Part shown: positions 1 through 64,000 of the stretch, piece after piece | How the letters are laid out: every line of letters begins with the position of its first letter | Numbering within the stretch: the first letter of the stretch is position 1 | DNA from: Herbiconiux flava | Lineage (GTDB): Bacteria; Actinomycetota; Actinomycetes; Actinomycetales; Microbacteriaceae | Reading direction: 5' to 3' | DNA length: 64,000 nt | Assembly (NCBI RefSeq): GCF_013409865.1 | Contig: NZ_JACCBM010000001.1 | Location: forward strand, 3,286,001 to 3,350,000 | Notes under the pieces: model-generated | Told to the model about the DNA's origin: nothing | Database searches by the model: none | What the model saw: the letters and a program-made list of their open reading frames with translations, nothing else | Translations under genes and position numbers: made by a program

Positions 1-514
1 CCCCGGCGTAGTGGATCGAGTCGCCAGGGCCGAGCTCGAAGGTGCCCTCCTCGGCGAGGTCGACGAGCACCCGGCCGCTGACCACGTGCAGGAACTCGTC
101 CTCCTCGTGGGTGTAGAACTCCCCCACCGAGACGTTCGAGCCGCGGAACTCCATCGGCACGAACGGCACGTCGCCGTGCACCAGGATGCGCGCCTCGCCG
201 CCCCCGAACGGACCCTGCGGTCCCTCCATCGAGCGCACCAGCGAGACCCGCTGGGTGGCACCGCCCGGCACGAGGTCGTCGGTCGCGGCCGCGATCAGCT
301 CGATCTGGCTCGAGCCGAGTGCCCGCGCGATGCGCTCGAGCGACACCATCGACGGCCGGGCCTGCCCGCGCTCGAGCTGCGAGAGGAAGGGGTGCGAGAG
401 CTCGGCGAGGCGCGCGAGCTCCACCAGCGTCAGGCCACGGGCCTGCCGGAACGAGCGGATGCGCGCACCCAGGCGCTCGGTCTGCTCGTCGAGGGCGACG
501 CTTCCGGTGGAGAT
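1..514 (-). CDS. XRE-family regulator with C-terminal cupin domain (3' part only)
   Basis: A DNA-binding regulator of the helix-turn-helix plus cupin type, probably repressing or activating the divergent catabolic operon at 723 in response to a small ligand. The N-terminal helix-turn-helix (about residues 10-65) contains LTLVELARLAELS and LSQLERGQARPS, typical of the XRE fold. The cupin half contains the segments HEEDEFLHVVSG and ELGPGDSIHY. The gene runs off the left edge, so its C-terminus is missing. The start is odd. The frame is open only back to a stop about 60 bases upstream and holds no ATG, GTG or TTG before the helix-turn-helix. A good ribosome site (GAGAGG) lies 7 bases before an ATC codon at 514, which I take as the start. 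CTG further in is the alternative. The ligand is unknown. Confidence 0.75.
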   Translation of the reverse strand, partial: MSTGSVALDEQTERLGARIRSFRQARGLTLVELARLAELSHPFLSQLERGQARPSMVSLERIARALGSSQIELIAAATDDLVPGGATQRVSLVRSMEGPQGPFGGGEARILVHGDVPFVPMEFRGSNVSVGEFYTHEEDEFLHVVSGRVLVDLAEEGTFELGPGDSIHYAG

Positions 515-722
515 GGCTGGTCCTCTCGTCGAGTGGCGGGTGGTGGAGCGGGGCTGGGGACCGGGTGGTCACAGAGACAGTAATCACGAACGGCCGCCAC
601 AGCGAAATCGTGCGTGGACCCAATTAACATTCGGAAATGCTTGCGTTACCTGCCGGAAACGAGCCATCCGTAGCGTGGCCCCTGTTGAAGCCATCAACAT
701 TCCGAGCCGTGAGGAGCCCCCG
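515..722. promoter_or_regulatory. Divergent control region between XRE/cupin regulator and catabolic operon
   Basis: This 208-base gap is less GC-rich than its surroundings. It holds the direct repeat AACATTCGG (626-634) and AACATTCCG (696-704), about 70 bases apart, which could be operator half-sites for the regulator encoded to the left. A ribosome site GAGGAG (711-716) precedes the ATG at 723. I could not place a convincing -35/-10 pair. Confidence 0.35.
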
Positions 723-2021
723 ATGTCCGTGCTCCCCCGCACCCTCCGGATGCTCCGCTCGGCGACGCTCCCCGACGGGCGCCTCGTCGACGTCGAGCTC
801 GAGGGCGACACGGTCTCGGCCGTGCGGCCCGCCGGCAGCGCGGCGACGTTCGACGCCCCGTCGGCCGGCACGCTCGACCTCGACGGCTTCCTGCTGCTCC
901 CGGCTCCGGCCGAGCCGCACGCGCACCTCGACAAGGCCCTCTCCTGGGACCTGATCGACCCGCCGATGGGCGACCTCGGCCTCGCGATCGAGTCGTGGAA
1001 GCGGTACGCCGCCACCATGACCACCGCGTCCATCGCCGACCGGGCCCGCCGCCAGGCTCTCGCGATGCTGCAGAACGGCACGACCGCCATCCGCTGCCAC
1101 GTCGACCTGCTGCACGCCGAGGGCGATGAGGGCGACTCGATGCGCGGCGTCCGCGCCCTCGTCCAGGTGCGCGACGAGCTCGCCGGCCTCGTCGACCTCG
1201 AGCTCGTCGCCCTCGCGGGCCCGAACGCCACCGACGCCCAGGTGCACGAGGCGCTCGACCTCGGTGTCGACCTGGTCGGCGGCGCCCCGCACCTGGCCGA
1301 CGAGCCCGACGCCGACCTCCGCCGCCTCCTCGCCATCGCGACCGACCGCGGTGTCGGTGTCGACATGCACACCGACGAGAGCCTCGGCGGCCCGATCACG
1401 ATGGGCACCCTGACCGAGATCGTGCGCGACTGGCCCGCGAGCCGCCCGGCGACCGCCGGCCACTGCGTGCGCCTCGGCACCCTCGAGCCCGTCGAGCTCG
1501 ACGTGCTGATCGAGGGCATCCTGGCCGCCGACCTCGGTATCGTGACCCTGCCGATCACGAACCTCTACCTGCAGGGCTGGCAGCATCCGGTGTCGACCCC
1601 ACGCGGCCTCACCGCCGTGCGCGCCCTGCTCGACGCCGGGGTGCGACTCGGTGCCGGCGCCGACAACGTGCGCGACCCCTTCAACCCGGTCGGCCGAAGC
1701 GACGCGCTCGAGACCGCCTCGCTGCTGGTCACCGCCGGTCACCTCACCCTCGACGAGGCGTACGCCGCCGTGAGCACCGGCGCCCGCGACGTCATGCGGC
1801 TGCCGCGCTCCGGCGTCGAGGTGGGGGCGAAGGCCGAGCTGCTGGCGGTGCGCGCCGTCAACCTCTCGGATGCGATCGCCAACGCCTCGGCCGACCGCTA
1901 CGTCATCCACGCCGGCCGCCTGGTCGCCGCGAGCTCGGTGAGCCGCAGCATCGCGCCGATCGCGCACCTGGCCGAAGTTCTTCCCGAACCATCCCCCGAG
2001 CCCCAGTACGAAACGAGGTGA
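723..2021 (+). CDS. Cytosine-deaminase-like metal-dependent amidohydrolase
   Basis: A 432-residue hydrolase of the amidohydrolase superfamily, closest in pattern to cytosine deaminase (CodA). It should hydrolyse a C-N bond in a nitrogen heterocycle or its imine using one metal ion. The metal ligands are visible: H66 and H68 in EPHAHLDKA, H216 in DMHTDE, H247 in AGHCVRL and D314 in GADNVRDPFNP. The spacing nearly matches that of CodA. ATG 723 is chosen because it has a GAGGAG ribosome site and gives the normal family length; the open frame further upstream is not needed. It is the first gene of an apparent operon with an ABC importer, a dehydrogenase, an FAD oxidase and a creatininase-like hydrolase, so the substrate is probably not plain cytosine. 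Confidence 0.85.
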   Translation: MSVLPRTLRMLRSATLPDGRLVDVELEGDTVSAVRPAGSAATFDAPSAGTLDLDGFLLLPAPAEPHAHLDKALSWDLIDPPMGDLGLAIESWKRYAATMTTASIADRARRQALAMLQNGTTAIRCHVDLLHAEGDEGDSMRGVRALVQVRDELAGLVDLELVALAGPNATDAQVHEALDLGVDLVGGAPHLADEPDADLRRLLAIATDRGVGVDMHTDESLGGPITMGTLTEIVRDWPASRPATAGHCVRLGTLEPVELDVLIEGILAADLGIVTLPITNLYLQGWQHPVSTPRGLTAVRALLDAGVRLGAGADNVRDPFNPVGRSDALETASLLVTAGHLTLDEAYAAVSTGARDVMRLPRSGVEVGAKAELLAVRAVNLSDAIANASADRYVIHAGRLVAASSVSRSIAPIAHLAEVLPEPSPEPQYETR

Positions 2022-2029
2022 GAAGCGCC

Positions 2030-2803
2030 ATGACCATCGCACCCCCCGAGGTCGCCCCCGCGACCACGACCGGTCAGCTGCTGCACTTCGAGGACGTCGC
2101 CATGACGTTCCCGAACGGCACGACCGCCCTCTCAGGCGTCGACCTGACCGTCAACCGCGGCGAGTTCGTCACCGTCGTCGGTCCCTCCGGCTGCGGCAAG
2201 TCGACCCTGCTGCGCATCGCGTCCGGGCTGACCCCCGCCACCGAGGGCGTCACCCAGGTCGACACGAGCCGCATCGGCTACGTGTTCCAGGATGCGACCC
2301 TGCTGCCCTGGCGCGACGTGCAGTCGAACGTCGAACTGCTCGCCGAGCTCAACGGCGTGCCCAAGGCCAAGCGCCGGGCCACCGCGAAGGAGGCGATCGA
2401 GCTGGTCGGCCTCTCCGGATTCGAGAAGCACCTGCCGCGCACCCTCTCGGGCGGCATGAAGATGCGCACGAGCCTCGCCCGCAGTCTCACCCTCGACCCC
2501 GAGCTGTTCCTGTTCGACGAACCGTTCGGCGCTCTCGACGAGATCACCCGCGAGCGTCTCAACGACGAGCTGATCAAGCTCTTCACCGAGCAGCAGTTCG
2601 CCGGCCTGTTCATCACGCACTCGGTCTCCGAAGCCGTGTACCTCTCGACCAAGGTAGTCGTCATGTCGGGCCGCCCCGGCAAGATCGTCGACACCTTCCC
2701 CGTCGAGTTCCCCTTCCCCCGTGACCCCGAGATCCGGTTCACCGCCGAGTTCGCCGAACTCTGCGGCAAGGTCTCCCACGCCCTCCGAGAAGGCCACCAC
2801 TGA
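2030..2803 (+). CDS. ABC transporter ATP-binding protein (SsuB/TauB type)
   Basis: The cytoplasmic ATPase (257 residues) of an importer of the nitrate/sulfonate/taurine class, which also includes pyrimidine-precursor and hydantoin carriers. Walker A is GPSGCGKST (51-59), the Q-loop lies at VFQDATLLPW (85-94), the signature is LSGGMKMR (139-146), and Walker B is LFLFDEPFGALD (159-170). ATG 2030 is chosen over a GTG at 2018, which overlaps the stop of the upstream gene. The stop overlaps the permease start (ATGA), so the two are translationally coupled. The transported compound is presumably the substrate of the surrounding enzymes. Confidence 0.93.
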   Translation: MTIAPPEVAPATTTGQLLHFEDVAMTFPNGTTALSGVDLTVNRGEFVTVVGPSGCGKSTLLRIASGLTPATEGVTQVDTSRIGYVFQDATLLPWRDVQSNVELLAELNGVPKAKRRATAKEAIELVGLSGFEKHLPRTLSGGMKMRTSLARSLTLDPELFLFDEPFGALDEITRERLNDELIKLFTEQQFAGLFITHSVSEAVYLSTKVVVMSGRPGKIVDTFPVEFPFPRDPEIRFTAEFAELCGKVSHALREGHH

Positions 2804-3648
2804 TGACCACGACGCCTCCCGCCCCGCCGAAGAACCGCACGCTGATGCGGCCCGCCACCGTGAAGAAGTCGCGGTCCAAGGCCATGACCTGGGTGCCGCC
2901 GATCGTGGTCTTCCTCGCCCTGCTCGGCATCTGGTACGCGATCACCTTCCTCGTGCTCGACGAGAAGCGCCGCTTCCTGATGCCCCCTCCGCACGAGGTC
3001 GTCGCCGCGTTCTTCGACCCGGCCACCTTCGGCGAGATCCTGGTCGCGCTCGGCCGCACCACGGCGGTCGCGCTGGTCGGCCTCGCGATCGCGATGGTCA
3101 TCGGCATCGTCTGGGCGATCGCGATGAGCCAGGCGAAGTGGGTCGAGCGCTCGCTCTACCCCTACGCGGTGGTGCTGCAGTGCATCCCGATCCTCGCGCT
3201 CGTGCCGCTGATCGGCTTCTGGTTCGGCTTCGAGTACCCGGCCCGCATCATCGTCTGCGTGATGATCGCCCTGTTCCCGATGGTCTCGAACACCCTGTTC
3301 GGCCTGCAGTCGGTCGACCCGGGCCAGCGCGAGCTGTTCCAGCTGCAGCGCGCCAACCGCTGGACCGTGCTGACCAAGCTCGAGTTCCCCGCCGCCCTGC
3401 CCGCGATCTTCGCCGGCATGCGCATCTCGGCCGGTCTCGCCGTGGTCGGCGCGATCGTCGGCGACTTCTTCTTCCGCCGCGGCGAGCCGGGTCTCGGTTC
3501 GCTGCTCAGCACCTACACCGCCCGGCTGCGCTCGGCCGAGCTGTTCGCGACGATCTTCGTCGCGGCCCTGCTGGGAGTGGCGATCTTCGCCCTCTTCGGC
3601 TGGATCGGCAAGCGCGCGGTCGGCCGCTGGTACGACTTCTCGGCCTAG
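2803..3648 (+). CDS. ABC transporter permease (SsuC/TauC type)
   Basis: A 281-residue inner-membrane permease. It has an N-terminal membrane helix near residues 28-46, an ABC-2-like core of five further hydrophobic segments, and the cytoplasmic coupling loop typical of binding-protein-dependent permeases near FQLQRANRWTVLTKLEFPAA (about 182-201), where the EAA-loop glycine is replaced. It partners the ATPase directly upstream (ATGA overlap) and the lipoprotein receptor at 3738. Only one permease gene is present, so the channel is probably a homodimer, unlike the second importer in this window, which has two permeases. Confidence 0.92.
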   Translation: MTTTPPAPPKNRTLMRPATVKKSRSKAMTWVPPIVVFLALLGIWYAITFLVLDEKRRFLMPPPHEVVAAFFDPATFGEILVALGRTTAVALVGLAIAMVIGIVWAIAMSQAKWVERSLYPYAVVLQCIPILALVPLIGFWFGFEYPARIIVCVMIALFPMVSNTLFGLQSVDPGQRELFQLQRANRWTVLTKLEFPAALPAIFAGMRISAGLAVVGAIVGDFFFRRGEPGLGSLLSTYTARLRSAELFATIFVAALLGVAIFALFGWIGKRAVGRWYDFSA

Positions 3649-3737
3649 CTCCGGCTGCCCGTACCGCCTCCTCGACCCATCCGTCCCACCCCGCACCACA
3701 GCACCGTCACATTCCGCACCACCCCTAAGGAGATGTA
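3649..3737 (+). other. C-rich leader before the binding-protein gene
   Basis: This 89-base spacer within the operon is C-rich and G-poor in the transcript (runs such as CCCACCCCGCACCAC). It ends in a strong ribosome site, AAGGAGATGTA, 5-7 bases before ATG 3738. The strong site fits the need to make more receptor than permease. A second C-rich leader lies before the binding-protein gene of the other importer (30257-30354). Confidence 0.4.
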
Positions 3738-4913
3738 ATGCGCAGAACCCGATCCCGGCTCGTGCTCACGGCGGGCCTCGTGGCCGCCACGGCCGTCGCC
3801 CTCACCGCCTGTTCGAGCGGTGCCTCCAGCAGCGAGTCCACCCCCGCCTCCGACGCCGAGATCGGCTCGGTCGACCTGGCCGCCGCCGGCTGCCCCGCGA
3901 ACGTCGTGCTGCAGACCGACTGGAACCCGGAGGCCGAGCACGGCCACCTGTACCAGCTGCTCGGCCCCGACCCCGAGATCGACGCCAGCAACAAGAGCGT
4001 CAGCGGCCCCCTCTACAGCGCGGGCGAGTACACCGGCGTCAACGTCGAGATCCGCTCCGGCGGCCCGGCGATCGGCTTCCAGAGCGTGACCTCGATCATG
4101 TACCAGGACCCGGACATCATGCTCGGCTACGTCTCGACCGACGAGCAGATCCAGAACTCGGCCGACTTCCCCACCACGGGCGTCTTCGCCCCGCTGGAGA
4201 AGAGCCCGCTGATGATCATGTGGGACCCGGCGACCTACCCCGATGCGAAGAGCATCAAGGACGTCACCAGCAAGGGCGCCGTCGTGCGCTACTTCGCCGA
4301 CTCGACCTACATGGAGTACCTGAAGGAGTCGGGCCAGGTTCCCGAGGCCCAGGCCGACGGCAGCTACGACGGCACCCCGGCGAACTTCGTCGCCGACCAG
4401 GGCAAGGCGGCCCAGCAGGGCTTCGCCTCGGCCGAGCCGTACATCTACGAGAACGAGGTCACGGACTGGATGAAGCCGGTCGACTTCCAGCTCATCAACG
4501 ACACCGGCTGGGACTACTACCAGTCGGTGATGGCCACCCGCACGGGTGACCTCGAGGCGAACTCCGAGTGCCTGAAGGCCCTGGTGCCCGTGCTGCAGCA
4601 GGCCGAGGTCGACTACTTCGCCGACCCCGCGCCGGTCAACTCGATGATCCTCGACCTGGTCGACCAGTTCGACACCGGCTGGGTCTACTCGCAGGGCGTG
4701 GCCGACTTCTCGGTCAAGCAGATGATCGACCTCGGGCTCGTCTCGAACGGCTCGAACGACGCCATCGGCGACCTGGACGAGGCCCGGATGGCCTCGTTCT
4801 TCGACAAGGCCGTGCCGATCCTCGAGAAGATCGGCGCGACGCCTGCCGACGGCCTGACCGTCGAGGACATCTACACCAACGAGTTCATCGACACCACGAT
4901 CGGCCTGAAGTAG
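3738..4913 (+). CDS. ABC transporter substrate-binding lipoprotein
   Basis: A 391-residue extracytoplasmic receptor anchored by lipid. The N-terminus MRRTRSRLVLTAGLVAATAV is a signal peptide ending in the lipobox LTAC, so the mature Cys is residue 25, followed by a Ser-rich linker. The mature part is of the NMT1/THI5-like or nitrate/taurine receptor class by context, but it is divergent and I see no diagnostic ligand motif. It lies downstream of the cognate ATPase and permease with its own strong ribosome site. The ligand is unknown; the neighbouring amidohydrolase and creatininase-like enzyme suggest a small nitrogen-containing ring compound. Confidence 0.88.
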   Translation: MRRTRSRLVLTAGLVAATAVALTACSSGASSSESTPASDAEIGSVDLAAAGCPANVVLQTDWNPEAEHGHLYQLLGPDPEIDASNKSVSGPLYSAGEYTGVNVEIRSGGPAIGFQSVTSIMYQDPDIMLGYVSTDEQIQNSADFPTTGVFAPLEKSPLMIMWDPATYPDAKSIKDVTSKGAVVRYFADSTYMEYLKESGQVPEAQADGSYDGTPANFVADQGKAAQQGFASAEPYIYENEVTDWMKPVDFQLINDTGWDYYQSVMATRTGDLEANSECLKALVPVLQQAEVDYFADPAPVNSMILDLVDQFDTGWVYSQGVADFSVKQMIDLGLVSNGSNDAIGDLDEARMASFFDKAVPILEKIGATPADGLTVEDIYTNEFIDTTIGLK

Positions 4914-4917
4914 CACC

Positions 4918-5718
4918 ATGACGCATCCTCCCGTGACCACGGTCCAGACCACCGGCACCGCCATCCCGAACCGGCTTCTCGGCAAGCGGATCGTGGTCAC
5001 GGGAGGTGCGCGCGGCATCGGCGCCTCCATCGCCAGGCGCTCCGCCGCCGAAGGCGCCGAGGTCGTCATCCTCGACCGGCTCGTCGACGAGGGCGCCGCC
5101 TTCGCCGACGAGACCGGCTGCCGGTTCGCGCCGGTCGACCTCACCGACCACGTCGGCACCGCCGAGGCGATGGGCTCGGCCATCGCCGAGCTCGGCGGCG
5201 TGGACGTGCTGGTCAACAACGCCGGCATCCTCCGCTTCTCCCCCCTGCTCGACATCTCGGTCGAGGAGTGGGAGACCACGTTCACCATCAACACGACCGC
5301 CATGCTCGTCACGACGCAGATCGCGGCCAGGGCGATGATCGCCGGCCCCGACCCCGCCGGCCCCCGCCGCGGCACGATCATCAACCTCGCCAGCATGGCC
5401 GGCAAGACCGGCGGTGCGGGTCAGGGGCACTACGCGGCCTCGAAGGCCGCCGTGATCGCCCTCACCCGGGTGACCGCCCTCGAGCTCGGGCCATCCGGCA
5501 TCACCGCCAACTGCCTCTGCCCGGGTTACGTGCTCACCGAGATGGGTGCGGCCACCCGCACCGAGGAGGACGTGGCCCTCTGGTCGACCTACTCGCCGCT
5601 CGGCCGGCTCGCCGACCCCGCCGACGTCGCGGGCGTCGCCACCTTCCTCGCCTCCGACGACGCCGCCTACATGACCGGCCAGGCGCTGAACGTCACCGGC
5701 GGCATGATCATGCACTGA
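4918..5718 (+). CDS. Short-chain dehydrogenase/reductase
   Basis: A 266-residue classical SDR that oxidises an alcohol or reduces a ketone with NAD(P). The cofactor loop TGGARGIG is at residues 28-35, and an acidic residue at D53 (VVILDRL) favours NAD. NNAG is at 100-103. The catalytic set is S159, Y172 and K176 (YAASK). The C-terminus TGQALNVTGGMIMH is typical. It starts 4 bases after the binding-protein stop, so it is in the same operon. With the FAD oxidase that follows, it could oxidise a side-chain alcohol of the imported compound. The family is certain; the substrate is not known. Confidence 0.9.
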   Translation: MTHPPVTTVQTTGTAIPNRLLGKRIVVTGGARGIGASIARRSAAEGAEVVILDRLVDEGAAFADETGCRFAPVDLTDHVGTAEAMGSAIAELGGVDVLVNNAGILRFSPLLDISVEEWETTFTINTTAMLVTTQIAARAMIAGPDPAGPRRGTIINLASMAGKTGGAGQGHYAASKAAVIALTRVTALELGPSGITANCLCPGYVLTEMGAATRTEEDVALWSTYSPLGRLADPADVAGVATFLASDDAAYMTGQALNVTGGMIMH

Positions 5719-5775
5719 CCGGGCCCCCGGTCACCCATGCCTCACAGCACCGCACGCACGCACCGAAGGACCACC

Positions 5776-7125
5776 ATGACCATCTCCCCCACCACCGCAC
5801 CGACCGCCGGTGACATCGCCGGCCTCGCGAGCGAGCTCACCGCCCTGCTCGGCGAGCGCGGCGTCACCACCGAGCTGCGCGGACGCGAGAAGGCCTCGGT
5901 CGACGGCGCGAAGATGTCGCCGATCCTCGCCGCTCAGCTGCCGCTCGGGCTCGCCGACCTCGTCGCCTTCCCCACGAACGCCGAGCAGATCGCCGAGGTC
6001 GTCGCGGCCGCGGTGCGGCACGGCGTGGGCGTCACCCCGCGCGGCAAGGGCACCGGCAACTACGGCCAGGCCATCCCGCTGGAAGGCGGGCTCGTGCTCG
6101 ACGTCTCGAAGGCCCGCGCCGTCGTGTCGGTCGAGGAGGGCCGCCTGACGGCCGAGGCCGGCGCCACGATGGTCGCGATCGAGCAGGCCGCGCGCGAGAC
6201 CGGCCAGCAGATCCTGATGTACCCCTCGACCGCGCAGTCGTCGATCGGCGGCTTCCTCTCCGGCGGCTCGGGCGGCACCGGCTCGATCAAGCACGGCTCG
6301 AACATGAGCGGCGACTACGTGCTCGCCCTCGACGTGGTGCACGCCGCACCCGAGGCCGCACTCGTGCACGTCGAGGGGGCGGATGCTCAGCCCTACGTGC
6401 ACACCTACGGAACCGCCGGCATCATCGCCCGCGCGACCATCGCGCTCGAACCCCTGCAGGAATGGGTCGGCTTCTACGCCAGCTTCCCGACCTTCGAGCA
6501 GGCGACCTCGGTCATCCGCCAGATCGGCTGGCTCGAGCCGACACCGCGCCTGGTCTCGGCCGACCTGCCCGAGATCGCCAACGCGCTGCCGGCGGATCCC
6601 GCCATCCCGCATGACCGCGCCTCGCTCCGTGCCATCCTCGATGTCGCCTCGCTCGACGCCGCCCGGGTGCTCGTCGAGGGCGCCGGCGGCACCGTCGAGG
6701 ACGTGCGCGAGGGCCCGCAGGCCACCGTCAAGATCTCGATGCTCTCGTACAACCACCCGATCGAGTGGCTGCAGAAGTCCACCGACGAGCCCTACTTCCA
6801 CGTCGAGGTCTCGGGCGCCGCGCTCGTCGAGCGGCTCGACGAGGTGCACCAGGTCTACCCCGGCGCCATGCTGCACATCGAGGCGCAGCGCGACCACCCG
6901 ATCGGGATGCTCGCCGCCCCCTACATCAGCCCCGAGGCCGTCTACGCGGGCTTCGACCGCCTGCTCGCGATCGACGTCGGCTATCACTCGCCGCACCAGT
7001 GGTACGTCGACCACAAGGTCGACCGGGTGCGGGCCCTCGCCGCGAGGACCGACCCGCAGGGCCTGCTCAACCCGGGCAAGCTTCCGCCGGAAGGCGTCGT
7101 CACCGGCCCGGAGAAGCACTCGTGA
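5776..7125 (+). CDS. FAD-linked oxidase/dehydrogenase (GlcD/PCMH type)
   Basis: A 449-residue flavoenzyme with an N-terminal FAD-binding domain of the PCMH fold (about 50-230: TPRGKGTGNYGQ, then the glycine-rich stretch SSIGGFLSGGSGG) and a C-terminal substrate domain ending in the family hallmark LLNPGKL. Such enzymes oxidise hydroxy acids, aldehydes or amines. ATG 5776 is chosen for the upstream GAAGGA; an earlier in-frame ATG at 5737 lacks a ribosome site. The stop overlaps the next gene's GTG. The acceptor and substrate cannot be told from sequence. Confidence 0.87.
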   Translation: MTISPTTAPTAGDIAGLASELTALLGERGVTTELRGREKASVDGAKMSPILAAQLPLGLADLVAFPTNAEQIAEVVAAAVRHGVGVTPRGKGTGNYGQAIPLEGGLVLDVSKARAVVSVEEGRLTAEAGATMVAIEQAARETGQQILMYPSTAQSSIGGFLSGGSGGTGSIKHGSNMSGDYVLALDVVHAAPEAALVHVEGADAQPYVHTYGTAGIIARATIALEPLQEWVGFYASFPTFEQATSVIRQIGWLEPTPRLVSADLPEIANALPADPAIPHDRASLRAILDVASLDAARVLVEGAGGTVEDVREGPQATVKISMLSYNHPIEWLQKSTDEPYFHVEVSGAALVERLDEVHQVYPGAMLHIEAQRDHPIGMLAAPYISPEAVYAGFDRLLAIDVGYHSPHQWYVDHKVDRVRALAARTDPQGLLNPGKLPPEGVVTGPEKHS

Positions 7126-7931
7126 GCATCCGTTCCCGCCGCCTGGTCGAGCTCTCGGGCACCGCGGCCGAAGCCGCCCTGTCAGAGGACTCGGTGATCG
7201 TGCTGCCCACCGGCGCGATCGAGTTCCACGGGCCGCACCTGCCGCTGATGACCGACTACCTGATCGCCGACGCGATCGCGAACGCCTCGGTCGACCGCGC
7301 CGCTGCCGACGGCCTCGACGTCTGGGTGCTGCCGACCCTCGCCTACACCAAGAGCGACGAGCACCACTGGGCGCCCGGCACGATGTGGATCAGCTGGGAC
7401 ACGCTGATGCAGACCGTCGTCGAGCTCGGCAACTCGATCGCCGCGACGCCGGCGAAGAAGCTGGTGTTCTTCAACGGGCACGGCGGCAACCTCGCCCTGC
7501 TGCAGGTCGCCTGCCGGGAACTGCGGCGCCGCTTCGGGCTGCAGACCTTCCTGATGGGAGCGACCGTGCCGGCCGGGGCGCACGACGGGCCCGAGGAGCT
7601 GGGGCTCGGCATCCACGCCGGGCACTCGGAGACCTCGCTCGTGCTGCACCTCCGGCCCGAGCTGGTCGACCTCTCGGTCGCCGAGCGGAGCGTTCCCGCG
7701 CACCTCGCCGACTACGAGCACATCGGCTTCAAGAAGCGGGTCACCTTCGGCTGGCTGTCGAACGACTTCTCGACCAACGGAACCCTCGGCGACCCGACCG
7801 GGGCGACCGCCGAGTACGGCGCCGAACTGTTCGAGGCGGCGGTGAGCGACTCGGTCGCGGCCTTCGCCGAGATCGCGCGGTTCGACGCCGCGGGGCCGTC
7901 GGCCTCCGTCGCCCCGGCCCCGCGGTCGTGA
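7122..7931 (+). CDS. Creatininase-family amidohydrolase
   Basis: A 269-residue metal-dependent hydrolase of the creatininase fold, a family that includes creatinine amidohydrolase, the FAPy deformylase of archaeal riboflavin/F420 synthesis and the mycofactocin peptidase MftE. Likely metal ligands are E34 and H36 (GAIEFHGPHLP), D45, H120 (FFNGHGGN) and E170 (HAGHSETS). GTG 7122 overlaps the upstream stop (GTGA), and the gene's own stop overlaps the next GTG, so translation is tightly coupled. In a catabolic operon the natural role would be opening a cyclic amide; I would not name it creatininase proper, because no creatinase or sarcosine oxidase gene is nearby. Confidence 0.86.
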   Translation: MSIRSRRLVELSGTAAEAALSEDSVIVLPTGAIEFHGPHLPLMTDYLIADAIANASVDRAAADGLDVWVLPTLAYTKSDEHHWAPGTMWISWDTLMQTVVELGNSIAATPAKKLVFFNGHGGNLALLQVACRELRRRFGLQTFLMGATVPAGAHDGPEELGLGIHAGHSETSLVLHLRPELVDLSVAERSVPAHLADYEHIGFKKRVTFGWLSNDFSTNGTLGDPTGATAEYGAELFEAAVSDSVAAFAEIARFDAAGPSASVAPAPRS

Positions 7932-8521
7932 CCGCGCTCGACCCGGTCGTCGCACCCCCGGGCACGGCCGGCCCCGACGAGCTGCTCTCCGTCTGGCTGC
8001 CGTCGAACGACGACCCGGTGCGCCCGCTCATGACGCTCTCCACCGTCTCCTCCAGCGGGTATCCGGATGCCCGCACCGTCCTGCTCTCGGAGTACGACGA
8101 CACCGGGCTGTACTTCCACACCGACTCCCGCTCGCGCAAGGTCGCCGACGTCACGGCGAACCCCCGGGTCGCGCTCACCCTGCTGTGGCCGGGGCGCCAG
8201 CTGGTGGTGCAGGGCGATGCGTCGCGGTCCTCGGCCGAGGAGCAAGCGTGGGCCTACGAGCACCGCTCGCGCTACCTGCAGCAGCTGTCGTGGCTGAACA
8301 CGGCGTCGTTCGCCGCCCTGGACGGCGCGGCTCGGCTCTCGCAGTGGGCGGAGTTCGGGCACGAGCATCCGTCGCTCACCCCGCCGCCCACCTGGACCGG
8401 CTTCGTGGTGCGGCCCGTGCGGCTGACCTTCTGGGAGGGCGACCCCGACACGGCGAGCCGGCGCACCGAGTACCGGCGCGACGCCGACGGCGCCTGGACG
8501 GCGTCGCTGCTGGCCGGCTGA
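7928..8521 (+). CDS. PdxH-like FMN-dependent oxidase/reductase
   Basis: A 197-residue protein of the pyridoxamine-5'-phosphate-oxidase fold. The FMN-binding region is recognisable (PLMTLSTVSSSGYPDARTVL and HTDSRSRKVADV), as is the C-terminal PdxH dimer segment (TWTGFVVRPVRLTFWEG followed by RRTEYRR). The canonical PdxH ending RLxP is missing: the protein ends SLLAG. It may therefore be a paralogue acting on the operon's substrate rather than the vitamin B6 enzyme. GTG 7928 overlaps the upstream stop. It is the last gene of the operon and is followed by an inverted repeat. Confidence 0.8.
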   Translation: MTALDPVVAPPGTAGPDELLSVWLPSNDDPVRPLMTLSTVSSSGYPDARTVLLSEYDDTGLYFHTDSRSRKVADVTANPRVALTLLWPGRQLVVQGDASRSSAEEQAWAYEHRSRYLQQLSWLNTASFAALDGAARLSQWAEFGHEHPSLTPPPTWTGFVVRPVRLTFWEGDPDTASRRTEYRRDADGAWTASLLAG

Positions 8522-8547
8522 GCCCGCTCTGGCCGGGTGGCCCGCCG

Positions 8548-8624
8548 GCGCGGACTTCGCCAAGCGTGCCTGCCACCGAGGCTCTGGAGCGGCCGGTCGG
8601 AGCCAGGCTTGGCGAAGTCCGCGC
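8548..8624. terminator. 18-bp perfect inverted repeat between convergent genes
   Basis: Arms 8548-8565 and 8607-8624 are exact reverse complements (core CGGACTTCGCCAAGC) separated by 41 bases. It lies in the 114-base gap between two convergent genes, where a two-way terminator would be expected. No T-run follows, and the loop is long for a simple terminator. A chromosomal repeat unit is an alternative. Confidence 0.5.
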
Positions 8625-8635
8625 GCGGAGCGCGC

Positions 8636-10414
8636 TCAGCGGCGCTGGGCCGCGTGCGCGATCGCCTCGGTGAGCACCGTGAGCAGGCGCGGCGAGTCCA
8701 TCGGCGGCAGCACGACCTCGATCAGCAGCGCCTTGTCGGTGGTGGCGTGTGCGAGCTCGAGAGCGGCGGCGAGCTCGTCCTGTGTCGTCGCCCGGGCCGT
8801 CACCACGCGGTCGGCGGCCCCGAAGGCGGCGGGGACGAGCGTCCAGTCCCAGGGCGCGATGTCCTGGTAGACCGCCGCCGGGCTCTGGATCTTGCGCTCG
8901 ACCGTGTACCCGTCGTTGTTCAGCAGGAAGACCACGGGCGTCGCGCCGCGGTGCAGCACGGTCGACAGCTCCTGGATGGTCAGCTGCGCCGCCCCGTCAC
9001 CCACGAACAGCACCGAGCGCCGCCCGGGCAGCGCCACCGAGGCGCCGAGCGTGGCCGGGATCGTGTACCCGATCGACGACCACACCGGCTGCCCGAGCAG
9101 GTCGCTCTCGTCCGGCAGCACCAGGTCGAGCGCCCCGTAGAACGAGGTGCCGGCGTCGGCGATCACCGTCGTCCGAGGCCGCAGCCAGCCCTGCACGGCG
9201 GCCCAGAAGTGCTCCTGGTCGAGCGGGGCGCCCGGCACGGGCGGGGCGGCGTCGGCGATCGGCGGATGCCCGACCGCGGTCACCGCGGGCCGCGACGTCT
9301 GCCCGAGCACGGCGTGCAGCGCGCGCAGCGAGTCCTCGAGCCGCACGCCGTAGAACGTGGTGTCGGCGATGCGGGCGGCGGTCAGGCCGAGCTCGACGGC
9401 CTGGTCCTCGTCGAAGCGCTGAGTGAAGAAGCCGGTCAGGAAGTCGCTCATCACGGTGCCGGCCAGCACCAGCAGCGGGGCTTCGTCGACCGCGGCGCGG
9501 GCCTCGTCGACGCGGGTGAAGGCGCCCATGTAGGTGCCGAGCGAGGCCGGGTGCGACTCGTCGAGCACGGCCTTCGACATGTTCTGCGAGGCCACGTAGA
9601 CGCCGTCGTGGTCGGCGATCTCGCGCACCAGCGGTTCGAGGCTGCGGCGATGCACCTGGGGGCCGACGAGCATCGTCACCCGGGTCGCCGAGGCGACGGC
9701 CTCGGCGAGCTCGGTGGTGAAGCGGGCGAGCTCGCCGGCGTCGCTCGTGGCCGCGACGAGCGGGTGGCGGAGGTTCGCGGCGTGCACGGTCGCCACGGCG
9801 ACGTCGGACGGGATGCCGAGGTAGACCGGCTTCGACTCCCGGAGCGCCGTCATCAGCGCGGCGTCGATGTCGCGGGTGGCGGTGGCCGCGCGCACGATGG
9901 TCGCCGAGGCGGTGACCTCGCGGTAGGCGCGGTAGAAGTGCTCGTAGTCGCCGTCGATCAGCGTGTGGTGGAGGTGGGCGCCCTCGGCCTTCTGGCTGGT
10001 GGAGGGCATCCCGGTGATCTGCACGACGGGCACGTCCTCCGAGAAGCTGCCGGCGACGCCGTTGATGGCCGAGAGCTCGCCGACGCCGAAGGTGGTGACG
10101 AGGGCGCCGAGGCCACGGCGGAGGCGGGCGTAGCCGTCGGCGGCGTAGGCCGCGTTCAGCTCGTTGGTCGAGCCGACCCAGTGCAAGCCGTCGACCGTGA
10201 CCATCTGGTCGAGCAGGCTCAGGTTGAAGTCGCCCGGCAGACCGAAGACGTGGTCGGCGCCGAGCTGCACGAGGCGGGTGGCCAGGTACTGGCCGACCGT
10301 GACGGTCGTGGCGCGGGGCGCGGACCGGGGCGCGTCATCGGGCGTGCGATCGGGTGTGTGATCGGGTGTGTGATCGGGCGCGTCAGGGGAAGTGACCGTA
10401 GGGAAGTCGCTCAT
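8636..10414 (-). CDS. Thiamine-diphosphate-dependent 2-oxoacid (indolepyruvate/pyruvate-type) decarboxylase
   Basis: A 592-residue cytoplasmic decarboxylase converting a 2-oxo acid to an aldehyde. The ThDP glutamate is E85 in TNELNAAYAADGYAR. The paired catalytic histidines of the pyruvate/indolepyruvate decarboxylase group are present (H149-H150 in LHHTL). The metal/ThDP motif GDG...N appears as VGDGAAQ...LLNNDGY in the C-terminal domain. The first 34 residues are an extension with the four-residue repeat TPD(H/R/D) encoded by 12-base DNA repeats. The start lies 3 bases after the stop of the MetF-like gene, so the two form an operon. Substrate candidates are indolepyruvate, phenylpyruvate, branched-chain oxo acids or pyruvate; sequence alone does not choose. 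Confidence 0.88.
   Translation of the reverse strand: MSDFPTVTSPDAPDHTPDHTPDRTPDDAPRSAPRATTVTVGQYLATRLVQLGADHVFGLPGDFNLSLLDQMVTVDGLHWVGSTNELNAAYAADGYARLRRGLGALVTTFGVGELSAINGVAGSFSEDVPVVQITGMPSTSQKAEGAHLHHTLIDGDYEHFYRAYREVTASATIVRAATATRDIDAALMTALRESKPVYLGIPSDVAVATVHAANLRHPLVAATSDAGELARFTTELAEAVASATRVTMLVGPQVHRRSLEPLVREIADHDGVYVASQNMSKAVLDESHPASLGTYMGAFTRVDEARAAVDEAPLLVLAGTVMSDFLTGFFTQRFDEDQAVELGLTAARIADTTFYGVRLEDSLRALHAVLGQTSRPAVTAVGHPPIADAAPPVPGAPLDQEHFWAAVQGWLRPRTTVIADAGTSFYGALDLVLPDESDLLGQPVWSSIGYTIPATLGASVALPGRRSVLFVGDGAAQLTIQELSTVLHRGATPVVFLLNNDGYTVERKIQSPAAVYQDIAPWDWTLVPAAFGAADRVVTARATTQDELAAALELAHATTDKALLIEVVLPPMDSPRLLTVLTEAIAHAAQRR
10334..10381. repeat. Four 12-base tandem repeats in decarboxylase 5' coding region
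   Basis: Units start at 10334, 10346, 10358 and 10370 with consensus GTGATCGGGTGT (plus strand). They encode APDH-TPDH-TPDR-TPDD near the N-terminus of the decarboxylase. Because 12 is a multiple of 3, copy-number change would keep the frame. Confidence 0.8.
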
Positions 10415-10417
10415 GAT

Positions 10418-11455
10418 TCATGATGACAGGCCCAGGCGCTCCGCCACGATCCCCATCGCGTCGGCGAACTCCACCTCCGCGCCGGGTGACGCGCCGCCGG
10501 ACAGGTTCACCCCGGCCACGCCGTCGAGCTCGAGCATCCGCTCGCAGAGCTCGGTGACGGCGTCGAGGCCCTCGCGGTAGGGGTCGGCCGCGTGCAGGAT
10601 GCGGTCGAGGAAGCCCTCGGGCAGCACCAGGGTGGTGAACGTGCGCAGCAGGCCGGCGCTGCCCTTGTCGATCACCATCGGGATGCACGGGATGAACGCC
10701 GGGTCGGCCCCCGCCTCGCGGGTCTCCGCGATGAAGCGCCGCACGGGCCGGGCCCCTCCGGCATGGTTGACGAAGCAGACGTCGGCACCGGCCAGCACCT
10801 TCTCGCGCAGCCGGGCGGCTCGCTTGCCGACCGGTGGGGAGGTGGGCGCCTCGGCCACCGAGACGAGGTGGCCGTCCGCGGCCGCCAGCGCGGCGAGCTG
10901 CGTGGAGTCGAGGTCGAAGACCGGCTGCGCATCCGCTCGGTCGCCGGTCGCGGTGTGGTCGCCCGTGACGCAGTGCACGCCGGCGACGCCGACCGCGCGG
11001 AGACCCGCGAGCTCCCCCTCGAGGGCCACGCGGTTGCGGTCGCGGCAGTTCAGGCCGGTCCAGACGGCGACGCCCTGCTGCTGGATCAGGTGGGCGCGGT
11101 AGCTCGGCGGGAACTGCACCCGGCTGCGGCCCGAGTCGCCCGCGAGGGTGGCGTCGACCCGTCCGGCGAGCGCGGAGGCGCAGTCGGCGAGCGAGACGCG
11201 GTCGAGTGAGCGGGCGGGGAAGTCGGCGACGACGATCGGGCGGGTCGCCAGCAGGGCGCGCATCGCGGCGGCGCCGGACTGAGGTTCGACGGGCTCGGGG
11301 CGCGCTGCGCCGTGCCACCGCACCGTCGGCGTGTCGAGGAACACGCAGCGGAACTCCCCCACCTCGCACGTGCCGTCGAAGTCGACGCCGCCGCAGGGCC
11401 CGTACTCCATGTGCTTCGGGCAGGTCGCGCGCTGCCCCGGCGTCACGACGCTCAT
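10418..11455 (-). CDS. MetF-like methylenetetrahydrofolate reductase with N-terminal Cys-rich domain
   Basis: A 345-residue protein. The N-terminus carries C12, C21, C30 and C37 in CPKHMEYGPCGGV and TCEVGEFRCVF. This matches the small Cys-rich domain usually found at the C-terminus of a MetF-related family of C1 enzymes. The rest is a TIM-barrel of the methylenetetrahydrofolate reductase type (for example GLRAVGVAGVHCVTGDHTA and NLSGGASPGAEVEF). It probably handles folate-bound C1 units, for example after a demethylation, rather than making methionine. It is first in a two-gene operon with the oxoacid decarboxylase. A -10 box ends 8 bases before the ATG, so the mRNA may be leaderless. Confidence 0.78.
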   Translation of the reverse strand: MSVVTPGQRATCPKHMEYGPCGGVDFDGTCEVGEFRCVFLDTPTVRWHGAARPEPVEPQSGAAAMRALLATRPIVVADFPARSLDRVSLADCASALAGRVDATLAGDSGRSRVQFPPSYRAHLIQQQGVAVWTGLNCRDRNRVALEGELAGLRAVGVAGVHCVTGDHTATGDRADAQPVFDLDSTQLAALAAADGHLVSVAEAPTSPPVGKRAARLREKVLAGADVCFVNHAGGARPVRRFIAETREAGADPAFIPCIPMVIDKGSAGLLRTFTTLVLPEGFLDRILHAADPYREGLDAVTELCERMLELDGVAGVNLSGGASPGAEVEFADAMGIVAERLGLSS

Positions 11456-11462
11456 GCCGCCA

Positions 11463-11468
11463 ATGCTA
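11463..11468 (-). promoter_or_regulatory. -10 box TAGCAT of the MetF-like gene (leaderless)
   Basis: TAGCAT on the minus strand ends 8 bases before the ATG at 11455, which places the transcription start at or next to the start codon. There is no ribosome site. Confidence 0.5.
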
Positions 11469-11474
11469 GCCGTC

Positions 11475-11480
11475 TAGGCT
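11475..11480 (+). promoter_or_regulatory. Candidate -10 box TAGGCT for allantoinase
   Basis: TAGGCT in the 61-base divergent gap would start an mRNA with a leader of about 29 bases holding the ribosome site GAGGAG before ATG 11517. Confidence 0.4.
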
Positions 11481-11516
11481 TGATCCACGTCGCACCGCCC
11501 GAGCCCGAGGAGCCCC

Positions 11517-12953
11517 ATGACCGTGCCCTACGACCTCGTCGTCCGCTCCCGATCCGTGCTCGTCGACGGCGGTTGGCGCGAGGCCGCCGTGGCCGTGCGC
11601 GACGGCCTGATCGCCGCGATCGCCGAGTACGACGAGGAGCTCGAGGCGCACGAGACGGTCACGCTGACCGAAGGGCAGGTGCTCGTGCCGGGCGTCGTCG
11701 ACACCCACGTGCACGTGAACGAGCCGGGCCGCACCGAGTGGGAGGGCTTCACCACCGCCACCCGCGCCGCCGCCGCCGGGGGCGTGACGACCATCGTCGA
11801 CATGCCGCTGAACAGCATCCCGCCCACCACCACCGTCGAGGGCCTCGCCGTCAAGCGCGAGGCCGCCGCCCCGCAGGCGAGCGTCGACGTCGGGTTCTGG
11901 GGCGGGGCGATCCCGTCGAGCCTCGGCGCCCTCGAGCCGCTGTGGAATGCGGGCGTCTTCGGCTTCAAGGCCTTCCTCGCCCCCTCGGGCGTCGACGAGT
12001 TTCCGCATCTCAGCACCCCCGAGCTCCGCCGGGCCCTCGAGGAGATCGCCGGGTTCGGCGGGTTGCTCATCGTGCACGCCGAAGATCCGGATGCGCTCGA
12101 CGCCGCCGCGGCGACACCCACGTCCTCGGCCGCCGCCGGGGCCTCCGGCCCCTCGTCGAGCCCCTCGGCCGCCCCCGACGGCCGCGACTACGACGCCTTC
12201 GTCGCCTCCCGCCCCGATGCAGCCGAGCAGGACGCGATCGCCCACGTCATCGACGGCGTGCGCGCCACCGGAGCCCGCGCCCACATCCTGCACCTCTCCA
12301 GCGCCCGCGCCCTCGACGCCATCCGCGCGGCGAAGGCCGAGGGCCTGCCGCTCACCGTCGAGACCTGTCCGCACTACCTGGCGTTCTCGGCCGAGCAGAT
12401 CCCCGACGGGGCGACCCAGTTCAAGTGCTGCCCGCCCATCCGCGACGAGGCCAACCGCGACCTGCTCTGGGAGGCCCTCGTCGACGGAACGATCGACCTC
12501 GTGGCGAGCGACCACTCCCCCTCGACCGCCGAGCTGAAGTTCGCCGGCGACGGCGACTTCCAGGAGGCCTGGGGCGGCATCTCGGGCATGCAGCTGTCGT
12601 TCCCGGCGGTCTGGACGGCGGCCCGCGAGCGCGGCATCCCGCTCGAGCGGGTGCTCGGCTGGATGAGCGCGAACACCGCCGCCTTCGTCGGCCTCGCGCA
12701 GAAGGGCGCCATCGAAGCCGGCCGGGACGCCGACCTCGTGGCCTTCGCCCCCGAGGAGGAGTTCGCGGTCGACGCGACGGCGCTGGCGCACAAGAACCCG
12801 GTGTCGGCCTACGACGGCCGCACCCTCCACGGCGTGGTCGCGACCACGTGGCTCCGCGGCCGCATCGTGCACGGCGGAGCCGGCGAGCTGCTCGACGAGG
12901 GCACCCGCGCACCCCTCGGCGAGCTGCTCTCGCGCCCGGGTTCCACCGACTGA
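11517..12953 (+). CDS. allB: Allantoinase
   Basis: A 478-residue cytoplasmic, binuclear-metal cyclic amidohydrolase that opens allantoin to allantoate. Metal and catalytic residues are visible: H64 and H66 ([10 protein letters not shown]), the carbamylated lysine K151 ([11 protein letters not shown]), H187 (IVHAED), H259 (HILHLSS) and D332 (ASDHSPS). The [12 protein letters not shown] segment after the HxH is the allantoinase form rather than the dihydropyrimidinase form. Residues 198-222 are a Ser/Ala/Pro-rich insert not needed for the fold. It starts the urate block and precedes uricase on the same strand. The GAGGAG site supports ATG 11517. Confidence 0.93.
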
Positions 12954-13078
12954 ACCGCCTTGTAAATTGGACGTAAATTCCGCGCCCCGGCCACCGCATC
13001 CGTCATCTGGGCCGGCGGCCTGCCGACAGACTGGAGGCGCGCGGTACCGAGCGTCCTCCGCGCAGTGAGCAGGAGACC

Positions 13079-14002
13079 ATGGCCATCGTCCTCGGAGAGC
13101 ACCAGTACGGCAAAGCCGAGAACCGCATCGTGCGCATCTACCGCGACAGCCCGCGGCACGAGATCCACGACGTCAACGTCTCGACCGCCCTGCGCGGCGC
13201 CTTCGACCCGGCCCACCTGACGGGTGACCAGGGCGCGGTGCTGCCGACCGACACCCAGAAGCAGACCGCCTACTCCTACGCCAAGGAGAAGGGGCTCACC
13301 TCGATCGAGCCCTACGGCCTCACCCTCGCGGCGCACTTCGTCGACGACGTCGAGCCCGTCACCGGTGCCCGCATCGAGATCGAGGAGTACGAGTGGGAGC
13401 GGGCCGTCGTCGACGGCGCCGAGCACGACCACACCTTCGTGCGGAAGGGCCAGGAGGTGCGCACCGCCGCCATCACGGTGGAGGGCGTCGGCGCCGATCA
13501 GACGAGCCACGTGATCGGCGGCTTCAAGGATCTGGTGCTGCTGAAGACCACCGGCTCCGAGTTCCACGGCTTCCTCGAAGACCCGTACACCGTGCTCGAG
13601 CCCACCAGCGACCGCATCATGGCGACCTCGCTGGTGGCCAAGTGGCGCTTCGTGATGGACGAGGTGGGCGACCCCGCCGCCTTCGACTGGGAGGGCGTGT
13701 ACCTCGGCATCAAGCGCACCGTGATCGAGGTCTTCGCCACGCTGCACTCGCTCGCCCTGCAGCAGACGCTCTACGAGATGGGCAAGGCGGTGCTCGAGCA
13801 GTACCCGTTCCTCGCCGAGATCCGCATGTCGGCGCCGAACAAGCACCACTTCCTCTACGACCTCTCGCCGTTCGGCCTCACCAACGACAACGAGGTCTTC
13901 AACGCGGATGACCGTCCCTACGGTCTCATCCAGGCCTCCGTCGTGCGCGACGACGCCCCCGCGGCCGGCTCGGCCTGGACGATCGCGGGCGGCTTCGCCT
14001 GA
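13079..14002 (+). CDS. Urate oxidase (uricase)
   Basis: A 307-residue cofactor-free enzyme oxidising urate to 5-hydroxyisourate. It has the two tandem T-fold domains, with the active-site Thr-Asp segment in LPTDTQKQTAYSYAK. Other family hallmarks are the early GKAENRIVRIYRD stretch and the late SAPNKHHFLYDLSPFG stretch, containing the conserved His and Asn. ATG 13079 has the ribosome site AGGAG. It is the plus-strand neighbour of allantoinase and convergent with HIU hydrolase, only 9 bases away. The products of the two following minus-strand genes complete the conversion to S-allantoin. Confidence 0.95.
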   Translation: MAIVLGEHQYGKAENRIVRIYRDSPRHEIHDVNVSTALRGAFDPAHLTGDQGAVLPTDTQKQTAYSYAKEKGLTSIEPYGLTLAAHFVDDVEPVTGARIEIEEYEWERAVVDGAEHDHTFVRKGQEVRTAAITVEGVGADQTSHVIGGFKDLVLLKTTGSEFHGFLEDPYTVLEPTSDRIMATSLVAKWRFVMDEVGDPAAFDWEGVYLGIKRTVIEVFATLHSLALQQTLYEMGKAVLEQYPFLAEIRMSAPNKHHFLYDLSPFGLTNDNEVFNADDRPYGLIQASVVRDDAPAAGSAWTIAGGFA

Positions 14003-14011
14003 ACCGCTTTT

Positions 14012-14356
14012 CTAGCTGCCGCGGTAGGTGGAGTAGGCGAAGGGGCTGAGCAGCAGGGGCACATGGTAGTGCGCGCCGGCGTCGGCGAGGTCGAAGGTGA
14101 TCTGCACCTCGGGGTAGAACGCCTTCACCTCCTGCTCGGCGAAGTACGTCGCCGTGTCGAAGCTCACCCGGTACCGCCCCGGCTTCAGCGCGACGGGCCC
14201 GAGGCTCGTCACGCGCCCGTCCTCGTCGGTGGTCGCCGAGCCGATCATCACCCAGTTGCCCACCTCGTCGTGCTCGAGGATGACCGGCACCCCCGCCGCC
14301 GGGCGCCCGATCACGGAGTCGAGCACGTGCGTGGTGACGTGGCTGCGTTCGGTCAT
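14012..14356 (-). CDS. uraH: 5-hydroxyisourate hydrolase (transthyretin-like)
   Basis: A 114-residue transthyretin-like enzyme hydrolysing 5-hydroxyisourate to OHCU, the second step after uricase. Both family signatures are present: THVLDSVIGRPA near the N-terminus and the C-terminal tetrapeptide YRGS, which is the very end of the protein. The catalytic His and Arg fall in these segments. The length is normal for a cytoplasmic form without a signal peptide. A GAGGAG site supports ATG 14356. It follows uraD on the minus strand, separated by a repeat-filled 72-base spacer. Confidence 0.94.
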   Translation of the reverse strand: MTERSHVTTHVLDSVIGRPAAGVPVILEHDEVGNWVMIGSATTDEDGRVTSLGPVALKPGRYRVSFDTATYFAEQEVKAFYPEVQITFDLADAGAHYHVPLLLSPFAYSTYRGS

Positions 14357-14372
14357 GCTGCTCCTCTTATAA

Positions 14373-14424
14373 GGCTGGCGTTCAGGGCTGGCGTTCAGGG
14401 CGGTCGTTCAGGGCTGTCGGTCGG
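14373..14424. repeat. Four degenerate 13-base tandem repeats between uraD and uraH
   Basis: Units GGCTGGCGTTCAG (14373-14385 and 14386-14398, identical), GGCGGTCGTTCAG (14399-14411) and a decayed fourth copy (14412-14424) fill nearly all of the spacer between the uraD stop and the uraH leader. The period is not a multiple of 3 and the repeats are non-coding. Confidence 0.75.
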
Positions 14425-14428
14425 CTGC

Positions 14429-14938
14429 TCAGTCGGCGGCCGGATCGGGCGGGTACAGGCTCGCGAGCCGCAGCATCGTGATGTCGTGCAGCTCCCCCGC
14501 GACCGTGGCCGCCTCGGCCGCATCGTCGAGCAGCAGCCTCCGCCGCAGCTCCTGCAGGATCTCGCTCCGCCCGCGCCCCGCCGCCCGGATCAGGAACACC
14601 CGGTCGAACCGCGCCTCGTACTCCCGGTTGCCGGTAGTGATCTCCTCGGCGAGCGCCGCGTCCGAGGCGTCGGCCGCCGACTGCTCCGAGCGGCTGAACC
14701 GCTGCGCCTGCCCCTCGCCGGCGGCCCGCTCCCCGATCCGCGGATGGTGGGCGAGTGCCGCCTCCACCTCCGCCGGGGTCAGCGACGACACCACCCGGTC
14801 GGCCACGGCCAGCAGCTGATCGTGCGACGGGAACGGCGCCGCAGCGGCCACCTCGTCGACGAAGCGATCCACCCCGAGGCACGACCGCAGCGCCTCCCGG
14901 AACTCCGGGCTGTCGACGGGCGCTGGCGCGTTCTCCAT
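14429..14938 (-). CDS. uraD: OHCU decarboxylase
   Basis: A 169-residue helical enzyme that decarboxylates 2-oxo-4-hydroxy-4-carboxy-5-ureidoimidazoline to S-allantoin, the third urate step. The catalytic His lies in the family motif AHHPRIGE (about residue 64). Further along are the conserved segment LAEEITTGNREYEARFDRVF (about 102-121) and a C-terminal ELHDITMLRLASLY helix. Upstream, a -10 box TAAGCT ends 7 bases before the ATG with no room for a ribosome site, so a leaderless mRNA is likely. It is divergent from the cytidylyltransferase gene only 22 bases away. Confidence 0.93.
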   Translation of the reverse strand: MENAPAPVDSPEFREALRSCLGVDRFVDEVAAAAPFPSHDQLLAVADRVVSSLTPAEVEAALAHHPRIGERAAGEGQAQRFSRSEQSAADASDAALAEEITTGNREYEARFDRVFLIRAAGRGRSEILQELRRRLLLDDAAEAATVAGELHDITMLRLASLYPPDPAAD

Positions 14939-14944
14939 GCCCCC

Positions 14945-14950
14945 AGCTTA
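14945..14950 (-). promoter_or_regulatory. -10 box TAAGCT of uraD (leaderless)
   Basis: The minus-strand hexamer ends 7 bases before the uraD ATG. It shares its TA (14949-14950) with the opposing -10 box of the plus-strand gene. Confidence 0.5.
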
Positions 14951-14954
14951 CGAT
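14949..14954 (+). promoter_or_regulatory. -10 box TACGAT of the cytidylyltransferase gene (leaderless)
   Basis: TACGAT ends 7 bases before ATG 14961, so transcription should begin at or beside the A of ATG. It overlaps the uraD -10 box by two bases. Confidence 0.5.
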
Positions 14955-14960
14955 GAGGAC

Positions 14961-15581
14961 ATGTCCCCCTCGCGCTCGGTCGGTGTGCTGCTGGCCGCCG
15001 GCGCCGGCCGCCGGATGGGCCGCCCGAAGGCCCTCGTCACCGCCTCCGATGGCGAACCCTGGCTCACGCACGGCGTGCAGGTGCTGCTCGAGGGGGGCTG
15101 CGACGAGGTGCTCGTCGTGCTCGGCGCCGCCGCCGACGAGGCCCGCCCCCTCCTGGCCGGCCTGCTCGTCGATCCGCGGGTCGGAACGACGGATGCCCGT
15201 ACCTGGGCCGAGGGCCTCTCCGCCTCCCTGGCGCACGGCGTCGGCGCGGCGGTCGAGGCGGGCGCCGACGTCGTCGTGGTGACGCTCGTCGACCTGCCCG
15301 GCCTCCGTCCCGAGGCCGTGGAGCGCCTCCGCGCCGGAGCCCACCGCCGCACCCTGGCGCAGGCCTTCTACGAGGGGCGGCCCGGGCATCCGGTGGTCAT
15401 CGGGTCCGAGCACGCCGAGGCGCTGATCGCCGCGCTCGACGCCTCGCACGCCGACCGCGGCGCCCGGGCGTTCCTCGTCGCGAACGGGGCGACGGAAGTC
15501 GACTGCAGCGACCTCGGAGGCGGCGACGACGTCGACCGGCCGGTGCGAGCATCCGGAGCACCTGCTGAGAGCCGGGAATGA
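14961..15581 (+). CDS. MobA/MocA-like molybdenum-cofactor cytidylyltransferase
   Basis: A 206-residue nucleotidyltransferase of the MobA/MocA type, which would load CMP onto molybdopterin for xanthine-dehydrogenase-class enzymes. The nucleotide-binding start is LLAAGAGRRMGRPKAL, the metal-binding aspartate is in DLPGL, and GRPGHPVV is the usual third motif. Xanthine dehydrogenase makes the urate that this cluster consumes but is not in the window, so this gene is an indirect sign that it exists elsewhere in the genome. ATG 14961 fits a leaderless start; an ATG 24 bases upstream overlaps uraD. A different NTP-transferase role remains possible. Confidence 0.75.
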   Translation: MSPSRSVGVLLAAGAGRRMGRPKALVTASDGEPWLTHGVQVLLEGGCDEVLVVLGAAADEARPLLAGLLVDPRVGTTDARTWAEGLSASLAHGVGAAVEAGADVVVVTLVDLPGLRPEAVERLRAGAHRRTLAQAFYEGRPGHPVVIGSEHAEALIAALDASHADRGARAFLVANGATEVDCSDLGGGDDVDRPVRASGAPAESRE

Positions 15582-15609
15582 AGCCGCTCGACGGGGGTTG
15601 ACTGTCGGT

Positions 15610-16266
15610 ATGACTGCAACAGGACTCAGCACCATCGGTTTCATCGGCGCCGGCAACATCGGCGGGCAGCTCGCGCGGCTCGCCGTCGCGCACGGCTACT
15701 CGGTCGTGATCAGCAACTCGCGGGGGCCCGAGACGCTCGCCTCGCTCGTCGCCGAGCTCGGCCCGCAGGCGCGCGCGGCGACCCCGGCCGAGGCCGCGGA
15801 GGCCGGTGACATCGTCGTCGTGACCGTGCCGCTGAAGGCGTACAAGGCCGTGCCCGTCGAGCCGCTCGCCGGCAAGACCGTGATCGACACGAACAACTAC
15901 TACTTCGAGCGCGACGGGCGCATCCCCGAGCTCGACGAGGAGAAGACGACCGTCTCGGGCATGCTGCAGGAGCACCTGCCGACCTCGACCGTCGTCAAGG
16001 CGTTCAACAACATCATGGCGGCCGATCTCACCACCGACGGCCGCCCGGCCGGCGACCCCGACCGCCGCGCCCTCCCGATCGCGGGCGACGACGCCGCCGC
16101 CAAGACCCTCGTCAGCACCCTCCTCGACGAGTTCGGCTTCGACGCGGTCGACGCGGGCCCCCTCGCCGACTCCTGGCGTTTCGAGCGCGACCGCCCGGCC
16201 TACGTCATCCGCATGACGGCCGCGGAAGTCCCCGCCAAGCTCGCGGCGGCGGGCACCCGCCCCTAG
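15610..16266 (+). CDS. NADPH:F420-reductase-like Rossmann protein
   Basis: A 218-residue dinucleotide-binding protein with GFIGAGNIGGQLARLAVAHG at the N-terminus and the NSRG segment after the second strand, where Ser/Arg favour NADP. It belongs to the family that includes F420H2:NADP oxidoreductase (Fno/NpdG). Conserved segments VKAFNNIMA and DTNNYY fit that group. Because this genome makes F420, hydride exchange between NADPH and F420 is a reasonable role, but related proteins of this family act on other substrates. ATG 15610 is chosen; a TTG at 15598 in the same frame is possible. Confidence 0.72.
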   Translation: MTATGLSTIGFIGAGNIGGQLARLAVAHGYSVVISNSRGPETLASLVAELGPQARAATPAEAAEAGDIVVVTVPLKAYKAVPVEPLAGKTVIDTNNYYFERDGRIPELDEEKTTVSGMLQEHLPTSTVVKAFNNIMAADLTTDGRPAGDPDRRALPIAGDDAAAKTLVSTLLDEFGFDAVDAGPLADSWRFERDRPAYVIRMTAAEVPAKLAAAGTRP

Positions 16267-16369
16267 CTGCTCCAGGGCCCACCCCCCCTCGCGGGAGGCA
16301 GAGCCCGCGGGAGGCGGGGCCGATTATTTGAGTAGGAAGTGCTCACGGCGCCTTCGAGCGCCTCGGCCG

Positions 16370-16375
16370 TAGGGT
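16370..16375 (+). promoter_or_regulatory. -10 box TAGGGT of small secreted protein gene (leaderless)
   Basis: TAGGGT ends 9 bases before ATG 16384. There is no ribosome site in between. Confidence 0.4.
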
Positions 16376-16383
16376 CGTCTTCC

Positions 16384-16752
16384 ATGACATCCGACCCGTC
16401 CCACGACCGCGGGCGTCTCGCCCGAGCGGTAGCGTCCGCCGTCGTCGCCGTGGTGGTCGCGACGGCCGGGATGCTGGGCGGTGCGGCCGCGGCACGTGCC
16501 GAGATGACCGACCCGCCGATGCAGGCGAACGTCGACTGGATACCCGAGCCGCAGCTGAGCTTCAATGTCGTCGGAGGGGTACCGGCGAGCCTCCAGGGCA
16601 GCTGGCAGCTCGACCGCATCGACGACTCGGGGTTCGCCTACGCGCCGGTCGCTCCGAGCGGGTGGGTGACGCCGGGTCCGGTCGAGAGGTTCAACGAGTA
16701 CAAGGGCGGGGGCTGCTCGGCCTCGGGGTTCGTGATCCGCTGCCAGAACTGA
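16384..16752 (+). CDS. Small secreted protein, unknown function
   Basis: A 122-residue protein I do not recognise. A signal peptide is clear: basic residues (HDRGRLAR), then a long hydrophobic run AVASAVVAVVVATAGMLGGA, and a likely cleavage after ARA near residue 40. The mature part, about 82 residues, is rich in Pro and Gly with a pair of Cys close to the end (GGGCSASGFVIRCQN) that could form a disulfide. It sits alone between a Rossmann protein and the convergent RpiR regulator, and nothing links it to purine use. Confidence 0.6.
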   Translation: MTSDPSHDRGRLARAVASAVVAVVVATAGMLGGAAAARAEMTDPPMQANVDWIPEPQLSFNVVGGVPASLQGSWQLDRIDDSGFAYAPVAPSGWVTPGPVERFNEYKGGGCSASGFVIRCQN

Positions 16753-16775
16753 GGTGAGGGCGGGGCAGCCGTGCG

Positions 16776-17621
16776 CTAGGGCTGCTCGAGTTCACCGAAG
16801 GCGTCGTAGAGGGTGTTGATCGCCGCGATGCGGGTGCGGCTGTCGCGGGCGTGCGCCGCCAGGGTGTTCGACGCCAGCACGTTCGCGAGGCTCATCGCGC
16901 TGGCGTAGCTGTCGAGCGGGGAGACGCTGTCGATCGGGCACTCGATCCAGACGCTCGCGAACTCGGCGTAGCGGCGGGCCGACGGGTCACCGATCAGGAT
17001 GACCGGCACACCGCGGTCGGCGATGCCCGCGATCATCCGACCGAACCCCGCCGGCCGCCGGCGGAAGCCGAGCACCACGGCCGTGTCGCGCGCATCCCGC
17101 TCGGCGAACTCCTCGGCGAGGGTCTGCCCGGGCAGCGGCGCGAGGAGCACCGAGTCACGCGCCTGGGCGAGCTGCTCGCGCAGGTGCACCGCGACGGGGT
17201 AGCTGTTGCGGAGGCCCACGATCGTCACGGTGCGCCCCCGCACGAGCAGCGAGGTCGCCTGCTCGAGCCGCTCGGGCCCGAGGGCGTCGAGGCAGCGCCG
17301 CAGGTTCTCCACCTCGCGCACGAGGTGGGCCGACAGGTCGGCGGTCGCCCCCGGGGTCGCCCCGCCGACGGGCACGCCCGAGGAGCGGAGGGAGCGCGCG
17401 TGCTCCCGCACCTCCTGCGCGTTCTCGAAGCCGAGGCGCCGGAACAGGCGCGAGACGGTCGCCTTCGAGACCCCGCTCCGCTGCGCGAGTTCGGTGCCCG
17501 AGTACACGGCGAGGTCGCTGAGGTGGTCGAGGATGAAGTCGGCCGCCCGCTGCTCCTGCGGCGACAGCTCGCCGTAGCTGCGGTCGATCCGCTGGCCGAT
17601 GTTCATCGTCTGCACGCTCAT
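16776..17621 (-). CDS. RpiR/MurR-family regulator of the purine operon
   Basis: A 281-residue transcription factor with an N-terminal RpiR helix-turn-helix (about 1-75: YSGTELAQRSGVSKATVSRL) and a C-terminal SIS domain (about 125-260) that usually binds a phosphorylated sugar or small acid. It is last in the minus-strand operon running from the acetamidase-like gene or the aminotransferase. It is therefore the obvious regulator of allantoate use, probably acting at GAAAC-N4-GTTTC near the aminotransferase promoter. Glyoxylate or a ureido compound would be a natural effector, but this is inference. Confidence 0.85.
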   Translation of the reverse strand: MSVQTMNIGQRIDRSYGELSPQEQRAADFILDHLSDLAVYSGTELAQRSGVSKATVSRLFRRLGFENAQEVREHARSLRSSGVPVGGATPGATADLSAHLVREVENLRRCLDALGPERLEQATSLLVRGRTVTIVGLRNSYPVAVHLREQLAQARDSVLLAPLPGQTLAEEFAERDARDTAVVLGFRRRPAGFGRMIAGIADRGVPVILIGDPSARRYAEFASVWIECPIDSVSPLDSYASAMSLANVLASNTLAAHARDSRTRIAAINTLYDAFGELEQP

Positions 17622-17634
17622 CGCTCGCCCGCTC

Positions 17635-19002
17635 TCAGGCGCTCTCGGCCGAGCCGGCCGCTGCCGATGACGACGACGACGACGCGGCCACCGCCAGCAC
17701 CGCCCGCTCGAACGCGTCGATCGTCGCCGCGACGTCCGCCTCGGTCACGTGCTCCGCCGGGTTGTGGCTCACCCCGCCCTCGCACCGCACGAACAGCATC
17801 CCGATCTCGGTGATCGCCGCGATCGCCATGGCGTCGTGCCCCGCCTTCGAGAACAGCGACATCGGCCGCCGGTCGCCGGTCGAGCGGATGCCCTCCCCCA
17901 CCGCCGCCCGCAACCGTGCACTGCACTCCGCAGCCGGCGCCGAGTGCGTCTCGACGCTCTCCCACGAGAGCCGCCGCTGCCGGCAGATGTCGGTCAGCAT
18001 GTCCTGGATGACCGTCCAGATCCGATCCCGCTCGCTGTCGTACTCGCCCCGCAGATCGAGGCTGAACTCCACCTCGCCCGGGATGACGTTGACCGCCCCC
18101 GGCGACACCTGCAGATGACCGACGGTGGCGATCAGCTGCGCCGACCGGGCGATCCGCTCGATCGCGAGGATGGCGTCGGCCGCCCCGGCGAGCGCGTCCC
18201 TCCGCCGCTCGTAGGGCGTGCCCGAGTGTCCGGCCCGCCCCGTGATCGTGATCAGGAAGCGCCTGGCCCCGGCGATCGACGACACGATCCCGAGCGCCTT
18301 GTTCTCGTCCTCGAGGTACGGGCCCTGCTCGATATGAGCTTCGAGATACCCTACGAACTCCTCGGGCCGCCGTGCAGCATCCTGAACCGTCGACGGGTCG
18401 AGCCCGAAGTCGAGGAACGCCTGGTGCAGGCTCACCCCGTGCTCGTCGAGCAGCTCCCACCACGCGGGGTCGAAGGTGCCGGCGTACGCGCGCGAGCCGA
18501 TCAGCGCCCGCCCGAAGCGGGTGCCCTCCTCGTCGGCGAAGGCCACGACTTCGAGGGCGAACGGCAGCGCACGACCCGACGAGCGGATGCGCTGCACCAC
18601 CGCGATGGCCGTCAATACCCCGAGGATGCCGTCGTACTTCCCCGCCCGCGGCACCGTGTCGAGGTGCGAGCCCAGCAGCAGCGCCGGAAGCCCGGGCTCG
18701 GCACCTTCGAGGCGGCCGCACTGGTTGCCCGCCGCGTCCTGCCAGGTGGTCATGCCGGCGTCCTGCATCCACCCGGCGGCGATCGCGTTGACCGCGGCGT
18801 GCTCGGGCGAGAGGTTCACGCGCTGGATCAGCCCGCCCGGCAGCGACGAGTGCGTCGCGAGCAGTTCGCATCGCTCGAGCACGACGGCAGCCGTCGTGTC
18901 GGCCGGCACCTCGCGCGCCGCAGCGGCGCCGGCGCCCGCAGCACCCGAAGCAGCACCTGAAGGACGGCCGCCACCGCCGCCCGGCCCACCGACCCCCGTC
19001 AC
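17635..19002 (-). CDS. allC: Allantoate amidohydrolase (M20-type Zn hydrolase)
   Basis: A 455-residue enzyme of the M20 family group containing allantoate amidohydrolase, ureidoglycolate amidohydrolase and N-carbamoyl-amino-acid hydrolase. Metal ligands are H113, D115 and D124 (GSHLDTVPRAGKYDG) and the E158-E159 pair (FADEEGTRFG), followed by the dimerisation domain with RAGHSGT and a late His (HNPAEHV). Context next to a ureidoglycine-type aminotransferase points to allantoate. GTG 19002 overlaps the upstream stop (GTGA). The first 35 residues are a Gly/Ala-rich extension, so a later non-ATG start cannot be excluded. Confidence 0.85.
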   Translation of the reverse strand: MTGVGGPGGGGGRPSGAASGAAGAGAAAAREVPADTTAAVVLERCELLATHSSLPGGLIQRVNLSPEHAAVNAIAAGWMQDAGMTTWQDAAGNQCGRLEGAEPGLPALLLGSHLDTVPRAGKYDGILGVLTAIAVVQRIRSSGRALPFALEVVAFADEEGTRFGRALIGSRAYAGTFDPAWWELLDEHGVSLHQAFLDFGLDPSTVQDAARRPEEFVGYLEAHIEQGPYLEDENKALGIVSSIAGARRFLITITGRAGHSGTPYERRRDALAGAADAILAIERIARSAQLIATVGHLQVSPGAVNVIPGEVEFSLDLRGEYDSERDRIWTVIQDMLTDICRQRRLSWESVETHSAPAAECSARLRAAVGEGIRSTGDRRPMSLFSKAGHDAMAIAAITEIGMLFVRCEGGVSHNPAEHVTEADVAATIDAFERAVLAVAASSSSSSAAAGSAESA

Positions 19003-20237
19003 GCCCCGGCCCCCTCGTACACCCCGTATGCCGCCTCGACCGCTGCCCCCGGCGCCCCCGCCGCGCCGTTCCGCCGCAGCACCTGCTCGAGCGCGGCCAG
19101 CGTCGTCAGCACCGCGTCCTTCCGCGCGTTGTACCCCATCGTCCCGATCCGCCAGACCTTGCCGTGCAGCGGCCCGAACGAGGTGCCGATCTCGATCCCG
19201 AAGTCCTCGAGCATCTGCCCCCGCACGGCGTCGCCCGTCACCCCCTCCGGGATGCGCACCGCCACCACATTGTTCATCTTCGCCGCCGGGTCGCCGAACA
19301 CGCTCAGCCCGAGACCCTCGACGCCCGCGAGCATGGCGGCCCCGTGCATCCGGTGCCTCTCGATGGTGGCGTCGAGCCCCTCCTCGACGATGATGCGCGC
19401 GCACTCGCGGGCGCCGTAGAGCATCGTGGTGGCCTCGGTGTGATGGTTGAGGCGCTTCTCGCCCCAGTAGTCGAAGATCATGGCGAGATCGAAATAGTTC
19501 GAGCGGATGCGCGACTCACGGATCTCGTCGGAGGACCCCGCGATCCCGGCCTCGATGCTCTTGCGCGACTCGATGCGCTCGACGGCCTTCGCCGAGAACG
19601 TCGCGGGCGCCGAGCCGGACGGCCCACCGAGGCACTTCTGCAGCCCCGCCGTCACGGCGTCGAGCCCCAGCGCGTCGGCGTCGAATGCGTTGCCGGCGAG
19701 CGATGCCGTGACGTCGGTGTAGAACAGCACGCCGTGCTTCGCGCACAGCTCGCCGAGGCCCTCGAGCGGCTGGGCGAGCGTGGTGCTGGTGTCACCGTGC
19801 ACGACGGCGAGGAGGGCGGGCTTCACCCGGACGACGGCCTCCTCGATCTCGCGCTCGGTGAAGACGGTGCCCCACTCGCGCTCGATCACGTGCACCTCGG
19901 CGCCGGCGCGTTCGGCGATCTCGCGCAGCAGGTGCCCGAAGCGGCCGAAGACGGGCACGAGCACCCGGTCGCCGGGGGCGACGAGCGACAGGATGGCCGC
20001 CTCGATTCCCGCGCGGGAGGTGCCGTCGATCAGCAGCGTCTGCTCGTTCGCCGTGCGGAACACCTGGCGGTACAGGCCCATGGTCTCGGTCATGTACGCC
20101 GTCATCGCGGGGTCGTACTGGCCGACGAGCTGCGCCGACATGGCGCGCAGCACACGTGGGTCGGCGTTGATCGGGCCGGGTCCCATCAGGAGGCGCGGGG
20201 GCGGGTTGATCTGAAGCAGGTCGGGCGGCGTGCTCAT
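18999..20237 (-). CDS. pucG: Class V aminotransferase, (S)-ureidoglycine-glyoxylate type
   Basis: A 412-residue PLP enzyme of the alanine-glyoxylate aminotransferase family. The PLP lysine is K201 in LQKCLGGPSG, D175 (FYTDVTASLAG) contacts the pyridine ring, and the cofactor-cup motif is GTSRAGIEAA (72-81). In allantoin-degrading bacteria this family (PucG) transfers the amino group of ureidoglycine, the product of allantoate amidohydrolase, to glyoxylate, giving glycine and oxalurate. It is immediately upstream of and coupled to allC. ATG 20237 is chosen because of its GAGGAG site; an earlier in-frame ATG would run through the promoter. An ordinary serine/alanine-glyoxylate role is the alternative. 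Confidence 0.85.
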   Translation of the reverse strand: MSTPPDLLQINPPPRLLMGPGPINADPRVLRAMSAQLVGQYDPAMTAYMTETMGLYRQVFRTANEQTLLIDGTSRAGIEAAILSLVAPGDRVLVPVFGRFGHLLREIAERAGAEVHVIEREWGTVFTEREIEEAVVRVKPALLAVVHGDTSTTLAQPLEGLGELCAKHGVLFYTDVTASLAGNAFDADALGLDAVTAGLQKCLGGPSGSAPATFSAKAVERIESRKSIEAGIAGSSDEIRESRIRSNYFDLAMIFDYWGEKRLNHHTEATTMLYGARECARIIVEEGLDATIERHRMHGAAMLAGVEGLGLSVFGDPAAKMNNVVAVRIPEGVTGDAVRGQMLEDFGIEIGTSFGPLHGKVWRIGTMGYNARKDAVLTTLAALEQVLRRNGAAGAPGAAVEAAYGVYEGAGA

Positions 20238-20272
20238 CGGTCTCCTCGAAAAGTCTGTTTCGTCGCTGCCCA

Positions 20273-20292
20273 TTCTACGAAACGCGTGTTTC
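20273..20292 (-). promoter_or_regulatory. -10 box and RpiR-type operator upstream of pucG
   Basis: On the minus strand TAGAAT (20278-20273) is a good -10 box, giving a leader of about 30 bases with GAGGAG before ATG 20237. Directly upstream is the dyad GAAAC-N4-GTTTC (20279-20292), with further TGAAAC/GAAAC copies around 20251-20302. Gapped GAAAC/GTTTC dyads suit RpiR-family dimers, and such a regulator is encoded at the end of this operon. Confidence 0.5.
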
Positions 20293-20314
20293 ACCCGTGT
20301 TTCGGCCGCCGTCT

Positions 20315-20391
20315 GTACGCTCCGGACTGATAATCGAGGGGTCGCCGACCACTATGGTCGCGGAGGCCCGGAAAATTATTCCGGAGCGTAC
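20315..20391. repeat. 12-bp inverted repeat spanning the amidase 3' end
   Basis: GTACGCTCCGGA (20315-20326) and its exact complement (20380-20391) bracket the gap downstream of the amidase. The right arm lies in the last codons of the amidase. A second, smaller dyad CCGGAA-N5-TTCCGG (20368-20384) spans the stop codon. It could act as an attenuator before pucG. Confidence 0.5.
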
Positions 20392-21968
20392 GCAATGGCG
20401 GCGAGGGCGGCGGCGAGGTCGACCAGCGCGAGGTCGGATCCGCGCGGCCCGACGAGGCAGAGGCCGAGCGGCGCGCTGCCGCTCGGCGTCCGCACGCGCA
20501 TCAGCGGCACCGAGACCGCGGGGTACCCGCCGGTGCCGGCGACGGAGGTCATCCGCAGCGTCGCGGCCCGCACCGCCGCGATGGTCTCGGCCGAGGCGTC
20601 CAGCGGAGGCGCCGCCGACGAGGCGGACGGCAGCAGCAGCACCCGCCCGCCGAGCGCCGCGTCGAACCGCTCCCGCGCCTGCCGCAGCACCTCGCGCGCG
20701 TCGAGCTCCTGCCCGGGCGTGATCGCGGCGGCGATCGCGAAGCGCTCGGCGACGTCGTCCCCCACGGCTCCCGGATGCGCGGCCACCCACGCCCCGTCGG
20801 CCCGCCACGCCTCGGCGCCCTGCACGGTGCGGAACGCGGCGAACACCGCATCCAGCCCGCCCAGTTCCACCCTCTCCCCTGCTCCCCCGAGCTCGGCGAC
20901 GAATGCGTCGAACGCAGCTGCGACCTCGGGGTCGCATCCCTCGAGCAGCTCGGCCGCCACGACGAACGCCGGACGCAGCGCGACGACGCCGCCGGAGGCC
21001 GGCGCGAGCGACGCGGCAGCCGCCGCGCGCAGCGTCGCGGCGTCGCGCGTCAGCCAGCCCACGGTGTCGAACGAGGGCGCGAGCGGCAGCAGCCCCCGCG
21101 TGCTCACCGCCCCGTGCGTGGTGCGCAGCCCCCACAGCCCTTGGTACGACGCCGGCACCCGGATCGACCCGGCCGTGTCCGTCGCCAGCCCGATCGTCGC
21201 CTGCCCGAGTGACACCGCGGTGGCGGGCCCGCTCGACGAGCCACCCGGGATCGCCCCCGGCACCGCGGGGTTCGGCGGTGTCCCGTAGTGCACGTTCCGC
21301 CCGGCGATGCTGTACGCGAACTCGTCGGTCTGCGCGATCCCCTGCACGGCCGCGCCTGCGGCCCGGAGCGCCGCCACGGCATCGGCGTCGACGGATGCCC
21401 GCCCCGCCTCCGCGAGGAACACCGGGTTCCCCGCCCCCACCGAGAACCCCGCCACGTCGAACAGATCCTTCACCGCCACCGTCGTCCCGGCCAGCGGCCC
21501 CGGAGCGGAAGCGGGGACGAGCGGCGTCCCCGCCATCCGCCAGACCGCGCGGTTGAGCGCGGGCGGGGCGCCGGTGACGTGGGCGGCTCCGATCGTCCAG
21601 GTGCCGGCGGGCGAACGCTGCCAGAGCTGCGTCTGCAGCCCTGTTCCGCCGGCATCGAAGGCGCTGACGGACACGAGCAGTGCCGCATCCGGAGCCACCA
21701 CCCGCACGTGCAGCTCGACGATGCGGCGCCGCGCCACCCCACCGCGCAGCCCCCGGAACGCCGCGATGCGCTCGTGCCCGACGAGCAGCCCGTTCGCGTC
21801 GCCCCGCAGCGTGTCGTCCCCCGGCGCGAACGAGCCGTCGAGCACCTCGATGTCGTTGGACATGAGCGCCGCCTCGTACCCCCGGAACGCACCCAGCAGC
21901 GCCTCGAGCTCCCCGGCCGGCAGCGACCCGGCCAGCGAGGTGACACCGGAGGGCAGGGCCTCAGCCAC
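20376..21968 (-). CDS. AtzH-like domain fused to amidase-signature hydrolase
   Basis: A 530-residue two-domain protein. Residues about 15-135 resemble the SnoaL/NTF2-like AtzH (DUF3225) domain, with GHERIAAFRGLR and an aromatic C-terminal strand. Residues about 145-525 are an amidase-signature hydrolase with the Ser-cisSer-Lys triad K167 (VAVKDLFDV), S244 (GGSSSG) and S268 (DTAGSIRVP). AtzH-type domains accompany amidases of the cyanurate/biuret and allophanate branch. In this operon a ureido or oxalurate-type amide is a plausible substrate. The start overlaps the stop of the acetamidase-like gene by 8 bases, so the two are coupled. The exact substrate is unknown. Confidence 0.82.
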   Translation of the reverse strand: MAEALPSGVTSLAGSLPAGELEALLGAFRGYEAALMSNDIEVLDGSFAPGDDTLRGDANGLLVGHERIAAFRGLRGGVARRRIVELHVRVVAPDAALLVSVSAFDAGGTGLQTQLWQRSPAGTWTIGAAHVTGAPPALNRAVWRMAGTPLVPASAPGPLAGTTVAVKDLFDVAGFSVGAGNPVFLAEAGRASVDADAVAALRAAGAAVQGIAQTDEFAYSIAGRNVHYGTPPNPAVPGAIPGGSSSGPATAVSLGQATIGLATDTAGSIRVPASYQGLWGLRTTHGAVSTRGLLPLAPSFDTVGWLTRDAATLRAAAAASLAPASGGVVALRPAFVVAAELLEGCDPEVAAAFDAFVAELGGAGERVELGGLDAVFAAFRTVQGAEAWRADGAWVAAHPGAVGDDVAERFAIAAAITPGQELDAREVLRQARERFDAALGGRVLLLPSASSAAPPLDASAETIAAVRAATLRMTSVAGTGGYPAVSVPLMRVRTPSGSAPLGLCLVGPRGSDLALVDLAAALAAIAYAPE

Positions 21969-23064
21969 GTCGCACCCCCGCGAAGTCGGACACCCGGATG
22001 CGCGCGTGCACGCCCTTCACGATGTCGACCACCTGCGAGATGTCGAAGTCGGTGGCGGCGCTGAGGTAGGCGTAGGCGAGCGCCCGGTCCATGCCGTAGC
22101 GCGCCTCGAGGAGGCCCAGCGCGGCGCGCACGCAGTTCTGCACCGCCACGTCGAGGTCTTCGTCGAGCCCCGTCGGCACCAGGAACTCGGAGGTCTCGGC
22201 CAGCGGCCCGGCGAGCGTCCCGAACGCGTCGACGGCCTCGGCCTGCGGCACCACCTCGAACCGCACCGTCACCCGCAGTGACGCCTCCATCGCGGTCAGC
22301 GCCACCTCCCCGTCGCCCTGCGCGAAGTGCGGGTCGCCGACGTAGGCGAGCGCGCCCGGCACCTGCACCGGCAGGTACAGCGACGACCCGACGGTCAGAA
22401 GATTGATGTCGATGTTGCCCCCGTGCGCACCCGGCGGCACCGAGTGCGGCCGCTGATCGCCGGCCACCGCCACGCCCATGATCCCGAGGAACGGACGCAA
22501 CGGGAACCGCACCGACCGCTCCCCGCCCGGCACGAGCGGCAGCGTGCCCCACTCCGAGCCGTCGAGCCCGTGCTCGAGCTCGGCGAAGACGCTCATCGAC
22601 CGCTGCGAGACGGGCATCTCCCCCACCAGCGCGCCCTTGCCGTGCCGATTCGAGATGACACCGTACGGCACGCGCGGAGTCGTCTCGAGCACGGTCATCT
22701 TCAGCAGGTCGCCCGGCTGCGCACCGCGCACGGCGATCGGGCCGGTCACGACGTGCGGTCCGTCCGTGCCCGAGCGGGGGTAGGCGGATGCGGCCAGCGC
22801 CACCGCGTCGTCGAGCACCAGGGACCGGTCGACGCCGTTCGCGGCGAAGAAGGCGGCCGGGTCGCGACCCTGGTCCTCGAGGATGCCCTCGTGACTCAGC
22901 GTGTCGATCGTCACGTCGGTGCCCGAGTCGATCGTGAGCACGGGCCGGTCGGTCGCGCAGGGCAGCCGCCCCCAGAGCACGTGCGAGAGGCTCGCGGCCA
23001 GGTACTCGGTGGCGCGGATCTCGCCCGCGCCGGGCTGCAGGGCCGCCGTAATCGACATGCGCAT
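21961..23064 (-). CDS. Acetamidase/formamidase family protein
   Basis: A 367-residue metal-dependent amidase of the FmdA/AmdA family, hydrolysing short amides to ammonia and the acid. Family segments are visible: DVTIDTLSHEG near residue 55, VTGPIAVRGAQPGDLL near 105-120, GDQRPHSVPPGAHGGNIDIN in the middle and DPHFAQGDGEVALTAMEAS further on. ATG 23064 has a weak site (GAGAACGG); an ATG two codons later is equally possible. As first gene of the coupled pair with the AtzH-amidase, it probably takes the amide product of purine-ring breakdown down to ammonia. Confidence 0.86.
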   Translation of the reverse strand: MRMSITAALQPGAGEIRATEYLAASLSHVLWGRLPCATDRPVLTIDSGTDVTIDTLSHEGILEDQGRDPAAFFAANGVDRSLVLDDAVALAASAYPRSGTDGPHVVTGPIAVRGAQPGDLLKMTVLETTPRVPYGVISNRHGKGALVGEMPVSQRSMSVFAELEHGLDGSEWGTLPLVPGGERSVRFPLRPFLGIMGVAVAGDQRPHSVPPGAHGGNIDINLLTVGSSLYLPVQVPGALAYVGDPHFAQGDGEVALTAMEASLRVTVRFEVVPQAEAVDAFGTLAGPLAETSEFLVPTGLDEDLDVAVQNCVRAALGLLEARYGMDRALAYAYLSAATDFDISQVVDIVKGVHARIRVSDFAGVRRG

Positions 23065-23277
23065 CCGTTCTCGTGCCCGGGTTCGAGGAGCCGACGGCGG
23101 GCCCCGGGGCGGCCGCCGACCCCCCGAGGCTATCGCCGTTTGCGGCCCGCTTCCCGGAGCGGCTACCGTTCAGGAGCAGTGTTTGCACGGCCGAAACCGG
23201 CTTTTACACCCGCGAAACATGCACCCCCTCGGCGTGAAACAGCGCCGGACCCGACCCCACCGACCGACGGGACATCC
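23065..23277. promoter_or_regulatory. Divergent control region, acetamidase operon / YoaK-like gene
   Basis: This 213-base gap must hold promoters for both directions. Several GAAAC/GTTTG words lie at 23180-23250 (for example GTTTG-N8-CGAAAC), resembling the GAAAC/GTTTC operator near pucG, so the RpiR regulator may act here too. TACCGT near 23165 and TAGCCT on the minus strand near 23133 are candidate -10 boxes. I cannot decide between them. Confidence 0.3.
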
Positions 23278-24012
23278 GTGCTCAAGAGACTCCGCGCCAA
23301 CAGCGGCAACCTGCACCTCGCGCTCATGCTCGCGCTGACGTTCTCGACCGGCGTCGTCGACGCGATCGGCTACCTCGGGCTCGACAAGGTGTTCGCGGGC
23401 AACATGACGGGCAACGTCGTCATCCTGGGCATGGCGCTCGCGGGGGCGCCCGGGCTGCCGTGGCTCGGCCCGCTGATCGCGCTGTTCGCCTTCATGGCCG
23501 GCGCGGTCGTCGGCGGCCGGGTGCTGCGCCCGATCAAGGCGGGGTGGACCACCCGCACCACCTGGCTGATCACTGTCGTGGGGCTGATGCTCAGCGGGCT
23601 CGCGATCACCCTCTTCATCACCGACGGGGCCCCGCCGCAGCCGTGGGAGTACCTCATCACGACGTTCCTCGCGATGGCGATGGGCCTGCAGGCGGCAACC
23701 GCCCGGCACATCGGCGTGAAGGACGTGACCACCGTCGTGGTCACCTCGACCATCACCGGCTTCGCCGCCGACTCGCGCCTGGCGGGCGGCAAGGGCCAGC
23801 CGTGGTTCCGCCGCGCGGCCGCGATCGTGCTGATCGCCGCGGGTGCGGGAGTGGGCGCGCTGCTGCTGATGCTGCACATCGGCTGGGGCCTCGCCGCCGC
23901 CGCGCTGATCACCGTGGTGGTGGCCCTGATCGGGCACATCACCGCCCACGTGAAGCACGCCGAGCGCGCCGCCGCCGCCGAGGCGCCCGAGACCGCCCCC
24001 GCGGGCCGCTAG
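23278..24012 (+). CDS. YoaK-family (DUF1275) membrane protein
   Basis: A 244-residue integral membrane protein with about six hydrophobic segments. The N-terminal TFSTGVVDAIGYLGLDKVFA followed by GNMTGNVVILGMAL is the DUF1275 hallmark, and AMGLQAATARHIGVKDVTTV begins the second half with its TSTITGF motif. GTG 23278 is chosen because homologous sequence begins there; the open frame further upstream lies over the divergent promoter region. The function of the family is not established. It is divergent from the purine operon and convergent with mutM (19-base gap). Confidence 0.8.
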   Translation: MLKRLRANSGNLHLALMLALTFSTGVVDAIGYLGLDKVFAGNMTGNVVILGMALAGAPGLPWLGPLIALFAFMAGAVVGGRVLRPIKAGWTTRTTWLITVVGLMLSGLAITLFITDGAPPQPWEYLITTFLAMAMGLQAATARHIGVKDVTTVVVTSTITGFAADSRLAGGKGQPWFRRAAAIVLIAAGAGVGALLLMLHIGWGLAAAALITVVVALIGHITAHVKHAERAAAAEAPETAPAGR

Positions 24013-24031
24013 CCCGCCGCGCTGCCGCGCG

Positions 24032-25012
24032 CTAGGCCGGGGTCACGGGCGCGACGGCGCCGGCCCGGGTCGCGCGCGCCCGGAAGGGCCGCTGGCAGCG
24101 CGGGCAGAGGTGCGACGAGCGGTTCATGAACGCCTCACGCACGATCGGCGTTCCGCAGCGCGGGCACGGCTTCCCCTGCTGTCCGTAGGCGTTCAGGCAG
24201 TGCGAGAAGTAGCCCGAGGCGCCGTTGACGTTCACGTACTGGGCGTCGAAGCTCGTGCCGCCCTCGGCGAGGGCCTTCTCGAGCACTAGCCGCACCTCGG
24301 TGAGCAGCTCCCGGGCGCGGGCCCGCGGCAGACGGTCGGCCGGATGCTCGTAGTGCACCCGCGCCGCCCACAACGATTCGTCGGCATAGATGTTCCCGAT
24401 GCCCGAGATCAGCGTCTGGTCGAGCAGGGCCCGTTTGATCCCAGTGCGCTTCCGCGCGAGCGCCGCGAGGAACGTCTTCTCGTCGAACGCCGGGTCGAGC
24501 GGGTCGCGGGCGATGTGCGCCACCTGGCCGGGCACCAGCGCAAGAGCGTCGCCGAGCATCCGCCCGCCGTCGAAGCCGGAGTACCCGCCGGCCGCGCCGT
24601 CGGCGGTGGGCACGAGCCGGTCGACCGCCATCGAGCCGAAGATGCGCTGATCGACGAAGTTCACCCAGAACTCGCCGTGCTCCGGATGCTCGATCTGCAG
24701 CCGGATGCGCAGCAGCCCCTCCTCGGCGGTGCCCGGCGTGCGCAGCAGCACCTGCCCGCTCATGCCGAGGTGCGCGACCAGCGCCTGCGCGCCGGGCGTC
24801 TCCCCCACCGACAGCGGGAACCAGAGGAACTTGCCCCGGCGCACGGCCGCGAGCATCCGCCGCCCCTCGAGCAGCGACTCGAAGCGCCCCTCGAGCGCGC
24901 TGTGCCGCTTCAGCGACCGGGTGTCGAACACCTCGACGCCCGTGATGAGCGCGCCGGAGACGGCGGGCTCGAGGCCCGCCCGCACGACCTCGACCTCGGG
25001 GAGCTCGGGCAC
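24032..25012 (-). CDS. mutM: Formamidopyrimidine-DNA glycosylase
   Basis: A 326-residue DNA repair glycosylase/AP lyase removing 8-oxoguanine and FAPy lesions. The invariant start MPELPEVE supplies the catalytic Pro2 and Glu3. The helix-two-turn-helix region reads TLISGIGNIYADESLW. The C-terminal zinc finger has two Cys pairs in CPRCGTPI and HLCPRCQRP. It is slightly longer than usual because of a short C-terminal tail and an internal segment near residue 125. It starts 5 bases after the rnc stop, the typical rnc-mutM operon of actinobacteria. Confidence 0.97.
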   Translation of the reverse strand: MPELPEVEVVRAGLEPAVSGALITGVEVFDTRSLKRHSALEGRFESLLEGRRMLAAVRRGKFLWFPLSVGETPGAQALVAHLGMSGQVLLRTPGTAEEGLLRIRLQIEHPEHGEFWVNFVDQRIFGSMAVDRLVPTADGAAGGYSGFDGGRMLGDALALVPGQVAHIARDPLDPAFDEKTFLAALARKRTGIKRALLDQTLISGIGNIYADESLWAARVHYEHPADRLPRARARELLTEVRLVLEKALAEGGTSFDAQYVNVNGASGYFSHCLNAYGQQGKPCPRCGTPIVREAFMNRSSHLCPRCQRPFRARATRAGAVAPVTPA

Positions 25013-25017
25013 GGGCC

Positions 25018-25743
25018 CTAGGCCTTCGAGCCGGCGCCGAAGGCACCGAGCTCGGCGAACGCCGCGGCCGCCGCGACCGACTCGGCCTGCTTCTTGCTCG
25101 ACCCGGTGCCCGAGGCGCTGATCGCGCGCTTCTTCCCCGCGGCGGGCAGCGTGACGGTGGCCGTGAACTGCTTGCGGTGATCGGGCCCCGACTCCTCGAT
25201 CGCGTAGACGGGGGCCTCGTAGCCGTGCTGCGCTGCACGCTCCTGGAGGCTCGTCTTCGGATCCATCGAGATGCCGAAGCGCCCGGGGTCGTTCGCCAGG
25301 GGCATCACGAGGCGCAGCACGAGTTCCGTCGCCACGTCGGGCCCCTGGTCGAGATAGGTCGCGCCGATGACCGCCTCGACGGTGTCGGCGAGGATGGACG
25401 CCTTGTCGCGACCACCCGTGAGCTCTTCTCCGCGACCGAGCTTGATCACCTCGCCGAGCCCGATCGACCGGGCGATCTCGGCGAGCGCGACCGTGCTCAC
25501 GAGCGAGGCGCGCCGCTTGGCGAGCTCACCCTCGGTGAGGTCGGTGAAGGTGGTGTAGAGCATCACCGTCACGGCCTGGCCGAGGATGGAGTCGCCGAGG
25601 AACTCGAGCCGCTCGTTCGTGGGCACGCCACCATGCTCGTAGGAGTACGAGCGATGGGTCAGTGCCAGGTCGAACAGCTCGGGCTCGAGCTCGATCTCCA
25701 GGCGCGCCAAAAGGCGCGACCGCGCATCCGGAACTTCAGACAC
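25018..25743 (-). CDS. rnc: Ribonuclease III
   Basis: A 241-residue double-strand-specific endoribonuclease for rRNA processing. The signature NERLEFLGDSILG (about 42-54) holds the acidic catalytic residues, and a second cluster lies in DTVEAVIGATYLDQG. The C-terminal double-stranded-RNA-binding domain (about 160-235) contains the Ala/Lys-rich helix GSSKKQAESVAAAAAFAEL. GTG 25743 is chosen as the first start after the rpmF stop, 23 bases upstream. The order yceD-rpmF-rnc-mutM is the conserved actinobacterial one. Confidence 0.96.
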   Translation of the reverse strand: MSEVPDARSRLLARLEIELEPELFDLALTHRSYSYEHGGVPTNERLEFLGDSILGQAVTVMLYTTFTDLTEGELAKRRASLVSTVALAEIARSIGLGEVIKLGRGEELTGGRDKASILADTVEAVIGATYLDQGPDVATELVLRLVMPLANDPGRFGISMDPKTSLQERAAQHGYEAPVYAIEESGPDHRKQFTATVTLPAAGKKRAISASGTGSSKKQAESVAAAAAFAELGAFGAGSKA

Positions 25744-25766
25744 CGGTCACACCTTTCGAAGAACTG

Positions 25767-25970
25767 CTATACGTCGGCGACCTTGCGGCCCTTGTACTCC
25801 ATGAACAGGGCGGTGCCTGCGGAGTCCTCGACGACCTTCGCGCGGTGCGGGAGGCTGTACGTGGTCTTGCCGTTCTCGATCGTCTTGACGAGCGTGGGGA
25901 CCTCGGCCTTCCACTGCGAACGACGCGCGTGGGTGTTGGAACGTGACTTCTTCCGCTTCGGAACAGCCAT
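25767..25970 (-). CDS. rpmF: 50S ribosomal protein L32
   Basis: A 67-residue ribosomal protein. The start [20 protein letters not shown] is the standard L32 N-terminus. The Cys motifs found in many L32 proteins are absent, which is the usual zinc-free form in many actinobacteria. A GAGAGA-type ribosome site precedes the ATG. It follows yceD, as in most bacteria. Confidence 0.97.
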
Positions 25971-26038
25971 GGTTGTCTCTCTTCTTCTCTGTCGGCGTGC
26001 GCTGGTGAGCGCGCGGCCGGCGGTTTATGACTCCGTGC

Positions 26039-26617
26039 CTACTTGGCGTCGGTGTCCGTGTCTTCGGAAGCGTTCGACCCCGTGGTGGTGCTCGACCCCA
26101 CGGTGGTGCTCAGTCCGGCCAGTGCCGACCATCTCGGGTCGATCACGTCGGGTGCGGGTTGTGCCGGATGTTCGGCCAGACGCTCGCCCGTCACCGGGTC
26201 GAGTCCTGGGCAATCCGGCGTGCACACCGGTTGGAACGGCAGTGCCAGCACCACCGCATCCCTGATCAGAGGTTCGAGATCGACATGGTCGTCATGAACC
26301 TCGTGATCGAAGGCTTCGTCAGAAGAATACGCGAAAAGCTCCTGGAATTCGACTTCGACCGGCTGGGCGATGTCGCGGAGGCATCGACTGCACTCCCCGA
26401 CGGCGTCGGCGACCACCTCGGCGGACACCAGGATGCCCTCGTGCACGGACTCCAGACGCAGGTCGACGTGCAGCTCCTCGCCGGCCGGCACGGCCAGCAG
26501 GCCCTCGCCGAGCTTCTCGGCGGTGGCGATGTCGAAGCGGTGCTCGCGCATCTCGCCCGGCTTGTGGAGGAGATCGCGCACGTTGACCGTGTAAGGGGTC
26601 TTCTTGAATGTGCTCAC
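26039..26617 (-). CDS. YceD/DUF177 family protein
   Basis: A 192-residue protein of the YceD family, linked to 23S rRNA accumulation and nearly always encoded directly before rpmF. The two Cys pairs are visible (CSRCLRDI and CTPDCPGLDP), separated by the conserved acidic stretch FQELFAYSSDEAFDHE. GTG 26617 starts the homologous region (STFKKTPYTVNVRDLL). The C-terminal 25 residues are a Thr/Ser-rich tail. In related genomes coaD lies just upstream; here it is 30 kb away. Confidence 0.9.
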   Translation of the reverse strand: MSTFKKTPYTVNVRDLLHKPGEMREHRFDIATAEKLGEGLLAVPAGEELHVDLRLESVHEGILVSAEVVADAVGECSRCLRDIAQPVEVEFQELFAYSSDEAFDHEVHDDHVDLEPLIRDAVVLALPFQPVCTPDCPGLDPVTGERLAEHPAQPAPDVIDPRWSALAGLSTTVGSSTTTGSNASEDTDTDAK

Positions 26618-26636
26618 CGAGAGATTCTACCGGCTG

Positions 26637-27578
26637 TCAGAGGGCGCGGGGCGGGTTGCGGTGCAGGTTCGCCGCGACGACCGCATCGGCCTCGGCCCGC
26701 AGGGCGTCGACGACGGTGCGCACGGCGAGCCTCTCGGCGCGGTCGGGGCGCATGAGCGCGAAGATGTGCCGCTCGGCCACGACCCCGCGCAGGTTCTTCA
26801 GCAGGATCTCGCTGCGGTACGCCCCGCCCGCCGTGTAGCACGGCAGGATCGCCACCCCGAGCCCCGCGGCCACGAACGCCTCCGTGACGCGCGTGTCGCC
26901 GAAGCGCTGCACGACGTTCATCGGCGTCCCGGCGGCCGAGGAGATGTCGAGGATGGTGCGCTCGAACGGGTACCCCCAGGGCACCCCGATCCAGCGTTCG
27001 CCGATCAGGTCCTCGGGGTCGAGCAGCTCCTTCTCGGCGAGCGGATGCCCGGGCGGCAGCGCGATGTCGAGCGGCTCGGTCATCAGCTTCACGGCCGCGA
27101 GCTCGGTCGAGGGCCAGTTCGTGGCGGCCGAGGAGGCCGTGTGCGCGAGCACGATGTCGAAGTCGGCGGTGAGGGCCGGGAAGTCGTCGCTCTCGGGGTC
27201 GCGGTCGCTGCAGTGCAGCGTCAGCCCGCCGACCTCGTCGAGGCGGCGCACGACGCCCGGCAGCAGCATCTGCCCGCCCGTCGGGAAGGTCGCGAGCGAC
27301 ACCTCGCCGGTCGGGTCGTTCCGGAACTCGTCCCAGAGCGCGTTCGCGTGCTCGATGGCCACGGCCACGTCGGTGGCACTCCGGGCGAGGGCCCGCCCCG
27401 CATCCGTCAGCACGATTCCGCGACCGGCCTTCTCGGTCAGCGGCAGGCCCGCCTCGCGCTCGAGCACCCGCAGCTGCTGCGAGACCGCGGACGGCGTGCG
27501 GTGCGTGGCCCGCGCGACCTCGGTGATGCTGCCGCGCTCCGACAGTTCCCGGAGCAGTTCGAGGCGTCTGACGTCCAT
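26637..27578 (-). CDS. LysR-family transcriptional regulator
   Basis: A 313-residue regulator with the N-terminal winged helix-turn-helix (RRLELLRELSERGSITEVAR, then TPSAVSQQLRVLE) and a C-terminal effector-binding domain of the periplasmic-binding-protein fold (about 90-290). It lies downstream of the aminotransferase at the end of the pyrimidine operon in the same direction, but a hairpin separates them. It may control that operon or the aminotransferase. There is no direct evidence of the effector. Confidence 0.88.
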   Translation of the reverse strand: MDVRRLELLRELSERGSITEVARATHRTPSAVSQQLRVLEREAGLPLTEKAGRGIVLTDAGRALARSATDVAVAIEHANALWDEFRNDPTGEVSLATFPTGGQMLLPGVVRRLDEVGGLTLHCSDRDPESDDFPALTADFDIVLAHTASSAATNWPSTELAAVKLMTEPLDIALPPGHPLAEKELLDPEDLIGERWIGVPWGYPFERTILDISSAAGTPMNVVQRFGDTRVTEAFVAAGLGVAILPCYTAGGAYRSEILLKNLRGVVAERHIFALMRPDRAERLAVRTVVDALRAEADAVVAANLHRNPPRAL

Positions 27579-27600
27579 GTAGCGACTCTACAACGCCGAA

Positions 27601-27643
27601 GCGGGGCACCCAGGCGACGCTAAAAGGTCACCGGATGCCCCGC
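27601..27643 (-). terminator. Hairpin at the end of the pyrimidine operon
   Basis: Arms GCGGGGCA (27601-27608) and TGCCCCGC (27636-27643) lie between the aminotransferase stop and the LysR gene. There is no T-run. The gap also has three copies of a CGCCGAAGCG-like word. Confidence 0.4.
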
Positions 27644-27675
27644 CGAAGCGCGACGCCCGCCGAAGCGGGAGCACC

Positions 27676-29013
27676 TCACGCCAGGTCGGGAAGCTCCGCG
27701 AAGGCCTGGTCGTAGATCGCCAGCGCTCGCTCCGCCTCGGCATCGGTGACGACGCACGGCGGCACCACGTGCAGGCGGTTGTCCGCGGTGAACGGCAGCA
27801 GCCCGAGCGAGAGCAGCTTGCCCTTCAGCGCCGCGATGCCGGCCGCGGACAGCGGCGTCCGGGCATCCGCGTCGCTGACGAGGTCGAGCGCCCAGAACAC
27901 ACCCAGCCCGCGCACCTCGCCGATGACGTCGTACTTCGCCGCCAGCGCCGCGAGGCCCGGCCCGAGGATGTCGCGCCCGATGTGCGCGGCGTTCTCGATG
28001 ATGCCCTCCGACTCCATCGCGTCGATGGCCCCCACGATGGCGGCCATGGCGAGCGGATGCCCGGAGTACGTCAGCCCGCCCGGGAACACCGCCTCGTCGA
28101 AGATCTCGGCGATGGCCGGGCTGATGATCACGCCGCCGGCCGGCACGTAGCCGGAGTTGACGCCCTTGGCGAAGGTGATCAGGTCGGGCTCGACGAAGGA
28201 GCCGTCCTCGGCGGTCAGCGCCTGGAACGCGAACCACGACCCGGTGCGGCCGAACCCGGCCATCACTTCATCGAAGATCAGCACGATGCCGTGCCGGTCG
28301 GCCAGCGCCCGCACGCCTTCGAGGTAGCCGGGCGGCGGAACCAGCACGCCGGCGGTGCCGGGCACCGTCTCGAGCAGGATGGCGGCGATCGAGGCGGCGC
28401 CCTCCGAGACGATCACACGCTCGAGGTGCTGCAGCGCGCGGGCCGACTCCTCCTCGGGGCTCGTCGACCAGAAGTCGGAGCGATAGGCGAAGGGGCCGAA
28501 GAAGTGGGCGTGGCCGCGCGAGTACTCGTTCGGCACGCGCCGCCAGTCGCCGGTGGCGACCACTGCGGCTCCGGTGTTGCCGTGGTAGCTGCGATAGGTC
28601 GAGAGCACCTTGTCCCGGCCCGTGTAGAGGCGGGCCATCCGGATGGCGTTCTCGTTCGCATCCGCTCCCCCGTTGGTGAAGAAGACCTTGCTGTACCGGC
28701 TGCCGGCCTTCTCGAGGATGCGCTGGGCGGCCTTGCCCCGCGTGAGGTTGGCGGCGGCCGGGGCGACCGTGGTGAGCACGTCGGCCTGCTCCTTGATGGC
28801 GGCGACGACGGCGGGGTGCTGGTGGCCGATGTTCGTGTTCACGAGCTGCGAGGAGAAGTCGAGGTACTCGGTGCCCTCGAAGTCCCAGACCGTGGAGCCG
28901 AGGCCGCCGGCGATGACCATCGGCTTCAGCGAGGCCTGGGCCGACCAGGAGTGGAACACGTGGGCGCGGTCGAGCTCGAGGGCGAGCTGCTGGTCGGCGG
29001 GGTCGAGATCCAT
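27676..29013 (-). CDS. Class III (omega-) aminotransferase, probably beta-alanine aminotransferase
   Basis: A 445-residue PLP enzyme of the class III aminotransferase fold. Visible family parts are FFTNGGADANENAIRMAR (cofactor cup), LIFDEVMAGFGRTG with the pyridine-binding Asp, and the PLP lysine in ITFAKGVNSGYVPAGG. In the pyrimidine operon the natural substrate is beta-alanine, made by beta-ureidopropionase and converted to malonate semialdehyde. It is the last gene of the operon, separated from the binding-protein gene by a strong hairpin. Other omega-amino acids such as GABA remain possible. Confidence 0.85.
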   Translation of the reverse strand: MDLDPADQQLALELDRAHVFHSWSAQASLKPMVIAGGLGSTVWDFEGTEYLDFSSQLVNTNIGHQHPAVVAAIKEQADVLTTVAPAAANLTRGKAAQRILEKAGSRYSKVFFTNGGADANENAIRMARLYTGRDKVLSTYRSYHGNTGAAVVATGDWRRVPNEYSRGHAHFFGPFAYRSDFWSTSPEEESARALQHLERVIVSEGAASIAAILLETVPGTAGVLVPPPGYLEGVRALADRHGIVLIFDEVMAGFGRTGSWFAFQALTAEDGSFVEPDLITFAKGVNSGYVPAGGVIISPAIAEIFDEAVFPGGLTYSGHPLAMAAIVGAIDAMESEGIIENAAHIGRDILGPGLAALAAKYDVIGEVRGLGVFWALDLVSDADARTPLSAAGIAALKGKLLSLGLLPFTADNRLHVVPPCVVTDAEAERALAIYDQAFAELPDLA

Positions 29014-29050
29014 GGTGCGTTTCTTTCTGTCAGTGCGGTGCGGGTGGTGA

Positions 29051-29078
29051 GGGAGGGTGGCGCTGCCGCCACCCTCCC
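29051..29078 (-). terminator. Strong 12-bp hairpin between binding-protein and aminotransferase genes
   Basis: GGGAGGGTGGCG (29051-29062) and its exact complement (29067-29078) enclose a 4-base loop. On the transcript it lies 15 bases after the binding-protein stop and upstream of the aminotransferase. It could partly terminate or protect the 3' end of the highly expressed receptor mRNA. Confidence 0.6.
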
Positions 29079-29092
29079 CTGGTGGCGAGTGG

Positions 29093-30256
29093 CTACTCGC
29101 CGCCCTCCTTGAGGGTGACGTCGATGGGCGTGTAGCCCTCGCCCATCACGTCGACGCCCTCGTCCTTCAGCTCGGCGAGCGCCTTCTCGACGTACTCGTT
29201 CGAGAACGCGGTCGCGGGCGGCTCCTCCGAGATGACGGTCGCGCCGGTCTCGTTGGGGGTGTCCATGGCGATCTTCACCGTCTGGTCCCACTGGTCCTGG
29301 TTGATCGTGCCGACACCCGAGGTCGAGGGCCAGATCAGCTTGTTGACCTCGTTGGTCATCCAGAGCTGGTGGCTCTCACCGAGCTGCGAGCCCGAGGCGG
29401 TGACGATGTTCGCGGCCTCCTCCGGGTTGTCGCGGGCGTAGGCCCAGCCCTCGATCGAGGCCTTGATGAACTTCACCGCGGTGTCGGCGTAGTCGGCGTC
29501 GTCGGCCAGGCGGTCGGAGTCGGCCCAGATCGCGTCCTGGAGCATCGCGGTGCCCTCGGTGTTCCAGTCGATCACGTTGAGCTCGTCGGGCGTGAAGAGC
29601 TCGCCCGTGGCCGGGTTCTCGGTCTCGAGCACCTGCGCGTACTCGTTGTACGTCATGGCCTGGGCCGCGTCGATGTCGCCGGCGAGGAAGCCGTTCATGT
29701 CGAACGCCTGCGCCACGAGCGAGATGTCGTCGAGCTTCACGTCGGCCTTGTTCATGCCGGCGAAGAGCTCCCACTCGTTGCCGTAGCCCCAGCTGCCGAC
29801 GGTCTTGCCCGACAGGTCGGCGGCCATGGTGATGTTCTTGTCCTTCATCGAGACCTGGGTGGTGCCCGAGCGCTCGAAGATCTGCGCGATGTCGGTGACG
29901 GCCGCGCCCTGCTCGATCGATCCGAGCACCTTCGGCACCCACGAGATCGCGAAGTCGGCGTCGCCGCCCGTCAGCACGTCGATCGGCACGATGTCGGTGG
30001 CACCCTCGAGGATGGTGACGTCGAGGCCTTCCTTCTCGTAGAAGCCCTGATCCAGAGCCGCGTAGTAGCCGGCGAACTGGGCCTGCGAGAACCACTGCAG
30101 CTGCAGCGAGACGGGGGTGAGGTCGCCGTCGGAGGCCGAGTCGGTGGAGTCCGACGAACCGCCGCTCGAGCATCCGGTGAGCACGATCGCGGTGGCGGCC
30201 AGGGCGCCGATGCCGCCGATGACGCGGGAGCGGGTGAGACGTGTGCTGTGTTCCAT
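29093..30256 (-). CDS. ABC transporter substrate-binding lipoprotein (NMT1/SsuA type)
   Basis: A 387-residue receptor. The signal peptide ends in the lipobox VLTGC (Cys about residue 29), followed by a Ser/Asp-rich linker. The mature part carries LQLQWFSQAQFAGYYAALDQ, the N-terminal pattern of the THI5/NMT1-like receptors for thiamine-pyrimidine precursors and related compounds. Such receptors are common in pyrimidine/hydantoin gene clusters. A GAGGAGG site precedes ATG 30256. Together with the two permeases and the ATPase upstream, it forms a complete importer, probably for uracil, thymine or a dihydropyrimidine. Confidence 0.92.
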   Translation of the reverse strand: MEHSTRLTRSRVIGGIGALAATAIVLTGCSSGGSSDSTDSASDGDLTPVSLQLQWFSQAQFAGYYAALDQGFYEKEGLDVTILEGATDIVPIDVLTGGDADFAISWVPKVLGSIEQGAAVTDIAQIFERSGTTQVSMKDKNITMAADLSGKTVGSWGYGNEWELFAGMNKADVKLDDISLVAQAFDMNGFLAGDIDAAQAMTYNEYAQVLETENPATGELFTPDELNVIDWNTEGTAMLQDAIWADSDRLADDADYADTAVKFIKASIEGWAYARDNPEEAANIVTASGSQLGESHQLWMTNEVNKLIWPSTSGVGTINQDQWDQTVKIAMDTPNETGATVISEEPPATAFSNEYVEKALAELKDEGVDVMGEGYTPIDVTLKEGGE

Positions 30257-30354
30257 GTCGTTCCTCCTCTGGTGGTGCTGGTGGGTGGTGCGGGTGGTGG
30301 TGCCGTGGTGCGGGTGGTGCAGCTCGGGGGTGGTGCGCCGGTGGCGCGGGTGGC
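30257..30354 (-). other. C-rich, CACC-repetitive leader before the receptor gene
   Basis: In the transcript this spacer is a run of CACCAC/CACCCGCACC words with very few G. The other strand is G-rich with many GG/GGG tracts. It may be a Rho-loading region or simply unstructured RNA that keeps the strong ribosome site open. The plus strand could form a G-quadruplex. Confidence 0.4.
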
Positions 30355-31128
30355 TCAGGTGCGCGGCTTGTAGTTCCGCGTCGCGAAGGTCTCGATCGCG
30401 AGGGTGACGCAGTAGAAGACGAGACCGACGATGATGGCGCCGAGCACGTAGGCCCAGGCGAGGTTGTAGTTCGACGACGAGGCCGCCGAGGTGATCGACT
30501 TGCCGAGCCCGCCGACGGGGCCGCCGAAGTACTCGGCGATCAGCGCCGAGATCACGGCGAGGCTCGAAGCGATCCGCAGTCCGGTGAAGATGAACGGCAG
30601 CGCCCCGGGCACGGTCACCGTGCGGGTCGTCTGCCAGGCGGATGCCGCGTACACGTGCATCAGGTCGCGGTGCACCGGGCGCACCTGCCGCAGTCCCCGC
30701 AGCGTGTTGATGTACACCGGGATGAACACCGCCAGCGCCGCCACGAGCTGCCGGGCCGTCTCGGCACCTGCGCCGAACATCGTGTACAGCACGGGCGCGA
30801 GGGCGACGATCGGCACCACGGCGAGCGCCGCGACGATGCCGGCCGTCAGCTCGTCGACGACCCGCGCCAGGGCGGCGAGCACGGCGAACAGGATGCCCAC
30901 GACCCCGCCGATGACGAGTCCGACGAGGGCGTTGCCCCCGGTCACCAGCGCTCCGGCCACCACCGAGGCGATGTTGTCGCCGAACTCGGTGCCGATCGCG
31001 AGCGGCCCGGGCACGATGAACGGCTTGATGTCGAATGCGACGACGAGCAGCTGCCAGAGCGCGAGCGCGACGACACCGAGGATCACCGGCGCGAGCACGG
31101 TGCGCAGGGTGCCGGCGGATGCTCTCAT
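30355..31128 (-). CDS. ABC transporter permease (second of pair)
   Basis: A 257-residue permease of the SsuC/ThiX type with six predicted membrane segments. The coupling loop lies at DLMHVYAASAWQTTRTVTVP followed by GALPFIFTGLRIA, the conserved end of the EAA loop. ATG 31128 overlaps the ATPase stop (ATGA). Two different permeases in this operon imply a heterodimeric channel. Confidence 0.92.
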   Translation of the reverse strand: MRASAGTLRTVLAPVILGVVALALWQLLVVAFDIKPFIVPGPLAIGTEFGDNIASVVAGALVTGGNALVGLVIGGVVGILFAVLAALARVVDELTAGIVAALAVVPIVALAPVLYTMFGAGAETARQLVAALAVFIPVYINTLRGLRQVRPVHRDLMHVYAASAWQTTRTVTVPGALPFIFTGLRIASSLAVISALIAEYFGGPVGGLGKSITSAASSSNYNLAWAYVLGAIIVGLVFYCVTLAIETFATRNYKPRT

Positions 31129-31997
31129 CGGTTCTCCACGCCCTTGATTCCGACCGGGGCCTCGCCGTGCAGCAGCTCGCGCACGCGGCTGACGTTCTCG
31201 AAGAACGCCTCGTCCTCGCGCAGGTGCTCGTCGCGGTCGGCGGTGCCCGGCAGGGTGATGCTCAGGATGTCGCGGATGCGGCCGGGCCGCGGCGACATCA
31301 CGACGACCCGGTTCGACAGGAAAACGGCCTCGGGGATGGAGTGGGTGACGAACACGACGGCGGCCCCGGTCTCGCCGGTGATGCGCACGAGCTCGGTCTG
31401 CATGCGCTCGCGGGTCATCTCGTCGAGGGCGCCGAACGGCTCGTCCATCAGGAGCAAGCGCGGGCTCTCGGCGAGCGCCCGGGCGATGGCGACGCGCTGC
31501 TGCATACCGCCCGAGAGCTGGTCGGGGTAGCTCTCGGCGAAGTCGCCGAGGCCGACGAGCGCGAGCAGTTCGGCCGAGCGCTTCTTGCGCCCCGCCGAGT
31601 TGACCCCGTGCAGCTCGAGCGGCAGCTCGATGTTCGCCGCCACCGTGCGCCACGGCAAGAGGCCCGACTGCTGGAAGGCGATGCCGTACTCCTGGTCGAT
31701 GCGCGCCTGGCGGGCGGTCTTGCCGAACACGGTCAGCGAGCCCGCCGACGGTGTGTCGAGGTCGGCGATCAGGCGCAGCAGGGTCGACTTGCCGCAGCCC
31801 GAGGGGCCGATCAGCGAGACGAACTCCCCCGGCGCCACCGTCAGGTCGATGTTCTCGAGCGCCGTCACCGACGCCTTGCGCTTGGCGGTGAAGACCTTGT
31901 CGACGCCGGTCACCTGCACGGCGGCCACGCCGGCGTCGGTGGGCGAGGCCGAGCCGGCGGTGGGGACGGGTACGGCGGATGCGGATGCCTCGCTCAT
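31125..31997 (-). CDS. ABC transporter ATP-binding protein
   Basis: A 290-residue ATPase energising the pyrimidine-type importer. Walker A is GPSGCGKST, the Q-loop is IAFQQSGLLPWRTV, the signature is LSGGMQQRVAIARAL, and Walker B is LLLMDEPFGALDEMTRERM. The switch His is in FVTHSIPEAVFLS. About 25 residues at the N-terminus are an Ala/Ser-rich extension. It overlaps both neighbouring permease genes by 4 bases, so the three are translationally linked. Confidence 0.94.
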   Translation of the reverse strand: MSEASASAVPVPTAGSASPTDAGVAAVQVTGVDKVFTAKRKASVTALENIDLTVAPGEFVSLIGPSGCGKSTLLRLIADLDTPSAGSLTVFGKTARQARIDQEYGIAFQQSGLLPWRTVAANIELPLELHGVNSAGRKKRSAELLALVGLGDFAESYPDQLSGGMQQRVAIARALAESPRLLLMDEPFGALDEMTRERMQTELVRITGETGAAVVFVTHSIPEAVFLSNRVVVMSPRPGRIRDILSITLPGTADRDEHLREDEAFFENVSRVRELLHGEAPVGIKGVENR

Positions 31998-32920
31998 GCG
32001 GGCACCTCCCCTCTGCGGAAGCGCCGGAGCAGGACTCCGAGCAGGGCGATGACACCGGCGGCCACGAGGCCGACGGCGATGGCGCCGAAGATCGGCGCCC
32101 AGGTCTTGGCCGGGTCACCGGACGCCTGCTGGGCGAACTCGATGATCATCCGGCCGATGCCGCCGCGGAGGCCGATGGAGACCTCGGCGACGACGGTGCC
32201 GATCACGGCGTTGGCGGCGGCGAGCCGGAGGGCCGGCAGCAGGTAGGGCACGCTGGCCGGGAGGCGCAGGGTGAACAGCGTCTTCCACCAGCCGGCGCCG
32301 TAGCTGCGGAACAGCTCGACGTGGATCGTGTCGGGCGAGTTGAGCCCCCGGAGCGCCCCGATCGACACCGGGAAGAAGGCGAGGTAGGAGGCGATGATCG
32401 CCACCGACATCCAGCTCTCCCAGGTGAAGTCGCCGAACTCCAGCTGCGCGCCCCAGCGCCGCACCAGGGGCGCGATGGCGATCAGCGGCACGGTCTGGCT
32501 GAGCACGATCCACGGCAGCACGGCCGACTCGGCCGTGCGGAAGCGCTGCATCAGGATGGCCAGCAGCAGGCCCACCACGACACCGACGATCCAGCCGACG
32601 GCCGCGACCCCGAGGGTGAACAGCGCCGCCTGGGTGACGGCGAGCCAGACGGGCTGCGCGTTCCGGCCGTTGCCGGTCTGCTCGAACATCCGCCCCACCA
32701 TGTCCCAGACGTGCGGCATGGCCAGGTCGGTCGTGCGCGGCAGCACCGTGAGGTCGCCGATGACGACACCCGTGGCCGGGCCGATCGCCTTGTAGAGCTC
32801 CCAGACGACCACCACGAGCAACACGCCGCCCGCCCCGAAGGCGACGCGGGTCGCGGTCGTGCCCGAACGCCGCGCGGCCGGACGGCGGTCGCGGGTGCCC
32901 GACGGGGAGCGTCCGCTCAT
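31994..32920 (-). CDS. ABC transporter permease (first of pair)
   Basis: A 308-residue permease of the same class. It starts with a basic cytoplasmic tail, then a membrane helix (VAFGAGGVLLVVVVWELYKA), a roughly 40-residue external loop and five more helices. The coupling-loop region is LFRSYGAGWWKTLFTLRLPA. ATG 32920 overlaps the stop of the LLM oxidoreductase gene (ATGA), tying the importer to the catabolic enzymes. Confidence 0.9.
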   Translation of the reverse strand: MSGRSPSGTRDRRPAARRSGTTATRVAFGAGGVLLVVVVWELYKAIGPATGVVIGDLTVLPRTTDLAMPHVWDMVGRMFEQTGNGRNAQPVWLAVTQAALFTLGVAAVGWIVGVVVGLLLAILMQRFRTAESAVLPWIVLSQTVPLIAIAPLVRRWGAQLEFGDFTWESWMSVAIIASYLAFFPVSIGALRGLNSPDTIHVELFRSYGAGWWKTLFTLRLPASVPYLLPALRLAAANAVIGTVVAEVSIGLRGGIGRMIIEFAQQASGDPAKTWAPIFGAIAVGLVAAGVIALLGVLLRRFRRGEVPA

Positions 32921-33933
32921 GCCTTGGCCGTGATGTGGTCGCGGAGGGCCGGCATCACGGTCTCGCCGTACACGCGGAGGGTCTCCTCCTTGTTGTCGTG
33001 CTGCAGGTAGCCCGCGAACTGGGTCACACCGATCTCGGCGTACTGCTTGAGCTTCTCGATGTGCTGATCGGCGGTGCCGAGCACGCAGAAGCGGTCGACG
33101 ATGTCGTCGGGCACGAAGCTCGTGTGGGTGTTGCCGGCGCGGCCGTGCTCGTTGTAGTCGTAGCCCTCGCGTCCCTTGATGTACTCGGTCAGCGCATCCG
33201 GAACCGCACCGCTCTCGCCGTACTTCGCGACGATGTCGGCCACGTGGTTGCCGACCATGCCGCCGAACCAGCGGCACTGGTCGCGCATGTGCTCCCAGTC
33301 GTCGCCGATGTACATCGGGGCGGCCACGCAGAACGCGATCTCGTCGGGGTCGCGCCCGACGTTCTCGGCCGCCTTGCGGACGGTGGCGATCATCCACTTG
33401 GCGATGTCGATGTCACCGCACTGCAGGATGAAGCCGTCGCCGACCTCTCCCGTGAGCTTGAGGGCCAGCGGGCCGTAGGCGGCCACCCACATGTCGAGCG
33501 ACGAGCCCTTGCTCCACGGGAACTGCAGCGTGGCGCCGTTGTACTCGACCGCGCGGGAGTTGGCGAGCTCGCGGATGACGTGGATCGACTCGCGCAGCGT
33601 CTTCAGCGTCGTGGGCGCGCCGTTCGTGACGCGCACCGCCGAGTCGCCGCGGCCGATGCCGCAGATGGTGCGGTTGCCGTACATCTCGTTCAGCGTCGCG
33701 TAGATCGACGCCGTGACCGTCCAGTCGCGGGTGGCCGGGTTGGTGACCATCGGGCCGACCTTGATCTTGTTCGTCTCGGCCAGGATCTGGCTGTAGATGA
33801 CGTACGGCTCCTGCCAGAGCAGGTGCGAGTCGAAGGTCCAGAAGTAGTCGAAGCCGTACTGCTCGCTGAGCTTGGCGAGCCCGACGGTGCGGGCTGCCGG
33901 GGGGTTGGTCTGAACGACCGCGCCGAAATCCAT
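32917..33933 (-). CDS. LLM-class flavin/F420-dependent oxidoreductase in pyrimidine operon
   Basis: A 338-residue bacterial-luciferase-like (LLM) TIM-barrel oxidoreductase. It has the N-terminal strand MDFGAVVQTNPPAARTVGLA, the loop DYFWTFDSHLLWQEPYVI that shapes the cofactor pocket, and the conserved GPMVTNPATRDWTVTASIYA and CGIGRGDSAV regions. It lies between dihydropyrimidinase and the importer with coupled translation. No dihydropyrimidine dehydrogenase (PreT/PreA type), RutA-type uracil monooxygenase or uracil/barbiturase gene is present in the window, whereas F420 genes are. Reduction of uracil/thymine to the dihydro form, or oxidation in the reverse sense, is therefore a testable role. 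A monooxygenase role with FMN is the alternative. Confidence 0.85.
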   Translation of the reverse strand: MDFGAVVQTNPPAARTVGLAKLSEQYGFDYFWTFDSHLLWQEPYVIYSQILAETNKIKVGPMVTNPATRDWTVTASIYATLNEMYGNRTICGIGRGDSAVRVTNGAPTTLKTLRESIHVIRELANSRAVEYNGATLQFPWSKGSSLDMWVAAYGPLALKLTGEVGDGFILQCGDIDIAKWMIATVRKAAENVGRDPDEIAFCVAAPMYIGDDWEHMRDQCRWFGGMVGNHVADIVAKYGESGAVPDALTEYIKGREGYDYNEHGRAGNTHTSFVPDDIVDRFCVLGTADQHIEKLKQYAEIGVTQFAGYLQHDNKEETLRVYGETVMPALRDHITAKA

Positions 33934-33963
33934 GCTGTGTCTCTCTGTCGGTTCTCGGGTGGG

Positions 33964-35397
33964 TCAGATCAGGTACTGGCTGAGGCCGCGCTTAAAGTAC
34001 GCGCCGTCGCCCTTGCGGCCGAGGTACGCGTCGTCGTCGACGATCATGCGGCCCCGCGAGAACACGGTGTCGACGTGGCCGTCGATCTCGTAGCCCTCCC
34101 AGGCCGAGTAGTCCATGTTCATGTGGTGGGTCTTCTCCAGCCCGATGGAGGTGTGGCCGTTCGGGTCGTAGATCACCACGTCGCCGTCGGCGCCGGGCTG
34201 GATGACGCCCTTCTTGCCGTAGACACCGAACATCCGCGCCGGCGTGGTGCTCGTGAGCTCCACCCAGCGGGGCAGCGTGATCTCGCCCATCACGACGCCC
34301 TGGTAGATCAGGTCCATCCGGTGCTCGACCGAGCCGATGCCGTTCGGGATCTTCGAGAAGTCGGCCAGGCCCATGTCCTTCTGGCCCTTCATGCAGAAGG
34401 GGCAGTGGTCGGTCGAGATGACCTGCAGGTCGTTCGTGCGCAGGCCCTGCCACATGTGGTGCTGGTGACCCTCGTGCTTCGAGCGCAGCGGCGTCGAGCA
34501 GACCCACTTCGCGCCCTCGAACTCGCCCCATTCCGGGCTGGATGCTCCGAGCTGGTCCTCGAGCGAGAGGTAGAGGTACTGCGGGCAGGTCTCCGCGAAC
34601 ACGTTCTGGCCGTTGTCGCGGGCGGCGGCGATCTGCTCGACGGCCTGCTTGGCGCTGACGTGCACGATGTACAGCGGAGCCCCCGTGAGGTTCGCGAGCA
34701 TGATCGCTCGGTGCGTCGCCTCCTCCTCGGCCTGCCACGGCCGCGAGACGCCGTGGTAGTAGGGCGTGGTCTCGCCGCGCTCGAGGTGCTGCTTGACGAG
34801 CAGGTCGATGACCGAGCCGTTCTCGGCGTGCATCATGATCAGCGATCCGTTGTCGGAGGCCCGCTGCATCGCCTTGACGATCTGGCCGTCGTCCGACAGG
34901 AACACGCCCTTGTAGGCCATGAACAGCTTGAAGCTCGTGACGCCCTCGTTGATCAGCTCGTCCATCGCGGTCAGGGACGAGTCCTGCACGTCGGACAGGA
35001 TCTGGTGGAAGCCGTAGTCGACCGCGCACTGCCCGGCCGCCTTCTCCTGCCACAGGTTGTACTGGTCGAGGATGTTCTCGCCGGCGTACTGCACGACGAA
35101 GTCGATGATCGACGTGGTGCCGCCGTGCGCCGCCGCGCGGGTGCCGGTCTCGAAGGTGTCCGAGGCCTCGGTGCCGCCGAACGGCATCTGCATGTGGGTG
35201 TGCGCGTCGATGCCGCCGGGGATGACGTACTTGCCGGTGGCGTCGACGACCTGGTCGACGTTCTGTTCGATGTCGAAGCCGAGCAGCGTGCTGCCCGGGG
35301 CGAGCACCGCGGCGATGGTCTCGCCGTCGATCAGCACGTCGGCCGTGGCCGTGCCCGTGGCGTTGACGACGGTGCCGCCCTTGATCAGAGTCTTCAT
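33964..35397 (-). CDS. hydA: Dihydropyrimidinase (D-hydantoinase)
   Basis: A 477-residue binuclear-metal cyclic amidohydrolase opening dihydrouracil or dihydrothymine to the N-carbamoyl-beta-amino acid. Ligands are H66 and H68 (GGIDAHTHM), the carbamylated lysine K157 (GVTSFKLFMAYKG), His in IMMHAENGS, His in YIVHVSAKQA and Asp in STDHCPF. The substrate-loop Tyr is in AYKGVF. The length is standard. It lies 19 bases after the beta-ureidopropionase gene in the same operon, which distinguishes it from a stand-alone hydantoinase. Confidence 0.95.
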   Translation of the reverse strand: MKTLIKGGTVVNATGTATADVLIDGETIAAVLAPGSTLLGFDIEQNVDQVVDATGKYVIPGGIDAHTHMQMPFGGTEASDTFETGTRAAAHGGTTSIIDFVVQYAGENILDQYNLWQEKAAGQCAVDYGFHQILSDVQDSSLTAMDELINEGVTSFKLFMAYKGVFLSDDGQIVKAMQRASDNGSLIMMHAENGSVIDLLVKQHLERGETTPYYHGVSRPWQAEEEATHRAIMLANLTGAPLYIVHVSAKQAVEQIAAARDNGQNVFAETCPQYLYLSLEDQLGASSPEWGEFEGAKWVCSTPLRSKHEGHQHHMWQGLRTNDLQVISTDHCPFCMKGQKDMGLADFSKIPNGIGSVEHRMDLIYQGVVMGEITLPRWVELTSTTPARMFGVYGKKGVIQPGADGDVVIYDPNGHTSIGLEKTHHMNMDYSAWEGYEIDGHVDTVFSRGRMIVDDDAYLGRKGDGAYFKRGLSQYLI

Positions 35398-35416
35398 GGC
35401 TGCCCCTCCCCGGTGC

Positions 35417-36265
35417 CTACGGTGCGACGATCTCGTTGTAGGCGTCGGGACGGCGGTCGCGGTAGAACTGCCAGTCGTCGCGGGTGTCGCGGATGGCGTC
35501 GAGGTCGAGGTCGCGGATGAGCAGTTCCTCGTGCTCGCTCGATCCGAGTTCGCCGACGTAGTTGCCGCGCGGGTCGACCACGTAGCTCGTGCCGTAGAAG
35601 TCGACGGCGAGGTCGCCGTACTCGTTGTCCTCCTTGCCGACCCGGTTGGGCACCAGCACGAAGTACTGGTTCGCGCCGGCGGCCGCGGGGCCCTCGAGCT
35701 CCCAGAGGCGGTTCGACAGGCCGGGCTTGGAGGCGTTGGGGTTGAAGACGATCTGGGCGCCGTTCAGGCCGAGCTCGCGCCAGCCCTCAGGGAAGTGGCG
35801 GTCGTAGCAGATGTGCACGCCGACCTTGCCGACGGCGGTGTCGAAGACCGGGTAGCCGAGGTTGCCGGGGCGGAAGTAGAACTTCTCGTAGAAGCTCTCG
35901 AGGTGCGGGATGTGGTGCTTGCGGTACTTGCCGACGATGCTGCCGTCGGCGTCGACGACCACGGCGGTGTTGTAGTAGACGCCGGTCTGCTCCTCCTCGT
36001 AGATCGGGAGGATCGTGACCATGTTCAGCTCCTTCGCCAGCGCGGCGAAGCGCTGCACGATCGGGCCGTCGGCCGGCTCGGCGTAGCGGTAGTACTTCTT
36101 GTCCTGCGTGATGCCGAAGTAGGGCCCGTAGAACAGCTCCTGGAAGCAGATCACCTGCGCGCCCTGGGCGGCCGCGTCGCGCATGAACTGCTCGTGCTTG
36201 TCGAGCATCGACTCCTTGTCGCCCGTCCAGGTGGTCTGGGATATCGCCGCGCGGATCGTCGTCAT
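35417..36265 (-). CDS. Beta-ureidopropionase (N-carbamoyl-beta-alanine amidohydrolase)
   Basis: A 282-residue nitrilase-superfamily enzyme hydrolysing N-carbamoyl-beta-alanine to beta-alanine, CO2 and ammonia. The Glu-Lys-Cys triad is visible: E43 (ICFQELFYGPYF), K116 (KYRKHHIPH) and C153 (VHICYDRHFPEGWREL). It is first in the pyrimidine operon, with the ribosome site GAAAGGA before ATG 36265. Close relatives act on N-carbamoylputrescine, but the adjoining dihydropyrimidinase argues for the pyrimidine role. Confidence 0.92.
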   Translation of the reverse strand: MTTIRAAISQTTWTGDKESMLDKHEQFMRDAAAQGAQVICFQELFYGPYFGITQDKKYYRYAEPADGPIVQRFAALAKELNMVTILPIYEEEQTGVYYNTAVVVDADGSIVGKYRKHHIPHLESFYEKFYFRPGNLGYPVFDTAVGKVGVHICYDRHFPEGWRELGLNGAQIVFNPNASKPGLSNRLWELEGPAAAGANQYFVLVPNRVGKEDNEYGDLAVDFYGTSYVVDPRGNYVGELGSSEHEELLIRDLDLDAIRDTRDDWQFYRDRRPDAYNEIVAP

Positions 36266-36416
36266 CGGTGTTTCCTTTCGAAGCGTGCTGTGCAGCCGGT
36301 TTTGTTATTATTCGGCGTGAACATTTCTCGTGTGTTTCAGAGTGTGACGCGAGAGTAAATATGTCAAGACTCCCGGGCACCCCCGTCCGGGCCGACGCAC
36401 CAAGAACCGGGGCATC
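36266..36416. promoter_or_regulatory. AT-richer divergent promoter region of the pyrimidine operon
   Basis: This 151-base gap between the operon and its divergent MocR-type regulator is strikingly AT-richer than the rest of the window (for example TTTTGTTATTATTC at 36300-36313 and AGTAAATATG at 36355-36364). TAAATA near 36357 could be the -10 of the regulator gene, and AATAATAA on the minus strand that of the operon. The MocR-type protein very likely binds here. Confidence 0.45.
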
Positions 36417-37766
36417 ATGCTCGAACGGATCGTCGACGCGGTGGAGCACCGCACGCCCGAGGGCATCGCCGCGGCCATCTCCCGCCTCATCCGCTCGGGC
36501 TCCCTCGGCGCGGGCGACCGGCTGCCGACGGTGCGCGACGTCGCGTCGACCCTCGGGGTCAGCCCGGCCACGGTGAGCAACGCCTGGCAGGCGCTCTCGG
36601 GTGTCGGCCTGATCACCTCCCGCGGCCGGGCGGGCAGCTACGTGCTCCAGGCCGCCACGCCGTGGATGCCGCCGCACTTCGGCGAGCTCGCCGGCTCGCA
36701 CGTGACGGCCCGGCTCGACCTCTCGACCGGCACGCCCGATCCGTCGCTGCTGCCCGACCTGTCCCACGCGCTCACCAAGGTGCCCACCCGTGCCGACACG
36801 GCGAGCTACCTGAGCTCCCCGGTGCTCCCGGGGCTCGAGAAGCACCTGCGCGCATCCTGGCCCTATCCCGTCGCGTCGCTGACGATCGTCGACGGCGCCC
36901 TCGACGCCATCTCCCGCGCACTCGAGACGCTGGTGCGCTTCGGCGACCGCGTCGTGGTCGAGAACCCGACGTTCCCGCCGTTCCTCGACCTGCTCGAGAC
37001 CTTCGGGGCCGAGCGGCTGCCGGTCGACGTCGACGAGCAGGGGATGCTCCCCCGGCAGCTCGCGGACGCCCTCGCCCTGGGGCCCGTCGCCGTCATCCTG
37101 CAGCCCCGGGCGCACAACCCCACGGGCATCTCGATGGGCGCGGCGCGGGCGCGGGAGCTCGCCCGGGTGCTGCGGGCGCACGACCACCTCTGTGACCCCG
37201 TGGTGATCGAGGACGACCACTCCGGCGAGATCTCCTCGAGCCCCGCGCACAGCCTCGGCACCTGGCTGCCGCACCGCACCCTGCACGTGCGGAGCTTCGC
37301 CAAGTCGCACGGCCCCGACCTCCGCATCGCCGCGCTCGGCGGGCCGGAGGCGCTGATCGACCGGATCGTGGCGCGCCGCCTGCTCGGCCCGGGCTGGACG
37401 TCGCGGATGCTGCAGACCATCCTCTACGAGCTGCTCACCGCGCCGACCTCGGTCGACACGGTGCACGACGCCAGGCGCATCTACCAGGCCCGGCAGCGGC
37501 TGCTCTCGGAGGCGCTGGTCGAGCAGGGGCTGCCGCACGAGCCCTCCGACGGCATCAACACCTGGCTGCCGGTGGCCGACGAGAAGGCGGCGATCCTCAC
37601 GCTGGCGGCCAGCGGCATCCGCGTGGCGGCGGGCTCCTCGTTCGTCGCCGCGGCCCCGGTTCCGGATGCGCGGCCGCCGCAGTTCCTCCGCGTCACCGCG
37701 GGCCGCGTCGTCGACGACTTCGACGCCGTGGCCGCCCTCCTGGCCGCCGCCGCCCGCGCCGAGTAG
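36417..37766 (+). CDS. MocR-type regulator (GntR helix-turn-helix plus aminotransferase fold)
   Basis: A 449-residue fusion. Residues 1-75 are a GntR winged helix-turn-helix (RLPTVRDVASTLGVSPATVS), and residues about 90-445 are a class I aminotransferase fold. The likely PLP lysine is in VRSFAKSHGPDLR, preceded by VIEDDHSGEIS. MocR-type factors sense PLP or amino-group compounds and usually regulate a divergent operon. Here that is the pyrimidine operon, whose product beta-alanine would be a sensible effector. There is no strong ribosome site before ATG 36417 (ACCGGGG is the nearest match). Confidence 0.87.
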   Translation: MLERIVDAVEHRTPEGIAAAISRLIRSGSLGAGDRLPTVRDVASTLGVSPATVSNAWQALSGVGLITSRGRAGSYVLQAATPWMPPHFGELAGSHVTARLDLSTGTPDPSLLPDLSHALTKVPTRADTASYLSSPVLPGLEKHLRASWPYPVASLTIVDGALDAISRALETLVRFGDRVVVENPTFPPFLDLLETFGAERLPVDVDEQGMLPRQLADALALGPVAVILQPRAHNPTGISMGAARARELARVLRAHDHLCDPVVIEDDHSGEISSSPAHSLGTWLPHRTLHVRSFAKSHGPDLRIAALGGPEALIDRIVARRLLGPGWTSRMLQTILYELLTAPTSVDTVHDARRIYQARQRLLSEALVEQGLPHEPSDGINTWLPVADEKAAILTLAASGIRVAAGSSFVAAAPVPDARPPQFLRVTAGRVVDDFDAVAALLAAAARAE

Positions 37767-37777
37767 CCCGGCCGTAC

Positions 37778-37806
37778 TCGACACATCCTCATTCCCTTGC
37801 TAGCAT
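37778..37806 (+). promoter_or_regulatory. Promoter of the toxin-antitoxin pair
   Basis: TCGACA (37778-37783), a 17-base spacer and TAGCAT (37801-37806) form one of the best -35/-10 pairs in the window. The mRNA would have a leader of about 17 bases containing GAAGG before ATG 37830. Confidence 0.6.
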
Positions 37807-37829
37807 TGACAGCAGCGAAGGGCGGCATG

Positions 37830-38087
37830 ATGGCGACGATCACGGTGCGAGATCTCGAAGACGGCACCAGGGAGCGACTGCGCGTCAGGGCGGCCCGCAA
37901 CGGGAGGTCGATGGAGGCCGAGGCGCGCCAGATCCTCACCTCAGCTGTGGCGAGCGAGCCGGCCGACACGGCCGGGGTGGGCAGCCGCATCCGGTCGCTG
38001 TTCGCCGACGTCGGGTACGCCGACGATCTCGCCGATCTGCTGCCCGAGCGCGCCGCACCGGCTGATCGCGTCGACTTCGACCGATGA
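37830..38087 (+). CDS. FitA/VapB-type antitoxin
   Basis: An 85-residue antitoxin with an N-terminal ribbon-helix-helix DNA-binding domain (MATITVRDLEDGTRERLRVR, then AARNGRSMEAEARQILTSA), the FitA/Phd-type pattern. The acidic C-terminal part (FADVGYADDLADLLPE) would bind and block the PIN toxin. Of two adjacent ATGs, 37830 has the better distance from GAAGG; 37827 is possible. The stop overlaps the toxin start (ATGA). It should also repress its own promoter. Confidence 0.88.
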   Translation: MATITVRDLEDGTRERLRVRAARNGRSMEAEARQILTSAVASEPADTAGVGSRIRSLFADVGYADDLADLLPERAAPADRVDFDR

Positions 38088-38503
38088 TCCTGCTCGACAC
38101 GAACGTGGTGTCCGAACTCCTTCGCGCTCAGGCCGCGAGTCAGGTCGTCGACTGGACCGACCGGCAGCCGGCCCACGAGCTGTGCCTCTCGGCCGTCACC
38201 CTCGCCGAGCTGCTGCAGGGGGTCGCACTCCTGCCGGCCGGCACGCGTCGCAGCGAGCTCGGCCGCCGGGTCGCGCACCTCGTGACACACGAGTTCGACC
38301 GGCGCATCATCCCGTTCGACGCCGAGTGCGCCGTCGAGTTCGCCGACGTGGTCGCCTCGCGCCGCCGTCTCGGCCGCCCCATCACCCCCTTCGACGCCCA
38401 GATCGCGGCGAGCGCACGCGTGCACGGCGCCCTCCTCGCCACCCGCAACGAGCGCGACTTCGAGCACACCGGCCTCCCCGTCGTGAACCCGTGGCTCCCC
38501 TGA
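38084..38503 (+). CDS. FitB/VapC-type PIN-domain toxin
   Basis: A 139-residue PIN-domain ribonuclease. The acidic metal-binding residues are D5 (ILLDTNVVSELLR), E42 (VTLAELLQGV), D104 (ITPFDAQIAASA) and D125 (ATRNERDF). The N-terminus and length match FitB/VapC toxins. It is coupled to the antitoxin gene. The active site looks intact, so the pair is probably functional. Confidence 0.9.
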   Translation: MILLDTNVVSELLRAQAASQVVDWTDRQPAHELCLSAVTLAELLQGVALLPAGTRRSELGRRVAHLVTHEFDRRIIPFDAECAVEFADVVASRRRLGRPITPFDAQIAASARVHGALLATRNERDFEHTGLPVVNPWLP

Positions 38504-38547
38504 CCTCCGAATTGGAACCGGTGGGGCGCGAGCGGACACTAGGGGGT

Positions 38548-39642
38548 ATGACGACGAAGACGAACAGACGGATGCGCGGGGCCGGGGTCGCGGCGGCGAC
38601 CGCGGCGCTGGCGCTGCTGTTGGCCGGGTGCGCGGGTGCGATGCCGGCCGCCACCACGACCACCGCCGCGCCGGCGACGGACTCCACGGGGGCGGCGAGC
38701 ACGAGCCCGACGCCGGCGGCGGCGAGCGCGCCGACGGTGCGGGTGCCGGCCAGCTGCGACGAGCTCCAGCCCGTCCCGGCCGGCTTCACTCCGGTCGAGA
38801 CCCCGCCCACCGGCGACAGCCCCGCCGACTACGCCGCGGCCCGCGCGGGCGTGCTGCAGTGCGCCTACACCGACGCCGCGAACGTCACGCTGACGTTCTC
38901 GGTGACGCCCGAGGTGTCGGACGAGGACTACTCGGCCACCGCCGACGGCGTCGACTTCGGCCCGCTGCCCGCCGCGCCCACGATCGGACCGGACGCCCGC
39001 GAGGAGTGCCCGCTCTCCTACCGCGCCGACCTCTGCCAGTTCATCGACCTCGAGAACGGCTACGGCATCACCGCGACCGCCTACAGCGGTGATCAGGACA
39101 CCGCGCTCCCGGCCGACGTCGTCGACGGCTTCGCCGCCGCCGTTCCCCAGCTCGTCGCCGCCGTGACCGCACTGGGCGCCCCCGAGCCGCTCTGGCATCC
39201 GAGCGGTGCCGACATCCCCGGCGCGGTCGGCTGCGAGAACCTGATCTCCGACGCGCGGCTGAACGAGATCCTCGGCACCACCCAGGCGTCCGCCTTCAAG
39301 ACCGACGACGGCGAGTACGCGCGGTTCCCGTTCCGGGTGTCGAAGCAGGTCGGGTCGGAGTGGTGCCTCTGGGGTTCCGAGACCGATGCGGGGGCGGGCG
39401 CATCCGTTCTGCCCGGCGGCGCCTCGTACCTGCCCGCGGCGATGGCGGCGAGCGAGCGGTACGAATGGCAGCCCGCCCCCGACTACCCGGGCGAGGCCTA
39501 CCTGGCCACCGAGGACGGTTCGGCGCAGTCGACGGTGAACATCGCGATCGAAAACGCCTGGGTGCAGGTCAGCGGGCCGGGCGAGGTGCTGCCCGCGTTG
39601 GTGGACGAGGTGCTGGGGAACGTGGGGGCGGTCGGCGGGTAG
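38548..39642 (+). CDS. Lipoprotein of unknown function
   Basis: A 364-residue secreted lipoprotein I do not recognise. The signal peptide runs through GVAAATAALALLLAGC, with Cys about residue 29, followed by a Thr/Ala/Ser/Pro-rich linker of about 50 residues. The mature region contains repeated acidic, Cys-containing blocks (SCDELQPVPAGFTPVE, CPLSYRADLCQFIDLENGYG, GCENLISDARLNEILGTTQ) that suggest two related domains with disulfides. The start is ATG 38548, with AGGGGG just upstream and the word GACACT 8 bases before it, so it may be close to leaderless. No partner genes are evident. Confidence 0.75.
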   Translation: MTTKTNRRMRGAGVAAATAALALLLAGCAGAMPAATTTTAAPATDSTGAASTSPTPAAASAPTVRVPASCDELQPVPAGFTPVETPPTGDSPADYAAARAGVLQCAYTDAANVTLTFSVTPEVSDEDYSATADGVDFGPLPAAPTIGPDAREECPLSYRADLCQFIDLENGYGITATAYSGDQDTALPADVVDGFAAAVPQLVAAVTALGAPEPLWHPSGADIPGAVGCENLISDARLNEILGTTQASAFKTDDGEYARFPFRVSKQVGSEWCLWGSETDAGAGASVLPGGASYLPAAMAASERYEWQPAPDYPGEAYLATEDGSAQSTVNIAIENAWVQVSGPGEVLPALVDEVLGNVGAVGG

Positions 39643-39667
39643 CGCGCGCATGGGATTGAATGGGGGC

Positions 39668-40660
39668 GTGAAGGTGACGGTTCTCGCAGGCGGTGTCGGA
39701 GGTGCACGGTTCCTGAGGGGGCTGCGCACCCAGCTGAGGAAGGCGTACCCGAACGGCGACGGCGGCTCGACCGCCGAGGTCACGGCGGTCGTCAACACCG
39801 GCGACGACATGTGGCTGACCGGCCTCCGCGTCTGCCCCGACCTCGACTCGATCATGTACACGCTCGGCGGCGCCAACGACGACGAGCGCGGTTGGGGCCG
39901 GAAGGACGAGAGCGAGCGCGTCAGCGCCGAGCTCACCGCCTACGGCGTCGGTTGGCCGTGGTTCACCCTCGGCGACCTCGACCTCGGCACCCACATCGCG
40001 CGCACCAGCTTCCTGCGCGACGGCCTCACCCTGACCGAGGCCACCGCCCGGCTCACCGAGCGCTGGAACCCGGGTGTGAAGCTCCTCCCGATGAGCGACG
40101 AGCCGGTCGAGACGCACGTCGAGATCATCCTCGACGGCAAGCGCCGCATCGTGCACTTCGAGGAGTGGTGGGTGAAGCACCGGGCGGGCGTTCCGGCGCA
40201 GCGCTTCATCCAGGTGGGGGCGGATGCGGCGAAGCCGACCCCGTCGGTGCGGCGGGCGATCGAGCAGGCCGACGTGATCCTGGTGGCCCCGTCGAACCCC
40301 GTCGTGTCGATCGGCACCATCCTCGGAGTGCCCGGCATCCGCTCGGCGCTGCACGAGGCCCGCGCCCCGATCGTCGGGGTCTCCCCCATCATCTCGGGCG
40401 CGGCCGTGCGCGGCATGGCCGACGCCTGCCTCACGGCGATCGGCGTCGAGACGACCGCCGCGGCGGTGGCGAAGCACTACGGCTCCCGCTCGCGGGGTGG
40501 CCTGCTCGACGCCTGGCTGATCGACGAGAGCGACGCGGCGAGCGCCCCGGTCATCGAGTCGGCGGGCATCCGCACCTCGGTGGTGCCCCTCTGGATGCGC
40601 GACCCCGACACGAGCGCCCAGCTCGCCGCCGACGCCCTGGCCGCGGCCGCCCGCCGCTAG
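39668..40660 (+). CDS. cofD: 2-phospho-L-lactate transferase (F420 synthesis)
   Basis: A 330-residue enzyme (FbiA in actinobacteria) that joins the activated phospholactate/phosphoenolpyruvate moiety to the deazaflavin FO. It starts with the family hallmark VKVTVLAGGVGGARFLRGL and shows VVNTGDDMWLTGLRVCPDLD, RLTERWNPGVKLLPMSD and PSNPVVSIGTILGVPGIR. GTG 39668 gives the usual N-terminus; an ATG at 39650 in the same frame is possible. It is not next to cofE here, unlike the fbiAB arrangement of mycobacteria. Confidence 0.94.
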   Translation: MKVTVLAGGVGGARFLRGLRTQLRKAYPNGDGGSTAEVTAVVNTGDDMWLTGLRVCPDLDSIMYTLGGANDDERGWGRKDESERVSAELTAYGVGWPWFTLGDLDLGTHIARTSFLRDGLTLTEATARLTERWNPGVKLLPMSDEPVETHVEIILDGKRRIVHFEEWWVKHRAGVPAQRFIQVGADAAKPTPSVRRAIEQADVILVAPSNPVVSIGTILGVPGIRSALHEARAPIVGVSPIISGAAVRGMADACLTAIGVETTAAAVAKHYGSRSRGGLLDAWLIDESDAASAPVIESAGIRTSVVPLWMRDPDTSAQLAADALAAAARR

Positions 40661-40691
40661 GCGCCAGCCGTCAGCTGCCGGCCGGTCGCTG

Positions 40692-41681
40692 CTAGTTCGC
40701 CGGGCGGAGCGACATCAGCCAAGCGTAGAGCCCCATCGAGACGAGGTAGCCGGCGACGACGATGGCGTATCCCAGCACGTGCGTCTTCACCGGGACGCCC
40801 CGCTTCACCCACCAGCCGAAGAGCTTGAACGCCCACGGCACGAAGAACCAGCCGAGCAGCTGCGTCGAGACCAGGTTGCCGATGAACAGCGAGAGCCAGA
40901 ACGGCACCCCGTGGTCGGCGAACAGCGGGTCGGCGATGAAGTAGCCCCACAGGAAGACGATGGGGTAGAGCATGAGCAGCACCAGGAGGTTGCTCTTGAA
41001 GACCGGGTCGGGCAGCGCATCCGGGCTCGATCGCCCCGACCAGAAGCCGAAGCCGTAGCTGGACCGGGTGAGCTTCAGCTGCTCGTTGTAGGCCGCGCCC
41101 TCCTCGAGCAGGGCGGCGCGCTCGGGCGAGTCGAGCCAGGCGTTCAGGTGCGGCTCGCTGTCGAAGCTCAGCACGACGACCCAGTCGTCCTGCACGCCGG
41201 CCACCGGGCGCTCGACCTTGTGGCCGACGAAGCCCTCGAAGCGCGACTCGATGGCCGAGATCTCGCGCTGCCACTCGAGGAAGCGCGCCTCGTCCTCGGG
41301 AGCGACCCGGCTGGAGATGAGCACCGACGCCGCTTCGCTCGGGTGCTTCGCCTCCTCGGTGAACAGGTGCACGTCGTCGTTGCCGATGAAGCGGTCACCG
41401 ATCTCGTCGACCAGGTTCTTGCGCTCGGCGCTCTGCAGCCAACCGCGCGCCGAGCCGGCGTCGCGGAAGTGCTGCACGGTCACCCAGTCGACCTGCAGCG
41501 GCGGGTTCGGCCGGATCAGCTCGCGCTCGAGGAAGCCCGGCCAACGCGAGACGCTGTCGGCGACCTTCTTCTGCCAGGCCTCGTAGGCCGGATAGTCCTT
41601 CTCGGCGAGGCGGCGGTGCACGACGAGGGTGACCCGGCCACCCGGCTCCGTCGTGGTGCCGGGCACCGCCGTCTCGGTCAC
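40692..41681 (-). CDS. Two ABM-like domains plus C-terminal membrane domain
   Basis: A 329-residue protein. Two repeats of about 95 residues match the dimeric alpha-beta barrel of antibiotic-biosynthesis-monooxygenase (ABM) proteins. The first begins VTLVVHRRLAEKDYPAYEAW and the second VLISSRVAPEDEARFLEWQR; each ends in a W-V-V/H-F strand. The last 95 residues contain about three membrane helices (LLVLLMLYPIVFLWGYFIA, LSLFIGNLVSTQLLGWFFV, YAIVVAGYLVSMGLYAWL). GTG 41681 lies just past the stop of the guanine deaminase gene, so the two are coupled. ABM domains bind haem, quinones or reactive metabolites; a membrane-tethered form may guard against a by-product of guanine use. No function is proven. 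Confidence 0.75.
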   Translation of the reverse strand: MTETAVPGTTTEPGGRVTLVVHRRLAEKDYPAYEAWQKKVADSVSRWPGFLERELIRPNPPLQVDWVTVQHFRDAGSARGWLQSAERKNLVDEIGDRFIGNDDVHLFTEEAKHPSEAASVLISSRVAPEDEARFLEWQREISAIESRFEGFVGHKVERPVAGVQDDWVVVLSFDSEPHLNAWLDSPERAALLEEGAAYNEQLKLTRSSYGFGFWSGRSSPDALPDPVFKSNLLVLLMLYPIVFLWGYFIADPLFADHGVPFWLSLFIGNLVSTQLLGWFFVPWAFKLFGWWVKRGVPVKTHVLGYAIVVAGYLVSMGLYAWLMSLRPAN

Positions 41682-41683
41682 GC

Positions 41684-43078
41684 TCAGGCCTTCTGGTAGG
41701 CGAGCTCGCCCGCGATCCAGGTCTGGTCGACGGCGCGCTCGTCGCCGACCATCATCACGCCGAAGAGCAGGTCGGAGACGGTCTCGAGCGTCATCGGGCC
41801 GCCGCTGTACGACAGGCTCTGGTGCCAGGCCGTGGCGGGGGGCCCGGCGGTCCAGTCGAGGGCGACGAAGTCGGCTTCCTTGCCGATGTCGAACGAGCCG
41901 ACGAGGTCGTCGATGTAGAGCGCCTCGGCGCCTCCCTTGGTGAGCGAGTAGAAAGCGCGGAGCGGCGAGAGCTTGTTGCGCTCCGACTCGGCGAGGTCCT
42001 GGTCGCTCGGCAGGATGCTGCCGTCGAGGATGGTGTTGTTGAGCATCCCCACCTTGTAGCCGTCTTCGAGCGTGTTGAGCAGGCTGAAGCGGTTTCCGCC
42101 GCCCATGTCGGTGCCGTACGAGACGAGCACGCGGTGCTCGGGGTCGAGCGCCCGGCCGAGGCGGAACAGGCCCGATCCGAGATAGAGGTTCGACGACGGG
42201 CAGAAGGCCACCGAGGCGCCGGACTCCGAGAAGCGGCGGAACTCGCTGTTGGACAGCCAGACGCCGTGGCCGCCCGTGAACTTCGGACCCACCAGTCCGT
42301 ACTTCTCGTACACGCCGAGGTAGTCGTGGCAGTCGTCGTGGAGCGCCAGCACGCCGTGCACCTCGGCGGGGTTCTCGGAGATGTGGGTGTTGATCCACAG
42401 GTCGGGGAACTCCTGCTTGAGCTTCTGGCAGGCGGCCAGCAGCTCGTTGGAGGCGCCGAAGCCGAAGCGCGGGGTGATCGCGTAGAGGTTGCGGCCCTTG
42501 CCGTGCCACTTCTCGATCAGGGTGCGGCTGTCGTCGTAGAACTGCTCGGGGGTGTTGGCGAAGTAGTCCGGCACGTGGCGGTCGATGCCGGTGAGGCCGG
42601 CGATCATGCGCATGTTGCGGCGGCTGGCCTCCTCGAAGAAGACCTCGTTGCAGGTGAGGTTGCCGGTCGTGAAGGTCTGCGCCGTGGTGGTGCCCGAGGC
42701 GAGCAGGTTGTCGAAGAAGTGCTTCGTGCCCTCCTCGGCGTAGGAGCGCTCGGCGTAGCGGTGCTCCTCGGGGAAGACCCACTTCTGCAGCCAGGGCAGC
42801 AGCTGCTCGCCGTAGGCGCCGAGCACGCGGGTCTGCGGCAGGTGGATGTGGCCGTCGATGAAGCCGGGGAGGATGATGCGGTCGCGGATCTCGGTGATCT
42901 CCACGCCCTCGTGCTTCGAGGCGATGTCGTCGTAGGCGCCGAAGTCGACGATCACGCCGTCCTCGACGACCAGCAGGCCGTCGGCCTGGAACCGCGCGGC
43001 GGCCTCTTCGTTGCCGACGTGCTTGTACGGGTCGTCGACGAAGTCCAGGAAGGTTCCGCGCACAGCTGTCTTGGCCAA
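41684..43078 (-). CDS. guaD: Guanine deaminase
   Basis: A 464-residue zinc amidohydrolase deaminating guanine to xanthine. The first metal motif is GHIHLPQTRVLGAYG, followed by the guanine-deaminase-typical QKWVFPEE. The later His and Asp ligands lie in WINTHISENPAEVH, GGHGVWLS and SYGTDMGGG. I prefer the TTG at 43078: it has the ribosome site GGGGA 5 bases upstream and gives the expected N-terminus (AKTAVRGTFLDF). An ATG 13 codons earlier has no ribosome site. It feeds xanthine into the urate pathway encoded at 11-20 kb. Confidence 0.92.
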   Translation of the reverse strand: MAKTAVRGTFLDFVDDPYKHVGNEEAAARFQADGLLVVEDGVIVDFGAYDDIASKHEGVEITEIRDRIILPGFIDGHIHLPQTRVLGAYGEQLLPWLQKWVFPEEHRYAERSYAEEGTKHFFDNLLASGTTTAQTFTTGNLTCNEVFFEEASRRNMRMIAGLTGIDRHVPDYFANTPEQFYDDSRTLIEKWHGKGRNLYAITPRFGFGASNELLAACQKLKQEFPDLWINTHISENPAEVHGVLALHDDCHDYLGVYEKYGLVGPKFTGGHGVWLSNSEFRRFSESGASVAFCPSSNLYLGSGLFRLGRALDPEHRVLVSYGTDMGGGNRFSLLNTLEDGYKVGMLNNTILDGSILPSDQDLAESERNKLSPLRAFYSLTKGGAEALYIDDLVGSFDIGKEADFVALDWTAGPPATAWHQSLSYSGGPMTLETVSDLLFGVMMVGDERAVDQTWIAGELAYQKA

Positions 43079-43289
43079 GATGTTCCCCGATTCGTAGTGG
43101 TGACGCCATCGTGGCACACGCGGCGCGCTCGGGGCCCGTCCCCATCAGGGGGAGGCCCGCCGAAGGGGTAGGCGGCTCGGGGGGTAGGCTGTCCTGCAAT
43201 CAGGTTCTGGGTCTGGCTTTGGGCTCTCTTTTCTTCTCGCGTCTCTTTCGCGTGTCCGCTCGCCGCGCCGACTTCCCCGAGGACAGACC
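43079..43289. promoter_or_regulatory. Divergent gap between guaD and cofGH with pyrimidine-rich leader
   Basis: TAGGCT near 43184 is a candidate plus-strand -10 box that would give cofGH a leader of about 100 bases. Part of this (about 43220-43262) is a C/T tract such as CTCTTTTCTTCTC. A ribosome site GAGGAC lies just before ATG 43290. No riboswitch fold was recognised. Confidence 0.35.
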
Positions 43290-45962
43290 ATGCCCGAAGA
43301 TCTTCCGTTCCCCACGTCCACGGGCGTGCGCGCCACGGGCCGCAGCACGGCCCCCGCCCCCGTCGAGCAGACGTTCGTGCCGAACGCCTCGGCCATCCGC
43401 CGTGCGCTGAAGCGCGCCGAGACGGGCGTCGCCCTCGACGCCACCGAGGCCGAGACGCTGCTGCACGCCCGGGGCGACGACCTCGAGCGGCTCCTCACCG
43501 CCGCCTCCCGGGTGCGCGACGCCGGCCTCGAGATCGCAGGCCGCCCCGGCGTCATCACCTACTCGCGCAAGGTCTTCATCCCGCTCACCCACCTCTGCCG
43601 CGACCGCTGCCACTACTGCACCTTCGTCGAGACGCCCGGTGGTCTCGAGAAGCAGGGCAAGGCGCCCTTCCTCTCCCCCGACGAGGTGCTCGCGATCGCC
43701 CGCGAGGGCGCGGCGCTGGGCTGCAAGGAGGCGCTGTTCACCCTCGGCGACCGCCCCGAGGAGCGCTGGCCCGTGGCCCGCGAATGGCTCGAGGCCCGTG
43801 GCTACGACTCCACCATCGCCTACCTCCGCGCGGTCGCGATCCTCGTGCTCGAGGAGACCGGCCTCCTCCCGCACCTGAACCCCGGGGTGATGACCTGGGA
43901 GGAGATCCAGCGCCTGAAGCCCGTCGCCCCGTCGATGGGCATGATGCTCGAGACCACCGCCGACCGCCTCTGGAGCGAGAAGGGCGGGCCGCACTACGGC
44001 TCCCCCGACAAGGATCCCGTGGTTCGCCTGCGCGTGCTCGAGGACGCCGGGCGCTCGAACGTGCCCTTCACCACCGGCCTGCTGCTCGGCATCGGCGAGA
44101 ACTACGCCGAGCGCGTCGACGGGATGTTCTCCATCCGCTCGGCCGCCCGCCGGCACGGTCACGTGCAGGAGGTGATCATCCAGAACTTCCGCGCGAAGCC
44201 CGCGACCGCCATGATGGCCGCCGACGACCTGGAGACCCAGGAGTACGTCGCGGCAGTCGCCGTGGCGCGGCTCGTCCTCGGCCCGAAGGCTCGGGTGCAG
44301 GCTCCGCCGAATCTGACGGATGCGCGTGAGCTGGGTCTCCTCGTGCGCGCCGGCATCGACGACTGGGGCGGCGTCTCGCCGCTCACCCCCGACCACGTGA
44401 ACCCCGAGCGCCCGTGGCCGCACATCGACGACCTGGCCCGCCTCACCGCGGAGGCCGGCTTCGAGCTGCGCGAGCGGCTCACGGCGCACCCCCACTTCGT
44501 GCGCGCCGAGGAGCCCTGGATCGACCCCCGCGTCCTCCCCCACGTCCGCGCCCTCGCGGGGCCCGACGGGCTGGCCGTCGAGGGGCGCATCCCGGTCGGG
44601 CTACCCTGGCAGGAGCGGGACTGGACCTCCTCGGGCTCCGGCCGCACCGAGCTGCACACCGAGATCGACACGATCGGCCGCACCGGCGACCGCCGCAGCG
44701 ACTTCGAGGACGTCTACGGCGACTGGGCCGAGCTGCGCGAGCACGTCGGGGCGAACGAGGGCACGGCGCCCCGCGCATCCGGAGACCCAGCGATACGGAG
44801 CGCCCTGGCCCGTGCCGCGGAGGACCCGGCCGGCCTGAGCGACACCGACTACCTCACCCTGCTCGGCGCCGACGGCCCCGACCTGGAGGCCCTCGCGGCC
44901 CTCGCCGACGACGTGCGCCGGGCGACCGTGGGCGACGAGGTCGGCTACGTCGTGAACCGCAACATCAACTTCACGAACGTCTGCTACACGGGCTGTCGCT
45001 TCTGCGCCTTCGCTCAGCGGCGCACCGACGCCGACGCCTACACGCTGTCGATGGAGCAGGTCGGCGACCGCGTCGACGAGGCCTGGATGATCGGGGCCAC
45101 CGAGATCTGCATGCAGGGCGGCATCCACCCCGACCTGCCCGGCTCGGCGTACTTCGACCTGGCGCGCACGGTGAAGGCGCGGCAGCCCGACATCCACCTG
45201 CACGCGTTCAGCCCGATGGAGATCGTGAACGGCGCCTCGCGCACCGGGCTGTCGTACCGCGACTTCCTGCTCGAGGCGAAGGCGGCGGGGCTCGACTCGA
45301 TCCCGGGCACGGCCGCCGAGATCCTCGACGACGACGTGCGCTGGGTGCTCACCAAGGGCAAGCTGCCGGCCGCCGCGTGGATCGACATCGTCTCGACCGC
45401 GCACGACATCGGCCTGCGCTCCTCGTCGACCATGATGTACGGGCACGTCGACAACCCCTCGCACTGGGTCGGGCACCTGCGCACGCTGGCGCGGGTTCAG
45501 GACGAGACCGGCGGGTTCACCGAGTTCGTGCTGCTGCCGTTCATCCACATGAACGCCCCCGTCTACCTCGCCGGCGTCGCCCGGCCGGGGCCGACGAGGC
45601 AGGAGAACCGGGCCATCCACGCGGTGTCGCGGCTGATGCTGCACGGGCGCATCGACCACGTGCAGACCTCGTGGGTGAAGCTCGGCAACGCGGGCACGCA
45701 GCAGATGCTGCAGGGCGGCGCCGACGACCTCGGCGGCACCCTGATGGAGGAGACGATCAGCCGCATGGCAGGTGCCGACAACGGCTCCGAGAAGACGGTC
45801 GACGAGCTCGAGCGGATGATCGGGGAGATCGGCCGCGTGCCGGTGCAGCGCACCACGACCTACGGCCGCCCCACGGCCGAGCGCGTCGCGGTCGCCCGCG
45901 AGTTCGCCTCGCAGGGCTTCGCGGCCACGGGCCGCACCCTCCACACGAACCTCCTGGCCTGA
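43290..45962 (+). CDS. cofGH: FO synthase, fused CofG-CofH (FbiC)
   Basis: An 890-residue bifunctional radical-SAM enzyme making the F420 chromophore FO from tyrosine and a riboflavin precursor. The N-terminal CofG half has the cluster C103-C107-C110 (CRDRCHYC) and the C-terminal CofH half has C565-C569-C572 (CYTGCRFC). HAFSPMEI in the C-terminal half and [20 protein letters not shown] in the N-terminal half are family hallmarks. The length is that of actinobacterial FbiC. It stands alone and is followed by a clear terminator. Confidence 0.97.
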
Positions 45963-45965
45963 CGA

Positions 45966-46002
45966 CGACGGCCCGCCCCTCGCGTGGAGGGACGGGCCGT
46001 CG
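45966..46002. terminator. Two-way hairpin between cofGH and glpK
   Basis: Arms CGACGGCCCG (45966-45975) and CGGGCCGTCG (45993-46002) form a 10-bp stem with a 17-base loop that itself pairs partly (CCCCT/AGGG). It serves two convergent genes. There is no long T-run. Confidence 0.7.
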
Positions 46003-46018
46003 GGTAGGACGGGGCGGG

Positions 46019-47542
46019 TTACGCCTCGGTGTCGGCGTCCACCCAGTCGAGGGTCTTCGTGACGGCCTTCTTCCAGTTGCGCAGCTGGCGCTCGCGCTCG
46101 GCGTCGTCCATCTTCGGCTCCCAGCGGGAGTCCTCCTGCCAGTTGGCACGGAGCTCGTCGAGGTTCGCCCAGAAGCCCACCGCGAGGCCCGCGGCGTACG
46201 CGGCACCGAGCGCGGTGGTCTCGGCGACCACCGGACGGATGACCGGCACGCCGAGGATGTCGGCCTGGAACTGCATCAGCGTGTTGTTGGCGATCATGCC
46301 GCCGTCGACCTTGAGCTCGGTGAGGTCGACGCCCGAGTCGGCGTTGACCGCGTCCAGCACCTCGCGGGTCTGGAAGGCCGTGGCCTCCAGCGCGGCGCGG
46401 GCGATGTGACCCTTGTTGACGTAGCGGGTGAGGCCCACGAGGGCGCCCCGCGCATCCGACCGCCAGTACGGCGCGAACAGCCCTGAGAACGCCGGCACGA
46501 AGTACGCGCCGCCGTTGTCCTCGACGGTGTTCGCCAGGGTCTCGACCTCGGGTGCCGAGGAGATGATGCCCAGGTTGTCGCGCAGCCACTGGATCAGCGA
46601 GCCGGTGACGGCGATCGAGCCCTCGAGCGCGTAGTGCGCCGGCTGGTCGCCCAGCTTGTAGCCGAGGGTGGTGAGCAGCCCGTTCTTGGAGTGCACGATC
46701 TCGGTGTCGGTGTTGAAGATCAGGAAGTTGCCGGTGCCGTAGGTGTTCTTCGACTCGCCGGCGTCGAACGCCGCCTGGCCGAAGGTCGCCGCCTGCTGGT
46801 CGCCCAGGATGCCGGCGATCGGCACCTCGCGCAGCAGGTTGGACGACTCGACGGTGCCGTAGACCTCGGACGACGACTTGATCTCGGGCAGCATCGACTT
46901 CGGCACGCCGAAGGCCTCGAGGATGTCGTCGCGCCATTCGAGCGTCTCGAGGTCCATGAAAAGGGTGCGCGAGGCGTTGGTCACGTCGGTGACGTGCACA
47001 CCGCCCTCGGTGCCGCCGGTGAGGTTCCAGAGCACCCAGGTGTCGGTCGTGCCGAACATCAGCTCGCCGGCCTCGGCCTTCTCGCGGGCGCCCTCGACGT
47101 TCTCGAGGATCCAGACGATCTTCGTGCCCGAGAAGTAGGTCGCGAGCGGCAGGCCGACGATCGACTTGAAGCGCTCGGTTCCCTCGTCTCCGGCGAGGCG
47201 GTCGACGATCGACTGGGTGCGGGTGTCCTGCCAGACGATGGCGTTGTAGACGGGCTCGCCGGTGTTCCTGTCCCAGACGACGGCGGTCTCGCGCTGGTTG
47301 GTGATGCCCACGGCGACGATGTCGTGACGGGTCAGGTCGGCCTTGGAGAGCGCCTGGCCGATGACCTCGCGCACGTTCGCCCAGATCTCCATCGGGTCGT
47401 GCTCGACCCAGCCGGCCTTGGGGAAGATCTGCTCGTGCTCCTTCTGACCGGTGGACACGATGGTGCCCTTGTGGTCGAAGATGATCGCGCGCGAGCTGGT
47501 GGTGCCCTGGTCGATGGCCAGGACGTACTTTTGTTCAGACAT
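46019..47542 (-). CDS. glpK: Glycerol kinase
   Basis: A 507-residue kinase phosphorylating glycerol to glycerol 3-phosphate in the cytoplasm. Family marks are [13 protein letters not shown] at the N-terminus, [28 protein letters not shown] with the nucleotide-domain Asp, and [20 protein letters not shown]. It is last in the minus-strand operon glpD-glpF-glpK with a 57-base leader. The C-terminus DWVDADTEA is normal. Confidence 0.96.
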
Positions 47543-47599
47543 GTCGAACTCCTTTGTCGTTACTGAAAGTCAGTGAGATGAAGCGGATGCGCGGGGCGC

Positions 47600-48370
47600 T
47601 CAGGTGAGGATCGGCAGCAGAGGGATGGCCAGCAGACCGGCCAGCACGCCACCGATGATCGGGCCCACGACGGGAACCCAGGAGTACGACCAGTCGGAGC
47701 TGCCCTTGCCCTTGATCGGCAGGAAGGCGTGCGCCAGGCGCGGGCCGAGGTCACGGGCCGGGTTGATCGCGTAGCCCGTCGGGCCACCGAGCGACGCGCC
47801 GATCGCGATCACGAGCAGCGCCACCGGGAGGGCGCCGAGAGCTGCGAGGCCGCCCTCGCCCTGTCGTCCGCCGCCGAAGCCGATCACGACGAACACCAGC
47901 ACGAAGGTGCCGATGATCTCGGTGACCAGGTTCCAGCCGTAGGAGCGGATGGCCGGACCGGTCGAGAACACGCCCAGCTTGTTGGCCGCGTCGGGCTCCT
48001 CGTCGAAGTGCTGCTTGTACGCCAGCCAGACGAACACCGCGCCGATGATTGCACCGATCAGCTGCGCGCCGATGTACGCGATGACGGAGAGGGCGTTGAC
48101 GTCGACCGGAGTGGCCGCCGAGCCGAAGGTCTTCGCGCCGTTGGCGAGAAGTCCCAGGGTGACCGCCGGGTTCAGGTGCGCGCCCGAGGCGTACGACACG
48201 ATCACACCGGCGAAGACCGCGAGGCCCCAGCCGATGTTGACCATGAGCGTGCCGCCGTTGAAGCCCTTGGTGCGCACGAGCGCCACGTTGGCGACCACAC
48301 CGCAGCCCAGGAGCACCAGGAGGGCTGTGCCCACCAGCTCCGATACGAAGTCGATACCGAGATTGTCCAC
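47600..48370 (-). CDS. glpF: Glycerol facilitator (aquaglyceroporin)
   Basis: A 256-residue MIP-family channel with six membrane helices and both half-helix motifs, N67-P68-A69 (HLNPAVTLG) and N203-P204-A205 followed by R206-D207 (AINPARDLGPR). The Asp after NPAR is the usual sign of glycerol-conducting members. It lies between glpD and glpK on the same strand and gives facilitated entry of glycerol. Confidence 0.95.
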   Translation of the reverse strand: MDNLGIDFVSELVGTALLVLLGCGVVANVALVRTKGFNGGTLMVNIGWGLAVFAGVIVSYASGAHLNPAVTLGLLANGAKTFGSAATPVDVNALSVIAYIGAQLIGAIIGAVFVWLAYKQHFDEEPDAANKLGVFSTGPAIRSYGWNLVTEIIGTFVLVFVVIGFGGGRQGEGGLAALGALPVALLVIAIGASLGGPTGYAINPARDLGPRLAHAFLPIKGKGSSDWSYSWVPVVGPIIGGVLAGLLAIPLLPILT

Positions 48371-48410
48371 GTTGACCTTTCTTCTCTCAGGTGGCGCTGC
48401 GCCACCCGAC

Positions 48411-50153
48411 TCAGTTGACGGCTGCTGCCGCCGTGTTCGCCGCTTCCAGCACGATGCCGTGGAAGAAGCGGAGGTTCCGGGCCGCGAGGCGGCGCTCGTC
48501 GGCGAGGGTCTCGTCCGACCAGCCCTTCGAGCGCTGCGCCAGGGTGCTCAGCTCATCGAACACCTCCTGGGTCAGACCGCCCACGAACGCGATGATGCTG
48601 CGGCGCAGCACCAGGTCGCTGAGGTGCACGGTGTGCTCGCCCATCAGGAAGTCGATCTCGCCGGTGCTGTACCCGGGCAGGGTCTGAAGCGGTGCATCCG
48701 TCGCCTCGGTGGCGTTCAGCGCTGCGATGTGGTCGATGACCTTCGCGGCGTTGCTGCCGTAGCGGGCGAGCAGGGTGCGGGTGCGCTCCTGGCCGAGGTC
48801 GGCACCGTGCGCCTTGATCCAGGATGCGGTGGCCGCCGGGGTGGTCGGGAAGCCCGCCCCGCCGCCGATCGCCAGGTCGGTGGTGCTGACCTTCCGGGTG
48901 CGGCCGAGAAGCGCCAGGGTGTCGTTCGTCAGGTGCTCGGCGAGGGCGCGGAACGTGGTCCACTTGCCGCCGACCAGGCTGAGCTGCTTGGTCTTCGTCG
49001 AGGTGCCGAAGGCGGTCTGCTCGATGCGGTAGTCGCGCGACACGAAGCCGGGGGCGGTGTCGCCGTGGCCGGGCAGCGGGCGGATGCCCGAGTAGCGGTA
49101 GACGATCTGCGGACGGTCGACCTCGATGGTCGGGAAGACGTGCTTGACCAGCTGGAAGAAGTAGTCGACCTCCTCCTCGGTGCAGACGCTCGGCTCGGTG
49201 ATGTCGGCCTCGAGGTCGGTGGTGCCGACGAGCACGCGGCCGTTCAGCGGGTAGATCAGCACGATGCGGCCGTCGTTGTTCTCGAAGAAGACCTCGCCGC
49301 CGGCGCAGGCCTCGTAGAGCTCTGCGTTGTCGAGCACGATGTGCGAGCCCTTGGTGCCGCCCATCCACGTCGTGGACTCGCCGAGGGCGGCGTTGGTCAG
49401 GTCGGTCCAGGGGCCGGAGGTGTTGACGACCACGTCGGCCGCGACCTCGAAGGTCTCGCCGCTGACGAGGTCACGGAGCACCACGGCGTCGCCGTTCGAG
49501 CCGACCGCCTCGAGGTAGTTGGCCGTGCGGGCGTGGGAGCCTGTCGCCAGAGCATCCTGAACCAGGTCGAGCGCGAGCCGCTCGGGGTTCTCGACCGCGG
49601 CGTCGTAGTAGGTCGCGGTGTACTTCACGTCGCCGCGGAGCTTCGGGAGCTTGGCGAGCGACTTCTTGCGTCCCACGAACTTGTGGCGCGGCACGTTGCC
49701 GCCGTCGCGCGAGAAGGAGTCGTAGCCGAGCAGGCCGACCTTGATCAGCAGCGCGCCGCGCTCCTTGGCCTTGCCCTGCTTGTGGGTGAGGAAGCGCAGC
49801 GGGGCGCTCAGGATGCCCGAGAAGGTCGAGAAGATTGGGATGGTCGTGGGCAGCGGCTTGACGTAGTGCGGCGCCAGGCGGAGGAGGCGGTTACGCTCCT
49901 GCACGCTCTCGCGCACGAGGCGGAACTCGCCGTTCTCGAGGTAGCGCACGCCACCGTGGATCATGTGGCTGGAGGCGGCCGAGGCGCCCGAGGCGTAGTC
50001 GCCGCGCTCGACGAGCACGACGTCGACGCCCTGGAGCGCGAGATCGCGGAACGTGCCGATGCCGTTGATGCCGCCGCCGACGATCAGGACCTGGGTCTTG
50101 GGGTTGCTGCGGATGGCTTCGACGCTGCTGCGGACATCGTTGGTGCTGGTCAC
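48411..50153 (-). CDS. glpD: Aerobic glycerol-3-phosphate dehydrogenase
   Basis: A 580-residue FAD-dependent, membrane-associated dehydrogenase converting glycerol 3-phosphate to dihydroxyacetone phosphate and passing electrons to quinone. The FAD-binding loop is LIVGGGINGIGTFRDLALQG near residue 23. HMIHGGVRYLENGEFRLVRE and the C-terminal GGKWTTFRALAEHL are family hallmarks. GTG 50153 has an upstream GAAGG. It is first in the glp operon and divergent from the SorC-type regulator. Confidence 0.95.
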   Translation of the reverse strand: MTSTNDVRSSVEAIRSNPKTQVLIVGGGINGIGTFRDLALQGVDVVLVERGDYASGASAASSHMIHGGVRYLENGEFRLVRESVQERNRLLRLAPHYVKPLPTTIPIFSTFSGILSAPLRFLTHKQGKAKERGALLIKVGLLGYDSFSRDGGNVPRHKFVGRKKSLAKLPKLRGDVKYTATYYDAAVENPERLALDLVQDALATGSHARTANYLEAVGSNGDAVVLRDLVSGETFEVAADVVVNTSGPWTDLTNAALGESTTWMGGTKGSHIVLDNAELYEACAGGEVFFENNDGRIVLIYPLNGRVLVGTTDLEADITEPSVCTEEEVDYFFQLVKHVFPTIEVDRPQIVYRYSGIRPLPGHGDTAPGFVSRDYRIEQTAFGTSTKTKQLSLVGGKWTTFRALAEHLTNDTLALLGRTRKVSTTDLAIGGGAGFPTTPAATASWIKAHGADLGQERTRTLLARYGSNAAKVIDHIAALNATEATDAPLQTLPGYSTGEIDFLMGEHTVHLSDLVLRRSIIAFVGGLTQEVFDELSTLAQRSKGWSDETLADERRLAARNLRFFHGIVLEAANTAAAAVN

Positions 50154-50203
50154 TGTTCACTCGCCTTCGTGCTGGGTTGACTGTCCAGTTCTACGACCGA
50201 TTT

Positions 50204-50235
50204 CACATATGATCAAGCTCGTTGCACATATGTGC
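50204..50235. promoter_or_regulatory. Paired CACATATG operators between glpD and its regulator
   Basis: CACATATG at 50204-50211 and the perfect 12-base palindrome GCACATATGTGC at 50224-50235 have centres 21 bases apart, two helical turns. They lie in the 104-base gap between divergent genes, so a bound tetramer could control both. SorC-family proteins bind such paired sites. Confidence 0.65.
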
Positions 50236-50257
50236 AGACGAAAGGATGCGAGGACGC

Positions 50258-51220
50258 ATGGCCGACACCGCTGGCGCCGAGAAGGAGCGCGACGCGCTCC
50301 GCGCCGCCCACCTCTACTACCTGCAGGATCTGACGATGGAGGCCATCGCCACCGAGCTGCACACCTCGCGATCCTCCGTCTCCCGCCTGCTCGGTTACGC
50401 CCGCGACACGGGGCTCGTCGAGATCCAGGTGAAGTCGCCGCTGGACCGGCTGTCGAGCCTGCAGGAGCGGATCCGGGCCCGCCACGGGGTCACGGCGCAC
50501 GTCGTGCCCGTGCCCGACTCGACCGCCGAGGTCGACCGCCTCGAGCGCGTGGCGATGAGCGCTGCACGGATTCTCGGGCCCTTCTTCGATTCCAACATGA
50601 CCATGGGCATCGCCTGGGGCTCGACCCTGTCGGCCGTCTCGCGGCACCTGCAGGAGAAGGTCACGCACAACTCGCAGATCGTGCAGCTGAACGGCGCCTC
50701 GAACGCGCGCACGACGGGCATCGGCTACGCCAGCGAGATCATGAGCCGCTTCGGCACGGCCTTCGGGGCCTACGTGCAGCAGTTCCCGGTGCCGGCGTTC
50801 TTCGACGACCCGCGCACCAAGGAGGTGCTCTGGCGCGAGCGCAGCATCCGGCGGGTGCTCGAGATCCAGAAGCACATGGACATCGCGCTGTTCGGCCTCG
50901 GCTCGGCCTACGCCGAGGTGCCCTCGCACGTCTACGTCGGCGGCTACCTCGACGACGACGACTTCCAGCAGCTCGGCCGCTCGCAGGTGGTCGGCGACGT
51001 GGCGACGGTCTTCTACCGCGCCGACGGCTCGAGCGAGGACATCCCGATGAACGCCCGCTCCTCCGGCCCGTCGCTCGAGCTGCTGCGCAAGGTCTCGCGG
51101 CGGGTCTGCGTGGTGTCGGGGCGCTCGAAGCTGCCCGCCCTCCGCGGCGCACTGGCTGCCGGGGTGATGACCGACCTGATCATCGACGAGACGACGGCGC
51201 ACTCACTGCTGGAGGACTGA
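50258..51220 (+). CDS. SorC/DeoR-type regulator of the glycerol operon
   Basis: A 320-residue transcription factor. The N-terminal helix-turn-helix (about 15-60: YYLQDLTMEAIATELHTSRS, then SVSRLLGYARDTG) is followed by the SorC sugar-phosphate-binding domain (about 65-315: MTMGIAWGSTLSAVSRHL, FGLGSAYAEVPSH, CVVSGRSKLPALRGAL). ATG 50258 with GCGAGGA is chosen; an in-frame ATG 12 codons earlier lies over the operator. Its position opposite glpD suggests it responds to glycerol 3-phosphate or dihydroxyacetone phosphate. The 3' end overlaps the convergent cofC gene by 18 bases. Confidence 0.88.
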   Translation: MADTAGAEKERDALRAAHLYYLQDLTMEAIATELHTSRSSVSRLLGYARDTGLVEIQVKSPLDRLSSLQERIRARHGVTAHVVPVPDSTAEVDRLERVAMSAARILGPFFDSNMTMGIAWGSTLSAVSRHLQEKVTHNSQIVQLNGASNARTTGIGYASEIMSRFGTAFGAYVQQFPVPAFFDDPRTKEVLWRERSIRRVLEIQKHMDIALFGLGSAYAEVPSHVYVGGYLDDDDFQQLGRSQVVGDVATVFYRADGSSEDIPMNARSSGPSLELLRKVSRRVCVVSGRSKLPALRGALAAGVMTDLIIDETTAHSLLED

Positions 51221-51865
51221 GGCCGCCGGAGGCTTGAGGCTCTCGAGCACTCGGGCGGTGGCGGGGCCGACGCCGCGGCGCCAGGCCTGCTGCAGCTCGG
51301 CCTCGGTGTCGACGTCGTGGCGCAGGGTCGAGTCGTCGCCGAGCGCCAGGGCGACGTGACCGGCGGCGCGGTGGCGCCCGGCCGAGCCAGCTCCGAATCG
51401 GGGCACGAGTCCGGCGCCGGCCGTGCTCCCGGCCGCGGTGATGAGCGTGGTGCCCGAGCCCTCGGCGTCGGCGACGAAGGCGAGCGGATGCGCGTACGCG
51501 GCCTCGAGCGCCTCGTCGACGTCGCCCGCCACGAGCGTGGGCAGGTCGCCGAGCATCGCGGCCGTCGGCCCGTCATCGGCGGCGGCGATGCCGCGGGCGA
51601 CAGCCGCGTTGAGCCCCTCACCCGGATCGTCGAGCACCTCGACACCGGGCACCGTCTCGCGGAGCCGGGCGGCGATCGACGACCCGGCATCCGTCACCAC
51701 GATCACTCGGCCGACCGTGCGGGCGGCCCGCAGCGCGGCGACCGCGTCGAGGGTGAACGCCTCGGCGAGCAGCAGGCGCTCTTCGGCGGAGCGCTCGGGC
51801 ATCAGGCGGCTCTTGCCCTCGGCGGTGCCTTTGACGGGTACGACGAGGGTCCACGGGGAAGTCAT
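51203..51865 (-). CDS. cofC: 2-phospho-L-lactate/PEP guanylyltransferase (F420 synthesis)
   Basis: A 220-residue nucleotidyltransferase (FbiD) that activates phospholactate or phosphoenolpyruvate with GTP for CofD. It starts with WTLVVPVKGTAEGKSRL, the family's VPVK motif, and has VIVVTDAGS, AMLGDLPTL (metal-binding Asp) and SGTTLI. A -10 box GATAAT ends 8 bases before ATG 51865, so the mRNA is probably leaderless. It is separate from the other F420 genes in this window. Confidence 0.92.
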   Translation of the reverse strand: MTSPWTLVVPVKGTAEGKSRLMPERSAEERLLLAEAFTLDAVAALRAARTVGRVIVVTDAGSSIAARLRETVPGVEVLDDPGEGLNAAVARGIAAADDGPTAAMLGDLPTLVAGDVDEALEAAYAHPLAFVADAEGSGTTLITAAGSTAGAGLVPRFGAGSAGRHRAAGHVALALGDDSTLRHDVDTEAELQQAWRRGVGPATARVLESLKPPAASVLQQ

Positions 51866-51872
51866 TGCTCCG

Positions 51873-51878
51873 ATTATC
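51873..51878 (-). promoter_or_regulatory. -10 box GATAAT of cofC (leaderless)
   Basis: GATAAT on the minus strand, ending 8 bases before the cofC ATG, puts the transcription start on the start codon. Confidence 0.5.
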
Positions 51879-51951
51879 CCGCACTTCGAAAAGACAGAAC
51901 GATCGGTACGTTTTCGGGAATGGTCCGGGAGGGTCGTGGGTTGTATACAGC

Positions 51952-52407
51952 GTGAGCAGAACGTTTCTTGAGATCGAGGGCGAACGCGGAGTCGTGTCGC
52001 GGTATCGCCGCCACCCCAATGGAAAGGGTTACGTCGCAGTCGGAGCGGAGGTCGACCCGTCGGCCTACGTCGACCCCACGAGCTATGTCGAGGCCGGCGC
52101 CAAGGTCGGGCCTAAGGCGTGGATCGGGTCCGGCAGCTGGATCGAGCACGACGCGATCCTCGGCGCCGGAGTGTTCGTCGGCGCGAACGTGCACGTCGGC
52201 GCGTCGGCCGTGATCGGGCGCACGTCGAAGATCGGCAGCCACTCGCGGATCGGCGAGAGGGCGGCCATCTCGGACGCGACGCTGATCGAGAACGACACCA
52301 CGATCGCGCCCGGTGCGGTGCTGCGGCGTGGGGCGGGGTCGGGTGCCGGGTCTTCCTCGGGTTCGGGCGCGGCCTCGGGCTCGTCCGACTACGTGCGGGC
52401 GGCGTGA
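51952..52407 (+). CDS. Left-handed beta-helix (hexapeptide-repeat) protein
   Basis: A 151-residue protein whose core (about 25-125) is a run of hexapeptide repeats (for example VDPSAYVDPTSYVEAGAKVG, IGSGSWIEHDAILGAGVF), giving a left-handed beta-helix as in acyltransferases and gamma-carbonic-anhydrase-like proteins. No catalytic His trio is obvious, so the function is open. The last 25 residues are a Gly/Ser-rich tail. The start is uncertain: GTG 51952 is used, with TGTATA only 4 bases before it. It is divergent from cofC. Confidence 0.65.
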   Translation: MSRTFLEIEGERGVVSRYRRHPNGKGYVAVGAEVDPSAYVDPTSYVEAGAKVGPKAWIGSGSWIEHDAILGAGVFVGANVHVGASAVIGRTSKIGSHSRIGERAAISDATLIENDTTIAPGAVLRRGAGSGAGSSSGSGAASGSSDYVRAA

Positions 52408-52532
52408 GCCGATCGTCTCCCGCGGCGCGTCCCCCCTTGCGGGGTGGGCGCGCCTTCGTCGTTCTTGGGCGGCCCTTCGTCGTCGATGAGCTGGCGCGGT
52501 CGATCGCCGGTAACCGCGCCGGGCCGGCGCGA

Positions 52533-52538
52533 TAGAGT
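52533..52538 (+). promoter_or_regulatory. -10 box TAGAGT of the small membrane protein gene (leaderless)
   Basis: TAGAGT ends 8 bases before ATG 52546, with no ribosome site in between. Confidence 0.5.
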
Positions 52539-52545
52539 CGTAGCC

Positions 52546-52896
52546 ATGACGGCCGACAGCACCCGCGCAGCAGCTCGCGCCCTGCTGCGCCTCGCCGCCG
52601 TCGCCTCAGGGCTCGGCCTCGTCTGGTTCGTCAGCTCGAGCGGCGCGCTCGACTCCGGCGCAGTGACGGCACTGGCTCTCGTGGCCACCGCTCTCGCAGC
52701 GGGGTCGGTCGCCGCGGCGTCCGTCGCATCCGTGCTGCGGGCACTGAGGGCCGTGCTCGCGCGGTTCGTGCGCGCATCCGCTCGCCCGCGCCCCGCCGAC
52801 GACGTCGACCTGCCGGTCACCGTCGTGCAGAGCCGCCCCGACGCCCCCGGGCGTCCCCGCACGCGCGCACCCGGCCGCCTCCTCGCGGCCGCGTAG
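52546..52896 (+). CDS. Small membrane protein upstream of yidC-like gene (DUF6412-like)
   Basis: A 116-residue protein with two hydrophobic stretches (about 13-28 ALLRLAAVASGLGLVWF and about 38-60 AVTALALVATALAAGSV) and a basic, Pro/Arg-rich cytoplasmic tail. Its size, layout and position before a YidC homologue match small proteins annotated as DUF6412 in other actinobacteria, from memory rather than search. A helper role in membrane-protein insertion is only a guess. Confidence 0.65.
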   Translation: MTADSTRAAARALLRLAAVASGLGLVWFVSSSGALDSGAVTALALVATALAAGSVAAASVASVLRALRAVLARFVRASARPRPADDVDLPVTVVQSRPDAPGRPRTRAPGRLLAAA

Positions 52897-52906
52897 CGCA
52901 GCTCCC

Positions 52907-52995
52907 CGCCCCTGACCGGGGCGTCCGCCCTTCACCGAGCACTCCGCCCCTGTCGGCGGTCTGTCCGTAAAGGGCGACCCGCCCCTGCCGGGCGG
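52907..52995. repeat. Three short GC-rich hairpins in a row
   Basis: CGCCCC-N5-GGGGCG (52907-52923), CCGCC-N6-GGCGG (52944-52959) and CCGCCC-N5-GGGCGG (52979-52995) share the word CGCCCCTG and are spaced about 36 bases apart between the small membrane protein and yidC genes. They could terminate, attenuate or be remnants of a repeat. Confidence 0.6.
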
Positions 52996-53015
52996 GAATG
53001 CGCTCCTTCGCGGCC

Positions 53016-53035
53016 ATACGGTCCCCCATCCGTAT
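53016..53035 (+). promoter_or_regulatory. Small dyad upstream of the yidC-like ribosome site
   Basis: ATACGG (53016-53021) and CCGTAT (53030-53035) form a 6-bp dyad ending 5 bases before the ribosome site AAGGAG of the gene at 53051. It could be an operator or a translation-controlling hairpin. Confidence 0.35.
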
Positions 53036-53050
53036 CCCGCAAGGAGTCCC

Positions 53051-53935
53051 GTGAACATCTATGCCTTCGGCCCCGTCGCGGCCGCGCTCGACGCCGCCTC
53101 GACGGTGCTGCAGTTCCTCTCGTCCGTCCTCCAGCCGCTCGCCGGCGGAGCCTCGGCCGCCCTCGCGGTGGTCGCCCTCACCGTTCTGGTGCGCCTCGTG
53201 CTGATCCCGGTGGGGGTCTCGCAGGCCCGCGCCCAGCGGATGCGCGCCCGCCTCGCCCCGCGCCTCGCCGAACTGCAGCGCCGGCACCGCCGCGACCCGC
53301 AGCGGCTGCAGCGTGAGACGATGGCGCTCTACGCGTCCGAGAACGCCTCGCCGCTCGCCGGCTGCCTGCCCCTGCTGCTGCAGGCGCCCGTGCTCTCGCT
53401 GGTCTACGGGCTGTTCATCCTGCCCACGATCAACGGGCACCCCAACGTGCTGCTCACCGAGTGGCTGCTCGGGGCACCGCTCGGCACCTCCTTCGCGGCG
53501 GCGCTCAGCGCAGTCGTCTCGGGGCATCCGCTGCAGGCGTCGGCGGGGCTCGCGGTGCTGCCCGGGTCTCCGGATGCTCTGCCCGCGCTCGTGGTGACCG
53601 GGATCGTGCTGGTGCTGCTCGCCGCGGTGGCCCTCGTGTCGCGGCGGGTGACGCTGGCGCTGGCACCGGTGCCGGTGGTCGCACCGGTGTCGGGCTCGTC
53701 GTCTGGGTCGGGCTCGTCGTCCGCGTCGGCCTCGTCGTCTGGCGGGCCCGGCGCGGCAGCGGGCCTGCCGGCGGCGCTGGCCCCGGGTGGCGGGCTGCAG
53801 CGCGCCCTCTCCTGGCTGCCGTTGATGACCGTCGTGATCGCCGCGTTCGTGCCGCTCGCCGCGGCGCTCTACCTGCTCGTCACCACCACGTGGACCGTGG
53901 CCGAACGGGCGCTCCTGCACCGCCTCATCCGCTGA
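53051..53935 (+). CDS. YidC/Oxa1-family membrane protein insertase
   Basis: A 294-residue inner-membrane insertase paralogue. The conserved core has VALTVLVRLVLIPVGVSQAR with the hydrophilic-groove Arg, the coiled region AELQRRHRRDPQRLQRETMA, and the helix pair SPLAGCLPLLLQAPVLSLVY. A Ser-rich insert of about 25 residues at about 212-240 precedes the last helices. GTG 53051 has a strong AAGGAG. The housekeeping yidC of actinobacteria sits near rnpA/rpmH, so this is probably a second, accessory copy. Confidence 0.85.
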   Translation: MNIYAFGPVAAALDAASTVLQFLSSVLQPLAGGASAALAVVALTVLVRLVLIPVGVSQARAQRMRARLAPRLAELQRRHRRDPQRLQRETMALYASENASPLAGCLPLLLQAPVLSLVYGLFILPTINGHPNVLLTEWLLGAPLGTSFAAALSAVVSGHPLQASAGLAVLPGSPDALPALVVTGIVLVLLAAVALVSRRVTLALAPVPVVAPVSGSSSGSGSSSASASSSGGPGAAAGLPAALAPGGGLQRALSWLPLMTVVIAAFVPLAAALYLLVTTTWTVAERALLHRLIR

Positions 53936-54030
53936 CTCGTGAAATAGGGCGGATTCCCTAGGTGCACCCGCCGCCTCACGGCGCACGATCATCTGAGACA
54001 CCCGCCCGGCCGCCCGTCGAAAGGATCACG

Positions 54031-55179
54031 ATGACGACGTCCCCCGATCAGCCGACCCCCGCATCCGCTCAGAGCTCCCCCGTCTTCCCGAGGGCGGGTG
54101 ACGACGCCCTGCTCGACCTGAGGGAGCGGCTTCAGCGCTTCCGCCCCGTGCCGCAGCTCGACGGCCCCGCCTTCGCCGGATCCGAGCTGGGCGTCGGGCC
54201 CGCGCTCCTCGAGCGCCTCGTCGAGCACTGGCGCGACCGCTTCGACTGGCGCGCCCAGGAGTCGCGGCTGGCCGCGCTGCCGTGGCGGCAGACCGAGCGG
54301 GCGACGGTTCCGGTGCGGGCGATCGTGGCCGAGGTGCCGGATGCTCCGGTCGTGCTCCTCCTGCACGGCTGGCCCGACTCCGTGCTGCGCTTCGAGCGGC
54401 TCCTGCCGCTGCTCGACGACCTGACGGTGGTGGCTCCCGCGTTGCCCGGCTACCCGTTCGCGGCCGCCGCGGATCCCGCCGGGCTGCCACCGACCGCGAT
54501 GGCGGACGCCGTGGCCGCCGCGATGGCCGAGTTCGGCTTCGACCGCTACGTCGTCTCTGCCGGCGACGTCGGCTGCGACGTGGCGGAGGCGCTGGCCGCG
54601 CGGCACCCGTCGGCCGTGTCGGCGCTGCACCTCACGGACGTGTCGCAGCGGCACTTCCTGGACGCCGGCCCCGAGCTGCTCGACGACCTCGACGACGAGG
54701 AGCGCGCCTACGTTGAGCACGGGCGTCGCTGGCAGGCGGCCGAGGGCGGCTACATGCACGAGCAGTCCACCCGCCCGTGGACGCTGGCCGCCGGCCTCGG
54801 CGACTCCCCCGCCGGACTCGCCGCGTGGATCGTCGAGAAGCTCGTGCGCTGGACCGACTCCGACGGCCGCCTCGAGAACGCCTTCACCCTCGACGAGGCG
54901 CTGACCTGGGTGAGCGCCTACTGGTTCTCGGGCGCGATCGGCACCTCGTTCGCGCCGTACGCGGCGAACGACCCGAAGGACTGGCCGCGCATCCAGGCCC
55001 CCACCGTGTTCACGGTCTTCCCGCACGACCTCGTGAACGCACCCCGCCGCTTCGCCTCCCGCTTCTTCGAGGTGGCCGACTGGCGCGAGTACGCGCGCGG
55101 CGGCCACTTCGCGGCGTGGGAGCAGCCGGCCGACTACGCCTGGGGCATCCGCCGCGCCCTGGAGCTGGCGCAGGGCTGA
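54031..55179 (+). CDS. Epoxide hydrolase-like alpha/beta hydrolase
   Basis: A 382-residue enzyme of the epoxide hydrolase group with the N-terminal EHN region (about 35-90) before the alpha/beta core. The oxyanion segment is HGWPDS (112-117). The nucleophile is D179 in SAGDVGCD, in place of the usual GGDWG. The base is H359 in RGGHFAAWE. The family converts epoxides to diols, which fits soil catabolism. ATG 54031 has the site AAAGGA; an earlier in-frame start lacks one. It is a single gene between yidC and a two-way terminator. Confidence 0.83.
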   Translation: MTTSPDQPTPASAQSSPVFPRAGDDALLDLRERLQRFRPVPQLDGPAFAGSELGVGPALLERLVEHWRDRFDWRAQESRLAALPWRQTERATVPVRAIVAEVPDAPVVLLLHGWPDSVLRFERLLPLLDDLTVVAPALPGYPFAAAADPAGLPPTAMADAVAAAMAEFGFDRYVVSAGDVGCDVAEALAARHPSAVSALHLTDVSQRHFLDAGPELLDDLDDEERAYVEHGRRWQAAEGGYMHEQSTRPWTLAAGLGDSPAGLAAWIVEKLVRWTDSDGRLENAFTLDEALTWVSAYWFSGAIGTSFAPYAANDPKDWPRIQAPTVFTVFPHDLVNAPRRFASRFFEVADWREYARGGHFAAWEQPADYAWGIRRALELAQG

Positions 55180-55193
55180 GCGCGGGCGGCTTC

Positions 55194-55250
55194 GCGCACG
55201 CACCTCGGTCACCGGCCGCGTGGAGCGCCCGGCGGCCGGGATGCGTGCGC
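55194..55250. terminator. Compound two-way hairpin between epoxide hydrolase and cofE
   Basis: Outer arms GCGCACGCA (55194-55202) and TGCGTGCGC (55242-55250) enclose a second dyad, CCGGCCG (55212-55218) with CGGCCGG (55233-55239). The genes on both sides converge on it. Confidence 0.65.
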
Positions 55251-56186
55251 CTACCGCCCCCCGTCGCCGCGCAGCGCCAGCAGGGCGGCCTCGAGACGGG
55301 CGATCGTGGCCGCCGCCTCGGCGTGGCCTTCGGCCAGGCCCTCGAGGCGACCCTCCGCCCGTCCCTCCTCACGGCCCTCGGCGTGGCCTTCCGCGAGGCC
55401 CTCGGCGCGGCCGGCAGCGAATCCCGCCAGGTGCCCCTCCGCGAGCGCCTCGTCGGTGCCGAGCCGGAACATGTCCCCCGGGCCGGTGCGCGAGAGGGCA
55501 CGCGCGGGCGTGTCGAGGGAGGCCGTCACAGCGTCGGCGGCTCCGCGCACGAGGGCCACGGGCATCCCGCTCGCCTTGCCCTTGACCAGGTCGCCGGCCG
55601 ACGCCAGCTCGTCGGCCAGCGCGGCCTGCGTGACGGCGAGCTCGTGCCCGAAGGTGTCGCGGGAGCCCCGCAGGTCGTCGAGCACGTGCACGCCGGCCGC
55701 CCCGATCGCCTGGTCGATCTGGCCCTCGCGCCAGGCGCGGCCGAGGGTGTCAGAGAGCACGACGCCGAGCTGCACGCCGAAGCGCTCCCGCAGCCCCGCG
55801 GCCAGCCCGCGTGCCGAGGCGTCGGGGTCGACGGGCAGCAGCAGCACGGTGCCGGACGGCGTGTTGCTCGCATCCACGCCGGCCGCGGCCTGCACGATGC
55901 CCTGCCGGTTCTCGACGATCCGCGTCACCCCACCCGGATGCGCCCGGCTCGCCACGACCCGCACCGTCTCGGCGGTGATCGCGTCCTCGCGGTCGGCCGC
56001 GGCGATGCGCCGCCCCTCGGCCTTCGACACGATCTTGGAGGTCACCACGAGGACGTCGCCGTCCACCGGCGCGAGCCCCGCCCCGTCCAGCGCGTCGCCG
56101 ATCAGCGCCACGAGGTCATCGCCCTCGGATATCTCGGGCAGGCCGCCGAACGCGACCACCCGCAGCTCCCTCGTCGACACGCTCAC
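55251..56186 (-). CDS. cofE: Coenzyme F420-0:L-glutamate ligase with unusual repetitive tail
   Basis: A 311-residue ligase adding glutamate to F420-0. The catalytic fold is visible (about 1-245): [57 protein letters not shown] and [14 protein letters not shown]. The nitroreductase half of mycobacterial FbiB is absent. The last 60 or so residues are a tail built on the repeat (A/L)EG(H/R), including [20 protein letters not shown], then a hydrophobic helix. This is not part of any CofE I know and looks like a helical or coiled-coil adaptor. GTG 56186 overlaps the LLM oxidoreductase stop. Confidence 0.92.
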
Positions 56187-57211
56187 CGCCTCAGCTTCGG
56201 CAGCACGTCGCGGGCGAACACGTCGATCCACTCGCGCTGGTTGCGCCCCACGTTGTGCAGGTAGATGCGGTCGAAGCCGAGGTCGGCGTAGCGCTGCAGG
56301 TGCGCGAGGTGAGCATCGGGATCGGCGGACACGATCATCCGGCCCTCGAAGTCGGCGGGCCGCACCATCTTGGCGATCTGCTCGAACTCGAACGGCGAGC
56401 GGATGTCGGCCTTCGGGAACCGCATGCCCCCGTTCGGCCACTCGGTCAATGCGTTCACCATGGCCTCCTCGTCGGTCTCGGCCCACGACAGGTGCAGCTG
56501 CAGGATGCGCGGCATCCGCGACGGGTCCTTGCCGGCCTCGCGGGCGCCCTCGTCGAACCGCGCGAACAGGCCCGCGATCTTCTCGAGCGGCGCACCGACC
56601 GTGATCAGGCCGTCGGCGGTGCGTCCGGCACGCTTGGCGGTCACCGGGCCGGCGGTCGCGACGTAGACGGGCGGCGGGGTCGCGGGCATGGTCCAGAGGC
56701 GGGTCGACTCCAGCTTGAAGAAGGTGCCGGAGTGCTTGACGTCGCGGCCGGCCGCCGAGGCGGTGAAGAGCTTGGAGATGACGTCGATCGCCTCGAACAT
56801 GCGGTTGATGCGCTCGGGGGCCTCGGGCCAGTAGCCGCCGACGACGTGCTCGTCGAGGGCCTCGCCGGCGCCGATGCCGAGCCAGTGCCGGCCGGGGTAC
56901 ATGGCCTCGAGGGTCGCGGAGGCCTGGGCGACCACAGCGGGGTGGTAGCGGTAGCTCGGCGCGGTGACGCCGGGGCCGATGTCGCCGCGGGTGCGTTCGC
57001 CGAGCGCGGCGAGCACGTTCCAGACGAACGACGACTGGCCCTGGCGGGGTACGTAGGGCTGGAAGTGATCCGCCGCCATCACGCCCTGGAAGCCACGGCT
57101 CTCGGCGTGGGCGGCGTACTCGATCGCGTCGCGCGGGTGGAACTGCTCGAGCTCGGCCGCGTACCCGACCGGCACGGCGGAGGTGGGCAGCTCCGCGGGG
57201 CTCGACACCAT
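56183..57211 (-). CDS. F420-dependent LLM oxidoreductase, glucose-6-phosphate dehydrogenase (FGD) group
   Basis: A 342-residue LLM-fold enzyme using F420. Segments closely parallel mycobacterial [76 protein letters not shown] and [20 protein letters not shown]. The His in ADHFQP and the Glu in GAGEALDE correspond to the FGD catalytic pair. It is coupled to cofE downstream and abuts coaD upstream (TGATG). It may recycle F420H2 with glucose 6-phosphate or oxidise another alcohol. Confidence 0.9.
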
Positions 57212-57702
57212 CAGTCGGCGGTGCGCTCGAGGAAGCGCGCCACCACACCCGGCACGTACGGTGCCACGTCCCCACCGAGCGCCGACACCTGCCGCACCAG
57301 CGAACTCGACACGTGGGCGTGCGCCGGGTCGGGCAGCAGGAAGATCGTCTCGACGCCCGCCAGGTCGCGGTTCACGATCGCCATCGGCGTCTCGTACGCC
57401 ACGTCGACCTGCGAGCGGATGCCCTTGACGATCGCCGTCGCCCCCACGTCGGTGCAGTAGTCGACGAGCAGCCCCATCGCCCATGACGTCACGATCACGT
57501 TCGCGCCGACGAGCCCGCGCTCCTCGAGCGACTTCTCGATCAGCGACACCCGGTGAGCGATCGGGATCAGCGCCTGCTTGTCGGGGTTGTGAACCACCAC
57601 CACGTGCACCTCGTCGAAGATCGACGCGGCACGCTCGATCACGTCGACGTGCCCCAGCGTGATGGGGTCGAACGAACCGGGGACCACCGCGACACTGCTC
57701 AT
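57211..57702 (-). CDS. coaD: Phosphopantetheine adenylyltransferase
   Basis: A 163-residue enzyme of coenzyme A synthesis. The nucleotide-binding motif [18 protein letters not shown] and the C-terminal [15 protein letters not shown] are diagnostic. A -10 box TAGCCT ends 8 bases before ATG 57702, so the mRNA is probably leaderless. In related genomes coaD is followed by yceD-rpmF-rnc-mutM; here it is followed by the F420 pair. Confidence 0.96.
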
Positions 57703-57709
57703 GCCGTCC

Positions 57710-57715
57710 AGGCTA
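57710..57715 (-). promoter_or_regulatory. -10 box TAGCCT of coaD (leaderless)
   Basis: The hexamer on the minus strand ends 8 bases before the coaD ATG. Confidence 0.45.
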
Positions 57716-57829
57716 TCAACCGGCGCATTTCGGCGACGTTTCGCGAGCGGCGGCAAGGGCGGCCCGGGGCGGGCAGACGGATGCGCGGCGGCGGCATCCC
57801 GAGGCCGCCGCCGCGCATCCGCTCGCTTC

Positions 57830-58579
57830 TCAGACCTGCACGGCCCGGCGCGTCTCGGGCACAGCAGCCACCGGCGCCGCGGCACCCGGCGCCGACGGGG
57901 CGGACGGGGCCGCCGCCGCTGCCGCCACGAACCGTTCGCACAGCGCGATCGATTCGGCGAGCATCGCGTACAGCCGGTCGTCGGGCCGCGGCACGCAGGC
58001 CGAGCGCACCCCGTCGACCGCCATGGCGATGGTCGTGTGGGTCTGCCGCTCGGTGATCTCGGCGTGCCCCCAGCGCTGGTTGCGGTCGAGGAAGCGCCGT
58101 GCCCAGCGCTCGGCCTCGGGCGCAGACGCGAGAGCCTCGACGAACGGCGCGTCGACCTCAACGGGGCCGCCGCCCAGGCGGTGCAGAGCCTCCTGGCAGA
58201 CGAGGCCGCCGACCGCGAGCGCGTGCTGCCGGTCGAGCGGGGCGTCGGGCAGCGCGACGGTGACCGCGGTGATCGCCAGCACCAGCTCGAGCCTCGGGTC
58301 GTCGCTCGTGAGCCCGATCACCGAGGGGATCAGCGTCGACAGCCGGCCGCGCCCCTCGTTCGAGCTCATGTCGTTGACGGCGCGCGCCATCTGCGCCAGC
58401 CCCGCGTGCGTGCAGGCCGGATGGTCGCTCCACTTCTCGCCCGCGAGGAACGACGCGAACTCCATGAAGCAGGCCCCCGAGCGGGGCGATCGGTGTCTGC
58501 CGGCTGAGAGCACGGGCATGATGTCGGGGCGCAGCTGGGCGCCTCGGCCGGTGTGTCGGAACGACTTCGTGATGTGCAT
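57830..58579 (-). CDS. Conserved-looking hypothetical protein
   Basis: A 249-residue protein I do not recognise. It has no signal peptide and no membrane segment. The N-terminal 45 residues ([20 protein letters not shown], then [19 protein letters not shown]) contain a His- and Cys-containing block before [16 protein letters not shown]. The middle part is helical and Leu/Ala-rich. The C-terminal 30 residues are an Ala/Pro tail. ATG 58579 has GAGGTGG upstream and a GATAAT-like -10 near 58625. It stands between coaD and recG in the same direction with its own promoter. Confidence 0.65.
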
Positions 58580-58712
58580 GGGCCACCTCGTCTCCAGTGG
58601 CTTCCACAATGCGCCTGCGCCCGCGAATTATCAATGGGTTCGCGGATGCTCGTCGCCCCGATTCCGCTGCGTGTCGCCGTGCGCCTCGCTGTCGCGCGGT
58701 GCCGCCCGGCCC

Positions 58713-61274
58713 TCAGTTCTTGGCGAGGAACTCCCGCTCGCTCTCGCGCAGCCGCCGCTCGAGCGCGCCCCTGATCGCCGGATGCGCGGCGAGCTGCGGA
58801 TCGGCGTCGACGATCTCGAAGGCGACGGCCCGCGCATCCTGGATCACGTCGGCGTCTTTCACCACGCGCAGCAGGCGGAGGGACGACCGCCCGCCCGACT
58901 GGATGCTGCCCAGCACGTCGCCCTCGCGCCGCAGCTCGAGGTCGATCTCGGCGAGCTCGAAGCCGTCGAGGGTGGCGGCGACGGCGTCGACCCGCTCGCG
59001 GGCGAGGGTCTCGGGCTCGGCGGTGGTGACGAGGAGACACAGGCCGGGCACGCCGCCCCGGCCGACGCGGCCTCGGAGCTGGTGCAGCTGGCTGACGCCG
59101 AAGCGGTCGGCGTCGAGCACCACCATCGTCGAGGCGTTCGGCACGTCGACGCCGACCTCGATGACGGTCGTGGCCACGAGAACGTCGATCTCGCGGGCGG
59201 CGAAGGCGCGCATGACGGCGTCCTTCTCCTCGCTCGGCATGCGGCCGTGCAGCGACTCGATGCGGTAGCCCGCGAGGGCGGGCAGGGCGCGGAGGTGGGC
59301 GAGGGTCTCGACGACGGTGGCCTTCGGCGGGCGCGGCGCCTCCCCAGCGGCCGACGCGGCGCCGGTCTTCGCGGTGGCGGCAGCCGTCTTCGCGGCGGTG
59401 GCGGTCTTGGCGGCGGAGGCAGGCGCCTTCGCGGGGGCGGTGACCTTCGCGGATGCAGCAGCACTCGTTGCGGCAGACCCCGCGCGACCCACCGGCCCCG
59501 TCGTCGCGGCCGCCCGCGCGGCCCGGCGGGCTCGAGCCTCCGCGAGGTCGTCGCGCACGCCGTCGAGCTCGCCGCCGCTGTCCCGGGCGCGGTCGTCGTC
59601 GTTCTCGGGAGCGTCGGCCGGCTCCACCGGGTCGGCCGGGTCGATCGCGGGGCAGACGACGAACGCCTGCCGCCCCTGCGCGAGCTCCTCGGCGACGCGG
59701 GCCCAGATGCGCCCCGCCCAGCCCGGCTTCTCGGCGAGCGGCACGCTGAAGCTCTCGATGCCCTTGCGGCCGGCCGGCAGCTCGGTGATGGTCGAGACGT
59801 CGAGATCGCCGAACACCGTCATCGCCACCGTGCGCGGGATCGGCGTCGCCGTCATCACCAGCACGTGCGGCGGGGTCGCGCCCTTCTGTCGCAGGGCGTC
59901 GCGCTGCTCCACCCCGAAGCGGTGCTGCTCGTCGACCACCACGAGACCGAGGTCGTAGAACTGCACGACGTCGCTCAGCAGGGCGTGGGTTCCGACGACG
60001 AGCTTGGCCTGGCCCGAGACCATGCGCAGCAGCGCCTTCTTGCGCTCGGCGGTGCTGAGCTGACCGGTGTGCAGCGTGGGCACGAGCTCGGCCGCGAGGT
60101 CGGGGCCGAGCACCTTCACGATCGAGCGCAGGTGCTGCGCGGCGAGCACCTCGGTGGGCGCCAGCAGGGCCGACTGCCCGCCCGAGTCGGCGACGGCGAG
60201 CATCGCCCGCACCGCTACGAGCGTCTTGCCCGAGCCGACCTCGCCCTGCAGCAGTCGCATCATCGGGATGTCGCCGCCCAGGTCGCGCGCGATCTCCGAC
60301 CCGACGAGCTGCTGGTCGGCCGTCAGCCGGAACGGCAGGCTCGCATCGAAGCGCTCGAGGTAGCCCCCGGGCTTCGGCCGCCGCACCGCCGTCTTCTGCG
60401 CGTGCGCGGCCCGGCGCTGGCTGACGAGCGCGGTCTGCAGCACGAACGCCTCGTGGAAGCGCAGCGTCTCGCGCGCCCGCATGTAGTCGGCGTCCTTCTG
60501 GGGCCGGTGCATCAGCTCGTAGGCGCGCTGGGCCGTGAGCAGGCGCCGCTCCTCGCGCACCTCGTCGGGCACCGGGTCGGCGATCCGGCCCTTCACGGCG
60601 TCGAGCACGATGGCCACCGAGTTGGCGATCTGCCAGCTGGCGACGGATGCGGTGGCCGGGTAGATCGGGATCGGCATCTCCGCCCAGCGCTTGGCCTCCG
60701 CGTCGTCGAGCGCACTCGGGTCGGCGAGCCCGTCGCCCAGCGCGTCGAGCGCGTCGGCGCCGAGCCCCTTCGCGTCGCCGAACAGCTCGTAGTTCGGATG
60801 CGCGAGCTGCAGCGCCCCCCGGTAGTCGGACACCTTCCCCGCGAAGATGCCGCGCACCCCCGGCCGCAGCTCGCGGGCGCGCCAGGACTGGTTGAAGAAG
60901 GTGAGCGAGATGAAGCCCTGCCCGTCACTGATGGACACCTCGAGCAGGCTGCCCCGCCGCGCCCGCATCGGCCGCTCCCGCACGTCGCGCACCTCGGCGA
61001 CGATCGTGACGTTCTCGTCCAGCGGCAGCTTGTCGATCGCGGTCAGCTCGCCGCGCTTGGCGTAGCGGCGCGGGTAGTGGCTGAGCAGATCACCCACGGT
61101 GCGGATGCCGAACGCCTTCTCGAACGCACTCGCCGTGCGCCCGCCGAGCACCCCGGCCAGCTTCGCGTCGAGCGCGTCGGCCCCCGGCGGTACGGCCACC
61201 GGCGCCACCGCGTCGGGCGCGCGAGTGCCACCGGGCGCAGTCGGCCCACGCGTGCCGGAGGTGCTGCCGCTCAT
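58713..61274 (-). CDS. recG: ATP-dependent DNA helicase RecG with internal low-complexity insert
   Basis: An 853-residue helicase that remodels stalled replication forks and Holliday junctions. The wedge/OB domain lies at about 85-170. Helicase motifs I and II are GEVGSGKT and VVDEQHRFGVEQRDAL. Motifs IV-VI are near IESLHGRMPSEEKDAVM, VATTVIEVGVDVPNA and QLRGRVGRGGVPG. Residues about 548-650, between the two RecA-like folds, hold an insert: first acidic (DPVEPADAPENDDDRA), then Ala/Lys/Thr-rich (AKTATAAKTAAATAKTG). This makes the protein about 100 residues longer than usual. A -10 box TAGACT directly before ATG 61274 suggests a leaderless mRNA. Confidence 0.94.
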   Translation of the reverse strand: MSGSTSGTRGPTAPGGTRAPDAVAPVAVPPGADALDAKLAGVLGGRTASAFEKAFGIRTVGDLLSHYPRRYAKRGELTAIDKLPLDENVTIVAEVRDVRERPMRARRGSLLEVSISDGQGFISLTFFNQSWRARELRPGVRGIFAGKVSDYRGALQLAHPNYELFGDAKGLGADALDALGDGLADPSALDDAEAKRWAEMPIPIYPATASVASWQIANSVAIVLDAVKGRIADPVPDEVREERRLLTAQRAYELMHRPQKDADYMRARETLRFHEAFVLQTALVSQRRAAHAQKTAVRRPKPGGYLERFDASLPFRLTADQQLVGSEIARDLGGDIPMMRLLQGEVGSGKTLVAVRAMLAVADSGGQSALLAPTEVLAAQHLRSIVKVLGPDLAAELVPTLHTGQLSTAERKKALLRMVSGQAKLVVGTHALLSDVVQFYDLGLVVVDEQHRFGVEQRDALRQKGATPPHVLVMTATPIPRTVAMTVFGDLDVSTITELPAGRKGIESFSVPLAEKPGWAGRIWARVAEELAQGRQAFVVCPAIDPADPVEPADAPENDDDRARDSGGELDGVRDDLAEARARRAARAAATTGPVGRAGSAATSAAASAKVTAPAKAPASAAKTATAAKTAAATAKTGAASAAGEAPRPPKATVVETLAHLRALPALAGYRIESLHGRMPSEEKDAVMRAFAAREIDVLVATTVIEVGVDVPNASTMVVLDADRFGVSQLHQLRGRVGRGGVPGLCLLVTTAEPETLARERVDAVAATLDGFELAEIDLELRREGDVLGSIQSGGRSSLRLLRVVKDADVIQDARAVAFEIVDADPQLAAHPAIRGALERRLRESEREFLAKN

Positions 61275-61280
61275 GCCAGA

Positions 61281-61286
61281 AGTCTA
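61281..61286 (-). promoter_or_regulatory. -10 box TAGACT of recG (leaderless)
   Basis: It ends 7 bases before the recG ATG on the minus strand. Confidence 0.45.
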
Positions 61287-61311
61287 GGCGGCACGCCCGA
61301 CACCGCCGCGA

Positions 61312-61317
61312 TAGGGT
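61312..61317 (+). promoter_or_regulatory. -10 box TAGGGT of rsmD (leaderless)
   Basis: TAGGGT ends 8 bases before GTG 61325. This favours that start over the in-frame GTG at 61316, which overlaps the box. Confidence 0.5.
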
Positions 61318-61324
61318 GCAGGGC

Positions 61325-61903
61325 GTGACGCGCATCATCGCCGGATTCGCCGGCTCCCTCACCCTCGCCGTGCCCCGCTCGGGCACCCGCCCCACCAGCG
61401 ACCGGGTGCGCGAGGCCATCTTCTCGGCCCTCGAGGCCCGCGGCGGACTCGACGGTCTCACCGTGCTCGACCTCTATGCCGGCTCAGGCGCCCTCGCCCT
61501 CGAGGCCATCAGCCGCGGAGCCGCCACGGCGCTCCTGGTCGAGAAGAACGCCGCGGCGGCAGCGATCGCGAAGAAGAACGCGGCCCGGGTGATCGCGGCC
61601 GCGGCTCCGGATGCCCGTCCCCGCGTCGAGGTCGTCACGCAGGCGGTGCTCCCCCGGCTGAGGGCGTCCGCCGCGGTGGCGGGCGCGGGCTACGACGTGG
61701 TGTTCCTCGACCCGCCCTACGATCTCACCGACGCGGAGCTCACCGAGACCCTCGCCGCCCTCGTGCCGCTGGTCGCGCCCGACGCGACGGTGCTCGTCGA
61801 GCGCAGCATCCGCTCCCCCGAGCCCGCCTGGCCCGCGGGCCTCGAGCTCGACCGCACCCGCGCCTACGGCGAGACCGCCCTCTGGTGGGCCACCCCCGCC
61901 TGA
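61325..61903 (+). CDS. rsmD: 16S rRNA (guanine-966-N2)-methyltransferase
   Basis: A 192-residue SAM-dependent rRNA methyltransferase. The start TRIIAGFAGSLTLAVP, the RPTSDRVREAIFSAL segment, the SAM motif DLYAGSGALALEA and the catalytic motif DPPYDL are all present. GTG 61325 fits both homologues (which start at this Thr-Arg-Ile-Ile) and the -10 box position. It is divergent from recG. A long hairpin follows the stop. Confidence 0.95.
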   Translation: MTRIIAGFAGSLTLAVPRSGTRPTSDRVREAIFSALEARGGLDGLTVLDLYAGSGALALEAISRGAATALLVEKNAAAAAIAKKNAARVIAAAAPDARPRVEVVTQAVLPRLRASAAVAGAGYDVVFLDPPYDLTDAELTETLAALVPLVAPDATVLVERSIRSPEPAWPAGLELDRTRAYGETALWWATPA

Positions 61904-61926
61904 CCCACCCGACCGACGTCGGTACA

Positions 61927-61981
61927 GGAGGAGAATCAGCCCCATGGGCCCCTATTCGGGCCATCGGCGTGATTCTCCTCC
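61927..61981. terminator. Large two-way hairpin between rsmD and thiL
   Basis: GGAGGAGAATCA (61927-61938) and its exact complement (61970-61981) form a 12-bp stem. Inside is a second stem GGCCC/GGGCC (61947-61951 and 61958-61962) with the loop CTATTC. It lies between convergent genes and is the most elaborate terminator-like structure in the window. Confidence 0.75.
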
Positions 61982-61997
61982 CGTGCCGGCCTCCGCG

Positions 61998-63101
61998 TCA
62001 GCCGGCGGCGCCGTTCCAGCCGTCGTACGGGTCCCAGCCGCCGAGCTCGGCGTAGGGGGTGTCGCCGACGAGGACGTCGGACGCGGGGCTGCGGTCGAGC
62101 ACGGTGCCGAGGCGGCGGAAGCCCTCCGGCAGCGGCCCGGGCGGGAAGGCCGCCAGCAGGGCGTGGTCCTCGCCCCCGGCCAGCACGAAGGAGGCGGCCC
62201 GGTCGCCCACCACGGGATCGAGCTCGCGCAGCGCCCGCGCCTCGAGCTCGATGGCGGCGGGGTCGAGCTGCACCGAGCATCCGCTGGCCACCGCGAGCCG
62301 CCGGGCGTCGAGCACGAGCCCGTCCGAGACGTCGAGCATCGCGGTCGCGCCCCCCACCGCCGCCGGCACCCCGAGCGCGATCGGCACGACCGGCGCCAGC
62401 TGAGCCGCCACGAGCTCTGGATGCGCGTCCCGCACCGCAGCGGCCCGCCCCGCATCGGGCACCCGCTCACCCCCTGCACCGTCGGACGCGACGCCGTCGC
62501 GGAACAGCAGCCACAGCCCCGCCCCCGCCCGGCCGAGGTCGCCCGCGACCGCGAGCTGATCGCTGGGCCGCGCGCCCGAGCGGGTGACCGGCGCCCGCCC
62601 CTCGAGGTCGCCGAACGCGGTCACCGCGATCATCAGCGCCGGCGACGCGGACAGGTCGCCGCCCACCACGCCGCAGCCGGGAGCCGCGAGCGCGCAGCCG
62701 TCGCGCAGCCCGTCGGCGATGCCGAGCAGCACGTCGACCGGGGTGTCGAGCGGGGCGGCCAGCGCGACGACGAGCGCCGTGGGCCGGGCGCCCATCGCGG
62801 CCACGTCGGCCAGGTTCGTCATGGCGGCCTTCACGCCGAGGTCATGCGCGCTCGACCACGCCGAGCGGAAGTCGGGCCCGTGCACCATCAGATCCGTCGT
62901 CACCACGAAGCGGCCGTCGGGTGCGGCCACCACCGCGCTGTCGTCGCCCGGCCCGAGCAGCTCGGCGTCGGCGTGCGGCAGCCGCGGGAAGATGCGCTTC
63001 AGCGTCTCGCCCTCCCCCACCTCGGCGAGGGTCGGCCCGGCGGCGACGCCGAACCCGGTCTCAGGATGCTCGTTCGCAGGTAAACCGAAGTCGGAGGCCA
63101 C
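61998..63101 (-). CDS. thiL: Thiamine-monophosphate kinase
   Basis: A 367-residue kinase making thiamine diphosphate, the cofactor of the 2-oxoacid decarboxylase at 8.6 kb among others. Marks are GPGDDSAVV, TTDLMVHGPDFR, AAMTNLADVAAMGA, CGVVGGDLS and MLDVSDGLVLDA. GTG 63101 follows a -10 box TACCGT by 7 bases, giving a leaderless mRNA. An earlier in-frame ATG overlaps the divergent gene. Confidence 0.94.
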   Translation of the reverse strand: MASDFGLPANEHPETGFGVAAGPTLAEVGEGETLKRIFPRLPHADAELLGPGDDSAVVAAPDGRFVVTTDLMVHGPDFRSAWSSAHDLGVKAAMTNLADVAAMGARPTALVVALAAPLDTPVDVLLGIADGLRDGCALAAPGCGVVGGDLSASPALMIAVTAFGDLEGRAPVTRSGARPSDQLAVAGDLGRAGAGLWLLFRDGVASDGAGGERVPDAGRAAAVRDAHPELVAAQLAPVVPIALGVPAAVGGATAMLDVSDGLVLDARRLAVASGCSVQLDPAAIELEARALRELDPVVGDRAASFVLAGGEDHALLAAFPPGPLPEGFRRLGTVLDRSPASDVLVGDTPYAELGGWDPYDGWNGAAG

Positions 63102-63107
63102 GAGCCA

Positions 63108-63113
63108 ACGGTA
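63108..63113 (-). promoter_or_regulatory. -10 box TACCGT of thiL (leaderless)
   Basis: It ends 7 bases before GTG 63101. Its TA pair (63112-63113) is shared with the opposing -10 box TAGCCT. Confidence 0.5.
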
Positions 63114-63117
63114 GCCT
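63112..63117 (+). promoter_or_regulatory. -10 box TAGCCT of the DUF3515 lipoprotein gene (leaderless)
   Basis: TAGCCT ends 9 bases before ATG 63126. It overlaps the thiL -10 box by two bases in a 24-base divergent gap. Confidence 0.5.
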
Positions 63118-63125
63118 GAACCTCG

Positions 63126-63695
63126 ATGCCCCACGCCGCCCGAACTCTAGCCATCCCCCGCCGGCGCCGCGCCGCCCCCCTCGCCATCGTCGCCACCCCG
63201 GGCCGGCGCCGCGCCCTCGCGCTCGTCACGGCGGCCGCCGCCACGGCGACCCTGCTCACCGGCTGCGCCAGCACCGTCAGCCTCGAGGCCGCCCCCGACG
63301 CGACCGACCCGGCCTGCGCCGACGTGATCGTGCGGCTGCCCGACACCGTCGCGGGCGAGGCGAAGCGCACCACCGACGCGCAGGCGACCGGCGCGTGGGG
63401 CGACCCGGCATCCGTTCTGCTGCACTGCGGCGTGCCGCCCTACGGCCCGACCACCCTGCCCTGCGGCAACGTCAACGGCGTCGACTGGATCGTCGACGAC
63501 TCGAACGCCCCCACCTACGTCTTCACCACCTACGGCCGCACCCCCGCCGTCGAGGTCGTGCTCGACTACGACGTCGTCGGCGGAACCAGCGCGCTCGACG
63601 ACCTCCGCACGGCGGTGCAGTCGATCCCGCAGGAGGCCCAGTGCCTCGACGCCGACGACGTGCTCAGCACCCCCACCCCCACGCCCGCCCCGTAG
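63126..63695 (+). CDS. DUF3515-family lipoprotein
   Basis: A 189-residue secreted lipoprotein. A long basic N-terminal region (PRRRRAAPLAIVATPGRRRA) precedes the hydrophobic stretch and lipobox LLTGC (Cys about 48). The mature part has CADVIVRLPDTVAGEAKR, WGDPASVLLHCGVPPYGPTT and DWIVDD, the pattern of the actinobacterial DUF3515 family that is commonly a neighbour of thiL. Three further Cys could make disulfides. Function unknown; it ends in a Thr-Pro tail. Confidence 0.88.
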   Translation: MPHAARTLAIPRRRRAAPLAIVATPGRRRALALVTAAAATATLLTGCASTVSLEAAPDATDPACADVIVRLPDTVAGEAKRTTDAQATGAWGDPASVLLHCGVPPYGPTTLPCGNVNGVDWIVDDSNAPTYVFTTYGRTPAVEVVLDYDVVGGTSALDDLRTAVQSIPQEAQCLDADDVLSTPTPTPAP

Positions 63696-63720
63696 GGCAG
63701 GGCGCGGCGGCGGGCGCCGA

Positions 63721-64000
63721 TCACGGCCGGACGACCTCGTAGAAGTCGGTGACCACTGCCGAGCGGTTGACCCGGGGACTTCCCACAGAGACCTTGGTCT
63801 TCACCAGACCCTGCGAGGCGACCATCACGTCGATGGTGGAAGTCGCGGCGGTGTCGCCGGGTGCGGACAGAATGAGGACCGTGGTCACCGTCTGACCGGG
63901 GAGGATGCCGTCCGCCGAGCAGATGAGGCCCTCGACGGGTTCGCAACTCACGTTCCCGGGCAGGGACGGAAACCCCTCCACGGCATAGCCTGCCAGTCCG
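63721..64000 (-). CDS. Surface/secreted protein with CARDB- or DUF11-like repeat (C-terminal part)
   Basis: Only the C-terminal 92 or so residues are inside the window; the frame is open to the right edge. The sequence is a beta-rich domain with two Cys (NVSCEPVEGLICSADGILPG) followed by a Thr/Val-rich strand pattern (QTVTTVLILSAPGD). This resembles the conserved-repeat domains of bacterial surface proteins. The end VVRP lacks a sorting signal. Identity cannot be settled without the rest of the gene. Confidence 0.55.
   Translation of the reverse strand, partial: GLAGYAVEGFPSLPGNVSCEPVEGLICSADGILPGQTVTTVLILSAPGDTAATSTIDVMVASQGLVKTKVSVGSPRVNRSAVVTDFYEVVRP

Follow-up and report, generated by a model that had tools for sequence, protein, structure and literature searches.

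Which enzyme reduces the pyrimidine ring in a Herbiconiux flava operon that encodes later steps of reductive pyrimidine breakdown, in a genome where we find no dihydropyrimidine dehydrogenase (DPD)? The operon lies in the window (the whole 64,000-nucleotide stretch analyzed here) and comprises eight genes, all on the minus strand, at 27676..36265. Dihydropyrimidinase and ureidopropionase genes stand together in one operon, the combination by which we recognize a reductive pyrimidine (Pyd) operon, with the specificity of PydC predicted from sequence. The initial annotation had assigned steps two and three of the pathway to these two genes. The first assignment is firm, as PydB exceeds the TIGR02033 cut-off and its closest PDB chain is a dihydropyrimidinase. 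The second is likely: N-carbamoylputrescine amidase and beta-ureidopropionase are both among the closest PDB relatives of PydC, which scores below the N-carbamoylputrescine amidase cut-off and probably acts on beta-ureidopropionate. Next to pydB lies a gene for an LLM-family oxidoreductase whose stop codon shares an ATGA with the start codon of an importer permease gene, which confirms the proposed translational coupling; the two following junctions overlap in the same way. The importer has the four parts expected of it, namely two permeases, an ATPase and a binding protein. The annotated beta-alanine aminotransferase is indeed a class III aminotransferase, but its subfamily, NF004718, has no assigned function, so beta-alanine is a presumed substrate. 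A divergent MocR/GntR-type gene, judged by its position and domains, possibly encodes the regulator of the operon.

Features of the window, with the domain or model that identifies each (bit score and cut-off where a model was scored)
Feature	Position	Strand	Identification
Class III aminotransferase, proposed beta-alanine aminotransferase	27676..29013	-	NF004718, 711 bits, cut-off 472
NMT1/THI5-type binding protein of importer	29093..30256	-	PF09084
Importer permease	30355..31128	-	PF00528; ATGA overlap with ATPase gene
Importer ATPase	31125..31997	-	PF00005; ATGA overlap with upstream permease gene
Importer permease, translationally coupled to LLM gene	31994..32920	-	PF00528; ATGA overlap 32917-32920
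LLM enzyme, proposed F420H2-dependent uracil/thymine reductase	32917..33933	-	TIGR03842, 576 bits, cut-off 295
PydB, dihydropyrimidinase (hydA)	33964..35397	-	TIGR02033, 545 bits, cut-off 393
PydC, likely nitrilase-fold beta-ureidopropionase	35417..36265	-	CN_hydrolase domain
MocR/GntR-type regulator, divergent	36417..37766	+	GntR and aminotransferase-type domains
CofD	39650..40660	+	TIGR01819, 352 bits, cut-off 257
CofGH (FbiC)	43290..45962	+	NF006687, 1458 bits, cut-off 1018
CofC	51203..51865	-	TIGR03552, 122 bits, cut-off 105
CofE domain	about 55464..56162, within ORF 55251-57275	-	TIGR01916, 219 bits, cut-off 181
FGD-superfamily LLM protein, possible F420 reducer	56183..57484	-	TIGR03557, 274 bits, cut-off 210

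The absence of a recognizable DPD, at first noted for the window alone, extends to the whole genome, in which searches with PF01180, PF14691 and the PreA model found neither PreTA nor DPD. The single PF01180 protein is a quinone-type PyrD, the PreA model has no match, and the PF14691 search recovers GltD (677 bits, cut-off 448), adjoining a GltB fragment at the stretch edge. Being PyrD and GltD, these matches were rejected as PreTA/DPD candidates. The best RutA relative in the genome is encoded at a locus other than the LLM gene, scores 379 bits against a cut-off of 498 and, by eye, adjoins a DszA-like LLM protein. The genome might still hold a second uracil route besides the LLM enzyme.

For the LLM protein we propose the role of a uracil reductase that depends on F420H2, probably acts on thymine as well and replaces PreTA/DPD. 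From its family, its neighbors and its distribution, we regard this role as highly probable. The protein has 338 residues, of which 2-330 match TIGR03842 (LLM class F420-dependent oxidoreductase), an NCBIfam model of the 'hypoth_equivalog' type, and PF00296 is its only Pfam domain. The proposed reaction is that of DPD, whether mammalian DPD, bacterial PreTA/PydA or clostridial PydAc. However, DPD passes electrons from NAD(P)H or ferredoxin through FMN and FeS clusters, whereas the LLM enzyme is a single protein with no DHOD-type domain (neither the PF01180 FMN domain nor an FeS domain was found) and a proposed hydride donor in F420. It may work like a DPD, but it is not one. The closest solved sequence relatives are the F420-dependent methylenetetrahydromethanopterin reductases (Mer), which align across the full length at E 1e-37. 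Unlike Mer, which belongs to C1 metabolism, the protein is encoded in a pyrimidine context, and it falls short of the Mer cut-off (TIGR03555, 143 bits against 349). In our alignment, TIGR03842 members share residues at about 222-263 (RWFxxMVGNHVAD...GYDY..HG), a segment that aligns to Mer only with gaps and whose residues are not kept there. The window protein is about 37-45% identical to the proteobacterial and Chloroflexota members compared with it, and the same gene module occurs on distant branches of the tree.

All four F420 biosynthesis functions attributed to the window (CofC, CofD, CofE and CofGH) exceed their model cut-offs. The annotated "FGD-like F420 reducer" fares less well: it passes the FGD superfamily model, but it fails the FGD equivalog (214 against 420 bits) and its best-scoring model, TIGR03885, is of FMN type (304 bits, under the cut-off of 399), so we regard it as only a possible F420 reducer.

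To place the operon in context, we tallied the neighbors of homologous LLM genes at 120 loci (44 Actinomycetota, 11 Chloroflexota, 62 Pseudomonadota and 3 other; three plasmid loci were left out), using tblastn matches above bit thresholds that we set and keeping the best non-overlapping match at each place. PydB or PydC occurs in the examined stretch at 41 of 44 actinobacterial, 11 of 11 Chloroflexota, 31 of 62 pseudomonadotal and 1 of 3 other loci. The 31 pseudomonadotal loci with neither include some that are cut off by the end of the stretch (Leisingera L037-L039). Both PydC and the importer vary around the LLM gene. Each comes in two alternating types, those of PydC being unrelated to each other; for import, an ABC importer is seen at 27 loci, an NCS1/CodB permease at 31, neither at 62 and both at none. 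PreT and PreA are not among the best matches at the 123 LLM loci or in the window.

A physical tie to F420 is seen in the Pseudomonadota, where cofG, H, D and E run upstream of the LLM gene, on the same strand and within 9 kb, at 33 of 62 loci. The four genes occur somewhere in the stretch at 35 loci; two of these (L077 and L104), where the genes form no run leading to the LLM gene, were excluded. Directly upstream at 32 of the 33 is npdG, and PydB or PydC falls in the examined stretch at only 19. The Leisingera caerulea cluster also holds both transhydrogenase subunits. In Paracoccus denitrificans DSM 413, the cof run, the LLM gene, PydB, PydC and an NCS1 permease gene stand together, and we find no PreA over the cut-off in the genome. 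In two of seven LLM genomes that we read further, the LLM gene lacks local cof genes. The cof runs argue against an FMNH2- or NAD(P)H-dependent reductase or oxygenase of uracil, for which the F420 link would come from annotation and actinobacterial background. The LLM superfamily does include FMN enzymes, among them RutA, an oxygenase that attacks uracil, and the comparison goes further, as RutR-type regulators accompany many proteobacterial LLM clusters and uracil is our proposed substrate. However, the RutA model TIGR03612 is absent among the 23 families that the LLM protein matches at E 0.001, and the LLM gene of the one CofD- and CofG-less group lies near CofE and ABC genes, with an F420-0 import cluster at one annotated locus. 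We therefore hold an FMNH2- or NAD(P)H-dependent enzyme to be very unlikely.

Comparison with canonical loci shows that the LLM gene exchanges with PreTA in otherwise alike clusters. At 19 control PreA loci above the cut-off, PreT is present in all, PydB and PydC together in 11, a RutR-like regulator in 8 and cytosine deaminase in two. Five have an ABC importer of the NMT1/THI5 type, as in the window, with homologous binding proteins. Pyd enzymes, regulator and importer are thus partners common to both reductases. No LLM or cof match occurs at any of the 19, even where an aminotransferase is present. This last point bears on whether the LLM enzyme uses F420H2 on a later intermediate, such as malonate semialdehyde from beta-alanine, with another enzyme reducing uracil. 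An aminotransferase is encoded near the LLM gene in some clusters, PMC7332683 includes a malonic semialdehyde reductase, PydE, in a figure legend describing Pyd gene clusters, and the superfamily has F420-dependent alcohol dehydrogenases (1rhc is among the PDB matches). However, the top PDB relatives are Mer rather than Adf, many loci have no aminotransferase match, and most LLM genomes tested would be left with no known uracil-reducing enzyme. We give a semialdehyde reductase very little credence.

The neighbors also point to uracil as the substrate of the proposed reductase: a RutR-like regulator occurs at 29 of 62 pseudomonadotal loci, Leisingera among them, and a few loci adjoin cytosine deaminase or cytosine permease genes. 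Another imported heterocycle (hydantoin, or a pyrimidine of the 5-substituted or thiamine type), reduced or opened ahead of the dihydropyrimidinase step, would suit the NMT1/THI5-type importer, the promiscuity of dihydropyrimidinases and the retention of PreTA besides the LLM gene in Leisingera genomes. Set against the RutR-like regulators, the NCS1/CodB permeases and the same importer type at PreTA loci, it seems most improbable.

F420 supply accompanies the LLM gene in nearly all carriers examined. A profile search of the genomes behind 80 LLM loci gives an indirect sign of F420 use, finding CofD for 71 of them, and among the loci examined we saw no identical operon in an organism unable to make F420. 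CofD exceeds its cut-off in 51 of 54 LLM-positive Actinomycetota, none of which has PreA. Among 194 genomes of one gammaproteobacterial order, all 10 with the LLM gene have CofD (64 CofD-positive genomes in all; Fisher p 9e-6, kinship ignored), and all 13 with PreA lack both the LLM gene and CofD over the cut-off. Because both reductases are rare in these 194 genomes, their mutual exclusion there is not significant on its own (p = 1). Several observations run against the proposed F420-dependent uracil reductase, among them the loci described above with no PydB or PydC match or no local cof genes. PreA is also present in 6 of 50 LLM genomes (50 of the 80 in the profile search); two Leisingera genomes and Limimaricola carry, in addition to the LLM gene, all of a PreTA-PydBC cluster, suggesting that the LLM enzyme is redundant there or serves another role. 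One metagenome-assembled genome (L105) has the LLM gene and no CofD or CofG over the cut-off. Finally, Devosia/Pelagibacterium (7 genomes), the only coherent group found to lack both CofD and CofG, shows no PydB or PydC match alongside the LLM gene; its single annotated locus encodes a putative F420-0 importer, CofE and FGD.

In the pathway that we infer, including its substrate, direction, site of hydride transfer, use of thymine and source of reduced F420 in H. flava, bases would enter through the ABC importer in H. flava and an NCS1/CodB permease elsewhere, and the LLM enzyme would act first. Other proteins would reduce F420: NpdG, with NADPH, where its gene is in the cluster, and in H. flava perhaps the FGD-superfamily protein. 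F420H2 would pass a hydride to C6 of uracil, with a proton added at C5. Dihydropyrimidinase and ureidopropionase would then open the ring, releasing beta-alanine together with CO2 and ammonia; the amino group would pass to the aminotransferase.

We found no report of an F420-dependent uracil reductase in the open-license literature, but related proposals exist. For Chloroflexota uric acid clusters, the authors of PMC12507026 suggest a putative F420 luciferase-family reductase. By this description it resembles our enzyme in being an F420 LLM protein that stands in for a DHOD-type or YgfK reductase in a pathway that reduces N-heterocycles, but its substrate belongs to the uric acid/xanthine route. 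According to PMC10714638, NpsU / SSGG-03002 (napsamycin, mureidomycin) is a putative F420/FMN oxidoreductase for which genetic evidence shows reduction of the uracil C5-C6 bond, the reaction proposed here; as described, it differs in serving antibiotic tailoring. The same source records that the putative F420/FMN oxidoreductase reducing the mureidomycin uracil ring gave no product in vitro, which counts against our reading. Two papers whose terms seemed possibly relevant (PMC10143877 and PMC8097209) proved unrelated.

The proposed third type of uracil reduction has strong comparative support. We think it likely, taking the following as a whole, that single-subunit F420H2-dependent LLM enzymes form a third uracil-reduction class across Actinomycetota, Chloroflexota and Proteobacteria, that Devosia and its relatives import F420-0 for the same enzyme and, given that F420 biosynthesis genes travel with the LLM gene in many Proteobacteria, that these bacteria may keep F420 mainly for the sake of uracil/thymine catabolism. 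If true, this would give TIGR03842 a function, bring the known chemistries of uracil reduction to three and account for F420 production in scattered Proteobacteria. The enzyme would also offer a way to dihydropyrimidines that is small and free of FeS clusters.

We find the eight-gene operon of H. flava (genome 3.85 Mb, completeness 99%) to be as first described, by gene calls and family models. The initial annotation's view that the LLM gene is translationally coupled to the importer genes holds, since ATGA overlaps occur at all three junctions between the LLM, permease, ATPase and permease genes. CofD, CofGH, CofC and CofE are encoded in the window as it stated, 3 to 20 kb off the operon's upstream end and all over curated cut-offs. 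Named relatives of the LLM protein are mostly Microbacteriaceae, for example Agreia (among the best 120 matches listed). The presence of an allantoinase and an allantoate amidohydrolase makes the window look like a nitrogen-heterocycle catabolism region, and genes at its start may serve import and deamination of another base. The regulator divergent from the operon is of the MocR type, not RutR-like as in many proteobacterial clusters, and could respond to beta-alanine or a different amine through PLP.

Features of the H. flava window and genome, and of a Devosia locus; scores in bits, cut-offs in brackets
Feature	Location	Strand	Evidence
Cytosine-deaminase-like amidohydrolase, then second ABC ATPase and permease	window 186-3648	+	amidohydrolase below family cut-offs
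Allantoinase	window 11517-12953	+	TIGR03178 562 (358)
Allantoate amidohydrolase	window 17635-19404	-	NF006775 515 (479)
Pyrimidine operon	window 27676-36265	-	
LLM protein	window 32917-33933	-	TIGR03842
MocR-type regulator	window 36417-37766	+	
PIN-domain protein, between pyrimidine operon and F420 genes	window 38084-38503	+	
RutA relative	C1 about 632,260-633,294 (L171:1477-2544)	-	379 (498)
FGD, CofE, putative F420-0 importer and LLM	L079 (Devosia sediminis) 4871-10999		

A DHOD-type domain is required for DPD/PreA, and the single PF01180 match in the H. flava genome is a quinone-type PyrD (512 bits; cut-off 433). PF14691, which PreT and GltD carry at their N-termini, also has a single match, GltD (677 bits; cut-off 448), and the PreA model gave zero matches in this genome at E 1e-30. 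The genome search called for by the initial annotation therefore found no PreT, PreA or DPD. The RutA relative in the same genome adjoins a DszA-like LLM protein, recognized by eye, and an ORF without family match.

A profile search with one genome per species gave the best 80 of at least 589 confirmed loci, a sample biased to the first sequence, from Leisingera. We added 3 plasmid and 40 Actinomycetota loci; tallies refer to the matches listed for the 120 genome loci, leaving out plasmids. PydB or PydC occurs in the stretch read around LLM in 31/62 Pseudomonadota (a group including one Deltaproteobacteria MAG; the other half show no pyd gene there), 11/11 Chloroflexota, 41/44 Actinomycetota and 1/3 other loci, and PydB in 69 of the 120. 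Neighbors also hint at the substrate. A RutR-like regulator is near LLM in 29/62 Pseudomonadota loci, NCS1 or CodB permeases adjoin it in some loci, and six loci (L066, L069, L074, L106, L134, L138) have matches to cytosine deaminase, whose product is uracil. ABC importers (27 loci) and NCS1/CodB permeases (31) never share a locus, with both in 0 and neither in 62 of the 120.

F420 genes are linked to LLM as well. Among the matches listed, cofG, H, D and E precede LLM on its strand within 9 kb in 33 of the 62 Pseudomonadota loci, with npdG directly upstream of LLM in 32 of these and PydB or PydC also seen in 19. One arm of the whole set in Leisingera caerulea encodes an NCS1 nucleobase symporter, dihydropyrimidinase, Zn-dependent hydrolase, omega-aminotransferase and both transhydrogenase subunits; the divergent arm that follows encodes cofG-H-D-C-E, npdG, LLM and a RutR-related regulator (194 bits on RutR, below the cut-off of 368). 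This cluster suggests an electron route from NADH to NADPH (PntAB), F420H2 (NpdG) and uracil. Paracoccus alcaliphilus combines an ABC importer with cof genes, npdG and LLM. Two Alphaproteobacteria MAG loci (L097, L104) have more than one TIGR03842-like match, in tandem and adjoining NpdG.

CofD is local to LLM in 41 of the best 80 (of at least 589) loci and over cut-off elsewhere in the genome in 29 more. It is just below cut-off in L111 (251 bits); L097 has CofG, CofH and CofC and no CofD match, and in the MAG L105 no match to CofD or CofG reaches its cut-off. Neither CofD nor CofG was matched in the seven Devosia/Pelagibacterium genomes. In Devosia sediminis (L079), the one locus of this group that we annotated, LLM is preceded by FGD (510 bits; cut-off 420), by CofE (223; 181) and by genes for a putative F420-0 ABC importer (binding protein 431; 392, permease 436.6; 437.35, ATPase 337; 372), and the other six loci (L078, L080, L081, L085, L089, L106) have CofE and ABC ATPase matches by tblastn. 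These bacteria may be F420 users that import the precursor through an apparent F420-0 salvage cluster. Among 248 Actinomycetota, 54 are LLM-positive; 51 have CofD over cut-off, the other three have a 253-bit match, a match split across frames and none, and PreA is over cut-off in 0/54. In the order to which Halomonas denitrificans belongs (194 genomes), all 10 with LLM are among the 64 with CofD (Fisher p = 9e-6, uncorrected for kinship), and none of 13 PreA genomes has LLM or CofD over cut-off (LLM versus PreA, p = 1.0). Longer stretches, read in 7 of the 10, show a RutR-like gene, cof run, npdG, LLM and PydC in five, four of them with PydB; in G422 and G450, LLM stands without local cof genes.

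The control carrying most weight is the comparison with PreT-PreA. We read the surroundings of all 19 PreA loci above cut-off, 6 from LLM genomes and 13 from the Halomonas denitrificans order, in part of this reading for matches of at least 80 bits. PreT adjoins PreA in all 19; PydB and PydC are present in 11, a RutR-like regulator in 8, an ABC importer of the LLM-locus type in 5, an NCS1 permease in 4 and cytosine deaminase with CodB in 2. Eight stretches have no PydB, some of them stopping at a contig end. An LLM or cof match is near PreA in 0/19. In otherwise alike clusters, LLM with an F420 supply stands in for PreT-PreA. Against this, PreA also occurs in 6 of 50 LLM genomes tested (from the best 80 of at least 589), and two Leisingera genomes and Limimaricola carry a complete PreTA-PydBC cluster in addition to LLM, whose role there may lie in other conditions or with a related base. 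The half of the Pseudomonadota loci showing no pyd gene in the stretch read also counts against the proposal.

Aligned with Mer, LLM conserves motifs that include GPxVTNP and GxGxGD. A segment around 222-263 sets TIGR03842 apart. Its invariant residues, common to 37 TIGR03842 rows (including W222, F223, H230, D233, Y238, R255, Y260 and H263), can be matched to Mer only by opening gaps, and Mer does not conserve them. This segment is likely the substrate site.

The reductive pathway, its PydA variants and gene clusters are described in PMC7332683. Replacement by an F420 luciferase-family enzyme is suggested for Chloroflexota uric acid clusters in PMC12507026, and genetics in PMC10714638 assign uracil C5-C6 reduction in mureidomycin to a putative F420/FMN oxidoreductase, for which in vitro assays failed. 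The main text of an F420 review (PMC8498797) contains neither "uracil" nor "dihydropyrimidin". In the open-licence literature searched, we found no mention of TIGR03842 and no catabolic uracil reductase described as F420-dependent. The initial proposal that an F420/flavin LLM enzyme may perform the first step of pyrimidine breakdown is well supported by comparative evidence. Judged from sequence, this step, itself known, is probably carried out here by a new class of enzyme, and the module is common to distant phyla.
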